Source: Branchiostoma floridae (taxonomy: Eukaryota > Chordata > Leptocardii > Amphioxiformes > Branchiostomatidae). Taken from it: 64,000 nt of DNA. Numbering within the stretch: position 1 is the first letter of the stretch; the number at the start of each line of letters is the position of its first letter. The notes under the pieces are model-generated. The model did no database searches. It was not told the origin of the DNA and saw only the letters and a program-made list of their open reading frames with translations. The position numbers and the translations under genes were made by a program. This document shows positions 1-64,000 of the stretch, in pieces. The stretch covers positions 23,785,811 through 23,849,810 of the forward strand of contig NC_049985.1 of NCBI RefSeq assembly GCF_000003815.2. The letters are read 5' to 3'.

Positions 1-1419
1 GACGTACCAGGATGTCCGTTGTGTAAATAATTGTCTAATAGTAGTACGCCAACAGAAATTCGGACGAACAAGTATTTCATTCTCTCCACCCAGTTCATGT
101 ATCGACACTGACAAGAACATTTGAAAGGCAAAGAAAACATAGACTTAATTATCTTATATGGGTGTTATCATATCATCGTTTTAAATGGAAACCCAGACGC
201 AGCTTTGGAGAAATCTCAAAGCAGACGAATCAATCGGGGTTTTTGGTCAGTCTTTTGTCTCGTTTCTAACAAATTTTGTCTATGGATTTGCTTCTAGTAA
301 AGTCGTGGACTTCAGAAAAGGCTACAGAAGACCAGACAAATAACGTCGACTGATTCATATTCTGTAGACTGTAAATATACCATATATGTTTATATATGTG
401 TATACAAAACGCCAACAGAAATTATAATATGTACTTGTTTGTACGTCTTAACGTGGTGTATTGGTATGATAGTCTTTGCTAGTACTTGATAAAGTGCAGA
501 AGATACACACTGGGAATGGAACCAATTTATTTATTTACCAATTTGGTAACCCAGAAATATTTTCAAAAATGAATAAATTTTTTTTTACATGACGTATCAA
601 CAAAACGACATCAGGTAAGGACTGCTGACCGTCGTTTCAAGAAAAAGCTGTAAATTCGTTGTAGATGATTTTTGATTACACGCTGTCGCGTCCTGTACAT
701 GAAAAAGGTTGTGTTGTAAAAGCTATCTCTCGGTTTGGGTATCTAAATTATTCATCTCATAATAAATATCTAAGATACAGGTTGGGGAATTTTAAAGATG
801 TATAGGAATAGCTTAGTTCTTTTACCTGAATATTATGCTCGTGATAATATAATCGGGGAATTTCACTGATGTTTTTTTTTCATGAATGGCCATATTGTAC
901 GTATACACATTTTCAAACAAAATTGGTTTGAACATTGGTATCTAACAAGACGCCAAGCGCGGTCTTTACAGAAACACCTATTCTGTCTTTTCCTAGGAAT
1001 GCGGGGATAAAAACAAATTGTCAGTTGTTTTCGTTGTTTTGTTTTTGACAGTTGTGGTGGAGTCCCGCTGTGACTCCTGTTCAATACCAACTGTACTAAG
1101 CATGCTAGCAGCATGCGCTGCCCTATGTGATCATGTGTTTGTAAATAATTTGTGCCTAATAAAATGTTGTTGCCCGAAAAAAAGAACTTCTCAACGTAGA
1201 ATTCCAAGCCCTGAAATAGCTTACTATTGGAAAGTATGTAGGAATGCGAATGTGAGGACGCGTTCTTTTACAAAGTACCATGTAGCATTGGAAAGGAATG
1301 TCCATGCAAGTTCATGTTGTAGCAGTCTCACACTTGAGCTAATGATTACAATCAGTCGGGATCATTAAGACCATGGCCTAAGCGTGGATAGGGCATCTCG
1401 GTTGTGGCTGGACTTATAT

Positions 1420-1706
1420 TTCGGAAGTTTGTTCAAGAAAGTACCTCGAGCACTTTAAAGGGCAACCCCTCACTGAAAATACCCTACTCTTATATGTGCC
1501 ACTAAAGGTGAACTCTCACTGCACTTGGGACACCGGTGCGGCACTGCTGGGTTTGTTCATTGTGGCACTGTTTTCTTATTTTCGCGATTTTTAATAATAT
1601 ATATGTATATATAACACATATGTAACAGTAGAGTATTTTCAGTGAGGGGTTGTTAGCCCTTCCCCTTTATCGTGCTCGAGGTACTTTATTGAACAAAATT
1701 CCGAAG
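1420..1706. mobile_element. Foldback MITE-like element
   Basis: Arms 1420-1492 and 1628-1706 are imperfect inverted copies (AAGTACCTCGAGCACTTTAA; CCCCTCACTGAAAATAC). The loop holds a GTGAACTCTCACTGCACTTG motif that recurs inverted at 1815-1865. Confidence 0.75.
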
Positions 1707-1925
1707 ACTTTGCTTTCACTGGAACGCGGTATTTATAAAAGTAAAGGTATGAACTTAGAAGACAACAGAAAAGACAAAAGTTACAAAACGGAAGAAAATT
1801 AGTTCTTTATCTCTGAAATTCAGTGCCGGACGGGTGCCCCAAGTGCTGTGAGAGTCCACCTTGATTAAGCAATGAAAAGTTTGAAGGGACGCAGTACTCA
1901 GGGGAAGGCAAAAAAAATCGTCTAC

Positions 1926-2130
1926 CTGCAGTCGCGTAACGTTTCACCGCCTCGGCTTCTTCGTACGTGTGTGAAGACGCCTGGTGATCTTCTTGGAACT
2001 TCTTAGAAGCGTTTTTACCGTGGTGGACAGGCCCGCGTGAGTCGCTCTGGTGGACAGAAGGTTGGGAATGCATTCTGTCGGTTTGGCCGCTACCAGGACC
2101 CGAAAAAAGGGCCCGGACCGGCTCTGCCTG
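1926..2130 (-). CDS. Doubtful internal exon, unknown product
   Basis: An open stretch of about 68 codons ends at a good donor (TGCAG|GTAGAC) and begins after a possible acceptor at 2131-2132. It encodes a hydrophilic sequence including SQPSVHQSDSRGPVHHGKNA and HTYEEAEAVKRYATA. I recognise no family and found no partner exons; the downstream end runs into repeat sequence. It could equally be chance. Confidence 0.22.
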
Positions 2131-5100
2131 CTTGTACATCAGGACGGCGGTGTGCAAGCAAGAAGTGAACAGTGCAACAGAAAACGTGCATGAATATGTA
2201 CAATGATGACCGATTGGTCTGAAGAGGGAGGTACACCATTATTTTTCTACACGTGGCAGACCTATTTTCGGGGAGAAATTGATCTTGTCTGGCAGGTAAG
2301 AAACATCTAAAAGGCCAGAGAGAGCCAAATCCTAAGGCTTAGACCACATAGAACAGGCAAAGCTGTTGTTCTCAACTCGACATATTGATGTTTGCAACTA
2401 CACAACATCGAGAAAACAGTTCAACTAGCAATGAATCATTTAGTTGACATCTCAGAATGGTAGGATGTAAATCGAAAATTTGACAACTCTTCGTGTATTC
2501 TTGCCACCCAGTTTATGTAATAGTATTGACCAGAACAGCCGGCACTGAACTACGTGCAGTCTTGAGATGCTATGTTGTACTTCTATGAAAATCAAAGAAA
2601 CATTAAATAAGATTTCCTTAGCTAATCCGAAGCAACTTTAGAAAAGCAGCCTCCAAACAGACTAATCTATCAAGGATATTTTGTTGTTCATTTGTTGTAT
2701 TTTTCTCGTTTAAAGTGCATTTTCCTATGACGCATAAAACACAGAAAAGGCAACAAAGGAAAAAAAACAACGAAATAACACCAACCGACTCATCTGCTTT
2801 GAGATCACCTTGTCTAAATATGCATTGCATGCATGTTACAACACTCTATATCGCTTACAGAAGTCATTCTCTTTTTTGTATGCCCTAAAGTTGTGTGTGC
2901 GTTCATCCTCAGAAAGGTGACACCAGGATTTTTTTTTGGCGAAATATCTGTCCAGCATTACAGACCAAAGCTCTCCTGAGAAGAAAGGTTGGGAAAATGA
3001 AGGTCAAGTTTGACAATATTCCAGTCGATTTTCATGGGGACTGTAGCGGAACCTACGGTTTTGTTATCTATTGTTCTCGAAATGATGTAGTTGTGATTTT
3101 TGAGAGCAAGTGGTTGATAGCTCTTGAAACAGGGAGTATACTGTGATGTAGATTTTTTCTTCAGATTTTGGAGGAGAATACCACAAAGCTTTGTCGTATT
3201 GTAATCAGATTTTGCGTACAAATTGACATTAGAATGCTAAGTATATGAAATAGGATCAAATTTGTATAGTTGATGAGAAAGTTTTACAAATCCACTCTTA
3301 AACATATGACATATATAACCAAGAAGACAAGAACAGAACATCAATAAATATGAATTGTGCAAATTAAAGAGAATACACTATATTCCAAAACGACAAATGA
3401 CGGGGATTTTCTATACGTCACATTTCACATATCATCCGGTATGCTTTATCCAAATTCGGTTCTAATTTGCATAGATCATGACTATTATAAGTCACTCAGA
3501 AATGTTAATATCATTTGGCAAAAGTATGATGTGGAAATCTCACGTTGTTTGCTTTATTAGTGTTCTGATGGTTAAACAGATTGGCTCCATATACATTCAA
3601 GTAACGGCAAAACATCATATGTGTTTAGAAGCCGATGTTTCGGTGACCGTCTGTCTCCTTTCTGTGCTGCAATTCTGGTTGGTGCCTTCTCACATTGCCG
3701 TTTACAAATGTAAAAGCTTGCAACACATCATTGAGTGGAATGATGCACTTTTCAAATTACAAAATACATGCCATACCATTTTTAGTCAAACATCGTATTT
3801 TGAATCCCAATGACTCCGTAGCTAGTTACCTGCATGTATGCAGGTATGGTTTTCACGGGCGTGGGAACTTTTGGAAGCTGGGGATTTAGGGCGCTGTATC
3901 TCAAGAACGAATGGTTCTCCTGTCGATTCGACAGATGAGCAGGCAGACAGGCTTTTCACCTGTTTTGCCTGACCTTGCACATGGCTTTTTATGGTGAAGG
4001 AGGAGTGTGCAATTCCTTCTCCACCCTCTCGTCTACTGGAGCACTAAGTCTCACAGGGACAGAACTGTCTGACACGTGTGAGACGGCTTCAGCAGATGCA
4101 GCTTTGTTGTTCGGAGTATCCGTCTCCTAGGAGGACTTCCGACCAAGGATGTAAGGGGTTCCTCCTACCCCCGTGACTCGTGTGTCATGGCGGGTGCCGC
4201 TCATGCCCGAACATGCCCCTAAGGCTTGTCTCGGCCACAAAGCCCCGCCAGGCCACTAGCCGAATGGTGCGAGCACGACGATTTTTGGTACATGGGTTGG
4301 GGGTGGTAGCTTGACACTCAGGTTTGATTTTGGGCCTCCTGGCGCTTGAACTTGACATTGAAGGTGCACGATGGTCCAAAAGGGCATGAAAAATCCCCAC
4401 TTGTGAGACATGAATATTGATGATAATTAGATGTCAATCACTGTTGTCTCCATTGGAAACTGTCCGTGATTGGTTGAAAAATTTAAAAGGCGGGCCGTAG
4501 TAATGTTTATGTAACGATATCTCCCCTGTGTCAACGTCGCTATTCATATGCGTTACCTGCCGCTGGTTTCAATTGTTATTACATTAGCACGTTTTAACAA
4601 TACCAATTCGTTGCCTGACTCAAAACCAACAGGATTTTCAGTATTGTTTTGTCCATCTTATGGTCAAAATACCCAAATATATTCCATCATCAAGAAAAAA
4701 AAAAAAATATCAGTCAGCTCGCCGCTGGTGAAGTTGGACGATTTACTAGTGCTGGGTTTCGATGGCAAAAGATTCAATATGGCGCTAGTAGTAGTAAAAT
4801 ATTCCAAACCGAATGTATTTGTAATATAAACAGTTTTACCAAGCCACTTTTCAGCGACAAATTATTGACAGGATACGGTTTGAAAGTTCCTTCCGATAAA
4901 ATAGAACAAGATAGCGCAACAGTTGGAACGGATTGGTTGCACCGAGCGCCACTGTGCTCAAATAGAAGACACCATTTATTAAACTGCCCATGGCCAGTCC
5001 CAGTTTGTATGTTTTTCTCTCCAATCATTACCCAGGTTGTAGACCAACCTTAAAATTTATTTGAAATCCTGAACTGGCATTTTAGACCTTTTCAAAAAGG

Positions 5101-6479
5101 TGCTTTGTAAATTGTTACGAATTACCGACGCCGTCAGTTCTTGACAACAATCATCCCGCTTGGGTAACATCATTTGTAGCAGCATGGGTGAGTTGTACAT
5201 TAAAAAAACAACACAGGCACCATTTATTTTGAGACCAATTATCTAATTGAGTCACATATTCTTTGAAATGTGTTCTCGTCATTTTGAAAAAAAGTCCTGA
5301 AATGAATTAACTAACGTTCTGTTTAGTTTAATAAAGAAAACAATCAGAAACCGCACGCAACATTTCCCACCACAATACAGTAAACTATCCCATTGACCTG
5401 AGATGAACCGGCGGGCGCCATGTTTGATTTCCCAAGCAGTCACGAAAACTCGACCCAAAAACAGAATAAAGAAGGAAAAATACACAAGCATACACAAAAC
5501 ACACACAACTTAGGAGGATGAAAACTTAAGTCTGATTCATGTAACCGATGCCCAGAATATAGTTGCGTTTAATACACAAATCAAATTACGGAACTATTGT
5601 GGAAAAAAAACGTGGTTCGTCCAAAACTAGCTTAAAACAATCAGCTTTGACCAAAACTCCTTGCTTGTAACTTACAGGGCAAAAGTACTGAATACACACA
5701 CCAAACGATTTCAGAGACTTTGATTTACAGTTGAAACCCCCGCTCCCAGCATAGGCACAAAGAGATGATTTGCATGAAAGTGCCCGCGAAGACAAAGGGG
5801 CGCTAATAAGGCTCTGTCATCTATGCCAACACCGCCTCATTATAGCTTCAAAACATCTCTTTTTCAGCGTGGAAACTCTGAATAAAGTGTACATTTCATA
5901 TTTTGACTGATATCTTCCGATCCTACCGATAAAATGAAACAAAAACTACTCCATTTGAAAGAGCAAAAGCCGCCCGCCATCTTGGTTTTCGTATTTGTTT
6001 TTCTATCGGTGCGTTCAGAAATTATGGGAGAAAAAAGTATCGGTAAATAGGAACAGGATTTTAAATGTATCAGACATAAAAAACTACACAGTAGAAATTG
6101 ATTTTAGAAAGTTTGAGCTTAGATAAGGGTATAAATGTTTGATTCCAACGTAAATGAGAAAAAAAAGTCGGTGGGGTTCAGAGTTCAGCGACCGAAAGTG
6201 ACTTTTGCCACGTCCCGTGAAAGCAGGGATTTGAGCACTGTATTACACTGACATTTTTTATGATTTACGTCGTTTCAAGGCTGACATTTTCATTTATCAT
6301 GTATAAACTTTTGTTAATTCATATCATAAACTAATCGATCGTAATCTTGGGAAATACTTCTGCTGCTTTTTGTATATATGCCGTGCGGCACTTCAGACCC
6401 GCCTGTGGGTGTGGCCTATTAGCATAGCAACGAGAAGAATAGCCTAGCAACGGACCAGCGTGGTGGCATTTTTTGTGTT

Positions 6480-6915
6480 TTTTGGGCACTTTTGGCGCTG
6501 TATGTCCGGAACGATACGCGCGATTGCAACGATTTTTGGTGCATGGGTGGGGAGTTGTTGCCTGTTGCCTAGGATTGACTTTGGGCCTTGTCACGTTTGA
6601 ACTTGACGCGCAGGTCGAATTTTGTGTCCGGGAGGGGTATTTCCGGAGATATATCTTCTGAACGGATGGTGCGGGCGCGATGATATTTGGCACATGTGTT
6701 GGCGGTGGCTGAATAATTCTCAGTTTTGATTTTGGCGCCCTTGGTGCTTGAACTTGACATTCCAGGTTACCTTTTGTGCGGACACAGCGCATGCGCTGTA
6801 TCTCCAGAACGCAAGGTGCCATCGTGTTGCTATTTGTTACGTGGGTTGTTGCTGGTGTCCTGGTGGTCAGGTTTGATTTTGGGCCTCCTAGTGCTTGAAC
6901 TTGATACTGTAGGTT
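6480..6915. repeat. Tandem repeat of about 150 bp, three units
   Basis: Each unit has a TATCTCCAGAACG-like start, a TTGGTRCATGGGTTG middle and a GCTTGAACTTGAC end with GATTTTGGGCCT. A single diverged unit is at 4236-4375 and related starts occur near 3893, 33785 and 34020. The 229-codon minus-strand ORF at 6331-7020 is a by-product. Confidence 0.75.
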
Positions 6916-8985
6916 TACCCTGTTTTTGTGTGGTTGGGGCATCCCCCCATTATCTGCTTGGTTCTGAAAACAGATTACGGTTGGGTGTAGAACCATCATC
7001 TGGCCTGGGGCAACCTTCAATGTATCAGGTTACTTTGTATCCCCTGTCTTAGTGGCACTGACGGTGTGCCAGATGACGGGAGTGTACCAGATAATATATC
7101 TGTTGGTCAGGTATAATTGGAGTTTGCTTATTACTCTTTGTGGTGTTTCTAGAGCTGTATAGTACTGAGTTTAAAGTTCTGGTACAAGTTCCTTTACCCT
7201 GTTGGCAATCATGGTTGAACTTGAACTTAAACAGAAGAAGATGCAATTTTCTAATGTGGAGGAGAACTGTATAGAGCGTGGGCATAAGAGAAAGGTATGT
7301 GTATGATTTGTCCTGTGTTTCTTTTTGTTTCTTTGGTAATGCCAATTCCATACTGTATACAGGTAATTTGTAGTTTTGGGCTAGTCATATTCGCTTGGTT
7401 TTTGGGCCTGCTTAATCTATAGTACAGGCAGGGTTAAGTGGTGGAGGCTTAGCTTGGTTCTGTTTAAAATTCAGTATCGTTTGTTGCATTTTGTCGCGGC
7501 AAATATATGATGAAATTCCCCTTCTAAGCAACTGCTCATTGGTTTGGGGGGATGTTTGCTGGGTGTTTGCTCTGACTACAACAGCTTTCTGAACTTTTCA
7601 AAGCTTCCATTGCCAGCAGCTTGCCATCTATAAATGGGATTGACAAGGACATTTTTCATAGTAAATTATGCTGTTAAATTTGGCTTAGATACTACAGGAG
7701 ATTTAGATTTGGGTTGGATGGATTGAATGAAAATATCATACCACCCTGGGGACTAACTGTTGCTGCTGCATCATGGGGGCTAGCACTATTCATATTGTCT
7801 AATGTCTATGGAACTACTATAAAAGTATCATTGGTCAAATTATGCAAGTAACCTTCCGATGTCAAGTGAATAACACCCCAGAAATAAATCTTTAATGAAT
7901 ATCATTGGAAGAACACAAACCAAGGAGATTTAGCAGCTGCATTAGGTCAGTACATTGAAATAGGAAGATATTAGTACTGAATATATCATGTGACAGAGTA
8001 ACTACATGTACATGGGCCATCTGAGACAAAAAAAAAGGTTGCATCTCAACAACTTCAAGGTACTGTGGTTGGTTACATACTTAAGAAATCCAAAATAAGT
8101 AATGTTCATCCATGTCCAAACTTACAAATTCAGAAAATGGAATTTCAGACTTTTGCATGGTGCACAACCAACAGGGTAAAAAGCTCATTTTTCCAACCAC
8201 GTACCACAGACAAAAAGGCAAAAATACACAATAGGTCTACAGAAACCCAATACATTTCATGCAGGCCTGAGGTCTACGAACTCTTGTTCATAACCTGTGT
8301 GTACGTTCGTATATTCAAGGAACAACGTTTTACTTTCAACGAGACGACTATATTTTCTTCAGTATTCATGTGTATCAGTCTGTCTGTCGACATGATAAAT
8401 GTTGCCTGCCCGCTACCGATTATCTGTTTGGAGATTAACACGATGCCACATGCAAGCGTACATATTGGTCTACTCAAACTACGCCCACAGTGTTCGCACG
8501 AACAATCAGTAAGATTACTTTTCTTGCTAGACAAAGCAATTATCAGGGCTAGTGCAAAATGGTCTCTTCTATCCGCCTACACACAACTGGTAAGATGATT
8601 TGATATTTTCCCAGAGAACATTCGTGTACGAGAATGGATTGCCATTGGTCGAATGTTATCACACACATGCGCACTTAAAAGCATAGGGTTAGATTGAGAA
8701 AATGGAGTTGAGCTGACTAGGAGTGGATCACGTGATTCGCTGTAACGACGTCATCGTCAGACGACTCACCATGCATCTTTTCCTCAGCTCCACCACCGAC
8801 TGGTATTACAGCTAAATAGCATGCTAAGAAGCTGCAGCTTATCTTAAAGTAAGCAAAGATCCTTAAACAAATTAGTAACATGGTGATATGAGCTACATAT
8901 TATGTGTTAATGATATCTTCACAAATATTTTGTCTGCCAATTTCTTAATATTATAAAGTGTTTGTCTGGCTTTTTCTTACCCCCC

Positions 8986-9181
8986 CCCCCCTTTCCACTA
9001 GGACGACGCTCTCGCCCCGCTTACTCTGCGACCTAAAGGTTGACAGATTTGTGTGTTTTGCTGTCCTCTCAGTCACACTTTTACATGCTGTATGATAAAC
9101 CCAGTATGAAAGCGAAGGTTAAACACATCCGTTTGAAGTCGCAGTGAGAGCGCAGCGCGATCGCTGTCTTGTGGAAAGGGG
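8986..9181. mobile_element. Short copy of the CCCCTTTCCACTAG element
   Basis: About 0.2 kb with the same ends (CCCCTTTCCACTAGGACG and TTGTGGAAAGGGG), i.e. a MITE derived from the longer form at 12206-13261. Confidence 0.72.
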
Positions 9182-9785
9182 ACCTAATCAGCACAGAAAG
9201 ACATGCTCTTTATATGTTGTTTGAAATGAAATAAATGATAGTGTTGCAGATTATCTGTTTGCATCAATAGGCTTACAACTGATTTTGTTTAATATGAAGC
9301 AGACTAGAGTAGAAGCTAAGAGGTCAAATACATACTATAGGCTTAAGAACCGCCTTCGAGATGATAAAAGTAGTAGGAGATAGAATTCATTGTTATTTTC
9401 ATTGACTGTAAGAACATCCTCGGTCTATTGTGGTATTACATCTTCTAAACATATGAGTCGACATGTTTAACTTGTATATCCTGACCCAGAATATGTTTCC
9501 ATTTGTTACAACTACTTACAGATCCAACATAGGAACTTTGATCGAATGTTTTTTTTTAATCATACATAATTTTCATTCCCTATACATCATTATCCAAAGC
9601 TATAAAATTTGGTAAATTCTTTCTAGCACATCATTTCACAATTAAATATTTCTAAGTTCAGAACTAACCCAATTGAATACAATACTGAACTTCAATAGCT
9701 AAATAATCAATTTTCTTTGGTACAGGCTGAAGGGTATTTACAAATAAGGTTCAAAATATGGCTGATGGTGAATCAAATTCAAAGA

Positions 9786-12700
9786 TTATTTGAACACGAT
9801 TAGGTACTCTGGGTATGCTTCGTTGTCACGAAACACGACAAAAATGCCAGGATTGGCTACATTGTCTACGACTGAGTCGTATCGAATTGCTGCATTTGAC
9901 GGGTTCTTTGGTGGCGGTTCCACGATGTTAGGCTCCCCTTTTGTGTACTCGCCCACGATGACACGACTTTGGTAGATGTACTTGTTGCCCTGTGAGTCGG
10001 GAGTCGAGTATTTTTCCTGGGCGGAGTAACTTGCGTTTCTAGCAAAGTACATTCCCTTTCCGAAGTAAGTAGCTGAAACGCAGACGCAAAACTGTTTCGT
10101 GCAACACAAAATTTAAACGATTAAATTTTAAGAAATATTTTCTTATTGCAAATAAACATAAATAACCCATACATGGACAAAGAAAGGGTTACATTAAGAA
10201 AATATAGAGATATATGACAAAAACTTCAACAAACTTCAACAGATACAAACATAAATGACGGTTTCAAAGATAAATAACAATGTTACAAAGGAAAGAAAGT
10301 AAATATAAGAAAACAAACTAAAATAGCAATATAAAGGTAGTATCGATTACATGAGGAAAGGAACAACTGTGTGAATCAATTAACAAAAGTAATCTTAAAT
10401 AAAGTACAGACACAAGCAGAAAAAACAACAGTACGTCACTATGTATGTCCTATAATAACTTAAAGACACAAAAGTAAGAAGGGGGTGGGGCGTCAGGAAT
10501 GTTGTGAAATATTCCTCCCCTTTTACTGTGGTGAACTGGCAATTTGTTCTTCCGTAGGATTTTCAATTTTCAATCTGAGTCTAGTATTCTCGATATTCTG
10601 GCTGAAGAATAAGTCTTGCCCAAAATAAGAAATTAGAGTAATTTTTCTCTACCGTCTCTTGAATTTCTTATATTATAGTAAGAAAAAGCAAGAAAATTAA
10701 TAAATTGCCATTTTTGGGCCATGGTTAAAAAAGGGGTTTTCCTAAGGATTGTTTTCACTGAAAAAATAAGCCGATTTATTTTTCGAACAAAAAATTGCCA
10801 TTTTCTACATTGCAATGAGAAAGAGGCATTTGCATTAGATGCCCTGTTTTTGTACAATTTGAAGGCTTTAATGCTCATAAAAGCTTGCAAATGCATACCA
10901 TTTTTCCCGCAGTAGCTCCTGTTGAATCCACCTTCATTGATGTTATCCACCACCTCAGGTGAAGTTCCGTGGTACAGGACCTTCTCAATTGAGCTGCCAT
11001 TGAATGAGAAAGAAGTTATATTTTACGTTTCGATCATTCCGTCTTGCAGCTACTCTGATCATTTATTTCACAGTAATTAGAATGTATTTTTGAAGGGCAA
11101 GAGCACCATAATTATAACTAGATTAGGTGTTTAACCCTATTCAGACCGGGCTTTTTTGGTCATCCCTGGACCGGGGGGGGGCTTTTGAGGCCCTCCACTT
11201 TGAAGTCCTATAACTCTAAAACGACGTGCCTTAGGGCCACCAAATTTTTAGGACATGATATCGACATAATATCTGACAAGTATTTGACGTTTGACGTTAC
11301 GTTGACGTAAGATGACGTAATAATGACGTCATCAATTTGATTATATTGGCCGGACCCATGAAAAAAGGGTATTCTCAGAAAACTTCAAGTTATTCTACAA
11401 AAATGTAACAACAAGTGCAGATAACAGAATAATAATGTTTATTACGACTTGCGTTGCCAATAGCAACATCAATGACGTCAAAATGACGTCATAAAATGAC
11501 GTCATACACATCTAAGATACCAGTTGGGCTCCGCCATATTATATCCACCACCTTGAATTTTTAAAAATACTTTTTTTGCAACAAATAATCACAAAGGGCA
11601 ATGGAAATAGACTTAATTCATTCATTTAGATGGTTTTTGATGAAAAAATACCAGGTAGTTATAAATTTTAAGGGATAATTAGCTCGTTATTTTTGATCTG
11701 GCCATACGGTCCGCCATCTTGGATTTTGGGCCGATGACGTCATCAAATTAGCATAATTTATGCATATATAATTATGAAAGATATGCTAGATAATATAAAA
11801 TTTTATTTATGTAACAAAATAGCAGTAATATAGCAAATAAATGTGAAAAATACATTGTTAGAACCAAAAATAGTGATTTTTGGCAAAACAGCCTGTCAAC
11901 AAACGGTTACCATGGCAACACGAAAATATGGAAAATTTGTCAAACTTCGTGAAATTGTTGCCAACAATATTTTAGGAAAACTCACCAAATTTGGTGGCCC
12001 TAGTGTAAGCCGTTCTGGCGTTATAGGACATCAAAGTAGGCGCGGGCCTCAAAAGCCCCCCCCCCCCGGTCTGAATAGGGTTAAAAATGTCTTTAAATAA
12101 ACCAAGTCGACAGAGGGTGTTTTAAACTGAAATTATTGAAAACATGTCATTTTGATATCAATGACGAGTATGCACTTTGAACCGCCCCCCCTCGCCCTCC
12201 TTATACCCCCTTTCCACTAGGACGGCGCTCTCGCGGCGCTCTTTCTGCGACCTCAAATTGGGAAGAGCGCGGTGAGAGCGCGACGGGATCGCCAAGGTCG
12301 CCATGGGAGCGCGCAGAGAGCGCGGTGGGAGCGCCATGGTCGCCATGGTCGCCATGACCTCCGCGACTGTTTTGAACCTGCTCAAAACAGTCGCCGTGAG
12401 AGCGCCGTGGACGGCGATCCAATGATGAGCGCAGAGCGCGAGCGCCGTGAGCGCCAACAGAGCGCACAGCGAGCGCGGTGAGCGCAATGGGTCTCAACAG
12501 TGGTTTATGAAGCCAATTTAGCTAGGACGGCGCTCTCACCGCGCTCTCTCTGCGCTCTCAACTGCGGTTTGAGAAGAAGTATATCTGACATATAGACAGA
12601 ACCCGGATAAATGTCCAAAATGTACCGGTGATGAACAATTAAACAAACTGAGATGGAATAAGCAAGGTTTAAAAACAAAGGTTTATCATTTCTCAACTAA

Positions 12701-13610
12701 TTTTTGAATTTCAACATGATGACATTAGGTTTTCTTGTTCTCCATCTGTACATTTAGATTGTTGAAGTCCCATTTTCAATTAAATTTTCAATTAAAAAGT
12801 GTTTCGGTGTTGTATGATTTACACAAATAACGTGGCATGATAAAGATATTTATGGTGAACAAGCTACATGACAGATTTAAGAGAAAAACAGCAAGAGAAA
12901 CGTGTATATTTCAGTCTGAGTGACTGTACAGTGACCAAAATTGGATTTGTTTACAGCCTTGATTTTATACTTTGAATGTTATGTAAGACGTAAAAGGATG
13001 ACTTCAAAGATACCAAAATACACTATACGTCAAAAGATTCGTTCTTTATCTCTGAAATTCGTTGAGTAATCTTTTGAATCTTTGCAAGCTCATAAAAAGA
13101 TGCTGACATTTGAGTTTTTCGTCGCGGTGAGAGCGCGCTGGGGTCGCCGGAGAGATTCCACTAGAGCAGCTTTTTCTGGCGTCGCGGCGCTCTCACCGCG
13201 CTCTGGCCAATTTTCCATCGCAGCGAGAGCGCCGTGAGAGCGCCGTCAAGTGGAAAGGGGGCCTTACCAATACCCATTTTTTTGGAAACAACGGAAAGAG
13301 GTTACCCCGCGCATGAAGGTTATCTAGTTGTAACAGGGAAATAGAAATTTGACCCACCCTTTCCCGAGTCTCTTTTCTCTCTCCTTTAACTCAAACATGT
13401 AGGCCTTGTACTTGGCCTCATTTTGCACCCTGGAGATGGAAACAATCTGAGGTTTGGACCCGACACTGGCTAGGAATTTTTTCTCCACCTCCTTGAACTC
13501 CAGTGACGTTGGCTGTAGCTTGTCTATGTGCGCACCCGTTGTTCCTGAAGGTAGCGTGGCCCAGTGATCAGGAACTTTAATGACGTCCTTCTTAAATTCT
13601 TCTACAAAAG
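9786..13610 (-). CDS. PARP14-like gene: catalytic ART domain, exons 25-27
   Basis: ADP-ribosyltransferase domain, residues about 1459-1669. Exon 25 (13358-13610) has the family entry PDHWATLP and the IVSISRVQNEAKYKAY stretch; its donor is AAGG|GTGGGT, phase 2. Exon 26 (10899-10993) has VLYHGTSPEVV and GGFNRSYCGKN. Exon 27 (9786-10072) has YFGKGMYFARNASYSA, GIFVVF and the PARP14-type ending AYPEYLIVFK followed by TAA. By alignment memory the triad is His1551 (YHGTS), Tyr1583 (GMYFA) and Ile1651 (GIFVVF). Lack of Glu at the third position predicts mono- rather than poly-ADP-ribosylation. Introns here contain MITE-like elements. Confidence 0.93.
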
Positions 13611-16600
13611 CTGAGAAGGTAATTATAAGGGTTATTCTAGCCTGTGTATTTTCGACGATTGAACTATTGTAACAATGCCATGTAACATAATATGCTGTAA
13701 CATCAAGCCGACTAAACTTTGGCATCCTTTAAAACAAATCTTCGTGGGTATCCTCTCCTTATCCTGACACAAACTCTCAAGTCAAAAGGTCTTTACATGG
13801 ATTTCTCACCTGCGTCAGAGGCTGTCTTTTTCTCCCACAAAAGGAATTCAATTTCCCTAAGCACTCCCACAACATCATCTGTAAGCCCAGCTACATCAAT
13901 ATGGTTACCTATTTAAGGAAATGGAACATATATAATGGAAAAGTTAAAGTGTACGTAATTTTCAACACGAAAATCTTTCCAAAGTTTCTGACTGAACAGT
14001 TCTTTCGCGAGGAATGAACAATCCACTGCTTCTGTGACGTCACGTTATGTAGATGGCACATGTGACTCGGCGAGCAGTGGATCATATGTTGCAGGAAGTT
14101 TGTATCGCCTTCGTCTATGTTAACCCTCAAACACCCAAGTGGGGTCATTTGGACCCCAGGCGTAAATTTTGAAGTGTCATTTGAACATTTTTGATCTAAA
14201 AAATTGTTTCTCTGTTTTTGTCAGCCAATATCTGCCATACATTCTATACTTAAGTTTTCAGTAATACGAATACTGGTTGTTTTACTGTGGAAACTACAAA
14301 GAAAGTCTGTGTTCAGTCCGTCTGGGGTCCAAAATGACCCAAGCAAAATTGTGCATTTTTCAAAACAAACTTTGGAGAAAAACTCTCTAACTACTAAACC
14401 TATGACCACCAAACCTTCAGAGGATAATAAACACGTAAAACTAGATCTTCACAAAAACTTCCCTGTCATCGCCATCTAATATGACGACATTATGACGTCA
14501 TTTAGCTAATGAGGGTGGCCATCTTGGATTTTGAAAAATGGCGTCATAAAATTAGCATGAATTATACATTTTGAATAATGAAAATTACATTGAATTTCAT
14601 AGAATTTAATTGTTGTAAGAAAACAAGTGTAGTTTACAAAGAAAACATTTTAAAATCGAAAATGGCAAATTTTGGCAAAAATATGCCTGTAACAATTTTC
14701 GTTTCCATGGCAACAACAAAAATGAAAAACTTACTAAATTGACAAAAAAACCTTTGTAACAATATTTCTAAGATAGATAAATTACTAAGCTTCGTAGCTT
14801 TAGCAATAGCCGTTCATGAGTTATGCGACATAAACTTGCTGAGGGCCTCAAAATTAGCCTCTGGTCAAAATAGGTTGCAATAAGAATTCTAACAGAGATT
14901 TTATGAACAAAACATTTGGGGTCCGTTTAGACCCCACTTGGTCATCCCTGGGCGGGGAGGGGGGATTTTCAGGCCCTCCACTTCTAAGTCCTATAACTCT
15001 AACACGATGTGCCGTAGGGCCATCAAAATTTGAGGACATGATATCAACATCATATCTGACGATTACTTGACGTTTGACGTTACGCTGACGTAAGATGACG
15101 TGATTATGACGTCATCAATTTGATTATATTAGCCGTACCCGTGAAAAAAGGGTATTCTCAGAAAACTTTGTTATGCTACAAAAATGTAACAACAAGTGAA
15201 GATAACAGAATAATAATGTTTATTAGGACTTGTGTTGCCTATAGCAACATCAATGACGTCAAAATGACGTCATAAAATGACGTCATGCACATCTAAGATA
15301 CGAGTTGGCCGAGAATATACCTGAAAAATAAATGAAAGTATCCATGTATGAACCATTTTGCTATGACGCCGGTTGTATATTATCTAGAGATATCTGGTTG
15401 AATTTTGATTTTTTTTTTGGTTAATCCTAGGTCAGATAATATGTCATGTTAAACTAACCTGTGATGGTCACAAGCACGAACTTCTTTGTCCCCATTTGAA
15501 TGATGCTGTCCTTCTCAGATTCATTTAAGAGTTGGACAGTCGACTTAAGACGCTCGTCACTCACACTTTCCTTTGTAATGTATCTGTTGATGGTTTCAGA
15601 GACTTTTGTCTTAGCGTTGTCCACGTCCAGTTGTTTACAGGCGAAGAAAGTTACTTCAACGACTTGTTCAACGTCTGCGTTGGATCGTGTTGTATCTTAA
15701 AACCGAAAAAAATGTAAGCATGACAAAGGTGTCTTGGTATGTCCCGGCTTCCCACATGCCTCGGCCTGTTTTTCTTATCTTGATGAGGTGGTTCGCCAGT
15801 AAGGTTTATACTTTATCTACGGCCAAAACATTTATACCAAAACGATGGGAACCATCTTAAAAATGTCGTCTGCTTAGAAGAACTTGAAAGAATTAAAAAA
15901 AAAAACATATTTGGCAATTATCGCAAGGCTTTAAGAACACAAAATAAACTATAGAAAGGCCGGTATTTGCTTATAAGCAAATTCAGTAATTTTCACTTCA
16001 CCCTACTCTTTATGCAAAAATGGACTGTTCCAAAATTGAATTTGAAAAAAAAAACCTTCAATGCGAGAATGGACACTTCATAATGTACATTTAAGGTACG
16101 GTACGCTCATACTAGTACTGTACTGCAATCACACTTGTTAATTACAACACGCACATAGCATGCTAGAGTTTCACACATTGATAAATATTGATATCATGGC
16201 TGCACTGCAATGACAGTATCAGTACAAATACTCATAAAGTTACGCACATAGTATTTAGAAAAGGAAGATCACATTCTGTTTTTATACTTATGATTAGCTA
16301 ATACATTTATTTTGCACATAAAGTAATTTGTATATGGTTAATCAAATGGGTTGAATAACTGTCTATAGCACGGTGTGGTGTCTAAAAATTATAAAAACAA
16401 TTTCATGTCATGAAATGCTGCTGCAATACTAGCATCGGCATATGCAGCTCTAACCGATTTGCAGCAGTTGTATAATGAAAGGAAATGCACTTTAAAATAC
16501 ATGTATTTTTGATAACACTTAAACAATAAAAACTTACCAACGGGTGCTACAACTGGCGTTACTGCTGCTGCCGCCGCCCCTGCTGTCGGCGCGACCGGTG

Positions 16601-19600
16601 CTTTCAGAAGAGCAGTCTGCAGCGCCCGTTGGAACTCTGCAACCATTGATGCTTGAAACACCGTCACTCGTACAAGCTTAACGCTCCTAGGGTTATGCTT
16701 CAAGGCGAAGTCTTCTATCGCCTGGACGGTTTCCCTCGCGGCGTCCGCAGCGCTCACGCCGAACCCTCCTTTAGAGATAAAAGCAATGAAAAATATAAGT
16801 TGATTCTATGCAATTTATGTCATTAATAACATATTACAGAAATAATGTATATTATTATAGCTTGTCCTGTGCATATGTTTGTGTGCAGGAATCAGTCGGG
16901 ATTTTGAATGAAGACCTTAAATACCACACGCCATCGCGGAACTAAACAGCAAACAATTGTTAGTGAAACTGGCATACAGGTATAACTGATAGAGTGCTAT
17001 AACGACAACTAATTCAACATATGAAACATGGTAAAATATTGTTGTTGGAATCCACCTTCCGTTAATCTGATATCCATCAATACCATGTTTTTTTCTTCAG
17101 AACAACGGGTGTAGTTAACCTTGTGGATAAGGGTGAACAAGCGTTAAATTACTAAATATTCATGATGAACATCACCTGTTCCGATGGCCGGGAAGGCTAC
17201 AGATGTAAGACCGTTGCTTTCTGCCTGCTGCAAACACTCCAACACCCTTCCTTTCATTGACTTCGCATCTGGACACACCATGTGGATGATCTTCTTACAC
17301 TTAAGTTTACCTCCTGCTTCATCTGCATACGAAAATGACAACTAAGTTGTTATTGTCATATTGCCTGATTAGAGAAGATGAAGAAGATTATCCAGATGAC
17401 GTCGACCAATCAAAATCCGACATTTCTCCATAACCAACTATTAATTTCCCAAATATGGATTTTATCCGGGGCATATATCTTGTTCTCAGGATATCTCTAA
17501 CCTTTGATGAGAGCCACCACATACCCCGGATGAATGGCATCGCAGTTCAAAGACAAAACAAAGGAATCGTTTACATCGTGAACAGTGACGTTACGGCTGG
17601 TACAGTGATGGGAAGATTTGTTTTCCCCGGCCACAAAGGAAGCAATGATTTGTGGCACCTTATAGAACTCAGTCAGGTTTAGAAACCCTTTATTATACCC
17701 CAGAATATCATAAAGTCTCAGATAGAGCAGTAGAGCACTTGTTCGTACTACTTCATCGTAGTTTCAAACAAAGTTGTGTTTTCAGCTGTAGCCTAAATTT
17801 CTATGGACATGGCGATGTCATTAGCATTGGGTTGAATCCTTACCTTTCACGAGCACTTCATTCACTCTCTTATCCCAGGACGATTGGCAGTCTGTCCTAA
17901 CATTTGCGCCACCAGCTTTTTCCAGAGCATGCCCCACTGCAAAGAACCCTTTGGGGAAAATGGAGTTTCCATTAAAATTGCAACATTGTACAAATTCCTT
18001 ACTTACATGTTAGTATTTACATTCACTTCTTTCTACAAACACCTTTTCATTTTTTAAAATACTATAGATAATAATAAACAGCTGCAATTCCACATTTAGA
18101 AGAACTTGTTTGCGACTAGATAAACTAGAGTTCGGCGACCTCATACCTCCATGAAAATTTAAAGCTTTCGTAAATTTCATGCAATTGACTAAGACATTAA
18201 CATAATGTATGCATGGTGTTGTTAATCATTGACTAACGTTCACATTTCACAATTATAAAATTCCCATTATTAATCATAAAGAGGTTTTGCAATTTTTACA
18301 TAAATTATGCAAATAAGTTCCTCATTACCATATTTGGTATCTACTTATATTCCACCTATCATAATTAACATGTGTTACATGTATTGAGGTCCAGTTATTG
18401 AAAACAATGGAACTGTACAATTTCCTCATTAATTATGCAAATTCAGTCATCATTTGCATAACATGTATATAATTATGAACATCTTTGCCTAAGCTACCTG
18501 CATGCCTAAAATGCAGGCAATCCGTCGTTCCTTTCTGCAGTTATCCTCTTTGGAGTGTCTTGACAAAAACGCCCCTGCAGTTCCACAATTGAATGTTAGG
18601 GGACTGAAACTTGCCCCACTTTGTCATGACGCTAAAAGCTATCTACCACCCAAATGTCACGACCATATCACGTACGGGACAAGAGATACATTGAAAAAAA
18701 TGCTATGATAGAATATTCTCATTAAATATGCAAATGTGCTCCTATTTTGCATAATTAGTATTTTATCTTGTACAACATTGTCTAAGGTACCTATATACTA
18801 AAAATCATGAAAATCCGTTATTCCCTTCTTGAGTTATCCTCGTCAGAAGTTTTTGACAAAAATGCCCCTGCTATCCCAAAACTAGACGCTAGGGGGCCCA
18901 GACTTATGTCATTTTTTCCTGAGCACAAGAGCTATCTAATACTTAAAAATCTTGACCATAGCATGTTCAGAACACCGAGATAGAAAAACCGGAAGTTGCG
19001 CTGCAGTACCAAGGTTACACACCAGGGGGCCCAAAATTGACTTTGACCTTCGTCTTCCCAACCCCTACCCACATACCAAATATCATCGTAGTCCATCAAG
19101 AGATTCTCAAGTTATGCTGACCACAATATGCGGACACACAGACACACACACAGACACACTCAAAACTATACGTCCATTTTTTCATGGAGGTAAAAAGACC
19201 GACTGGGGACTAAACGGAGCTTAAACTTTTTTGTTCCATAACATGTCTTTGCCAATTTTTAAGGTGACCTTTGTACAAACATTGCTTCGGCAATATAAGA
19301 GAGACGTATTGAAATGTTAATGTATGGACAATTTCAACTCGTTTTTAAAATGTATGCCAACTATCGGAAGGATTACGCTTTGCTTTAACACAGTTTCATA
19401 CTATGGAGGGTGTTTTTCAGACCTAAACCAAGTTTCACAAAACTCAATGACACACATCTCATGTCGCATGACCATGCAGAATTGAACACGACCCACCTCC
19501 ATCGCTTCTGACAGGATTAACGACCGCGTCTGTTTTCTCCATGGTCAGATCTCCCTGCTGAATTTGCACGTCAATAGATCCGAACAGGCCAGGTGATGCA

Positions 19601-22600
19601 GGTGTTGATGCTGACGAGAGTAAAGACGATGCACTTGTTGATATATATGAGAGGTAAGGCGATGCACGTCTTGATGCAGATGAGAGGTAAGGCGATGCAC
19701 GTCTTGATGCAGATGAGAGGTAAGGCGATGCACGTCTTGATGCAGGTGATGCAGATGAGAGGAAAGGCGATGCACGTCTTGATGCAGATGAGAGGTATGA
19801 GCTTAAAGGCGATGCAGGTGGTGATGGTGATGAGCTTAAAGGCGATGCAGGTGGTGATGAGCTTAAAGGTGATGCAGGTGGTGATGCTGATGAGAGTAAA
19901 GGAGAAAAAGGCTAAATGAAAAAAAAAAACTTTTCTAACCAATAACACTTGGGCTACTAACTGTCTACTGTCTACTGTCATGCTGTGAAGCGGTGGTTTC
20001 CAAAAAATTATAAGTTCCCGACCAGTCAGTATGAGTACGGATGTTTAAAAATCCTAATATTCTTAACAAATCCGTCAGTGCAAGAAATGCAAAACAACAA
20101 ACTGCCAACTGCAGCTGCTTGAAGTAATACCTACCAGGCACATGTCCGTCGCTGGAGAACTGATGCATAGTCAAGTGAAAAGTGCCCAGCGTCTTAATGT
20201 CATAGACAATGACTCGCACAAGTGTAAGGTTCTGAGGATTCTCTTTAAGGCCGAATTCTTGGACTGCGCTGTATATTCCTCGTGCACTTTCTACTTGAGA
20301 CATCGAGCCCCCTACAAGTGTTGCAAGGAAGAAAGTATCTGTTACATTTGTATGCCAATGTGATGACAACATCTCTTTTTTTTCAAATGCTTGCACAACT
20401 AACTAAATACATTTCAGCCACCGAAATATTTGATATATCATTATCTTGGGATGTCCCGTAGAACCGCAATTCTACATTACAATGAAAATGTCGATACGAA
20501 GTATAATTCCCATTTACTTTTTAGGTACGTCTAAAGCGCCAGAGAAACTTTGTTGGCCAATTTGACGTTGTTGAAAATTCGAGTGAATGGTGACGAAGGT
20601 TTAAGCTAGCGCTTATCCGTATTGGAAACAACATGATCGAATTACATATTGTCTGTCTAATTAAAAGTGTAAAAATATAACGGTACCTGTTCCTATTGCG
20701 GGGAATGATATTGACTTCATTCCCAGTGTGTCCGCTTTCTTCAGACAGGCTAGTACAGCGTCCTTCAGTTCCGAAGCACTGGGTAGGATCATGTGGGCGA
20801 TCTTCTTGCTTGCAAGTCTTCCTGCGTCTGCGAAGAGGAACACAAAGAAATACATTGTTCTCTGTGGGCCAATCTTTGTCTTATATGGGGATGATGATAT
20901 AGTGACCAGAAGTCGAATATGCGTGTTATCCCTGCTCCATATTACCAAAAGCCCTATGTCACATACATCATACGATGTGCCTACGAAAGTATACATCGTA
21001 TGTCGTACGGTTATTGCGTTAAATTGCAGGTAAATCGTACGGTAAAGTTTCGTAATACCCCGCGAAAATCGATCGGACGACGAGTCGCCCGAGCCTCGCT
21101 TATCATAATAACTTTATAGTACAACAATTGTACAATGTAAAAGGCATGGCATATACGTCACGAATACGCGTAACCATATGTCGATCTTAAATATGGTTGA
21201 ACTTCCTGCTATACGCCTGAAGAGCGTGGATAATGTGACAGGGGTATAAGTAAAGTCAGCCGTCGCGGAGCGTCCTGTGATGTTCAATTTTTTTTCCAGC
21301 GTCGTACGATTGTTCACTTGTTACTCTGTGACTGGAGGGTAACCTCCAGCAACAGAGTCTTGTAATCACTTTGTGCGTTGAGTGTTTGCACCTATATCTC
21401 TAAGTTCCATATGCCGCAATCGCATGTGGATTGGCATGTCGTCTGTACTCAGTTGCGAAACGATGCACTTTCTTTTTTCGCCGTAGCTGTTTTTATTATG
21501 GATGTATAATTTCAGTTTTCACCCCTACGGTATAGTGGTTCAGGTCTTCCTTGTGATCGCTTGTGGTAATTGGATACCATCAAGCAGATGTTGTCCTCGT
21601 CGGAATATGCTATCTCGTTCGGGCTTTGCGTTTCCAGTATTGAGGTTGGTTTAACATGGCATACTGTTAACATTTTGCGCGGTTGATAGTCATATTCATT
21701 TTATGGTTAGAACGTGTTTGATCCTTGGGATCTTTTTTTCCCGGGAGCTGTTTTCATTATCGATGTAATAATTTTAGAAATCATCCCTATTTCCCTGGTA
21801 TTGTGGAACAGCTGGCTTGTAGACGATAGGGTTCGGCAATTACTTATCTCGAAGCAGATATGGGGTTATGTTATGTCCACAGCTGTCATTGACCCACTTT
21901 TTAAAATGGTGTGCGTCTCTTCCATTGTTCCAGTGTTGCTGTTTTTATTCGGTGTCGTTCGATTGAGACGCTGATTTCGCTGTTAATGCGTACAGGACTA
22001 TGTTTTAAATTTTGCAGTGATAGGTATGTTAGCTTTCAAGTAAGTTTTTGCTATAAGCTGATGTGATATGTTCTGTATGTGATATAAACACCGAGTCATA
22101 CACAAAAAAACAACAACATCAAAGCCGACATAAACCATGATCATGTCAGAGAGTATGTTACCTACGGTCACTTGTATATATTTTAATTTGCAACCTGAAC
22201 GCTTTTACGCTTCTTTAACTGACTAGCTGTTGAATACCAGACTGCAGTGTAAGGCTGATATAGGGTAGGCCTGATATTTGATCTAATTATGATTCATTCA
22301 TTGGCCACGATTCATCACGTGTACATAGCCATCAAACAATTAGCCTTGGGTCGAGGCTCCACTACTGGCACGCTGTTCTTTGCTACTGTGATCTGATGGC
22401 TCCAACTTTCAACAACATAGACAATAACATTAACAAGGAAAAAAAGAAACCACAATAACATGGTCAAATGTATAAATCTTTCACGTCATCATGTCACAAG
22501 TAAGAACCCTGGACGCAGAACCAGACTTCTTCTTAAGATGAATTAAAGAATCAATCTACGTTACCACCATCCATCAACAATGACGGGGGCGCCATATATT

Positions 22601-25600
22601 TTTTTCAACATTTTAAACTGTTTGCGTGTTTTATACCTGTGAACACCCCTATGTCACTTCGCTTTGGCCATGCCTCCTTTAGGTCATCAGCGATAGACTG
22701 CCCTCCTGCTTTTACAAGTGCCTTTGTGACTACAGTGAACCCTGAAAGTATTGGAGGACATGTGCGCAGCAGTTATTTTATTTCAAAACACTATTTGTCA
22801 TTAGGTATATACATGTCTTCCTAAATTTGCAAAAACAACATTTGATGTGAGTGAGCTTTGATGCTGAATCAGTTAAATTCATTCTTGACCTCACAACATG
22901 AATGAAGAGCTGGAAGAAATATTTAAACAATTTGGTGCTCAGTAGCATAAGGAGGGTACAAACAAACGGCTATGTTCCTTGAAAACGTCTACGTTCCTTT
23001 AAACATTTCTGTTGCTTGGAAAAGAAAACTATCATTGTTGCCTGTAAACAGGGCGTTGACCTTTTGGTTTTAAATATTGTGTTTTCTGCGAAAAAGATCT
23101 ACCTATGTCTTTTTTATTATTATTACTTTCCTTAAGACATCTAAAGTAATGATGTAAACGTCTTACCCATATTCTTAAGGACAGTACTGACAACAACGTC
23201 GGTTTTCTCCTGACAGATATCTCCCTGTTCGACCTGCATTCTTACCAGACCAAAGCTCATTTCTTGTTGACCTGGGATTGGTGTTGTTATATCGCCTGTA
23301 GTAATAAAGACATACGCGCAAAATATATTAATGTTCAATATCTGTAACTGTCTGAATCCTCACACTCTCTTGAAAGAAGTCGGACCCCAAGCTTATGCCG
23401 TGCCCGTTAGTATACTAGGACGTCATAGATTGATGCAATGGTTGGAATGGAACAAGTGCACATGCTTTGCACAACTATATTTCTCGCCACTACGTACACT
23501 ATGGAAAATAAAATAATTGACATTGTCTGAGTCAGAACTACCAAAGGAAAGAGCAAATGGAAAACGTTTTGTTGCTGTGATGCAGTTTTGTGTGGCTGAG
23601 ATAATTTTACACCCGAAGAACACGGAAAATTAAACTTTTAACATTGCACATTGACTTAACCTAATAAAATACTTGCCTATGGCGGCAGGTCCCGGTTCAC
23701 TAGGGATGCTACAGAACTCGGCCCTGTAGTCTGCTAACATCTGTCCGTCGTAGATGGTGAGTTTAACTGTTGTAAGGACGGGATTCGGGTTTGGTCGGAC
23801 AAACTGCTCAATACCAACTCGGATCGCATTGGCTGACTGGGATGGGGTCAACCCAAACCGACCTGGTACGATATTCAAATTGTATTAGTATTTAGATATT
23901 TAACTAAGGTTTACTACAGAAAGCTGTTTAATTTACGACATTATGATTATAATTTTACCGCATGCAACAAATGAACTTCATCAAATGTACTATATTTCTG
24001 TTTAACCCTATTCAGACAGGGTTTTTATTGTTAATGATTTGGTGGTTATATGTTAAGTCATTTAAGAATTACAGGCCGAAAAGCCCCCTCAACCCAACCA
24101 ACCACAGCAAAAAGTTACACAGAATAAGATTACCTGTTCCAATGGCAGGGAATGCAATCGACGTCAGTCCGGCTTGATTGCTCAGAACAAGGCACTGGCA
24201 GACTGCCTCACTAAGTTTATCCGCTTTGGGGAGCACCATGTGAACAACCTTCTTACACCGGAGAGTGCCGGCATCTGGGATAAGGACAGTTATGTATGGA
24301 AACCTTAGATAATGCCGTTATAAATTAGAATACCTTGAGCATCGATATATCTATATATTTAAATTTTTAAGAGAGAGATAGATAAATAGATATATTAGAT
24401 AGATATAGATAGATAGATAGATATGTATAGATATAGATAGATAGATAGATACTTCAGATAGATAGATAGATATAATTGTAATCATTACAATGTGTTGCAA
24501 CAAATCTAAAAAGATTTTCAAACACATACACATACATGTATGGATACCTAGAGATAGTTACACACCATACGAAAATCGTATGAGACACATAACAATAGTA
24601 AAAAAATAGACAGAAAATGGCATATTTAGGTATCCCTAAAGCGTTCCTGACCTGTGAGAAGAACACCATTGACTTTGTTGTCCCAGTTGGCCTGGCAATT
24701 GCCTCTGATGCTTTCGCCTCCGGCTTCCACAAGGGCCTCGCCAATCACTGTGAACACTGCAGTTATAATCATAAGATAAAGGCTTTCTTTTAGATGTCAG
24801 TATTTAAACACCGTTTTAGTTTTGATAACCGGAGGGATAACCAATGTGTACTGCGTTTACCTTGCATTCGGCAGGTCGTGAGTACGATCGCCGATCTTGT
24901 CATACCAAAGATTTAAAAAAAAGGAGGTAGCTGCTGCTTTCTCTGCTTGGCACTCAGCATTTTAGAAATAATATAAGCATTTTAGAAATAATATAAAAGT
25001 TGAACACACAGCACTACCAGTGAACTTGTCCTATGTTGTAGCAAAGACATTGTGTGGCCCATGTCCAGAGCCAGAGAACCAAAGATGGGCGCTACCCGAA
25101 ACACCATTTGATGCGGGAAGGACGTAACATCTATTTTGTCTTTATCATCCAAGACTCCAAACAAGTTGTAGTTGTAAAGGTACCGGTGATGATTTGCCTA
25201 CCTTTGCTGCTTATGACTGGATTAACAATCGCATCTGTGTCCGCAAACTCGAGCAGGCCTGTATGAATGTCTATGGTGATGGGTCCAACGCTCAGGAGAC
25301 CTGAGGGTTTGGAGATGATAGATTATGTTAGTGACAGCTATCATTACCAGCCATACTCTTTAAAAAATGCATGTTTTATATATAATGTTGCCATACCTAC
25401 GATCTATGTCAGATCGTTTTTATTAATATTTCTTTTCATCAGCTTGTGTTAAGTCAAAGAAGAAAGCGCTACCTCTGTCTTCTAGTCGAGTTCTGTATTT
25501 GTACTAACGACATTAGGAAAATAAAAAAGAAATGTTTTCCTTACCGACAGCCGGTGTTGGGGCTTGTGGAATGGGGCTTGGATGCTTCCGAATCTATAAA

Positions 25601-28600
25601 GGTAAATTAAGATCTACATAAGATTTATTCGTTGCTCGAATCTACAACTACCTAATGTACCAAATATTATCTTCTACAAGGCCGATGTTCCTTCCCTAAT
25701 CTTTCATGTTGCTCTGGTTGTAAATTGTGTTCCTTATTGTTACATCTGGTTAGACATGTAAACATGAAAGAGTAAAGCAACTATATAGGTGACATTTTTG
25801 TCGAAAACGCAGTATGTTTTCCCTGCTAGTCGTCATACTATAATTTTTCTAAATCAAAATCAGCTTTTTGCCCATTTTTGTGAAATAGACATAATATGGT
25901 AATTGGTAACAAAAATTGTAAAACATTATATGTTTAAGAACATGGACACGTATTACATGGTTGCTGTCTTTAAAACCGGATGCCCGAAAATGAGGAACGA
26001 GAAGAATAAAATGAGGCAAGCAAAACAATATGGCAAACATAAAAAGGAATTGGCGGCCAATAACAATTCCAACTGACCCGTTTCGTAGCTGGTGCCTGTG
26101 GATAGGTATTACTGCTCCACAGCAAGGTACATCTATGGTTCTCTTCTATCTTCTTCAACATGTTCTGAAAGGCATCTTTGCTAAACAGCTTTTGCAGACC
26201 TAAAACAGAAAAAAAAACAGAAAATAATTTTACTTACTTATCTTTTTCCTAGATATTTTTACTATTTGTGTATTTTGTCCCTAGGAGACACAATAAAACG
26301 TCAAAATATAGCTACCTCTTAAATTCTCTGTGTACCTGTAAATTGAACTTCTCTGGTGATATGAAGATCTTGCATGTATTTCATGTATGATGACATGTAT
26401 TTCTAAACCGTAACAGTGTAGTTTTGTAGTAGATCAATGTTACATCATTCCACTTACCGGGTTCTTTGTACTGTTCTTTGCTCTTGATGACGGTTGAAGC
26501 AAGATCCATGAGTGCTTTTGACACTTTGCTCATTCTATCACGAGGGCCTAAAATCTCGAAACCCGTTTTCACAGCTTTAATCTTGACTCCATTGGCACTT
26601 TCAATCTTCTGAATCTCATCCTCCCGACCTTTAAGTAGGACATTTAAGACCGCTTCGTCTACACTGACTACCGACGTGTCGACTTCTATCAAAAAGTCGT
26701 CAAGCTTTTTCTCCATGTCATCAACTACTTGAATAAGGCCCGCGATCTTAACTGTACCCGAAAACTTATCAGCTGACATAACAGCGCTGAAGTTAGCATC
26801 TTCGTTACTCTGGGCCATAAAACTATTCCAGCCACCAACTCCCAGGACTTCCCTTGAAACATCCCTACTCAATTCTGCGAATAGAGGTCGGACGCTTTTT
26901 GCTGCAATGCCTGCAGTGGCTTCGTCTACAGCCCAAATGGTCACTTCATCATCTCTTACGGCAACTACGACATCGTTTAACACTTTCGCCTGTGTCAGAG
27001 TTTCATCAATAGTCTTTTTTATCTCTTCTGAGACTCGAAGAACAGAGTGAACTTCAGGGGATACTTGCCACCTCCTTTCCTTGAACTCGTCAAGCTTGGC
27101 CTCAACCATGTCGTGTGCCTGCTGTACGTCTTGCTCTACTCCTGTGATTAAAACTTCATGGCTGTCATGAGTGATATCAAAATCAAGGTTAGGGAAAGAA
27201 GACCGAATTGTGGGTAGTTGCTTTTCTAGCAGGCGCAGTTTACGCGGATCAACATGTTTAAGTGTTTGTTCAATGCGTTTAATGGCCCGATGAATGGTTG
27301 TTTTGTCCGTAGGTGTCGAAGATGATGTTGTGAAGTCCACCCCGGCTATGGTACCAAGTGGCTCATAGTGCGCGAACACGGCGATAGGACCGAATCCGAA
27401 CTCATGGTTGAGTTTACTCACGACTGTCGGAACGACTGCAGGGACAAAAAAGAAAGAATAGTTGCAAAATTTGATCGCTTTTCATGAAACCATCCCTTAC
27501 CAGGTGTTTGATTTAATACACTGCCTTGGCAATTTCATTTTCTCTTTACCTAATGTCACCAAGATCGATCGAAAATTAATTGTGTTTCTTTTGTGTGTTG
27601 GCAAAGCTCAAATTTTACAACTATTCATTCTTCTGACAAAGATGGGATTCCATTGAAAGAAAGAAACAAATATACTGACACGTCAGTGAAGTGTGAATAT
27701 CCAAGTAGAATATTACACAATATAAAACGATATACCTATAAATATTTTTAGTTTGAAAATACATATTTCATTCTCAATCACTGTTGGACGATGTTATCTG
27801 AGATGCCTGGCGGTTTAGATGACAGCTAATATGTACGTAATCCCCCCATTATTTCATGTAATGCAGTTTTACATAATCACGCGAATTAGAAGATATTTTG
27901 CATAACTTGTATCAGTTCATGTGAAAAACACAAAACACATTGATTGAGAAAATATATTCTATAGACTATAGCTAGAAAACAATTGCATGTAGTTAAGACT
28001 TGAAAACAGTAATTATGGTTACTGCAACTTTGGAAAGCTAAGGGAAAATTTAAAATTCTTACCCTTGGGATCTTTGAATCTGATAATAGCCGTCCCTTGT
28101 TGTTTGCCAGGGATGATTTCCAGTATCTTCCCTCCCCCGCTTTTTTCGGTGTCTTCAAAGTATTCAAGTAGCTGATCTTGTGTGATTCTCTTTGTGATTC
28201 CTGACAGTTGCACACTCCTGGTGACGACCACGGGGAAGACGGAGAGAATTTGTCCCGACAGAGGTCTACTTTTAAGTTCATCAGCCATCAGACGTCTTGT
28301 TTTTCCATCTAAGGTAATGTTACGTGAAATATGTTAACCCTCAACAGTACACCTTCCCGTACTGATCAATCGGTCACCCTGGGGTCCCAAAACAGTTTTT
28401 ATAAATTTTCAAAATTATTAGTAAGCAACTACCTTAATTATTTTGTCGAATGATGTGTGAAAGTCTGTGTCCACATTAGTTACAAAAATCACACATTTTT
28501 ACCTTTTCTATTCTTTAAAAAAAATCCATTTTTTTTCAACATCTTTTGGGCTTTAAGTTTACACATTGATGCTAAATATTACAGAATACATAGTACTGGG

Positions 28601-31600
28601 GTCCACATCTTTTACTCACAAAAGGCATCCCGTCGGTCCCAGAATAAATAGGATTGATTTAGCAAAAACAAAAGGAAGTGGATTTAGTTAGTTAGAAGGT
28701 ATCAAATACGAACTAAAAGGCTACGTTAAACCCCTGTCGCTTTGAGAAAATAGTCAACGAAATCTAATCTAAAAAATTTTGTAATGAGCACAACCCGTAT
28801 CCATGACCCTGGTGCACGTGGCTATTCTGAATTTGATTGACTGTACCATCTCACCTTAGAGCTGCGAAATAGTTGAAAATTGGATATCGATAGGTGGTCT
28901 TTACATACTGTAAATCCATACGGGAATTTGATTTCGCAAGAAGGAGAAAATGAAATGTTCGCTGTTAAACAAAGAGCTAAAGAAACCAACACCTACTACA
29001 GCTAGAGACTCAGCTAGTGACCTATATATATATGCACTGTTACGTAAAAATTATACAGTGGTACAACATGACCGTTAACGTGTATTTAACCTAATTCTGG
29101 GCTGGGGGTTAAGGCCTGCGTCACATTTCATGTCGCATAACGCCAGAACGGCTTACGTTGGATTCACATAATTTAGTGAATTGTCCTAAAAATTACTTGG
29201 CAACACAAAATATTCAATTTTTCGTGTTGTCATTGCAATAATTCTTTCACTGGCATTTTTGACGAAAATCGCTAATGAGAGCTGTGTATTTATCACATTA
29301 TTTTAGTTTTAAAAAGTGTTTCTGTCGAAAAACGTGTTAACAACTTTCACATGAGATAGTGATTGGCACAGTTATATCACATTATTTAACTAGAACATAC
29401 AATTTGATCTCTTACCTTACTAGTAAAATAATGTGATAAGGGGTTGCTATCACATTATTTCACTAATAGAGACCATCTATATATCTCTTACTAGTAAAAT
29501 AATGTGATAAGGGGTTGCTATCACATTACTTGTAAAATAATGTGATAAGGGGTTGCTATCACATTATTTCACTAATAGAGACCATCTATATACCTCTTAC
29601 TAGTAAAATAATGTGATAAGGGTTTGCTATCACATTATTTCACTAATAGAGACCATCTATATATCGCTTATTAGTAAAATAATGTGATAAGGGGTTGCTA
29701 TCACATTATTTCACTAATAGAGACCATCTATATATCTCTTACTAGTAAAATAATGTGATAAGGGGTTACTATCACATTATTTCACTAATAGAGACCATCT
29801 ATATATCTCTTACTAGTAAAATAATGTGATAAGGGGTTGCTATCACATTATTTCACTATTAGAGACCATCTATATATCTCTTACTAGTAAAATAATGTGA
29901 TATGGGGTTGCTATCACATTATTTCACTAATAGAGACCATCTATATATCTCTTACTAGTAAAATAATGTGATAAGGGGTCGCTATCACATTATTTCACTA
30001 ATAGAGACCATCTATATATCTCTTACTAGTAAAATAATGTGATAAGGGGTTGCCATCACATTATTTCACTAATAGAGACCATCTATATATCTATTTCTAG
30101 TAAAATAATGTGATAGTGGGATGCTTCAAGATGGATGCGCTATATGTCAAGAGTACAGCTCGGCGTCATGTCTTTAATAAATGAATAAACGAATGACTGA
30201 TTGAATGAATAAACAAACGAGTACAGCTCCGTGTCGTGTCTTGAATGAATGAATGAATAAATAAACGAATGAATGAATGAATGAATGAATGAAAGCATGG
30301 TTCAATGACACTGTGTAACTAAAACTTCCGCGCAGTGACAATCAAATACTGGTGATATATTTTTAACTAGCATTTTTCTTGCCCTGCAACGAATTGAAAA
30401 CAGATGTATGGCTGGTGTATTCACCAACTTGGCCAAGCAGATGTAAGCGCCCCAGTCTGTACAGATCTTGCGCCTTTTATTCTTGTCTTTTCCTTCTTCC
30501 GTAAAACCCAACGACCTATATTTTCGTGCACAGTTCCAACAGGACTATAACAGTATACGCAGGGCGCAACACGCGTTGCCCACGTATTCATCCAGCAGTA
30601 TGACGACACTCGTGTAATAACTTAAACTGGCCCACTTACCAACCCTTATCACGTTTTCTTTTTCACTAGTATAGAGTACGGAAGCTTACCAGTGAACTAA
30701 TGTGAGAGGGCCGTGCTCTCACGTTGGTTTACCAATAGACGATATTGTTTCTTCTAACTAGTGAATGAAGGAAGGGTTTAATGATATTGTACATCTAAAA
30801 CTTTGGCGCAATGACGCGCAATGACAATCATTTACATATATATTTAACTGGCCTTTTTCTTCCCTTGTAGCGAAATGAAAACAGATGTATGGCTACTGTA
30901 TTCACCAACTTGGCCAACTTCTTGTAAACGTTGCGTCTTTTCCTTGTCTTTCTTGTCAATCGCGCGTCCGCACATCATTCTGTGTCGCTCACATGGGTCC
31001 TATCACACCATAAAATTCATACAATGTGTCCAGATCTTCCCACGATTCTGCCTAAGTATAACCTAACTGGCCAAGCAGATGTAAGCGCCCCAGTCTGTAC
31101 AGATCTTGCGCCTTTTATTCTTGTCTTTTCCTTCTTCCGTAAAACCCAACGACCTACATTTTCGTGCACAGTTCCAACAGGACTATAACAGTATACGTAG
31201 GGCGCAACACGCGTTGCCCACGTATTCATCTAGCAGTATGACGACACTCGTGTAATAACTTAAACTGGCCCACTCACCAACCCTTATCACGTTTTCTTTT
31301 TCACTAGTATAGAGTACGGAAGCTTACCAGTGAACTAATGTGAGAGGGCCGTGCTCTCACGTTGGTTTACCAATAGACGATATTGTTTCTTCTTACTAGT
31401 GAATTAACGTCATAGAGACATGCTATAAAATGTGTTTTCACTGGTAGACACACATTTTATACACGTACTAATGAAGTAATGTTTATATTATATATGAGGG
31501 GGGGATTTCTGCCTGGGTCAGAAGGGAGNNNNNNNNNNNNNNNNNNNNNNNNNNNNNNNNNNNNNNNNNNNNNNNNNNNNNNNNNNNNNNNNNNNNNNNN

Positions 31601-34600
31601 NNNNNNNNNNNNNNNNNNNNNNNNNNNNNNNNNNNNNNNNNNNNNNNNNNNNNNNNNNNNNNNNNNNNNNNNNNNNNNNNNNNNNNNNNNNNNNNNNNNN
31701 NNNNNNNNNNNNNNNNNNNNNNNNNNNNNNNNNNNNNNNNNNNNNNNNNNNNNNNNNNNNNNNNNNNNNNNNNNNNNNNNNNNNNNNNNNNNNNNNNNNN
31801 NNNNNNNNNNNNNNNNNNNNNNNNNNNNNNNNNNNNNNNNNNNNNNNNNNNNNNNNNNNNNNNNNNNNNNNNNNNNNNNNNNNNNNNNNNNNNNNNNNNN
31901 NNNNNNNNNNNNNNNNNNNNNNNNNNNNNNNNNNNNNNNNNNNNNNNNNNNNNNNNNNNNNNNNNNNNNNNNNNNNNNNNNNNNNNNNNNNNNNNNNNNN
32001 NNNNNNNNNNNNNNNNNNNNNNNNNNNNNNNNNNNNNNNNNNNNNNNNNNNNNNNNNNNNNNNNNNNNNNNNNNNNNNNNNNNNNNNNNNNNNNNNNNNN
32101 NNNNNNNNNNNNNNNNNNNNNNNNNNNNNNNNNNNNNNNNNNNNNNNNNNNNNNNNNNNNNNNNNNNNNNNNNNNNNNNNNNNNNNNNNNNNNNNNNNNN
32201 NNNNNNNNNNNNNNNNNNNNNNNNNNNNNNNNNNNNNNNNNNNNNNNNNNNNNNNNNNNNNNNNNNNNNNNNNNNNNNNNNNNNNNNNNNNNNNNNNNNN
32301 NNNNNNNNNNNNNNNNNNNNNNNNNNNNNNNNNNNNNNNNNNNNNNNNNNNNNNNNNNNNNNNNNTGTTTCTGTTACAGTTTTGAACACACCATAGATAC
32401 ACCTCGTCCTGTCGTACACGTTTCTGGAATAACAGTCCTGTGCTTCTGTTACATTTCTGCACACAGCATAACTACAGCTCGTCCTGTCGCATAGGTTTCC
32501 GGAACAACAGTCCTGCGTTTCTGTTACTGTTCAGCACACAACACATACACTATATGGCCGCACGAGGGCTACTAGCGGTGTAATAGCAAAGACAGCCCTT
32601 CCCCTGGGACAAAGAAGCAAACCAAACCAACCGAACAAACCGTGGTTTCCATATAGTTTTGTTTGTGGCCTGATTACAATCTACGCCTGGCGCGGCACTG
32701 GGCATGAGCGTGCTTCTGACCTATCTGGTTTCTTCTAGTTGGATGCGCTATTTGACACGAGTACAGCGGCCCTCTCACATTAGTTCACTGGTAAGCTTCC
32801 GTACTCTATACTAGTGAAAAAGAAAACGTGATAAGGGTTGGTGAGTGGGCCAGTTTAAGTTATTACACGAGTGTCGTCATACTGCTGGATGAATACGTGG
32901 GCAACGCGTGTTGCGCCCTGCGTATACTGTTATAATCCGGTTGGGAACTGTGCACGAAAATGTAGGTCGTTGGGTTTTACGGAAGAAGGAAAAGGAACAG
33001 AAAAAAGGCGCAAAGTCTGCACAGACTGGGGCGCTTACATCTGCTTGGCCAAGTTGGTCAAAACACCAGCCATACATCTGTTTTCAATTCGTTGCAAAGC
33101 AAGAAAAATGCCAGTTGAATATATCTCATCAGTGTACGATTGTCACTGCGGGGAAGTTTTAGTTGCACAATGTCATTGAACCATTCCTTCCTTCATTCGT
33201 TCTTTCATTTATTCGTTCATTAATTCAAGACATGCCGCGGAGCTGTACTCGTGACATATAGCGCATCCAACTAGAAGAATACCACTATCACATTATTTTA
33301 CTAGTAAGAGATGTTAAGATTGTATCTATTAGTGAAATAATGTGATAGCAACCCCTTATCACATTATTTTACTAGTAAGAGATATATGGATGGTCTTTAT
33401 CAGTGAAATAATGTGATAGCAACCCCTTATCACATTATCTTACTAGTAAGAGATATATGTATGGTCTCTATTAGTGAAATAATGTGATAGCAACCCCTTC
33501 TCACATTATTCTACTAGTAAGAGATTGTTAATGGTCTCTAATAGTGAAATAATGTGATAGCATCCCACTATCACATTATTTTAGTAGTAAGAGATTGTTA
33601 AATGGTCTCTATTAGTGAAATACTGAGATAGCAGCCCACTATCACATTGTTTTACTAGTAAGAGATTGTTAAATGGTCTCTATTAGTGAAATATTGAGAT
33701 AGCAGCCCACTATCACATTATTACATGCTTGAAAAAAGCATGTACTGTTTCTGGTAGGGATCTTTGTGATTCCGGACCGATATCTCTAGAACCTCTGGAT
33801 GGATTGCGATTTCCTTTGCTATGGGGATAGAGTGTGTGACCTATTGTGCTATTAAGTAGATTAGAAGTTTGCTGTTGTTTTGTGGTTCGTTTTTTAAAAA
33901 ATATTTACACCCCTTTTCCTGATATGGAGTGATCTGGCCTCATTCCCTCTGTCTCAACCTCCTTGGGGACAGCTAGCAGCTGTAACATGTGTTTTGAGTT
34001 TTCAGTAGCATGGGAGTGTGTGGAAGGGTCCTTTCCAGTGCTATATCTCCAGAACAGAACGTGTGATTTACCTCCATGAAAAATGGAGGTATAGTTTTTG
34101 GTGTGTCTGTGTGTGTGTCTGTTTGTGTTTCCACATATTTGTGGTCAGCATAACTTTAGAGCCTGTTGATGGATTGTAATGATATTTGGTATTTTGGTAG
34201 GTGTTTGGAAGACGAAGGTCAAAGTCAATTTTGGATCCCCAGAACTGCAACAGAACTTGGATTTTTGTATCTTTTGACACGGATATGCTATGGTCTTGAT
34301 TTTTGGTGGCACATAGCTTGTGGTGTAAGGAAGAAGTGTTGTATGTTTGGGCCCTCTAGCAGCTTGCTCTAGAACTGCTGGGGCATTCTGGTCAAAATCT
34401 TCCAAGGAGCAAAAAAAGCAACTGTGACCATCGCTGTCACCTCTGTATGGTGCGAACCATTATATACACATTGAGATACAATGTATGTGCCAGGTGCAGG
34501 TGTAACAATAGGAAATAAAAATGAAATGGTGAGGAAACCAGAAAGGTGTAGTTTTGGATCTCACTGTTTACCATAGGTAGATATATAACTTAAGAACAAT

Positions 34601-37600
34601 GATGGAATAATTTTGCCAAACGTCAAACCATATCCACCCCCACAACACACCATACGCACCATCACAAAACAAATTATTTCAAGCAGGTTTGAGTTTTCAG
34701 ACTCTTGTTTTACTAGTAAGAGATGTCGGTATATTAGTGAAATAATGTGATAGCAACCCTTTATCCCATTATTTTACTAATAAAAGGTTAAAAGATTAGT
34801 CTTAATTTGTGTCTACTAGAGAAAAAATGGGATAGCACCCCTCTATCACATTATTTCAGTAGTATATAGACATTTATTGAAATAACCACTAAAAACTAAT
34901 TATCACAACTTTTCCAACTATCACGTTTTCTGTCCTAAAATACTATTCAGGGCTAAATAAATGTGTTAAATAATCAAGTCTCGCTAATGTCGGTTCTAGC
35001 AATGTATTTTTCACGTTTACTTGCTTTATTACTTCAAAGTTCTTGAATAAAAAAATTCTGCCATCTAGAATGTCTATTATAATTCAATAGGAATAAGTTG
35101 TGCTCATATAATGACATCATTGGCCAACATTTAAGATAGTGATCCTTATGAAAAGTAAAAAAAAATAACTAGCTTAAAATCCCATAGAATTTGTAGCTAC
35201 CTTTTTTCACTAAAAATTAACGTTCAACTGGGTGTTTTTAGTCCATTTCCATTTCCTTTTGCGATTATTTACTGAAAGAAATTCAAGAAAATTGAAAATT
35301 CAAGGTTGTAAATATATTAGATTTTATAAGAGTTTATCTTTATCCTATTTTGTATACGGATCCGATACTTTTGCAGCATATTCAAGGTTAATGACGTGTA
35401 CGTGTGCAAGTCGCGAAAGATTGCGCTTGCGTTGAAAAAAATCACGGTGGTTTCAAGTGAAGAGGTCACTGTGAAAAAAGCAAACATACAACAAACACAA
35501 ACACAAACATGTATGCATTTATACTATACATGTCAAATTTCAGCCTTCTAAAATAAGCAGAAGTGGGTTAGGAGATACCTATATGGTGGAGCAGGGACAC
35601 TACTGCTATGGTCTCATCTTCACCCCGGATGATACCGGTAACGGAGAGCCTGTTTTCGGCGCTGCCCAACCCTTCCAAGTAGTCCCTGAGAAATCCATTG
35701 TCACAGCTTGTAGGAATGCCCTGTGTTTGTAATATATAGTTTACTGTGATAAATATCAAGTCAACTTCAAATTGAATGAAGATTACCATATGGGATTCCT
35801 GCAATTATATACATACAAGACGATGATTGGGAACAAGGTAGTTTTGACCAGTCCTCTTGTCTTTTTTCAGGATAAATTATGATCTGATTTTCCGAATGCG
35901 TAAAGTAATCAACTGGTCAAAAATGGCTAGATTAACACGTGCACCATGCTTTATACCATTACATATTAAATATGCACCTGCAATTACTGAATTTAAACGT
36001 ACTAAGTAAAAAGAAAGACGTGGCTGGTTTATTGATGATATAACATTTATAAATCCATACCTTTATAAGCAAAGTCTTGCCATCGATAAGGCTCAGCCTC
36101 TCGGAGACAGTCACTTCCTTTTCTCCAATGAAGTGAGAAGGTTTCCGTACAACATCAACCGCAGCTAAAAGTAAAGTGATTTTAAAGAGTACAAGAAGTA
36201 AAGGTAAGACTACATGATCCATCACAAATCTTTGACCACTCAAACACCATTACCATAGCATGTCAAAATAACAAAATTTTATGGAATTATCATTGCAGGA
36301 CCCTCGAAAGCCGTTAGACGGCCCATTATCGTACTTGACGAATTTCTTCTGGATCTCTACCTTCCAAATACAATTAGGATCCATCCCAGCTTTTTGATTT
36401 ATGCTGAGCGCAAATCACATATGAACAAACAGGCACACAAATTGATTTTACCTAAAACCATGGAAATGCTGGCATTTGCTTATAAGAATTACCGCATATT
36501 TCACTCCTCCTCCATTCAGCATGCAGCAATGTTATTCCACAATCACCAATGTGCAAAAAATGGATTATTCCAAAATAACAAAAAGTCGCCCTGAATGAAG
36601 AAAATTGAGTTTTACCTGAGAATATTTTCTGCTGTCAGAAGAACCTTGGTTATTTCAGTAATCGTATAGCCAACACTCTTACCTCCGTACATGTATTTTA
36701 TTGACTTTAATATATGGTATGCATGTATTGTTGCAAATAAAGAAATTAAAAAAAAATATATAAATCAGTTTCACCTCGCCTGTGTTGAAACGTAATGTAG
36801 AACACTTGCTTGTGTTGAACCGTCGTGTAGAAAACACCATTGGAGTCCTTTATCATTCTTTCTATGGGTCCTCCGCCAGAAGAATGAGTGTTGGTAAAAT
36901 AAACCTTTAGACGCTCCTCATCAATACTTCCATCTGTGATAACTTCGATTGTCGGATTTTCTGCGGAAATCATAGAAACAGAAGAAGAAGAATGAGGATT
37001 GTAAATACATATCAGTTATGCATAAAGAGAAAATAGGATTACTTAGTGGGAACTTCATACTTACAACATTATCAAGCTTAGTGAAGGTGAACATCATTAG
37101 ACTTAAATAATGCAAATTAGTAATTAATAGGCAAACACTAAAATGGCATTCTCTTCTACGATAAGAATTTAATACTTTGGACTTGTTCCTCTTGGATGGA
37201 GATCCTGATCAACTGAGTTATTTACATAATAATTACGTAAATCAGGAACGTATTTACATAATCAAATGGGGAGAAATTTAAATACTTCACTCGAAAAGAT
37301 TTAAACCATTTGGCAAAGGTATGAGGTCGTTCAACTCTAGATGTTCTTGATACTTTTGAATGTCAAGAATATTCTGTATACTACTTACTATTACTGTATT
37401 CAATAACTAAAGGAATCCTTAATTCTTCTTTGATTTTAAATCAACGAAATATCCATATATTCTGTAACATTTACAATCATGTACATCATATTCAGTCACC
37501 AATATATGTTACATAAGTGACATTGTTGACATATAACTTAAGATGTACTTGATATTTTTAGACTTTTAGTAAAAAAAATCATTCTAAGCAGGAATGAATC

Positions 37601-39013
37601 GATGACCGAATTTGGACATTTCGTCGATGTCAAATTCTGCCCGCAGTTCCTGCTTCGAATCTACAATACAAGCCTAGGTGTGGAATTAATATTTCAAATG
37701 TTTCTAACCATGTACAACAGTTATAGTGCTTTTCTGAGGGTAGTGACCACCCATAGGCCTGGTTACACCAAAGACGCTGTCCTCAAGAATTTAAACATTC
37801 ACTTTAATATTTCCCTTTATATAAAGGAGTTAATCATACAGAACACTTACTGCGATGGCGAACTTGTAACGATGTCCCCATCAGTTCATGGGTATGTGAT
37901 AATACCTCCTGGGCAACTGTTGAATAACAGCAAAGAAATAAAAAATAGTGTGTAATTCAGTAGACAAGCAGTATACTAAAACCGCCCCAATATGGTATTG
38001 TGTACTTCGAATTTTTATCCAATTGAAATTCCTGTATCTGAGTACCGTAAAATGCGAATGAAATTAACATGACTACTTTATTTTTTTTAATCCAATTGTC
38101 TTTTCTTTCTGTGTAAACAGTTATTTTTCAGTTTGGTTGTGTTTGTTCAGTTTGCTTATTTTGTGATAACAGTTTTGTCCCCTTCTCTCTATAGTCTCTT
38201 CTCACTGTCTCGGTTTGCGTGGTGATAAAGGATAAGGTACCTGCCACTATTTTCTTCACTTAGAATTCATCCCAATAGTGATTCATATATCTTTTTTTTA
38301 TTTTTGCAGTTAAATTTTCATTTTACGTAGTAGTGTTAGCAGGGTCCTTTGTGTTAGTTACCATCTAATATAAAAATGGCGAAAGTAGTAAAAATGTTTA
38401 TGTACTATTTATAATTAAAATTTGCGTAATCTATTTGTTTTCTCATACTAATGATTACGTCCAGGATTTGTTGTGTTTTTGTTTGTATAGAGGCTTTAAA
38501 ATGCAATAGCACTCGTAAGAGCGACCCCATAGCCCCGCCCCCACCCTGTCAGTATGCAACGATGAAAAGAATAGAAATGTAAGTTCTGGACTGGTATGCA
38601 TCACTATTTGCTTAGTTAAACTAAAAATTCTATCATTGGTTGAACTTCTAATTAGATGCAGTATTTGTCCATTATTATTGTAAAGCTTTATTTAATAAAC
38701 TAGAGTTCGGTGACCTCATACCTCCATGAAATATTTAGAGCTTTTGTAAATTTTTTTGCAAATCACTTGCACATTTACATGATTTATGCATGTTGATGTT
38801 CCTCATTGACTTACATAAACATGTCACAAGAATGAAAATCCCATCATTAATCATTAAGTGGTTTTACCATTTTTGCATATATTATGCAAAACCAGTTCCT
38901 CATAAACATATTTGGTAGGTAGCATGTGGGGGCCCCCAAATCTAATCATTTCTCGCCAACACAAGAAGTATAAAACTGATTCTTTTAGCCGTCCTTGGGT
39001 TATTTTGTTGACA

Positions 39014-39059
<46 letters not shown>

Positions 39060-42000
39060 CCAGTAACAATGATATTTCATGGAGGTAATAAAAGCACTGG
39101 ATATATCTCAATAACAATGCAAAGTGCCTTAACATAAGAAAGTACCATAGCGATATAAAATGCAGCTTGCCCTTTCTTTCTATATATACAAACTAAGCAC
39201 GAACAACGGCAAATATCTATGTCAGTCATCATAAAGTTTAATGATATTTCAACAGGACATATTTAACATCCATTGGTATAATACCGGTCGGTTTACTGCA
39301 ATTTCTCAAGCAATGCTAATTTGGCAAATGATCAACGCATCATTTTCTCCAGTTACATGTTGCTGTTACAGCCTACCTTTGCCACTTCTTCTGTGTAAAT
39401 TATTTTGTCTCTCTGGTCCTGCTAAAAACATAACATCGTAATTGGAACACACCGCGGAATTGCACGGAGAACGGGCGCGTGGTTGGAAGGGGGTGCACTA
39501 TACAGGCCGAACGAAACACGGCACAATTAACTGCCGCTATGTACCTTTATACATTTTGTTCCTTTCTTTCTTTCCTGTTAGTAGTTGCACAAAACAAAAA
39601 TCTGCATGAGCATACAAAAAGTCATTAGAAACTGGGCGTAACATGCATTGGCATAATACCGGTCATAAGCCTTATACCGGTCGATTAAAAATAGTGGAAC
39701 TTAAAGAGATCTACACATGCAACAATAGTTATTTCTGAGGTATGCACACTTCAGACATCTAGGTGTCCAATACATAATTTACAAAGCATCGATATCAATG
39801 CATTCGAAGAAACCAAGGCCAAAAGTTTTCAGGTCATTTTCGGGGCAGGCGAGCTCGTAGTGGGACAAACACACTGTCACCTTCTCATCACTTGAACCTC
39901 AAATACAATGTGCATGCCTGCATAACAGCAAGAGCCATCACAATATGGATAGCAATCTTGAATNNNNNNNNNNNNNNNNNNNNNNNNNNNNNNNNNNNNN
40001 NNNNNNNNNNNNNNNNNNNNNNNNNNNNNNNNNNNNNNNNNNNNNNNNNNNNNNNNNNNNNNNNNNNNNNNNNNNNNNNNNNNNNNNNNNNNNNNNNNNN
40101 NNNNNNNNNNNNNNNNNNNNNNNNNNNNNNNNNNNNNNNNNNNNNNNNNNNNNNNNNNNNNNNNNNNNNNNNNNNNNNNNNNNNNNNNNNNNNNNNNNNN
40201 NNNNNNNNNNNNNNNNNNNNNNNNNNNNNNNNNNNCAGAGGATGAATAAAGGTACATAGCGGCAGTTAATTGTGCCGTGTTTCGTTCGACCGGTATAGTG
40301 CACCCCCTTCCAACCACGCGCCCGTTCTCCGTGCAAGTCCGTGGTGTGTTCCAATTACGATATTATGTTTTTAGCAGGACCAGAGAGACAAAATAATTTA
40401 CACAGAAGAAGTGGCAAAGGTAAGCTGTAACAGCAACATGTAACTGGAGAAAATTATGCGTTGATCATTTGCCAAATTAGCATTGCTTGAGAAATTGCAG
40501 TAAACCGACCGGTATTATGCCAATGGATGTTATACTAACAATAATTTTCATTTAATTTTGGTCCGTCACAACCGCTATGACGTGAAACTTTACTGCTGGC
40601 CGTAGCATTAAAAACGGCGGGAAAATAGCGGCGTACGTTCAATTTGACCCATTCAGCCGTAGATCCGGGCGATAATGCAACGGTTGCTCACACGTTTACA
40701 CGAGTTGTAGGTCACCAAAAGAAATTCAAGATTGCTGTTGAATCATGCTCGTCTTGTGCCGTGAGCACATGTGATTATTATCTACAAATCTGGCGATGAA
40801 CGTGACAGTGTGTTTGTCCCACGACGAGCTCGCCTGCCCCGAAAATGACCTGAAAACTTTTGGCCTTGTTGTCTTCGAATGCATTGTTATCGATGCTTTG
40901 TAAATTATGTATTGGACACCTAGATGTCTGAAGTGTGCATACCTCAGAAATAACTATTGTTGCATGTGTAGATCTCTTTAAGTTCCAAAAGTTATTTTTA
41001 ATCGACCGGTATAAGGCTTATGACCGGTATTATGCCAATGCATGTTACCTCCATGAAATGTCATGGAGGTTTTATTTTACTCTGCTTTTGTCTGTCTGTG
41101 TGTAAACATGATATCTCTTGAACGGCTTGGTGAATTGGTTTCATACTTGATGTGTTGGTAGTGTGTAAGGAAAGCCACCTTGTGGCTTCCCTTGGTTCTG
41201 CAAGCTATGGTCACAATTTTGGGGTGTTAGATAGCTCGTGCGCTTATAGGAATAAGTGACATAATTTTGGTTTCGGGATTGCCGGGGCATTTTTGTCAAA
41301 GACTTCAGAAGACGATAACTCAAGAAGGGACGAATTGATTTTCATGTTTTTGGTATGTGGTTACCTTAGATAATGTTGTACAAATTAACATACCAAATAT
41401 GCAAAATAGAAGTACATTTTCATAATTAATGACAATATTCTGTCAAAGCAGCTTTTTCTATGTATCTCTTGTCCTGGACGTTATATGGTTTTGACATTTG
41501 GCTGGTAGATAGCTTGCAGTGTTATGACAAAGTGGGGCAGGTTTCAGTCCCCTATCATTTAATTTCGGAACTGCAGGGGCGTTTTAGTCGCGACTTTCCA
41601 AAGAGGATAACTGCAGAAAGGATTGACATCATTTTAGGTATACGGGTAGCTCGGGCAAAGATGTTCATAATTATATGCATGTTATGCAAATTAGGACTTA
41701 ATTTGCATAGTTGATATAGAGAAAATTGTATAATTCCATTGTTTGCAATAACTGGACTTCAATAAATATAGCACTTGTTGATTGTGATAAGTGGAATATA
41801 AGGAGAAATAAAATATGGTAATGAGAAGCTTATTTGCATAATTTATGTAACAAATTTCAAAAACCGTTTTATTATCAATGATGGGAATTTCAAAATTGTG
41901 ACATATGTACGTTAGTCAATGATGAACAACACCATGCATAAATTATGTTAATGTGTTAGTCGATTGCTTGAAATTGATAAAAGCTCTAAATATTTAATTG

Positions 42001-45000
42001 AGGTATGAGGTCACCGAAATCTTGTTCAAGTATATTTTATGCTCGGTATGTTCTAAAAAGCTACCTCAAGTAGGATATATTGTGGATATAAAGTTAAAGA
42101 ACCCACAGAGACATCAGACTTTGACATTCACATCGCATCATGCTGCACAAGTTCACTTCGAACCTTCGAACTGGCTTAGTTATATTTACCCTCCATGTTC
42201 GCAAAGGTGACTACGTAGCAGTCATCATCCTCGGATATTGACGTGATTTTGCCACCATGTGACCTCCTGTTGTTGGAAAGGTACGTCTTTAAGGCGTTCA
42301 TACTGACCGCATCGTCCCGAACTACCTCGATCGATGGTGTTTCTGCAAACAACGACAACGACAGTGACGTTTGTACGGGTTAAACGTTGACGTCGTTAAA
42401 GTTAAAAACATCCAACAAAAGACGATTACATTGTTTGTAAATAACTGTGAGAGGAGTATAATTGTAAACGTTCGTAAGCAAAAGATTGAAGTCAAACATG
42501 TTGACAAAGTGAAAATATCCGTCAATGTTTTTCATTAGTACTCATAGACGAATATACCTTATTGACTCAAATTCTAACGTCTACTTCACATAAATCAACA
42601 AGGTTAACCTTAAAGACAAACCTTCTTGAATAGAACATTAGTTAAACTTGATTTATAGGTCTGGAACTTTTGGGGTCAGATGTCTAGTCTAAGTAAGGTA
42701 AGTAAGTAACACATTGGAAGCTACCAATTTTATTTTTATTTTTAAAGGAACGAAATCTTACCAAGAAGATATTCCAAACATGGCAGCTCTCCATGCGTAG
42801 GTTCGTCCTGTGGTCCAACTGTTGGTTCAGATAAAGGAAGATAGTTACATGGCTGTTGTGACTATAAATCAAAAGCATTGTTCCATTCAAACATTAACCT
42901 CTATTGACACTTAGAAGGAGTGTGTTTTAAAGCCCGAGCATTCTTTAATGTCTAACATGTACAGCATAACAGTATATCAATAATACATTTCAAAAGTCCA
43001 TCCCCAGTAATCAAAATGTTTGTTTTTTTACAATATTTGCAAGAATTATGAATTATTTTGGATAAAATGATTCCTAAACAACAATTATAAGTTCTAACTT
43101 CTTAAAAATCTAATATTGAAATTTAAATCTATTTGAATTACTTTGACTGATTTGGACAGTTTTTATAAGTGACCGTACAACATCTCTTTGCTTTTAAAAA
43201 TCTTGCATTCATGTCAGAGAGTTTTCGTACATAGATTGTGACGAGTAACATAAGAAAACTCGCCAGATATGGTTCCTCTAGCGTAAGGAATACTGGTCTA
43301 ATGCGATGTGAAAGAAGGCCCCACCCCAGCTCTAAAGCAGATTAATTTCCTTTCTAATTTATTTTTAACTATCCTTGTATCCACATAAATACACTTATCC
43401 AAATAAATACTTGAAATTAATTGTAGTATTATGAGTCGTGTATGGCTTTTAGACAGCTGCACAAGAAATCGTTCTAAGTTAGTGCAATCATGATAGTAAG
43501 ACATCACTATCTGATCTATTTTAGTCCTAAATCCCCATTACCCCCCCCCCCCCCATGACACGGGATATGTATGGCCACAAAAGATGACGCTTTTTTTTAA
43601 TGGTAGGTGTTCCTTCCACCGGCCACATGAAAAGCACCAATCAGAACTACTGCGTATAGCAGATAATGCACCTTAAATATAACAGTTGCTGAAATTCAAC
43701 TTTCGTTTGTTATGGTGACCCCTAGTACACCCTCTTATCTTCAATGTTTTATCTTCATCATTTGGTCTGTAAAACTAGAAAGCACATGCTATATGGAAAT
43801 ACAAAACTTCTGTTAGTAGCTTCATCAGATTTATCAGGGTAGCCATCACTATTTCAGTAATTTTCAGCCATACATTATTGGATTTTTGAGGGTCTCTGAA
43901 GGAGGTCCCAGAACGCCATAACGAAAAAAAAAGCTGGAGGGTTGTAATCATATGACTGTTCATAGTTCTACATATTATAGGGAATACTAGTACTAGTCTG
44001 TGTAACACAAACTTGGTAACATCAACTCGATGGGCTGGGCTAGATGCCTCTCCCATGGTCTATGCAGGCTGTGGTACTTGTGTGAAGGTCCAATGGGAGC
44101 AAAGGCATGCTGAAGTGTTTGTGTTGGGATAACAACATGATGTTGTGGGGATTTTTTTAGAAACTCGAAGCGCAGACGCTGCTTCCTGGAACTATGGTTT
44201 TGCCTAGCCTGGTGGTAAGATTTCATGTGACCAGCAACGAAAGCTTGGCATAAAGTACATTTCTCTGATCTATGTGGGCAGAAAACTGCCTAAAACCAGT
44301 TCGGCGATGTCCGGGACAGCCTTCGGCAATGCTCCGTAGCCTTTCAGGCTATGGTCGGAAAGTGGTCTGAAGCGCTTCGGGAGGCTACGGAGCGGCCCCA
44401 AACATCGCCGAACTTCGTGATCAAAGATGGCGGACGGGACCAGTTAGGCATAGCGATCCGTTGAGGTAGCAGAACACAGTTTTCGGCCTATGTTGATTTC
44501 TATAGTTAAATGTGACAGACATCGAGGTTGATAAAATCATAGTAGGGTGCAGTTTTCAATCACGACAAACTATACTAATATGTTGAAGTTGAGGGTACAA
44601 CCTACCAAAATAATTGAAAAAGCAGAAAAAGTTGTCGTTTTGAAATTTTGTAAAGACCTCTTTTAAATGGGGTCATGCGGGGTCATAAGGGACTGCAGCC
44701 GACTCACCGAGGCAGGCAGCTGTAAAGGCCACGCGCATTTATACACCAAATGGACAAACATCAAAACCTTACACATACCAACTGAAAGTCGACTCCTTAT
44801 ACTACAATATAGCAAGGCTAATACCCGCTGCCTTTCACGTTACAGTGTTTACAGGCGCTTCTAGATTCTAGATCGCACTACTTTTTTTACCGACGTCATA
44901 GGGGTCGCGGAAAAATACTGTGGGCTGCGACCTTGACATGGCAATGACCCTAATTGACGGCTGCGCAGAAGGTCCCCGGTGAGTCTTGATTTTTAAAAGT

Positions 45001-48000
45001 AACAGAAGATGAATTTTTCTTTAGAAATGTTGGAATTTTGGAGCTGTATTCTACAGGTAAGGGTTGTAGGTTTTTTATTATGTTGAAAACCCCGCCTGTT
45101 ACTTTTGGGTGCCTAGAACACTAGATAGAAGTTTGTTTTGTAGCTGTCATCCTAATGCCAGATGGGGTCAAAGGTCACCAGGTTGGCTGCAAATCACTTG
45201 TGTCACAGCGGTCAAAAAGTTTCAAAAAGTTGAAAATGGACATTTTAGATGCCGAACAACCCTGTAAATATTAGTTTTTCAAGGACGAAACTTCAGGTAC
45301 GTGACTTTTGACAGCTTCTTTTTGCCATTATATACATGTATTCGGACAGGGAAGACTGATAGGTGCTCACTGCTCTGCCGGTCGTGTTTCGGGCTACTTT
45401 GGGGAAAGCTGAAATCGCGAACGGCGCGGCGCAGTAGGCAAGACTCCAGGAAAGACAGAGACGTGCAAAAACCGTAGGTATCTTCATGAAGCAGATACGC
45501 AAAAGCCGTTTTTGCAAATGGTGCTCGCCCCGACTCTGGATAGAAAACAACGTCTATGCATTACAAGTAAATACTAGTACCGTTGAAGAGATTCATTAGT
45601 CACGTATGTTCACAGTTAATAAAAGTTTTCATCGATCAGTGACTTATCAAAGGTAAGCAAACATACCTCCAAAAGCCCTCCTACGTGAACGCATACACCT
45701 CACACACCACAAAGTAGAACAACTTACAAGCAAATGCCGGCAGTACGAACAGGAATTTCGCAATCGCTGTCATGGCGCCCATAACCCGGACATGTTTGAG
45801 CGAACCAGCGCCCATGTACAGAGGTCACAGGAAGCCACCTTCCGACGTTCTAAAACAGTGCAGATCAATAAGCTGGAGAAACTGAAGACCGTGAAACTTG
45901 GAGACTCTCAGCCCAACCAGGACCAGGGGAACATCGATTTATCCGGCACACAACTCAAAAAATGGGTAAGAGTCCTGTCAAAATACAAACCCACCCCATG
46001 TGAAATGCGTGTTCTAGGAAAAGGTCTTAACTTTGCTATCGCCCCTAGCGATATTCCAGTCAAAGAGATCGTCGCGGCCACTGAGGTAGCCTGCCACAAA
46101 CTCGATCAGGAAGAAGCATCACTGCTGAGGAACGAGGTGGTAGGAATACTCCAGAATGCCAAGCCTCCCAAGCCTAACCTAACGAAGGATGAGAGCAAGG
46201 CCATCAAGTCACTTAAAGAAAACAAGGACATTGTCATCCTTCCAGCAGACAAGGGCAAGGCTGTTGTAGTGATGAATAAGACAGAGTATGTGGAACAGTG
46301 TGAAAAATTGTTAGGAGACAAGAACACATACAAGGTTATTGGTCCCACCAACCCCACCAAGACACTCAAGGGAAGGCTGCAGAGAAAACTGAGGGAAATC
46401 AAGAAAGCAGGACACCTCGACCCTCAGGTGTATGACAAGACTTACCCCACGTCTGATGCCACACCTAGGTTCTATGCCACACCCAAGATTCACAAGGACC
46501 CACTCAAGATGAGACCGATTGTGTCAGGTATAAACTCCATCACTTACCACCTAGCTAGACACCTGGCTGACCTGCTCAGCCCTCTGGTTGGACAATCCAC
46601 CGAGCACATTAAGAATTCTAAGGACTTAGTCACTAAGATTCGGGAAGTCACCTTAGACGACGGGGAGGTACTCACCTCCTTCGACGTTACGGCACTCTTT
46701 ACCAGTGTCCCGGGAGAAGAAGTGGTGCAGATGGCCATGAAGAGAGCCGAGGGTGACCCAACCTGGAAGAACCGTACGTTGCTGACCCCTAAGGAGTTCG
46801 GCGACCTTCTTCTCCTTGTGGTCAGTACGACTTACTTCCAATACAACAATGTGATATACGAACAGACCTATGGTATGGCAATGGGCTCGCCGTTGTCACC
46901 GGTCCTGGCTAACCTATTTATGGAGGAGTTTGAGCGGAAAGCCCTGGACACTGCACCCTACCGGCCAAAGTTTTGGGGGAGGTACGTTGATGACACCGGG
47001 GTGGTTAACCAGCAGAAACATGAACAAGAACTCTTTGAACACATCAACAATCAACATGACAGCATAAAGTTTACCATTGAGAGGGAGAAAGACCGCCGCC
47101 TCCCTATGCTGGATGTGATGATGATAAGAAACACAGACAAATCCATCACCACAGACGTGTTCCGAAAAGAGACACATACGGACCACTACTTACAGTGGTC
47201 TTCCAACCATCCGGTCCAACAGAAGCTAGGTGTAGTGAGGACCCTTATGCACAGAGCCAACACTCTTATAGAAGACCGTACTCTGAGAGAAGCAGAGAAG
47301 GAAAAAGTGAGGGTTGCACTCCGACATTGTGGCTACCCAGAATGGGCTCTGAAGGAGGGGGACAACATCAACAAGAAACGAGTCAGCAAGGATGGGCACT
47401 CTAGAGACAAAGAACAATCTCCCGCTAGTTACGTCGTACTCCCCTATTTGAAAGGCGTCACTGAGAGACTTAAACGCGCGTATGCCAAGCATAATGTGAG
47501 CCTATTCTCCAAACCCGGTTATACTCTCCGCAATGCCCTTGTTCGACCTAAAGACCCTCTTGGACCCAGTGAAAAGTGTGGTGTCATTTACAAGATAGCG
47601 TGTGAACAGTGTGGGGAGGTATATGTAGGGGAAACTGAAAGATCGTTAGGTGAACGAACCGCAGAGCATCAGAAGTCCATAGACAACAAGGATTGCAAAT
47701 CCGCGCTCAGTCAGCACTTACTCAAATCACGCCACATTGTAACGACCAAACCCATCTCTGACAATATTATGATCATTGACCAAGAACCACGCAATGCACA
47801 TCGGAAGGTTAAAGAAGCAGTACACATTCAATTGGAAGGAGCAAAACTGAACCGGAACGATGGATGGGAACTGCCCAAGTCTTACTTACCTCTACTTCGC
47901 AAGGAGGCGGGGGTGAGGGGCAGAAGATCAACGCAAGTCTCGACCTAGTTCTCGCAACTCTCGCGAGAACTAGGTTACTCCGTGAACATGATGGACTGAC

Positions 48001-51000
48001 AGTCATCGAAAATTTGGAGGTATGTTTGCTTACCTTTGATAAGTCACTGATCGATGAAAACTTTTATTAACCCCAAATACTAGTACGTTTTCTACAGAAT
48101 CAAATGTCCCTGCTGTATTGCCCCATTTTCTCATCAAAAGTTACGCCACATATCTAAAGGAATGATAGTCTATGTAGAGCTATTTCTTTAGATTCATTTC
48201 TTGATGTAACCGTCAGTTGACAATCAGAATGACAACATCATATTGATAGAGTTGTACATACATAGTCGGCAGTTCCAACCACCAGAACAAGTAGCACAGA
48301 CTGAGTTCAAGGACAGATAAGAGGTGTGATGCTGTCAATCACTACATGACAACACTACCCAGTCCCATAGCAACCAAAAGCCAGGCTGTGATCATTATCA
48401 TATCTTGTCGCTTCATTTCTTAAATCCAGACCTGTAAGATCCTTTAGACTCTGGCCCATTTCAAGCAAGACCACCGCACTATTTTTCCATGTCTCGTAAC
48501 ATCACCCAAAACATCCCTTCTGATCAAAATGGTGACACCCCTTCCCTTCATGATGCATCTGCAAACAAATAAACATCATAACAAATCTAGGGTAAACCTC
48601 GTTCTCATCAACTGAGGCGGAACAGCTGCTGGCCAGGGAGCTTAAGAGTGTCCCAGAAAATAGGTCAACATCTGAGGTTCACTAGCCAATGGGTCAACAT
48701 CTGACGTATACTAGTCAATGGGTCAACATCTGAGGTATACTAGTCAATGGGTCCACATATGAGGTATACTAATATCCCTATTCTACATTAATTGCTTGAA
48801 TAAATTTAAGAATTTAAATTAAGCAATATATTTCAGTATTCTAATCATGACCTAAGATATGTTCATACTAAAATTAATACAAATCCACTAACCCCTGCTT
48901 CACTTATTCAAAGATTACATTCAACAATATCGCCCAATACCGTTCAATACAAGCCACCAAGAGGCACAATTGTCGCCAGGATACCTTTTATTGAAGTTGA
49001 TCTTTGTTTTTCAAACCCCTACATAGCTACCAAATACCATGCACAGCGTTTCGAGTTATCGTGTTACGCAAGCACACACACACACACACACTGGCCCCGC
49101 TGCAGTCCCGACAGAAAGTGCAAGTTGAACCGTTTTAGAATAGATCCTTGGTCTTTGCAACCGCTACTTAAGTACCAAATATCAAGAAATTCCATCCACA
49201 GCTGCTCAAATATTATATGCGTTGACCTACATATTGGGTCACAGCACTATTTTTGCTACCGAAAATATAGCCTTTGTGGCGAAGGTAACAAGTTGATTAA
49301 AAAAACAGTATACATATAAGGTATAAATCAACACCAGATAAAACACGGGATGAGTTAGCTTTATAATTTGTCGCAGTTTCTTCTCTTCTGTGCTGAAAAC
49401 ATCTCTAAAGCAATACCATAAAGAAAAATGAACTAGTTTCTAATAATGAACGCTATCTAAGCACAGGTAAGCATATACCTGTTTGTATTCTGAATGCTGA
49501 AAAAAACACTGGTAGCGTATCGGTCTCTAAAAGCACACGGACTCCTTAATACTTTTGCTCCCCAAAATGGTCATTGGAGGTGAAGGTACCCCTGGAAAAG
49601 GTGCATACAACAGAATTTGAGTTGCCCTTATGGACAGATGTTCCGTGGATAACATCACGAAATTTTCGGAAAAGGGATTTAACTGTGCGCGCGGACCTGT
49701 TGCAACACCTTCGCCGAAGCCGTGTCAGGCTTTTATATGACATTACGAAATCGCCGACAAATGTAGCTAGCCGTAAGGGCCTAATTAAGTCACCCGATAC
49801 ATACAGGATTCATGTTACTTAACTATGAATCCTGGCATAGGATTCATGCTAGGTAGCAGTGTAAAGGAATCCTTTAGTCCTTCAAAGGATTCCTTTGACT
49901 AGATTCGAGCTTGAATCCTCAATCCTTCACGCACAGACTGACGGGAAGGTTTCCAGAAGGCAATCCCACAAAATGGCGGCGCCCCTAATTTACGTGGGTC
50001 CAGAGGATCGAAAGTGAAATAAGGTCTTCGATGGAAATTTCGATGGAAAGTTTTTGTTGGCAGTTCTCATCATTGCGTGAGGGCAAGGATACATCAAAAG
50101 GTAAGCATGGGAATCAAATCCCTGCTATGTTTTGGCATGATAATGTTTCACAATTAACCTTCCGATATTAACGAAGAGCCTCAGGTTTTGAAGAGATCAG
50201 TTGCTGAACTGAACTGTAAGTTGTTATATGGTATTGGATGAATTTAGTATGGCTGAGATTTAATCATACGGTCTGTGAGTGCCTGTGTCTGTCAAAGTCG
50301 TTAACGTTCTTCGCCGGTGTATTAATTACAAACATGTTTGTATCCTCGCTGAAAACGTTTCATGTCAAGGGTTTCCGGAAAATCTGGACTAGGTCAATAC
50401 TAAGCTACAAAGCAGGCGGGCTACTTCCTCGGCAGGGCACAAACTTTTTAATAGGACCCTGTCACAAAGATCAAGACTTGGCTAGACTAATAAGTATCCC
50501 CCAGCTACATGCCATTAGTATTACCCTCTAAGACAAAACAGAATTGGATAGCTCATAAAATATAACAGTTATATATATATACATTATGTATATATATATA
50601 TATATAACGTTATACATGTATTATAAAAATTCTATTCCATCATGCCTCAGCAGCCATGGGCACCAGTTAAGCCATGATATGCACCAATTTAGATGTGGTG
50701 ACTCTTAGATGGCATATTTTGCATGTATATTATTTACAGTGGGGTTCAAGCGCTGCCAAACTGACCACGCCAACAGCTCAGAGCTTTTGGCATGGTCAGT
50801 TCGGCAGCGCTTGAACCCCACTGTTACACATGTAATGGACCGACCCTGATCAAACACCATAGCAAATAGGACCTGGTAGAACCCCCTATTCTATTTTGAA
50901 CACGTCAAAAATAGAGTGACAGAGTGGCGAAAGAAAAATGCTATGCTTTTCTTTGTTGACGGCTACACCTGCCGAGTATTGTTTTGGGAGGGAGAGCTGC

Positions 51001-54000
51001 TGCATAGCGTTGTAATGTTGGTAGACAGGATGCACGTGTAGAGAAGGGTATGTATATTAGACACGGGACTTTGTAGAATGGCCCTATTAGTTGGCGTGAA
51101 ATACAAGCTCCCTCTTCATGGGAGCCAGAGCTGCTTTCTTCTTAATTTAGTTTTTGTCTCGAGCATGCATACAGTTAAGCATGCAACCAATGCAGCAGGA
51201 GACCCTATCACACTGACAGATATATGTACCCTGGTTTTCACGTGCATTGACCGCATGTCAGAAACTGGGCACTCCTGCCCATCAAAAAGGTAATTGTTAT
51301 GCAGTACCTCCTGCCTCCGCTTTGACTGAAATTATAACACCATAACCGCAATTATATCTGCCCCCTCCTCAATGACTGCAGAGTGGATGAAGTCCATTGC
51401 ACATTCCATTCTACTGTAATACTAGTAGCGCTATACTCAAATACTAGATACTACGGCTGGGTACCAGGACGGTGTACCGGTACAAAACCGTTTTTTTCTC
51501 ATCAGACCGATCTGGAAAAAACGGACCTGAACAAAAATTGGTGGATCGGATGTTGGACCTATTGGAAAATGAACAGATTTTATGATCAGGCATTCACATG
51601 TTTTAGGGCTTACCTGTCAAAGAAAATAACAAGGGTGAAGCAGAGTAGAGTCTATAGTCATTTCTACCAAGTTCTAACTTCTATGTAGTCAATCGTACAG
51701 AGGCAGTTAACCTTGTAGGATTTTAAAATGCCAGTGAGTGTAGAATACTCCACAAAGCATTTCTTTGTAGCGAAATGGTCCATTCACAAGTTTTCACATA
51801 CTGAATCAGGTCCAGGTTCAGGTCTGGACCTGATTCTCTGGACCTGAACCATACCTGGACCTGAATTTTTTGTACCGGTTACTGGAAAACAAATGGCCTG
51901 TAGGCCTGCTGACATTTCCTGTTGGCTTTGCGCTGATCCATTTTAGCTCCAGTTTCTGGGTGTCACTGGCTTAAATTTCTGCACTGTTCTTTCACCGTTG
52001 GATCTTGAAATCCCCCCAAATACTATTTTCTCTGTCTTCAAAGTTGTTCAATAAAGACATGCTATCAGATTTTGTGGTTGTGATGGATAACTCTTCCATG
52101 AAATATTTGTTCTACTAGCTAGTATGTTCTTGTATTCACAGGTGCCAGGGTTCACCTAACCTGTGATGGACTCATGACTGATGAACAAAGGATCCAGGCA
52201 GAGAAGTTTACAACAGCTTACATAATGTATTGTAAACAGTAAAGGCAGACTTTTAACTATTAGACAACTACATGTATATACTGTATATACAAGTTAAAAC
52301 TTTATACTCATTTGAAATTCTTCATTTTACTCTTTATTTTCATATTTAGAGCCATGTCATCGTTAAGAATAAGATTTATTATCAATATACATGTAGTAGT
52401 ACTATTACGCTATGTATTGTGTGAAATACTACCTGTTAATGCAGCAAATATTATAGGTATGTCCTTCATTTAATAACATTGTTTCCAGATGTAACTGGTT
52501 ATTGTCACTGCAGAGTATTATATCAAATGATTCAAAGCGCAGATTGTCATTGATGTACGGGAATCTAAGTGTAAATGAATTACTAGTAGTCACATCTAAT
52601 GACGCCATCTAAATTCATGTTGCATACACGTTGAACAAAATAAACACCATTGTCTTTTTCAGAATATGAAATTTCTGTTTATTTCTTTTTAAATCATCAC
52701 ATTTTGCTGTCTGCTAACATTCATCAACTAGACATTGTGTTTGTTTTTGACTAGCCAGGTTACTACGTAATAGTAAGTAATAAAAATGAGGTGTTTTGTT
52801 GTAGGTCACAGTAAATGCACATATAGGCTAATATAGCCCTCTCATGCATACTAGTACAGCCATCTCGTTCTTCCTAGGACATCAGTTCAGTAAGAGGGAT
52901 GTCATCTTCTGAATCAAACTGATTTGGGGGCACATTCTTCTTTCCCTTTTTCTTTGTCCTTCCTGCTCCTTTTCCCCTTCCCTACTGGTCCACAGCACTG
53001 TCTAAGGTGACTCCATCCCTCTCCTGAGCTGCCTGTTGCAGATCTTCTGAAACTCCTAAAAGGAGTTGTACAGCTGTTGAGAGAGAAAATCATGATTTAA
53101 TCCATAATGACCACTGTAATTGTTATTACAATTTATCTTCCTACTTCCCAACTGGGTTCTGGTCTTGCTCTGATAAGGAAAAGTTGGCATTCCCAATATA
53201 ACATGCTGATAACATGGAACAACGGGCCATAGCTGTACACAAAACTGTACTATCAGAGAAGATGTAGTTCAAAATTTGTATTTCATACATGTGAGACAGT
53301 GTTGTGGTGTGCCTAAATCAATTATGCAGTCCGTCTACACTACAAATACAAAATCCTGTCACAGTTACAATAGAAAAGTAATAATAGAAACTGAAATGCA
53401 TGAAGTGTTTTCCTGCTGATTCAACTCTTGGCTCAAGTGCCTAAAATGTGTTACTTTTATCATTATGGTATTGGCACTGGTGGTCTCTATCATTGCTGCT
53501 TTTAAGCCTAGGGAAAAAAAAATGTTGTGTTTCCTGTTTCCCTTAGGTAACCCTAGAAAAACCTGCCAACCCTAGACTTTTTTGGGTGGGTGGCGGAGTC
53601 ACATGGTTTCCAGTTAGAATTTTTATTCAGCTTGTCCTAACTGCTAAATGTATGTATTATGCACAACATTCAATTTTGACATTGAAAGATCCCATGAATT
53701 TCAGTTTACTTTGTTTAACTGTATTGATTTGTAATATGTCACACTAGAAGTATGGCCAGCTTACTAAAAAAATTACAAGAAAAAAAGAAAATCCCTACCT
53801 ACCGACCCTATTCTTTTCAGGACTGAAACAGGGAACACAACATTTTCTTTCCTAGGAATTACAATTAAAAGCAAGTAAATGATGTTACACTATCAAACAC
53901 TCCATTACCATTTTAGACAACCATTAACACACTGTACATGTATAAGAAAGTCTTTCAACAGAGGGAATGAATGGATGCTGTCACCAGGCACATATTGTGT

Positions 54001-57000
54001 CCTGTACAAAGCCATTTAGCTTAGATCAAGGATACACACCTTTGAGTCAGTTTGACAACTAGATCATCCTGGTCTGTTGGACCAAAATTAGTTCTTTTTA
54101 GCTTATTATATCCCTCAGGGACCTATGATTGTGTGTGTATATATGTTGAATTTGGAAAACAACTATTTTTCTCTTCAAATACTCCAGTGTTTGACACTCT
54201 GTTTATTGTTATCACCACAACCCAAGCTTACTATTACCACAACCCAAGCCGGCTGTCTGGCATGACAGGTAAAAGGTGTGACAAGCTTGGAATTTTCCAT
54301 TGTTCTCCTAAGGTAGTCTGCTACCCTGCTGTAGGACTAAGTCAACAAATTGATTGGCCATATTGTTCCTCTGTCCAGGAGAAAATATTTCATCTTGGGA
54401 ATGGCAGTCCAATTTCCACCACCCTGTCAGGCTGCCATATGAATGTTTTATATATGCCATTTTGGGGGACATATTGAAGAAATCTCTTCATATCAGAGAC
54501 TGCTGCGAACATAGTATTACAAATTAAACACAAAAAAATCAAATGCAATTCAATCTAGCTCTAGAACTGTGGATAAAATTGAGATTTACCACCCAGATCC
54601 TAAACTAAAAGAATCAGACAGTATTTCAAGCTTTTAGGCACCCAAAATTTCTGACCAATAAAGAATTATTGGTGTGATGTATGTAACTTGTACAAATTTT
54701 TTTTATTCCAACAGGCAAAGAGGCATCAGCTTTTTCTGGTGATACTAAAGACTCACATAGTTTGATGAACCTGTCCATCTATTCACTCACCTTGCGCTTC
54801 CACAAAGGAATGGAAAACAGTGTGGATCCCAATCATGCTCATCTCGGCATTCAGGTTAATCTCCAAGCAGGTCCTACAGTAGCATAAAATACAGTTGTAG
54901 TATCAAAAGCTGCCAGAGGAGTGAAGCCGGCATAGGATCCGGAGTTTGTTTGGGTCCGGTAGCCAAACACACTCCTAGGAGATTGCTTGGAGATTACAGT
55001 TTGGTTTAGTTTTGAGCTTTTTGTTTGGTTTATTCAAGAGCTCAATATTTGGCATTGAACCTATACTAAAACAAACTCTAATTGGACTTCTCCAGTGCTC
55101 TCTGTCAGAGTCTGAATCTTGGAGTGTGACAGAGTGAGCTAACTTCTACAATTTCACTGTGCTGTTATAGACCTCCATTCCATGCTTTCACTGTGTACAA
55201 ACGTGCTATGTATCAAGTTTGAACACGTTTTTGGAGAGGTGTTGATTTTGAATATTAAGTGTTGAGTAATATATTGTTCAGTCTTGTAAATGTTAATAAA
55301 TATATCTCAATAATGTAATATGAGCATCAAATTCAAATGTACAGAATATGCACATGTCTGCATGGGTAAATATGGTAGCAAATTTGAAGGGATTATTCCT
55401 CTATGCGAGAACATTAGGTGTGCTACCATTTTCTACCCAGTAAATGCAGTTTCACTGCTTGGAAACATGACTTCAAATCCATGCATATTATTAATAAATC
55501 TGCATAACTTTAAGATGGCTGTCTGACTGTCGTCTGACTATGGACTTAAACTCCAGCAACAGATGTTACTCTCTATGACCAGTTACAAAATTCTAGAGTT
55601 AATTTCATGGTGACTCCAGCAAAATAAAGCTTGACAAAATGAATACTATATCACAATCTGTCTTCATTTCTACAAGACTTAGTGCTGATCATTTGTGTCC
55701 CTAATTGCTTTGTGTCTTATCCTATTGCTCTACTTTATATACATGACATTGTACACATACATGTAAAGATGATAGAAATATTTTTAAAATAACAAAAAGA
55801 TAAGGAAATATTTATCAATCTAGTGTTTAACAGTCTGCTTTGAGTTTGAATCATGCAGGTACTAGAAGTTACTGCATCATGGTCAGACCTTTCAGATAGA
55901 ATCCATGAGCAGTATCATTTGTCAGTGACAGGGAACAGATCATTACACACCTGCATCATCATACACTTTAAGGCTAGGGCTCTGGGTGATGATCCAGTTG
56001 TACATCTATAGTCGTCATGGCGCCGCAGACAGGCTTTAGGATCCATGTGGGTTGGAAACGTACTAGTATTCTGAAAAGATATAAAAAAAGAATGAATATA
56101 TGATGATATCTTGGGGACAACATAGAAAACTTCACATAACTATTACAATATTAATTTACATTAGAATTTCCTTTGGGTATAGATTAAGATCTTCTTTGCC
56201 CATATCAACCAAGGATTTTCAAGACCTCAATGAAAGAAGTTTGTGTGAGGGAGATTGAATGTGATAAACAGTCATGAGAAGGGCTGCATAGCTAAACGTT
56301 ACATCAGGTACAGGTATAAAAGTTTACCAGTCCAGCTCTGGATCTGTTTGGAACCTGAACAAAAGTTTAACCTCCTGCCTGAAAGATCTGTTGCGTGCTA
56401 GTTACACGGTTCCTGGGTATCACTTTGAACTTGAAGTGACACCAAATCAAATGTGACCAAAGTTAGTTGGCTCTGATTTCAAGCTTCAGGGCAGCATGAC
56501 TTCTCTTCCAACTTGCTAAATTTTAATCTTTGTGGTACGTAGGATTTACACATTTTCATGCTATCAAATCAATTTTACCATACGGGTATGCAGACCTGTC
56601 AAGTTAAGAGGAGTACTAAGTCTTGTAGTACAGTACTGTAGTACTTGTATAAGTAGTTACTCTACTATTCCAGTACATGTACTTAATTGCAGTGTTGCAG
56701 GGGTCCCTGACACAGAAGTGGGCAGTAGTCTTGAAAATGAAGCATGGTATATTTACATTTAGCAGCACAAACCCTAGAAGTCAATGACCTCATTGACCTG
56801 TGACAAATTTGTGAGAAAACTCAACCTAAGATACCATCCATACTTCTGGGAGGTGGAGTGAATTCTCATGGTTGAGTTCCAAGCAGCTGAAACAGAATGT
56901 TGCTGTTGTCCCAACAACTATAGATGTCCACGGGCTGTTCCTGCTTACAAACCATACCAAAGAAGGATGTTGGAGCACTGACTGAGAGCTCTGTGCCAGT

Positions 57001-60000
57001 TGCGAGAAGTTTGTCGTAAATGTCTCTCCACCCAGTCACTTCGAGTTGTTCTGTGCGCAGCATATGTTCTGTGGGTCTGTGTTTGGTCCTGAGAACTGTT
57101 CTCTGGTGGCGGCGACAGTGGAGGATGAACAAGAGGATTGTCATATTATATATAATGACTCATCCATGGGCTCATGTGCCATTGCTAGTAAACTCGTCGT
57201 GTAATAAGCTCGTTGACTTTTTGCCAGTCGCTACGTTGGTGAACTTACTCTTTAATTTGAACTAGAATTAATGGCATGCTAAAATTTGAGAAAGTATAAG
57301 AAAAAGAGCAATGAGGATACCAGCAAAACAGTATTTGAAAGAGAACAAGACTTAGAGAAGGGGATACAATAATACATGCTTTTTTCAGTTATTCACTTTT
57401 CAGGTTTTTTTTTCAGTAGGAACATCAAAAGCAACAGTTCACAGTCATATTCAATTCATATTACATGTGCATGTGGCACATTGGCCGTTGATAAGAATAA
57501 CTGCCCTAACTTTTATATAAGAAACAAAATTATCTAACGGGATCAATCCGTTACCATGTGACTACTACTCAAGGTCGCCCCCCTCCCCAGGTAGGAGACA
57601 CATCTCAAAATTGCACGTTTGCAGAAGTAGAAGTAGTTGAACCTGCGATACTAGTAATTTGCGAAGACGTAACATTACATAACGTTACCTTCAGGCAATC
57701 CCAGAGCCAGAGAGACAGTCAAAATCAATCCGTAAGTTCGATGCAAAAAAACCACAACAAACGCAGACGAGCGCCTGCAGACGAATTTTAACCGAACCGC
57801 GGGCCTCGCTTTGGGCAGCTTCCCAACATGCCTACCAGCAGCTTGAAACCTTCCCTCGATGAGAAATAAGTTGCAACCGCCAATAATAACTTCTCCGGAA
57901 ATTTCTATGACCTTATTTCACTTTCGATCCTCTGGACCCACGTAAATTAGGGGCGCCGCCATTTTGTGGGGTTGCCTTCTGTGAAACCTTCCCGTCAGTC
58001 TGTGCGTGAAGGATTGAGGATTCAAGCTCGAATCTAGTCAAAGGAATCCTTTGAAGGACTAAAGGATTCCTTTACACTGCTACCTAGCATGAATCCTATG
58101 CCAGGATTCATAGATAAGTAACATGAATCCTGTATGTATCGGGTGATTAAGTTGTAGTCAGTGTGTTTTTTAAAGCCATACTTTAAGTGCTACATTTGTA
58201 GCTGTAGATACCTGTAGTCAGCGTAACAGAGTATGCGGGAGGCGACATAGCAAAGGTACGGACTATTCAAGTTCCAACTGTAGTCAGTGTAGGTTTGTAG
58301 TCGTGCTACAATGTGCTACAATTAAATTTGTAGCTAGTTGTAGTCAGCGTCCTAAACATTTACGGAGAGGAACATAAGAAACTGACCAACCAAGTTTCAG
58401 CTGCAGTCAATGTGGTTTTGTCATGCTACAAAGTGCTACAATTGTAGCTGTATAGCTACATGTAGTTGTAATCAGCATAATCGGTTGTAATCAGAGTATA
58501 CGAATAAAGACGTATGAAGAACGGACTATTCAAATTCAGCTGTAGTCAGTGTGATTTTTGTAGTCATGCTACAAAATGCTACAGTTGTATCTGTAGCTAT
58601 AGTTGCATTTAGTGTAATGGAATATACGGAAAAAAACATAACAAACCGACCATCCAAGTTCCAGCTGTAGTCAATGTAGTTTCTGTAGTCTTGCTAAAAA
58701 GTGCTACAATAATATTGTAGCTGTGGCTAGTTGAAGGCAGCGTCATGAAATATGCGGAGAGGCACATAAGAAACGGACAATCCAAGTTTCAGCTGTAGTC
58801 GTTGTAGTTTTTTGATGCCATGCTGCAATGTGCTACAATCTTAGCTGTAGCTATTTGTAGCCAGCGTAACAGAGTATGCAAATAGGGACATAGGAAATGG
58901 ACCATTCAAGTTTCACATGTAGTTGTCAGGGTAGTTTTGTAGTCATGCTACAAAATGCTACAATTGTTGATGCAGCTATTTGTAGCCAGCATAATACAGT
59001 GCTGCAATTGTTGCTGTAGATACCTATAGTAAGCGGTCAAATGAGACATGAAGAAAGCGGTAAGAAATAGAAAACTCGATAAAAAAACAATAAACATTCA
59101 CCCAAAAGAACGATAAAAAATCAGCCAAGGACTCTCCTTTGCTTTGCGAATAGTACGGCTATCCTTCTTTAATCGTGAATCAGCGCTCTCCCCGAAAATA
59201 AAGGTAGTCGCTTAAAGGTAGAGTCGATTCCAAGTCACCATGAGGGTTTTTAGATGATATTTGTAATAAATCTGAATAATTTTGAATAAAAGCATATCTA
59301 ATCCACAATAAATGATTTTTTTTAAATTGACTAAGAAAATATTAATCTATTCGAATTCCTTTTAGTATTTTAGAAACATTTTGAAAGTAGCTGTACAAAA
59401 ATATCTTTATTTAGAATAATTGTGAAACCTCTGTGTGATTCTTTCACATTTACAAATATTTACTAATATTTGTAATCTTTGCCAAATTGTGACATTAGTT
59501 TATTTGCCCCATAGAAATAAGCCCTATTGCAGCTGCCTCTGTATATTTTTAGATTTCCCTGTGGGCACTGGTGGGTCCTTTGTGGTGGGCCATTGTTGCA
59601 TGGCACCCAACCATACTTTGCAAGGATGTGTGAGTTGCCATCTTCCCATCCCACTGAACCATTTACAAAATGTTCCAAAAAATAGTAGAAAATGGTAAAT
59701 AATGGTAGAATGCTGTTATCATTATTTAGGAACCATTAGAAGTATCCAATTTCACACCATGAATATTTCCAAAGTTTTACTACCTGGGAAATATTTATGA
59801 AGTTGAAATAGCTTTAGAAATATTTCTAAAGTATCAAATGTCCTAGCCCTATAATTACAAAACTTTAAATTCAATTCTAGACAATGGCAACAAACATCCG
59901 CACGGTGTCTTATAATAATATTAGAATTATTATACTAAAGGTACATTTGCCTGCAATTAATTACAAAGTAGGCTAGATTTACCATCAAGCATTGCATACC

Positions 60001-61425
60001 AACGCCCAGTGAGAGAAGTTGCAAAATCATTACATCACATAACACGTTTAAAAACTGTGATCTTCTGATGGAAATGTGCCCACAAATTATCACCGGGCTT
60101 GTGTTAGAATCTATCCGGCTCCGCATATCAGTGGTATAATAGAAGAAATTGGACAAATAGAGTCAGTAGTCTGCTAGGGTAGTCCAGCCGGCCGAAGGGG
60201 TATTAATCCTCACCACGACTTTTCATCGGCTCAGTAATATCTAAATATACTAACGCCAGCAAACGTCTTTTTGTATGCTACGTAGACTTTTGGAAAACGT
60301 TTAGCGTAGCGAACAGTGTGGTTACTGTGTTACAAGCTAAGGGGAAAAGGGGTTGGCGGCAAATTTGATAATTTTTTCAAATATATTCACGAATAACTGT
60401 CCGACAAGGGAAAAATATTCTTAGCCCAAACCTTTTTTTTTTAATTTCTAGATAGTGACCTAGCTATAGACTGTATCGACTGCGGTCCACCTTCCTTACA
60501 CAGGAGTGTATACACTGTACACCCACCTTTGAGTAGAAAACATCTAAATCACAAACTCATATACAGTTATCTAGGCTTGATTTGTTCCCAGAAAGTTACT
60601 CCTTATCTAAAAAGCAATTGTCTTTAAGGCACGCAAAGCCGCCTTCAGTAAATGTCTAAAACCCCTTATCCGCAATTCACTGACCACAAAGGCCCTACTT
60701 AAAGCCTATTATACATGCATCAAGTCTACAATGTTACATTATATACCTATGAGATATGGGCAAGGTTTACTCAACAAACAGATGTCATTTTAGTAAAAGC
60801 ATCTTAGGTGTGTACAGGAATTCATGTAGCCTAGCATGCAGGGCAGAGCAGAGCTTGGAGTGTTTTCAACAGACAGACATATCAATCCCTGTAATGATAG
60901 ACTACTGAAATAACTAGACAGCTCCATGTACCCCTTCTAACTAGATGCACTAATCTGTCAACAATAAAATATGGGAAATAGTACCAGAAAAAAACAGTTG
61001 TAATATAGTAAAGAAATGATAGATAATACAGGCTATATTATATTATATTCTTTTGATTGAACATCGACTACCCTGCATAAACCAATAGGAATATAAAAAA
61101 AAATATACGTATTACTAAAGAGAAGACTTAGAGATATGTATATTCAAACTGAAATTTCTCCAACACACTCATATTTTTTCATCACCAACATTTCTTTCAT
61201 CACTCAGATGTCAGATCAATAATTTATGTTTCTTCCCTTGCTTTTGACCAAAAATGATAGAGTCAGCATTTGGGGGGGGGGGTCTGGCAGGGTAGGTTGT
61301 GTGTTACCAGAAACGCATATTTTTCTTAGGCCTAAAAACGTTATATACTTGGAGAAAATGTCACTACCTGTGACTGTTGGTGGGTCGTCCTCGCTCTGTT
61401 GTATCTTGCTAGCTTCATTCCCCAT
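9786..61425 (-). CDS. PARP14-like mono-ADP-ribosyltransferase, 27 exons
   Basis: Multi-domain macro-PARP of the PARP14 family; these modify proteins with single ADP-ribose units from NAD+ and read ADP-ribose through macrodomains, and in vertebrates act in interferon and antiviral responses (family knowledge). Exons in coding order: 61368-61425, 42762-42818, 42190-42342, 36775-36960, 36061-36164, 35579-35720, 28063-28308, 26458-27435, 26078-26199, 25545-25593, 25202-25300, 24652-24756, 24134-24274, 23677-23862, 23167-23295, 22637-22741, 20687-20827, 20135-20311, 19497-19886, 17844-17936, 17176-17322, 16538-16768, 15459-15695, 13810-13908, 13358-13610, 10899-10993, 9786-10072. All phases agree and the sum is 5010 nt (1669 residues; human PARP14 is about 1800). 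Exons 1 and 2 are the least certain: they are short, lack homology and are joined by phase across 18.5 kb. Confidence 0.87.
11131..12084. mobile_element. TTAA-flanked MITE with TGACGTCA cluster, 954 bp
   Basis: Ends TTAACCCTATTCAGACCGGG and its complement; the inverted match goes on into CCCTCCACTT-type and GGGCCACCAAATTT sequence. TTAA next to CCC fits piggyBac-type non-autonomous elements (inference). Five TGACGTCA sites and several TGACGTAA sites lie inside. In the intron between exons 25 and 26. Confidence 0.78.
12206..13261. mobile_element. GC-rich TIR element, CCCCCTTTCCACTAG ends
   Basis: Ends CCCCCTTTCCACTAGGACGG and CAAGTGGAAAGGGGG; both subterminal parts are full of GAGAGCGC units. 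Long ORFs on both strands at 12158-12500 come from these repeats. In the intron between exons 25 and 26. Confidence 0.75.
13810..15695 (-). CDS. PARP14-like gene: KH-like module, exons 23-24
   Basis: Exon 23 (15459-15695, about residues 1347-1425) reads VEQVVEVTFFACKQLDVDNA and later KKFVLVTIT; exon 24 (13810-13908) reads HIDVAGLTDDVVGVLREIEF. The beta strand, GL..DV, then amphipathic helix matches the KH-like module just before the WWE domain in vertebrate PARP14. Here the next exon goes straight into the catalytic domain and the 199-bp intron between them holds no further exon, so WWE appears absent. KH assignment is by pattern, not by search. Confidence 0.75.
14119..15310. mobile_element. 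Relative of the TGACGTCA-rich element, 5' and 3' parts
   Basis: Starts TTAACCCTCAAACACCCAAG; 14941-15300 is close to 11150-11515 (GGCCCTCCACTTC to ATGACGTCAT). Five TGACGTCA sites. Probably a nested or rearranged copy in the intron between exons 23 and 24. Short TTAACCC fragments also occur near 24003 and 28332. Confidence 0.65.
16538..19886 (-). CDS. PARP14-like gene: repeat linker and macrodomain 3, exons 19-22
   Basis: Exon 19 (19497-19886, 390 nt) encodes about 85 residues of Ser/Ala/Pro-rich linker with an ASRRASPYLSS repeat, then the macrodomain start SIDVQIQQGDLTMEKTDAVV. Exon 20 (17844-17936) gives VGHALEKAGG, exon 21 (17176-17322) KKIIHMVCPDA and SVAFPAIGTG, and exon 22 (16538-16768) GVSAADAARETVQAIEDF ending in an Ala/Pro/Val tail. 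The FPAIGTG loop is the usual phosphate-binding loop of macrodomains. For exon 19 I chose the acceptor at 19887-19888 because it follows a pyrimidine tract and keeps phase 1; the earlier AG puts the reading frame out. Confidence 0.88.
18125..19195 (+). mobile_element. Interspersed element with ACCTCCATGAAA ends, copy 1
   Basis: Begins AGAGTTCGGCGACCTCATAC then ACCTCCATGAAA, ends TTCATGGAGGTAA. Interior holds several ATGCAAAT/ATTTGCAT octamers and repeated ACAAAAACGCCCCTGC-type units, ending in an ACACAGACAC run. Lies in the intron between exons 19 and 20. Copies: 38700-39088 (short) and 41045-42019 (reversed). Confidence 0.75.
19630..19800 (-). repeat. Coding 33-bp minisatellite in exon 19
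   Basis: Four near-identical units encode ASRRASPYLSS, one pair separated by a 12-bp insertion. Diverged ASPLSS-type units extend to 19886. In frame throughout, between macrodomains 2 and 3. Confidence 0.88.
20135..23295 (-). CDS. PARP14-like gene: macrodomain 2, exons 15-18
   Basis: Exon 15 (23167-23295) reads VRMQVEQGDICQEKTDVVVS, exon 16 (22637-22741) TVVTKALVKAGGQSIADDL, exon 17 (20687-20827) KKIAHMILPSA and SISFPAIGTG, exon 18 (20135-20311) QVESARGIYSAVQEFGLKEN. Four exons, all phase 1 at both ends, nearly the same lengths as macrodomains 1 and 3. After the first strands it has VVVSTVLKN where ADP-ribose-binding macrodomains usually have a V-N-x-x-N motif, so binding may be altered or lost (inference). 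The 1.8-kb intron 20828-22636 holds nothing I recognise. Confidence 0.88.
23677..25300 (-). CDS. PARP14-like gene: macrodomain 1, exons 11-14
   Basis: Exon 11 (25202-25300) reads ITIDIHTGLLEFADTDAIVN, exon 12 (24652-24756) VIGEALVEAGGESIRGNC, exon 13 (24134-24274) KKVVHMVLPKA and SIAFPAIGTG, exon 14 (23677-23862) SQSANAIRVGIEQFVRPN. Every exon begins and ends in phase 1. Exon 14 ends at an unusual GC donor (AG|GCAAGT), the only reading that keeps the phase pattern. The intron at 24275-24651 contains a GATA microsatellite. Confidence 0.9.
24369..24475. repeat. GATA microsatellite
   Basis: Runs of AGAT/GATA with small interruptions, inside the intron between exons 12 and 13. Confidence 0.9.
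25545..27435 (-). CDS. PARP14-like gene: KH-like block and proline linker, exons 8-10
   Basis: Exon 8 (26458-27435, 978 nt, about residues 316-642) is the longest exon. It starts with the final strand of the preceding RRM (IAVFAHYEPLGT) and then has repeated strand-helix units such as VLITGVEQDVQQAHDMVEAK and VVVAVRDDEVTIWAVDEATA, which fit the tandem KH-like folds proposed for PARP14 proteins. Exon 9 (26078-26199) reads LQKLFSKDAFQNMLKKIEEN and uses donor CGG|GTCAGT in phase 0. Exon 10 (25545-25593) is a Pro-rich linker, KHPSPIPQAPTPAV. Fold assignment is by pattern only. Confidence 0.82.
28063..28308 (-). CDS. PARP14-like gene: RRM-like repeat 4, exon 7
   Basis: Reads RSVQLSGITKRITQDQLLEY then FEDTEKSGGGKILEIIPG and GTAIIRFKDPK, the strand-helix-strand-strand order of PARP14-type RRMs with the SGGG turn. 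The exon is phase 1 at both ends (246 nt). An in-frame Met lies near its start, but the acceptor at 28309-28310 and the open frame before it argue for an internal exon. Confidence 0.88.
29330..30115. repeat. Array of 71-72 bp hairpin-forming units, left arm
   Basis: About ten units. Each carries TAAAATAATGTGATA, a short GGGGTTGC spacer and the complementary TATCACATTATTTCA, so each can fold into a 15-17 bp stem; a GAGACCATCTATATAT spacer separates units. Confidence 0.9.
30181..30298. repeat. GAAT microsatellite
   Basis: Interrupted GAAT/AATGAATA tetranucleotide runs, purest at 30239-30297. Confidence 0.85.
30400..31440. repeat. Direct duplication inside the palindrome, left side
   Basis: 30418-30740 and 31063-31395 are near-identical direct copies (CCAAGCAGATGTAAGCGCCC to GACGATATTGTTTCTTCT). 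The reverse complement of the block occurs at 32764-33060. ORFs across this block are repeats of one another and not genes. Confidence 0.88.
31529..32365. other. Assembly gap (N), 837 bp
   Basis: Run of N at the centre of the palindrome; apparent ORFs across it are artefacts. Confidence 0.99.
32366..32547. repeat. About 76-bp tandem repeat at the gap edge
   Basis: Two full units and part of a third, with TCTGTTACAG, CTCGTCCTGTCG and AACAGTCCTG in each. The array probably continues into the gap. Confidence 0.75.
32764..33180. repeat. Inverted copy of the 30.4/31.1-kb block
   Basis: Reverse complement of the left block, followed by a mirrored GAAT/ATTC microsatellite (33183-33225) and the right hairpin array, so the palindrome is in proper nested order around the gap. 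Confidence 0.88.
33276..33724. repeat. Array of hairpin-forming units, right arm
   Basis: About six units of the same family as 29330-30115 in opposite orientation, more diverged at the right end (TACTGAGATA variants). Confidence 0.88.
34068..34445 (-). repeat. Partial copy of the ACCTCCATGAAA element
   Basis: Starts ACCTCCATGAAAAATGGAGG, then a GTGTGTCT run and units like those of copies 1 and 3 (GCTGGGGCATTCTGGTCAAA). Confidence 0.6.
35579..42818 (-). CDS. PARP14-like gene: RRM-like repeats 1-3, exons 2-6
   Basis: Exon 2 (42762-42818) encodes GPQDEPTHGELPCLEYLL, acidic and unplaced. Exon 3 (42190-42342) is RRM 1: PSIEVVRDDAVSMNALKTYL, ending YVVTFANMEG. Exon 4 (36775-36960) is RRM 2: PTIEVITDGSIDEERLKVYF with an SSGGG turn. 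Exon 5 (36061-36164) closes RRM 2 and opens RRM 3 with TLLIK; exon 6 (35579-35720) continues GIPTSCDNGFLRDYLEGLG. Phases are 1/1 for exons 2-4, 1/0 for exon 5, 0/1 for exon 6. Such RRMs are typical of PARP10/PARP14 N termini. The 5.2-kb intron between exons 3 and 4 holds an N gap and inverted repeats. Confidence 0.78.
38700..39088 (+). mobile_element. Interspersed element with ACCTCCATGAAA ends, short copy 2
   Basis: Same ends as copy 1 but only 0.39 kb, so internally deleted. Contains a CA microsatellite at about 39015-39058. Confidence 0.75.
39265..41047. mobile_element. Two interleaved inverted-repeat pairs around an N gap
   Basis: Pair A: 39265-39555 with 40242-40531. Pair B: 39640-39880 with 40802-41047. 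Both outer ends share CATTGGCATAATACCGGTC (A has a T for C), so they look like ends of one TIR family. The order is A, B, gap, A', B', not the nested order of a simple foldback. Lies in the intron between exons 3 and 4. Confidence 0.8.
39964..40235. other. Assembly gap (N), 272 bp
   Basis: Run of N inside the interleaved inverted repeats; apparent ORFs across it are artefacts. Confidence 0.99.
41045..42019 (-). mobile_element. Interspersed element with ACCTCCATGAAA ends, copy 3
   Basis: Opposite orientation to copy 1: starts ACCTCCATGAAATGTCATGG and ends GAGGTATGAGGTCACCGAA. Abuts the B' inverted repeat at 41047. Octamer-like motifs recur. Confidence 0.72.
44298..44417. mobile_element. Hairpin MITE-like element
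   Basis: Outer arms AGTTCGGCGATGT and ACATCGCCGAACT, inner arms GCTCCGTAGCCT and AGGCTACGGAGC, nested. In intron 1. Confidence 0.7.
45792..47948 (+). CDS. Penelope-like reverse transcriptase / GIY-YIG endonuclease
   Basis: 718-residue polyprotein for copying and inserting the element. RT motif A is SFDVTALFTSVP (F297), motif B YGMAMGSPLSPVLANLFMEE, motif C RYVDDTGVV (Y398, D400, D401). The C-terminal endonuclease shows CGVIYKIACEQCGEVYVGE (G597-Y600 and Y611-G613), with Cys residues around GIY as usual in Penelope proteins, then ERTAEH and a later QHLLKSRH. No stop or frameshift. The frame stays open upstream of the chosen Met to the stop at 45654-45656, and the 45 extra codons (LLRERIHLTHHKVEQL included) look coding, so the true N terminus may lie upstream, by a non-AUG start or splicing. 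Confidence 0.93.
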   Translation: MFERTSAHVQRSQEATFRRSKTVQINKLEKLKTVKLGDSQPNQDQGNIDLSGTQLKKWVRVLSKYKPTPCEMRVLGKGLNFAIAPSDIPVKEIVAATEVACHKLDQEEASLLRNEVVGILQNAKPPKPNLTKDESKAIKSLKENKDIVILPADKGKAVVVMNKTEYVEQCEKLLGDKNTYKVIGPTNPTKTLKGRLQRKLREIKKAGHLDPQVYDKTYPTSDATPRFYATPKIHKDPLKMRPIVSGINSITYHLARHLADLLSPLVGQSTEHIKNSKDLVTKIREVTLDDGEVLTSFDVTALFTSVPGEEVVQMAMKRAEGDPTWKNRTLLTPKEFGDLLLLVVSTTYFQYNNVIYEQTYGMAMGSPLSPVLANLFMEEFERKALDTAPYRPKFWGRYVDDTGVVNQQKHEQELFEHINNQHDSIKFTIEREKDRRLPMLDVMMIRNTDKSITTDVFRKETHTDHYLQWSSNHPVQQKLGVVRTLMHRANTLIEDRTLREAEKEKVRVALRHCGYPEWALKEGDNINKKRVSKDGHSRDKEQSPASYVVLPYLKGVTERLKRAYAKHNVSLFSKPGYTLRNALVRPKDPLGPSEKCGVIYKIACEQCGEVYVGETERSLGERTAEHQKSIDNKDCKSALSQHLLKSRHIVTTKPISDNIMIIDQEPRNAHRKVKEAVHIQLEGAKLNRNDGWELPKSYLPLLRKEAGVRGRRSTQVST
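47944..47974 (+). repeat. 12-bp stem hairpin across the Penelope stop codon
   Basis: CCTAGTTCTCGC at 47944-47955 pairs with its exact complement at 47963-47974 around a 7-nt loop; the stop codon is 47946-47948. It may be a transcript 3' structure; function unknown. Confidence 0.7.
48664..48770. repeat. 29-bp tandem repeat, about four units
   Basis: Units GGGTCAACATCTGAGGTATA plus CTAGTCAAT; the outer units are diverged. It lies between the Penelope element and the large TIR element. The rest of 48072-49784 shows nothing I recognise apart from a short CA run near 49075. Confidence 0.85.
49790..50026 (+). repeat. Left terminal inverted repeat
   Basis: Pairs with 57909-58146 with only a few mismatches and a 1-nt length difference. 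Confidence 0.9.
50564..50607. repeat. TA microsatellite
   Basis: Interrupted ATATAT run within the large TIR element. Confidence 0.8.
50737..50823. mobile_element. 87-bp hairpin MITE
   Basis: Arms 50737-50767 and 50793-50823 (CAGTGGGGTTCAAGCGCTGC start) are complementary with one mismatch around a 25-nt loop. Confidence 0.75.
52874..56070 (-). pseudogene. Broken multi-exon gene inside the TIR element
   Basis: Three candidate exons join in frame: 55949-56070 (HMDPKACLRRHDDYRCTTG), 54791-54873 (TCLEINLNAEMSMIGIHTVF) and 53073 downward (VQLLLGVSEDLQQAAQERDG). The last reaches TAG at 52982-52984, yet the same frame continues with a Lys/Gly-rich stretch and an acidic end, DSEDDIPLTELMS, to a second TAG at 52874-52876. 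This looks like an old C terminus cut by a premature stop. The first exon uses donor GT|GTGTAA by phase. No family recognised; it may be a decayed transposase or a passenger gene. A further open stretch at 56866-57144 may be an earlier exon. Confidence 0.38.
57909..58146 (-). repeat. Right terminal inverted repeat
   Basis: Reverse complement of 49790-50026; homology stops where the sequence leaves AAGGTC near the inner end. Confidence 0.9.
58152..59030. repeat. About 125-bp minisatellite, roughly seven diverged units
   Basis: Units contain TGTAGTCAGTGTAG, GCTACAA and TTGTAGCTGTAG, and a recurring ATTCAAGTTYCAGCTGTAG block near 58259, 58384, 58522, 58648, 58776 and 58898 (spacing 122-138 bp). 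It begins directly at the TIR element's right flank. The element's left flank also has an ATGTAGCTAG stretch, so the element may have landed at the edge of the array. Confidence 0.85.
61368..61425 (-). CDS. Probable first exon of the PARP14-like gene, MGNEASK start
   Basis: Reads MGNEASKIQQSEDDPPTVT, then a good donor (CACAG|GTAGTG) in phase 1, which fits exon 2. The start fits the N-myristoylation consensus (Gly2, Ser6, Lys7), a lipid anchor to membranes. It faces the plus-strand gene at 61989 across a short intergenic region. The link to exon 2 crosses 18.5 kb of transposon-rich intron and rests on phase and position only; it could instead start another minus-strand transcript. Confidence 0.55.
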
Positions 61426-61988
61426 TTTGTGGACTCGCAGGCGGACAATTGGCGCCTGACTCTAACTTAAGCGTCTCCTTAGGCACTGTCCTCGTTTCTG
61501 GGAGAATACTTTTTCCCTGTGCGTCTCTCTTGCCTTTGCGAGCCAGCTGTCGAGGACGAACGTTATGTTTGTCCTGTGTGATGCAATGTAATAGATAACA
61601 TACCCCATATAAAAATCATCAGCCACCTTTTAACAAAGCCAACAAATCAGTCACATATAAACTATCGACTAAAAGAATAAAAGGCTTTGAAGTGTCAATT
61701 AAATGACAGCCGACCCATAAGATACACATCTTGCACCACCTTTGTGACACCTGCACGTACCTGACATGTCGGCTATCTTACTTGCAAACACTTTGCTCTA
61801 GACGACCGCCAATTGAACTCTTTCACCGATCAATAAGGTCCAGAGGACAGCTTTCTACATACCCCATATTTAGCACTTTGTAGAGCCCGCTTATATAACG
61901 CTGCAGGCGTATCGTGTCTTGCATTCGTGTCTTTTTTATGTTTATGTGTGTTGCACTGAAAAGGCTTTTTCGTATGTAATGATTTGCC
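61426..61988. promoter_or_regulatory. Divergent promoter region between the two head-to-head genes
   Basis: Only 563 bp separate the two predicted start codons. For the plus-strand gene there is a TATATAA at 61892-61898, which would put the cap site near 61920 and give a 5' UTR of roughly 70 nt, and a CCAAT at 61807-61811. For the minus-strand gene a CCAAT box in its orientation lies at about 61446-61450, very close to its ATG, and I see no TATA box. No clear ISRE or GAS element was found by eye. Confidence 0.6.
61892..61898 (+). promoter_or_regulatory. TATA box of the plus-strand gene
   Basis: TATATAA, 91 bp before the ATG at 61989, at a spacing that allows a short 5' UTR. Confidence 0.5.
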
Positions 61989-64000
61989 ATGGGCTCCGGT
62001 AATTCCAAAGAAGGGAGGAAAGACGATACGGGCGAGGGGGGTTTTACGCAGACGGAGTTTTATAATAATGTCGATAGAAACTACCAAAACTATGGCCGCG
62101 AAGATAATCCCGCAGAAGCTGCTGGTGAGGAACAGGCGACGAGAAATGGCGAAATGACCAGGGCAAGGTCGACAGTAGAGGAGCCACAAAAGACTGGCAA
62201 AGGACAAAACAAATCAAAATCTGTTCTTGTAAGGAACTTTCATGGCAGCATTTCTACATTGGAGAGGCATTTAAAAAGACATTATGGATCAGACTTCAAG
62301 TGCACAAAACCAGTCGATTGTGACAGCGTGGTTGTGAAATTCAAGTCGCAGCAAGGTAAGGCATTTTACTTAATTTACGCAGTTGCAGAGCGTTGGTGTT
62401 CTCTAATATGTACGTACATGATGAACTTCAGGCGAGACGAAAAACAGAGATGCATAATGTTAGTTGGTCATCACCCGTTGACATGTATGAAATAAAAACA
62501 ATACAAATGCTTTAGTTTGGATATAAGTTAAGCTAAGTTTAATTTCATCCATTCAATAAGTAGTTAAATCTGGTATAACCATCATATGGATAGTAAATGT
62601 ATTAGTATTCATCAAATGCTGTTTTTTATCCAATGTAGTGGCTGAAAAATTCCTTAAAGACCCTCCTTGCGTAGAAAGAAAGGCCCTAAATGTTAGTCTA
62701 CCAGATAGTGCTCCCGCCATTGATGAAGGCAAGATCACCAAAGACCGAGACAGTGAACAGGTATGGCTTTTTTTCATATATATGTCTACAAAATGTATGT
62801 ACGCCGTAAGAAAACAAAGCAAGAAGCTACAGAGAGTACCTATTCTTTTACCGCTAGATATGGCAAAGACAATCTTTATAAAGATTATATCCCCTCAATT
62901 CAACTCTTTTATCATTTTATGCTCTCTTAAAAGCTAAGACTATTCTAGCCATGTTTTACAGGCATTGTGTATATCCCCTAGGGCCATGTTGATATGGATG
63001 ACATCTGCGCAGGCATCAATTGTTATCCGTTTTAAAAAAAGCGACAAAAAGTTTTTGGCATACTGTAAAAGGAGCAAATACATGCCGCGTGTAAAAAACG
63101 TGTACTAATGTCGTGAAATGCCAAACTAAAGTGAAGGAACTAATACTCTGTTGCTCTGTATATTAACCTTTTGTCTTTAGTCATTGTACAAACTTTCTGA
63201 CCTCTTATATTTAATTGTAAAGCCACTTTGTCGGGGGTGAAAATCTTTTAAAAGCACGCTCGCCTTAGGTTTGGGTTTCAAAAAGTTCCAGTCATTCTTG
63301 TAATCAAAAATAATCAACATGACCTTGATAGTGAATATATTATTTCTTAATAGTCTGGTTTGTGCAAATAGGACATGGCAGCTGCACCTGAAGTAAAAAA
63401 GGGGTCCCGACTTTATGATTCCTTGCGGGCAACCAGAAAGAACTCACAGCAAACTGTTCTAATTTGGCAAAAAAGGGCGACTCAAGAGATGTCTAAGCCT
63501 GAAGACGAAAGCCATGAGGATGGTTGGCAGATGAAAGGCGTCAGTGCCACTATGGCGACAGTAACCACGTTAACATGTATGCCAAGCAACACGGAAGACG
63601 ACAAAGAAGTCAGCAACGCACATACCCCAAAAGTGTCAAAAAAGACAGCCCATGCTCCTCTCGGAGCAAATGGTAAGGAAAAAGTAGCAAGCGAAACGGA
63701 CCTCAAATTAGATGCTGTAAAAGTAGAGTTTCTCCAAAAGGTACACAAAAAGTCATTTGATTACATCTGTACCAGTAACAACGTAGTTATTGTGGTAGAA
63801 GCAGAGCCGTCATCATGTAAGGTCATATTTCGGGAAAACGCTCCAGGAAAGGGTGACGTAGGAGAGGCCAGTCAGCAGTTCTTGGAACTGTACCAGCGCA
63901 TCTCGGACGAACTATCTAAAAACAACATCCTCAACGTACTGGAAGAGCTCCCAGAATGCACAATCCAGTGTCTAAAAGACGCTCTCTGCCATGCCGAATC
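61989..64000 (+). CDS. 5' part of an RRM/KH-like gene, DTX3L-like or PARP14-like
   Basis: Three exons: 61989-62355, 62639-62760, 63372 to beyond the window; phases 1 and 0 agree and 372 codons are visible. The start codon has a good context (GCCATGG). Residues 1-7 are MGSGNSK, an N-myristoylation consensus; a polar linker follows. An RRM spans about residues 78-145: SVLVRNFHGSISTLERHLKR, VVVKFKSQQ, then VAEKFLKDP across the exon junction. Exon 3 has a polar stretch, then VKVEFLQKVHKKSFDYICTS and SCKVIFRENAP, a KH-like pattern that recalls the middle of vertebrate DTX3L and also PARP14. The deciding C terminus (RING/DTC or macro/ART) is outside the window. Confidence 0.82.

Follow-up and report, generated by a model that had tools for sequence, protein, structure and literature searches.

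Layout of the divergent gene pair

In the lancelet Branchiostoma floridae, a PARP14-like gene on the minus strand and a DTX3L-like gene on the plus strand lie head to head and are transcribed divergently from neighboring starts in the window (the whole stretch of DNA analyzed, 64,000 nucleotides). The ATG of the PARP14-like gene is located at 61425-61423 and that of the DTX3L-like gene at 61989-61991, and both positions bear out an earlier sequence-only reading, in which the divergent start codons were placed 563 bp apart (intergenic region, 61426..61988). The first exon of the PARP14-like gene (61368..61425, minus strand) encodes MGNEASKIQQSEDDPPTVT plus a G and ends at 61368 in a phase-1 donor. 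Its membership in this gene was open because it lies 19 kb from the next recognized exon (RRM-like, 42373-42185). A first exon of similar sequence on chromosome C19 (MGTGASK...PPTFTIA) ends in the identical phase-1 donor and is in phase with the same RRM exon, and a third first exon of this type (MGSAASNASK...) is found on C13. Sequence comparison with these paralogous loci thus supports the membership.

Such divergent pairs are found on three chromosomes, C7 (the window), C19, and C13. In the C13 pair, the ART domain of the minus-strand partner was not seen, and no ART match on C13 was among the matches listed. A looser head-to-head pair at 24.66 Mb of C7 is perhaps a further recurrence. In the three pairs, every one of the six proteins begins with MGxxxS, a start that looks N-myristoylation-like. 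The three intergenic regions also have in common a 17-bp element, GCTTTGAAGTGTCAATT (61684..61700, plus strand), 288 bp before the DTX3L-like ATG. Just before it stands a TATAAA (61656-61661), where the alignment of all three regions is conserved. The element is exact in two of the three regions and deviates by one base on C13; exact copies are found at 2 sites in 513 Mb, both in intergenic regions of the pairs. It is the longest common word (17), and a word above 14 appeared in none of 500 shuffles. One-mismatch sites (7, against 9 for the backward control) are not above control, and their places alone, not their number, speak for the element. Recurrence on three chromosomes together with this common element indicates that the divergent layout is more than chance. 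The window's intergenic region is 72% identical to that of C13 (563 bp; 393/546 aligned) and 49% identical to that of C19 (262/537 aligned). The 72% identity between C7 and C13 extends over the whole region, so promoter conservation may partly be a leftover of duplication. No ISRE, GAS, or NF-kB consensus was found in the two intergenic regions scanned, which leaves the suggested interferon-type control unsupported here.

Domains of the two proteins

Downstream of its first exon, the PARP14-like gene carries four RRM-type exons, all with approximate borders. The first (42185..42373, the match extent) and second (36773..36985) have Pfam matches only below cut-off (RRM_PARP14_1, 0.047, for the first), the third (35577..35780) was assigned by position and is collinear with C19, and the fourth (28043..28312) is above cut-off (RRM_PARP14_3, 4.7e-08). 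A KH-repeat exon follows (about 26453..27451; KH_PARP14_5, 0.0017, below cut-off), and then three macrodomains of several exons each: A (23729..25322; Macro 5.3e-12, exons joined by hand), B (20136..23309; 1.6e-09), and C (16530..19635; 9.5e-16). In the macrodomain tree, all three are placed with MD2/MD3 by a 96/98 branch. Further exons (13372..15678; about 15678-15451, 13942-13805, and 13608-13372), collinear with C19, lead to the ART (PARP catalytic) exons (9789..11007; about 11007-10897 and 10079-9789; Pfam PARP 3.8e-20). The ART residues, read by eye, are H (LYHGT), Y (KGMYFA), and I (NPGIFVVF), of PARP14/15 type, and the best solved matches are PARP15 and PARP14, so that the PARP14-like identity proposed earlier holds. 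Human PARP14 likewise has RRM-like and KH repeats, three macrodomains, and a PARP14/15-type ART, but none of the lancelet macrodomains is MD1-type, and the lancelet protein starts with MGxxxS.

The DTX3L-like gene was modeled from sequence, using GT/AG borders and joined frames, on the contig extended past 64000. Its product of 820 residues has the order RRM-like, KH-like, macrodomain, RING, and Deltex C-terminal domain (DTC). Exon 1 (61989..62355) holds the MGSGNSK start, a linker, and the beginning of the RRM-like domain, and has paralogous first exons on C19, on C13, and at 3.829 Mb of C19. Exon 2 (62639..62760), with a counterpart on C13, ends this domain, and exon 3 (63372..64000, on to 64554 past the window) encodes the KH-like region and then the macrodomain. 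In extended coordinates, the macrodomain end and the RING share one exon (64732-65204), and the DTC and stop codon occupy the last two (65628-65836 and 66129-66237). Both domains that the sequence-only reading had proposed to look for beyond 64000 are present (RING_2 1.2e-06; DTC 2.6e-57), along with Macro at 2.8e-32. This RING-DTC end, with a PARP14/15-type ART on the partner, makes the gene DTX3L-like and means that ART-E3 pairing exists outside vertebrates. The best solved match of the RING-DTC part is DTX3L (167.7 bits), a margin of 5 bits over DTX2 (162.7), followed by DTX1 (147.1). In a DTC tree that took 11 of the 20 DTC loci of the genome, a 100/100 branch separates 10 of the 11 lancelet rows, together with human DTX3L, from the C11 row, which falls with DTX1/DTX2. 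The equivalents of DTX2 His582 and Glu608, the reference DTC His-Glu pair (PMC7615817), are the H and E of IHHKT and EELAAKG by hand count along the alignment. In the RING of the C7 and C19 copies, Asn replaces the His of the C3HC4 pattern, which could affect how this domain works.

The KH-like segment had been said to recall DTX3L. This resemblance is real but weak: Pfam KH_DTX3L stays below cut-off (E 0.011 for the N-terminal part, 0.048 for the whole protein), and DTX3L D3 is the best among the human segments tested (E 5.6e-4). Pfam RRM gave no match on the E3 protein, and profile comparison of its RRM-like region gave E 0.0012 to PARP14 and 0.0019 to DTX3L (best of 20 shuffles, 0.035). Both assignments are weak. 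Human DTX3L has the same RRM-like then KH-like N-terminal region, RING-DTC C-terminus, and DTC His-Glu pair. It differs in lacking a macrodomain before the RING, the RING Asn, and the MGxxxS start, and fewer KH-like units are recognized in the lancelet protein than the five described for DTX3L (PMC11080071).

The macrodomain fused to the E3

The macrodomain on the plus-strand gene was unforeseen in the sequence-only reading. Its best solved single-domain match is human PARP9 MD1 (124.9 bits), followed by PARP14 MD1 (100.9) and the next at 82. The 96/98 branch groups it with MD1s; human PARP9 MD1 is not its sister. Grouped with the human MD1s (95/94) are four further lancelet macrodomains, and two of these lie upstream of ART matches. 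The nine DTX macrodomains included are split over more than one group. Loop 1 (NAAN...GG) and loop 2 (IY) match the hydrolase rule given in PMC10221186.

Could the fusion be solely a product of misassembly or a wrong gene model? The model was made from sequence, and assembly gaps lie nearby. However, the macrodomain end and RING stand in one uninterrupted exon, the macrodomain-RING-DTC order also occurs at C19 3.85, C7 24.37, 24.64, and 24.66, and C4 16.08, and a same-strand macrodomain lies within 6 kb on the 5' side at 12 of the 20 DTC loci. The fusion is thus no artifact, and an error of this kind is very improbable. Even less credible is that the plus-strand gene is just one more PARP14-like paralogue belonging to the lancelet cluster already known. 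Such clusters have been published (PMC4245714, PMC13224862), and its N-terminal domains resemble both families, but the extended sequence refutes this identity, since the reading frame closes with RING-DTC and reaches its stop codon at 66237 without an ART domain. A more serious alternative, although an unlikely one, is that the macrodomain only reads ADP-ribose and brings the E3 to marked targets without hydrolysis. Mammalian PARP14 macrodomain 1 has repeatedly lost activity (PMC10221186), and loop 1 deviates in some lancelet DTX copies, such as IVSSVN at C7 24.66. Against this, the loop-1 Asn and Gly are kept in the window, C19, and C13 copies, and the loop-2 Ile-Tyr in the window and C19 copies (on C13, loop 2 falls in a gap).

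A probable writer-E3 module and its possible ancestry

We consider it probable (about 0.7) that the locus represents a recurring divergent two-gene module of ADP-ribose/ubiquitin signaling in lancelet, with a writer gene and an eraser/reader-E3 gene that are co-expressed. The minus-strand product would be a PARP14-like mono-ADP-ribosyltransferase that carries three reader-type macrodomains along with RRM-like and KH repeats, and the plus-strand product a DTX3L-like E3 with an MD1-class macrodomain fused before RING-DTC. Both would be produced together from the common promoter, and their MGxxxS termini may carry them to membranes via myristoylation. A physical complex and an immune role can be envisaged. 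The ART would put mono-ADP-ribose on targets, the RING-DTC, with its conserved His-Glu pair, would ubiquitylate ADP-ribose, and the fused macrodomain would bind and probably hydrolyze ADP-ribose or Ub-ADP-ribose. A single polypeptide could then both build and edit the mark.

In vertebrates, the writer, macrodomain, and E3 jobs are divided over PARP14, PARP9 (MD1), and DTX3L, and the partnership of an ADP-ribose writer with a DTX3L-type gene is known from antiviral immunity. The human PARP9-DTX3L pair is reported to have a bidirectional promoter in common (PMC13224862). Both systems place an ART-family gene head to head with a DTX3L-type E3 gene. In lancelet, however, a PARP14-like protein with H-Y-I residues takes the place of the inactive PARP9 as ART partner, the MD1-class macrodomain is on the E3, and the pair occurs three times, with ISRE and GAS consensus absent from the two regions scanned. 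An MD1-type macrodomain is likewise joined with RING-DTC in the PARP9:DTX3L complex, but over two polypeptides in man and in one in lancelet; making and removal of Ub-ADPr within one complex has been discussed (PMC10810221).

It is conceivable, though we lean against it, that the head-to-head layout originated on the lancelet line or separately from vertebrates, with later copying to C7, C13, and C19, in which case the pair would be silent on the ancestry of the PARP9-DTX3L locus. The three clear pairs all come from one genome and are paralogous to one another as copies of a single unit, ART matches are missing near several DTC loci, and the partner is PARP14-like, PARP9 being reported only from jawed vertebrates (PMC10221186). 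On the other hand, the two gene families and their divergent orientation are the same as in vertebrates, and a DTC locus lies within 100 kb of 5 of the 8 macrodomain-containing ART loci of this genome. As for the earlier suggestion that the pairing is old in chordates, its presence outside vertebrates stands, and its age rests on one genome and published vertebrate data. The lancelet pair sets an ADP-ribose-tagging enzyme beside a ubiquitin ligase that itself carries a module of the tag-removing sort. The ART-E3 gene partnership may thus be older than vertebrates, and may be built in different ways.

Architecture of the divergent gene pair

The two divergent start codons that the sequence-only reading had placed 563 bp apart are confirmed at 61425 (minus strand) and 61989 (plus strand). 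When the contig was extended past the window, by 48 kb on the downstream and 20 kb on the upstream side, the plus-strand gene was found to run from 61989 to 66237 in six exons with GT/AG borders, encoding 820 residues. The same reading had proposed a search for RING and Deltex C-terminal (DTC) domains beyond position 64000, and Pfam detects both in the extended gene: a DTC domain at residues 676-806 (2.6e-57) and, ahead of it, a RING_2 domain at residues 629-668 (1.2e-06, over the cut-off). A macrodomain lies at residues 452-569 (Macro, 2.8e-32), and the architecture is thus unlike that of human DTX3L, which is free of macrodomains. The exon at 64732-65204 holds both the end of the macrodomain and the RING. 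Among solved structures, the RING-DTC part matches DTX3L best (167.7 bits), by a small margin over DTX2 (162.7), followed by DTX1 (147.1). In a DTC tree of 14 sequences, which covers 11 of the 20 lancelet loci and leaves out DTX3 and DTX4, 10 lancelet rows fall with DTX3L and are split from DTX1, DTX2 and the chromosome C11 sequence by a 100/100 branch, while the inner branching of the DTX3L group is weak. By the part of PMC7615817 consulted, a DTC histidine and glutamate act in ADP-ribose ubiquitylation in DTX2; counted by hand along the RING-DTC alignment, both of these are kept in the plus-strand protein. Not all eight zinc ligands of the C3HC4 type are kept, since by eye the histidine is replaced by asparagine on C7 (CCGNEFC), the chromosome whose positions 23785811-23849810 make up the window, and in the paralogous copy on C19 (CCSNVFC). 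Because of this replacement and the macrodomain, the protein is named DTX3L-like and not DTX3L. An extra cysteine precedes the asparagine in the RING of the C7 and C19 head-to-head copies, and the histidine is kept in the DTX copies at 24.37 and 24.66 Mb on C7 and at 16.08 Mb on C4.

Human DTX3L has five KH-like domains and an N-terminal RRM, called D1. In the lancelet protein, KH_DTX3L stays below the Pfam cut-off (0.048 for the whole protein, 0.011 for the N-terminal part alone), and no Pfam RRM is found. In profile comparisons with human segments, the KH-like region is best matched by D3 of DTX3L (E 5.6e-4, against 0.012 for the next segment and 0.036 for the best of 10 shuffles). The RRM-like part gives a weaker match and fits PARP14 (0.0012, from residue 200) and DTX3L 1-100 (0.0019) about equally, the best of 20 shuffles reaching 0.035.

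The first exon of the minus-strand gene (61368-61425) reads MGNEASKIQQSEDDPPTVT, and its membership in that gene was put to test because the next recognised exon is 19 kb away. The paralogous locus on C19 begins with a first exon, MGTGASKKTKKTDKDDNEPPTFTIA, that has the same phase-1 donor, and the counterpart RRM exon follows 3.6 kb later, joined in phase; the joint reads ETPSIEV in the window and QTPSIEV on C19. On C13, a first exon, MGSAASNASKSEDGPTIVT, is likewise found with an RRM exon at the corresponding position. The idea of a stray exon is rejected on account of the type and phase of the C19 exon and the type of the C13 exon. As for the plus-strand gene, the possibility that it is a plain PARP14 paralogue is ruled out by its RING-DTC part, and a misassembly that joined a macrodomain to RING-DTC by the recurrence of this arrangement at several loci.

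The exons of the minus-strand gene are collinear with those on C19 and encode four RRM-like domains, KH repeats, three macrodomains, further exons and the ART domain (Pfam PARP, 3.8e-20). Against solved structures, the ART domain matches PARP15 (163.4 bits), PARP14 (155.5) and PARP10 (135.1) in this order, and by eye its triad is H-Y-I, of the PARP14/15 type H-Y-(I/L). From these three features, the gene is expected to encode an active mono-ADP-ribosyltransferase, with macrodomains of the reader type only. Its intron 1 contains a long open reading frame (45657-47945, plus strand) with a reverse transcriptase (RVT_1, 7.3e-11), which we take from its appearance to be Penelope-like. A 71-bp tandem repeat also forms two arrays within an intron of this gene, at 29526-30115 and 33282-33722.

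The fused macrodomain and its recurrence in the genome

The top solved-structure match of the fused macrodomain comes from a PARP14 chain that contains two of them (153.6 bits). Among single domains, PARP9 MD1 is the best (124.9 bits), followed by PARP14 MD1 (100.9) and the next at 82. A tree built from 25 macrodomains has a 96/98 branch between the MD1-type and the MD2/MD3-type domains. The MD1 side holds nine of the 12 DTX macrodomains found, the human MD1s and five other lancelet macrodomains, two of which lie upstream of ART matches. The other side comprises human MD2/MD3 and the six macrodomains that the PARP14-like genes of C7 and C19 have between them, so that all three of the minus-strand gene, the first one included, are of MD2/MD3 type. 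The macrodomains from the three pairs cluster together (100/99) in a group that adjoins the human MD1 group (95/94) at a weak 81/53, and the nine DTX macrodomains have no single common group. A direct descent of PARP9 MD1 from the fused macrodomain finds no support in this tree. The residues that PMC10221186 names for hydrolysis are Asn and Gly near loop 1, together with a hydrophobic-aromatic pattern in loop 2; both the DTX copy of the window and that of C19 keep them. Single-exon MD1-type macrodomains at C4 13.538 and C4 30.565 are followed downstream, on their own strand, by ART matches; these are probably PARP14-like genes that have retained MD1, unlike those of the C7 and C19 pairs.

A search of the whole genome (513 Mb, 431 contigs) gave at least 39 DTC matches in at least 20 loci, and for at least 12 of the 20 a macrodomain match on their own strand lies within 6 kb on the 5′ side, among the matches listed. 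The roughly 20 loci lie on C4, C7, C11, C13 and C19, with tight clusters at 24.58-24.66 Mb on C7 and 16.03-16.11 Mb on C4; in man, five Deltex genes are counted in the part of PMC12687431 consulted. At least 21 ART loci were grouped by hand from 30 matches. Among the matches listed, macrodomains occur within 20 kb on the 5′ side of 8 of these 21, a count in which two neighbouring C4 loci may share some matches, and five of the eight have a DTC locus within 100 kb.

Head-to-head pairs have start codons separated by 563 bp on C7, 637 bp on C19 and 563 bp on C13. No ART match on C13 is among the matches listed, so the ART part of that pair is unseen; on its minus strand, two macrodomain matches and RRM exons are present. 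A looser arrangement that may be a fourth case lies at 24.66 Mb on C7, where a minus-strand DTX gene is accompanied by a plus-strand exon, PARP14-RRM-like by eye, about 1.1 kb from the RRM-like exon of the DTX gene, and by an ART match at 24.69 Mb; start codons were not found there. Each of the six proteins encoded by the three pairs starts with MGxxxS (DTX: MGSGNS, MGSAAS, MGSSPS; ART: MGNEAS, MGTGAS, MGSAAS), a putative N-myristoylation signal. Near the window, open reading frames at sites including about 73.8, 79.4 and 89.8 kb in window coordinates encode an LRR protein, two RING/B-box (TRIM-like) proteins and one C-type lectin.

The shared intergenic region

The C7 and C19 intergenic regions have in common a 17-bp word, central and in the same orientation (in the window at 61684..61700, plus strand, 288 bp before the DTX3L-like start codon); none of 500 shuffles went above 14. 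The exact element has two sites in the genome, against none for its backward control, and with one mismatch allowed it has seven, which is not above the control (nine). By position, three of the seven belong to the pairs, and a further one is found some 360 bp ahead of the first exon of a fourth DTX gene at 3.828 Mb on C19 (807-1457, minus strand, of the stretch read). This gene has a first exon starting MGSAVSK, thus also of the MGxxxS form, and a second exon; there is no DTC match at this place among the matches listed, and no ART partner in the 6 kb read. The other three (C2:14560386, C16:8668956 and C136:12064, one mismatch each) are away from the listed DTC loci and may be due to chance, their number fitting the control. 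From the places of its sites, the element therefore marks DTX promoters and, where an ART gene faces the DTX gene, is common to both. Close to it is a TATAAA, in a part of the alignment of the three regions that is conserved, so that this may be a core promoter of the DTX gene. Scanned for consensus sequences, the intergenic regions on C7 and C19 show no ISRE, GAS or NF-kB site; one IRF-core-like site is present on C19, where 0.37 are expected.

Relation to the PARP9/DTX3L/PARP14 system

The lancelet pairs resemble the human bidirectional PARP9-DTX3L locus in their divergent starts and short intergenic region. However, PARP9 is an inactive ART with MD1 and MD2, whereas the lancelet partner has three MD2/3-type macrodomains and the residues H-Y-I. 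In the consulted parts of PMC4245714 and PMC10221186, PARP9, whose partner is DTX3L, is described only from vertebrates, and lancelet PARP14-like clusters are already in print, as the parts consulted of PMC4245714 and PMC13224862 state. Among the papers listed in a search of the published literature, there is no description of a lancelet DTX3L-like gene, of a macrodomain-RING-DTC fusion or of the lancelet pair. Judged by sequence, the PARP9/DTX3L/PARP14 system exists here in a new form: the E3 is of the DTX3L type but contains an MD1-type macrodomain, its gene stands head to head with that of a PARP14-type writer, and there are at least three such pairs.

This arrangement suggests that the gene pairing is older than PARP9. 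The fusion would be one chain doing the work of the PARP9:DTX3L complex, linking the likely removal of ADP-ribose to its ubiquitylation. In the part of PMC10810221 consulted, a 'paradoxical coupling' is remarked on for the human complex, and the fusion protein makes it testable with a single purified protein. A wider scenario, to which we give about one chance in four, is that the module of the ancestral chordate paired a PARP14-type writer, divergently, with a Deltex E3 into which an MD1 eraser/reader was built. The E3 of vertebrates would then have lost its macrodomain, with PARP9 MD1 used in trans instead, while lancelets would have kept the fusion, multiplied the E3 until it occupied about 20 loci, and directed both writer and E3 to membranes through N-myristoylation, giving them an ADP-ribosyl-ubiquitin immune system specific to their lineage. 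The DTC loci, about 20 in number and 12 of them with a macrodomain, together with the five of eight macrodomain-bearing ART loci that lie near one, suggest a large and little-studied cross-talk between ADP-ribose and ubiquitin in the lancelet, which is perhaps part of its immunity.
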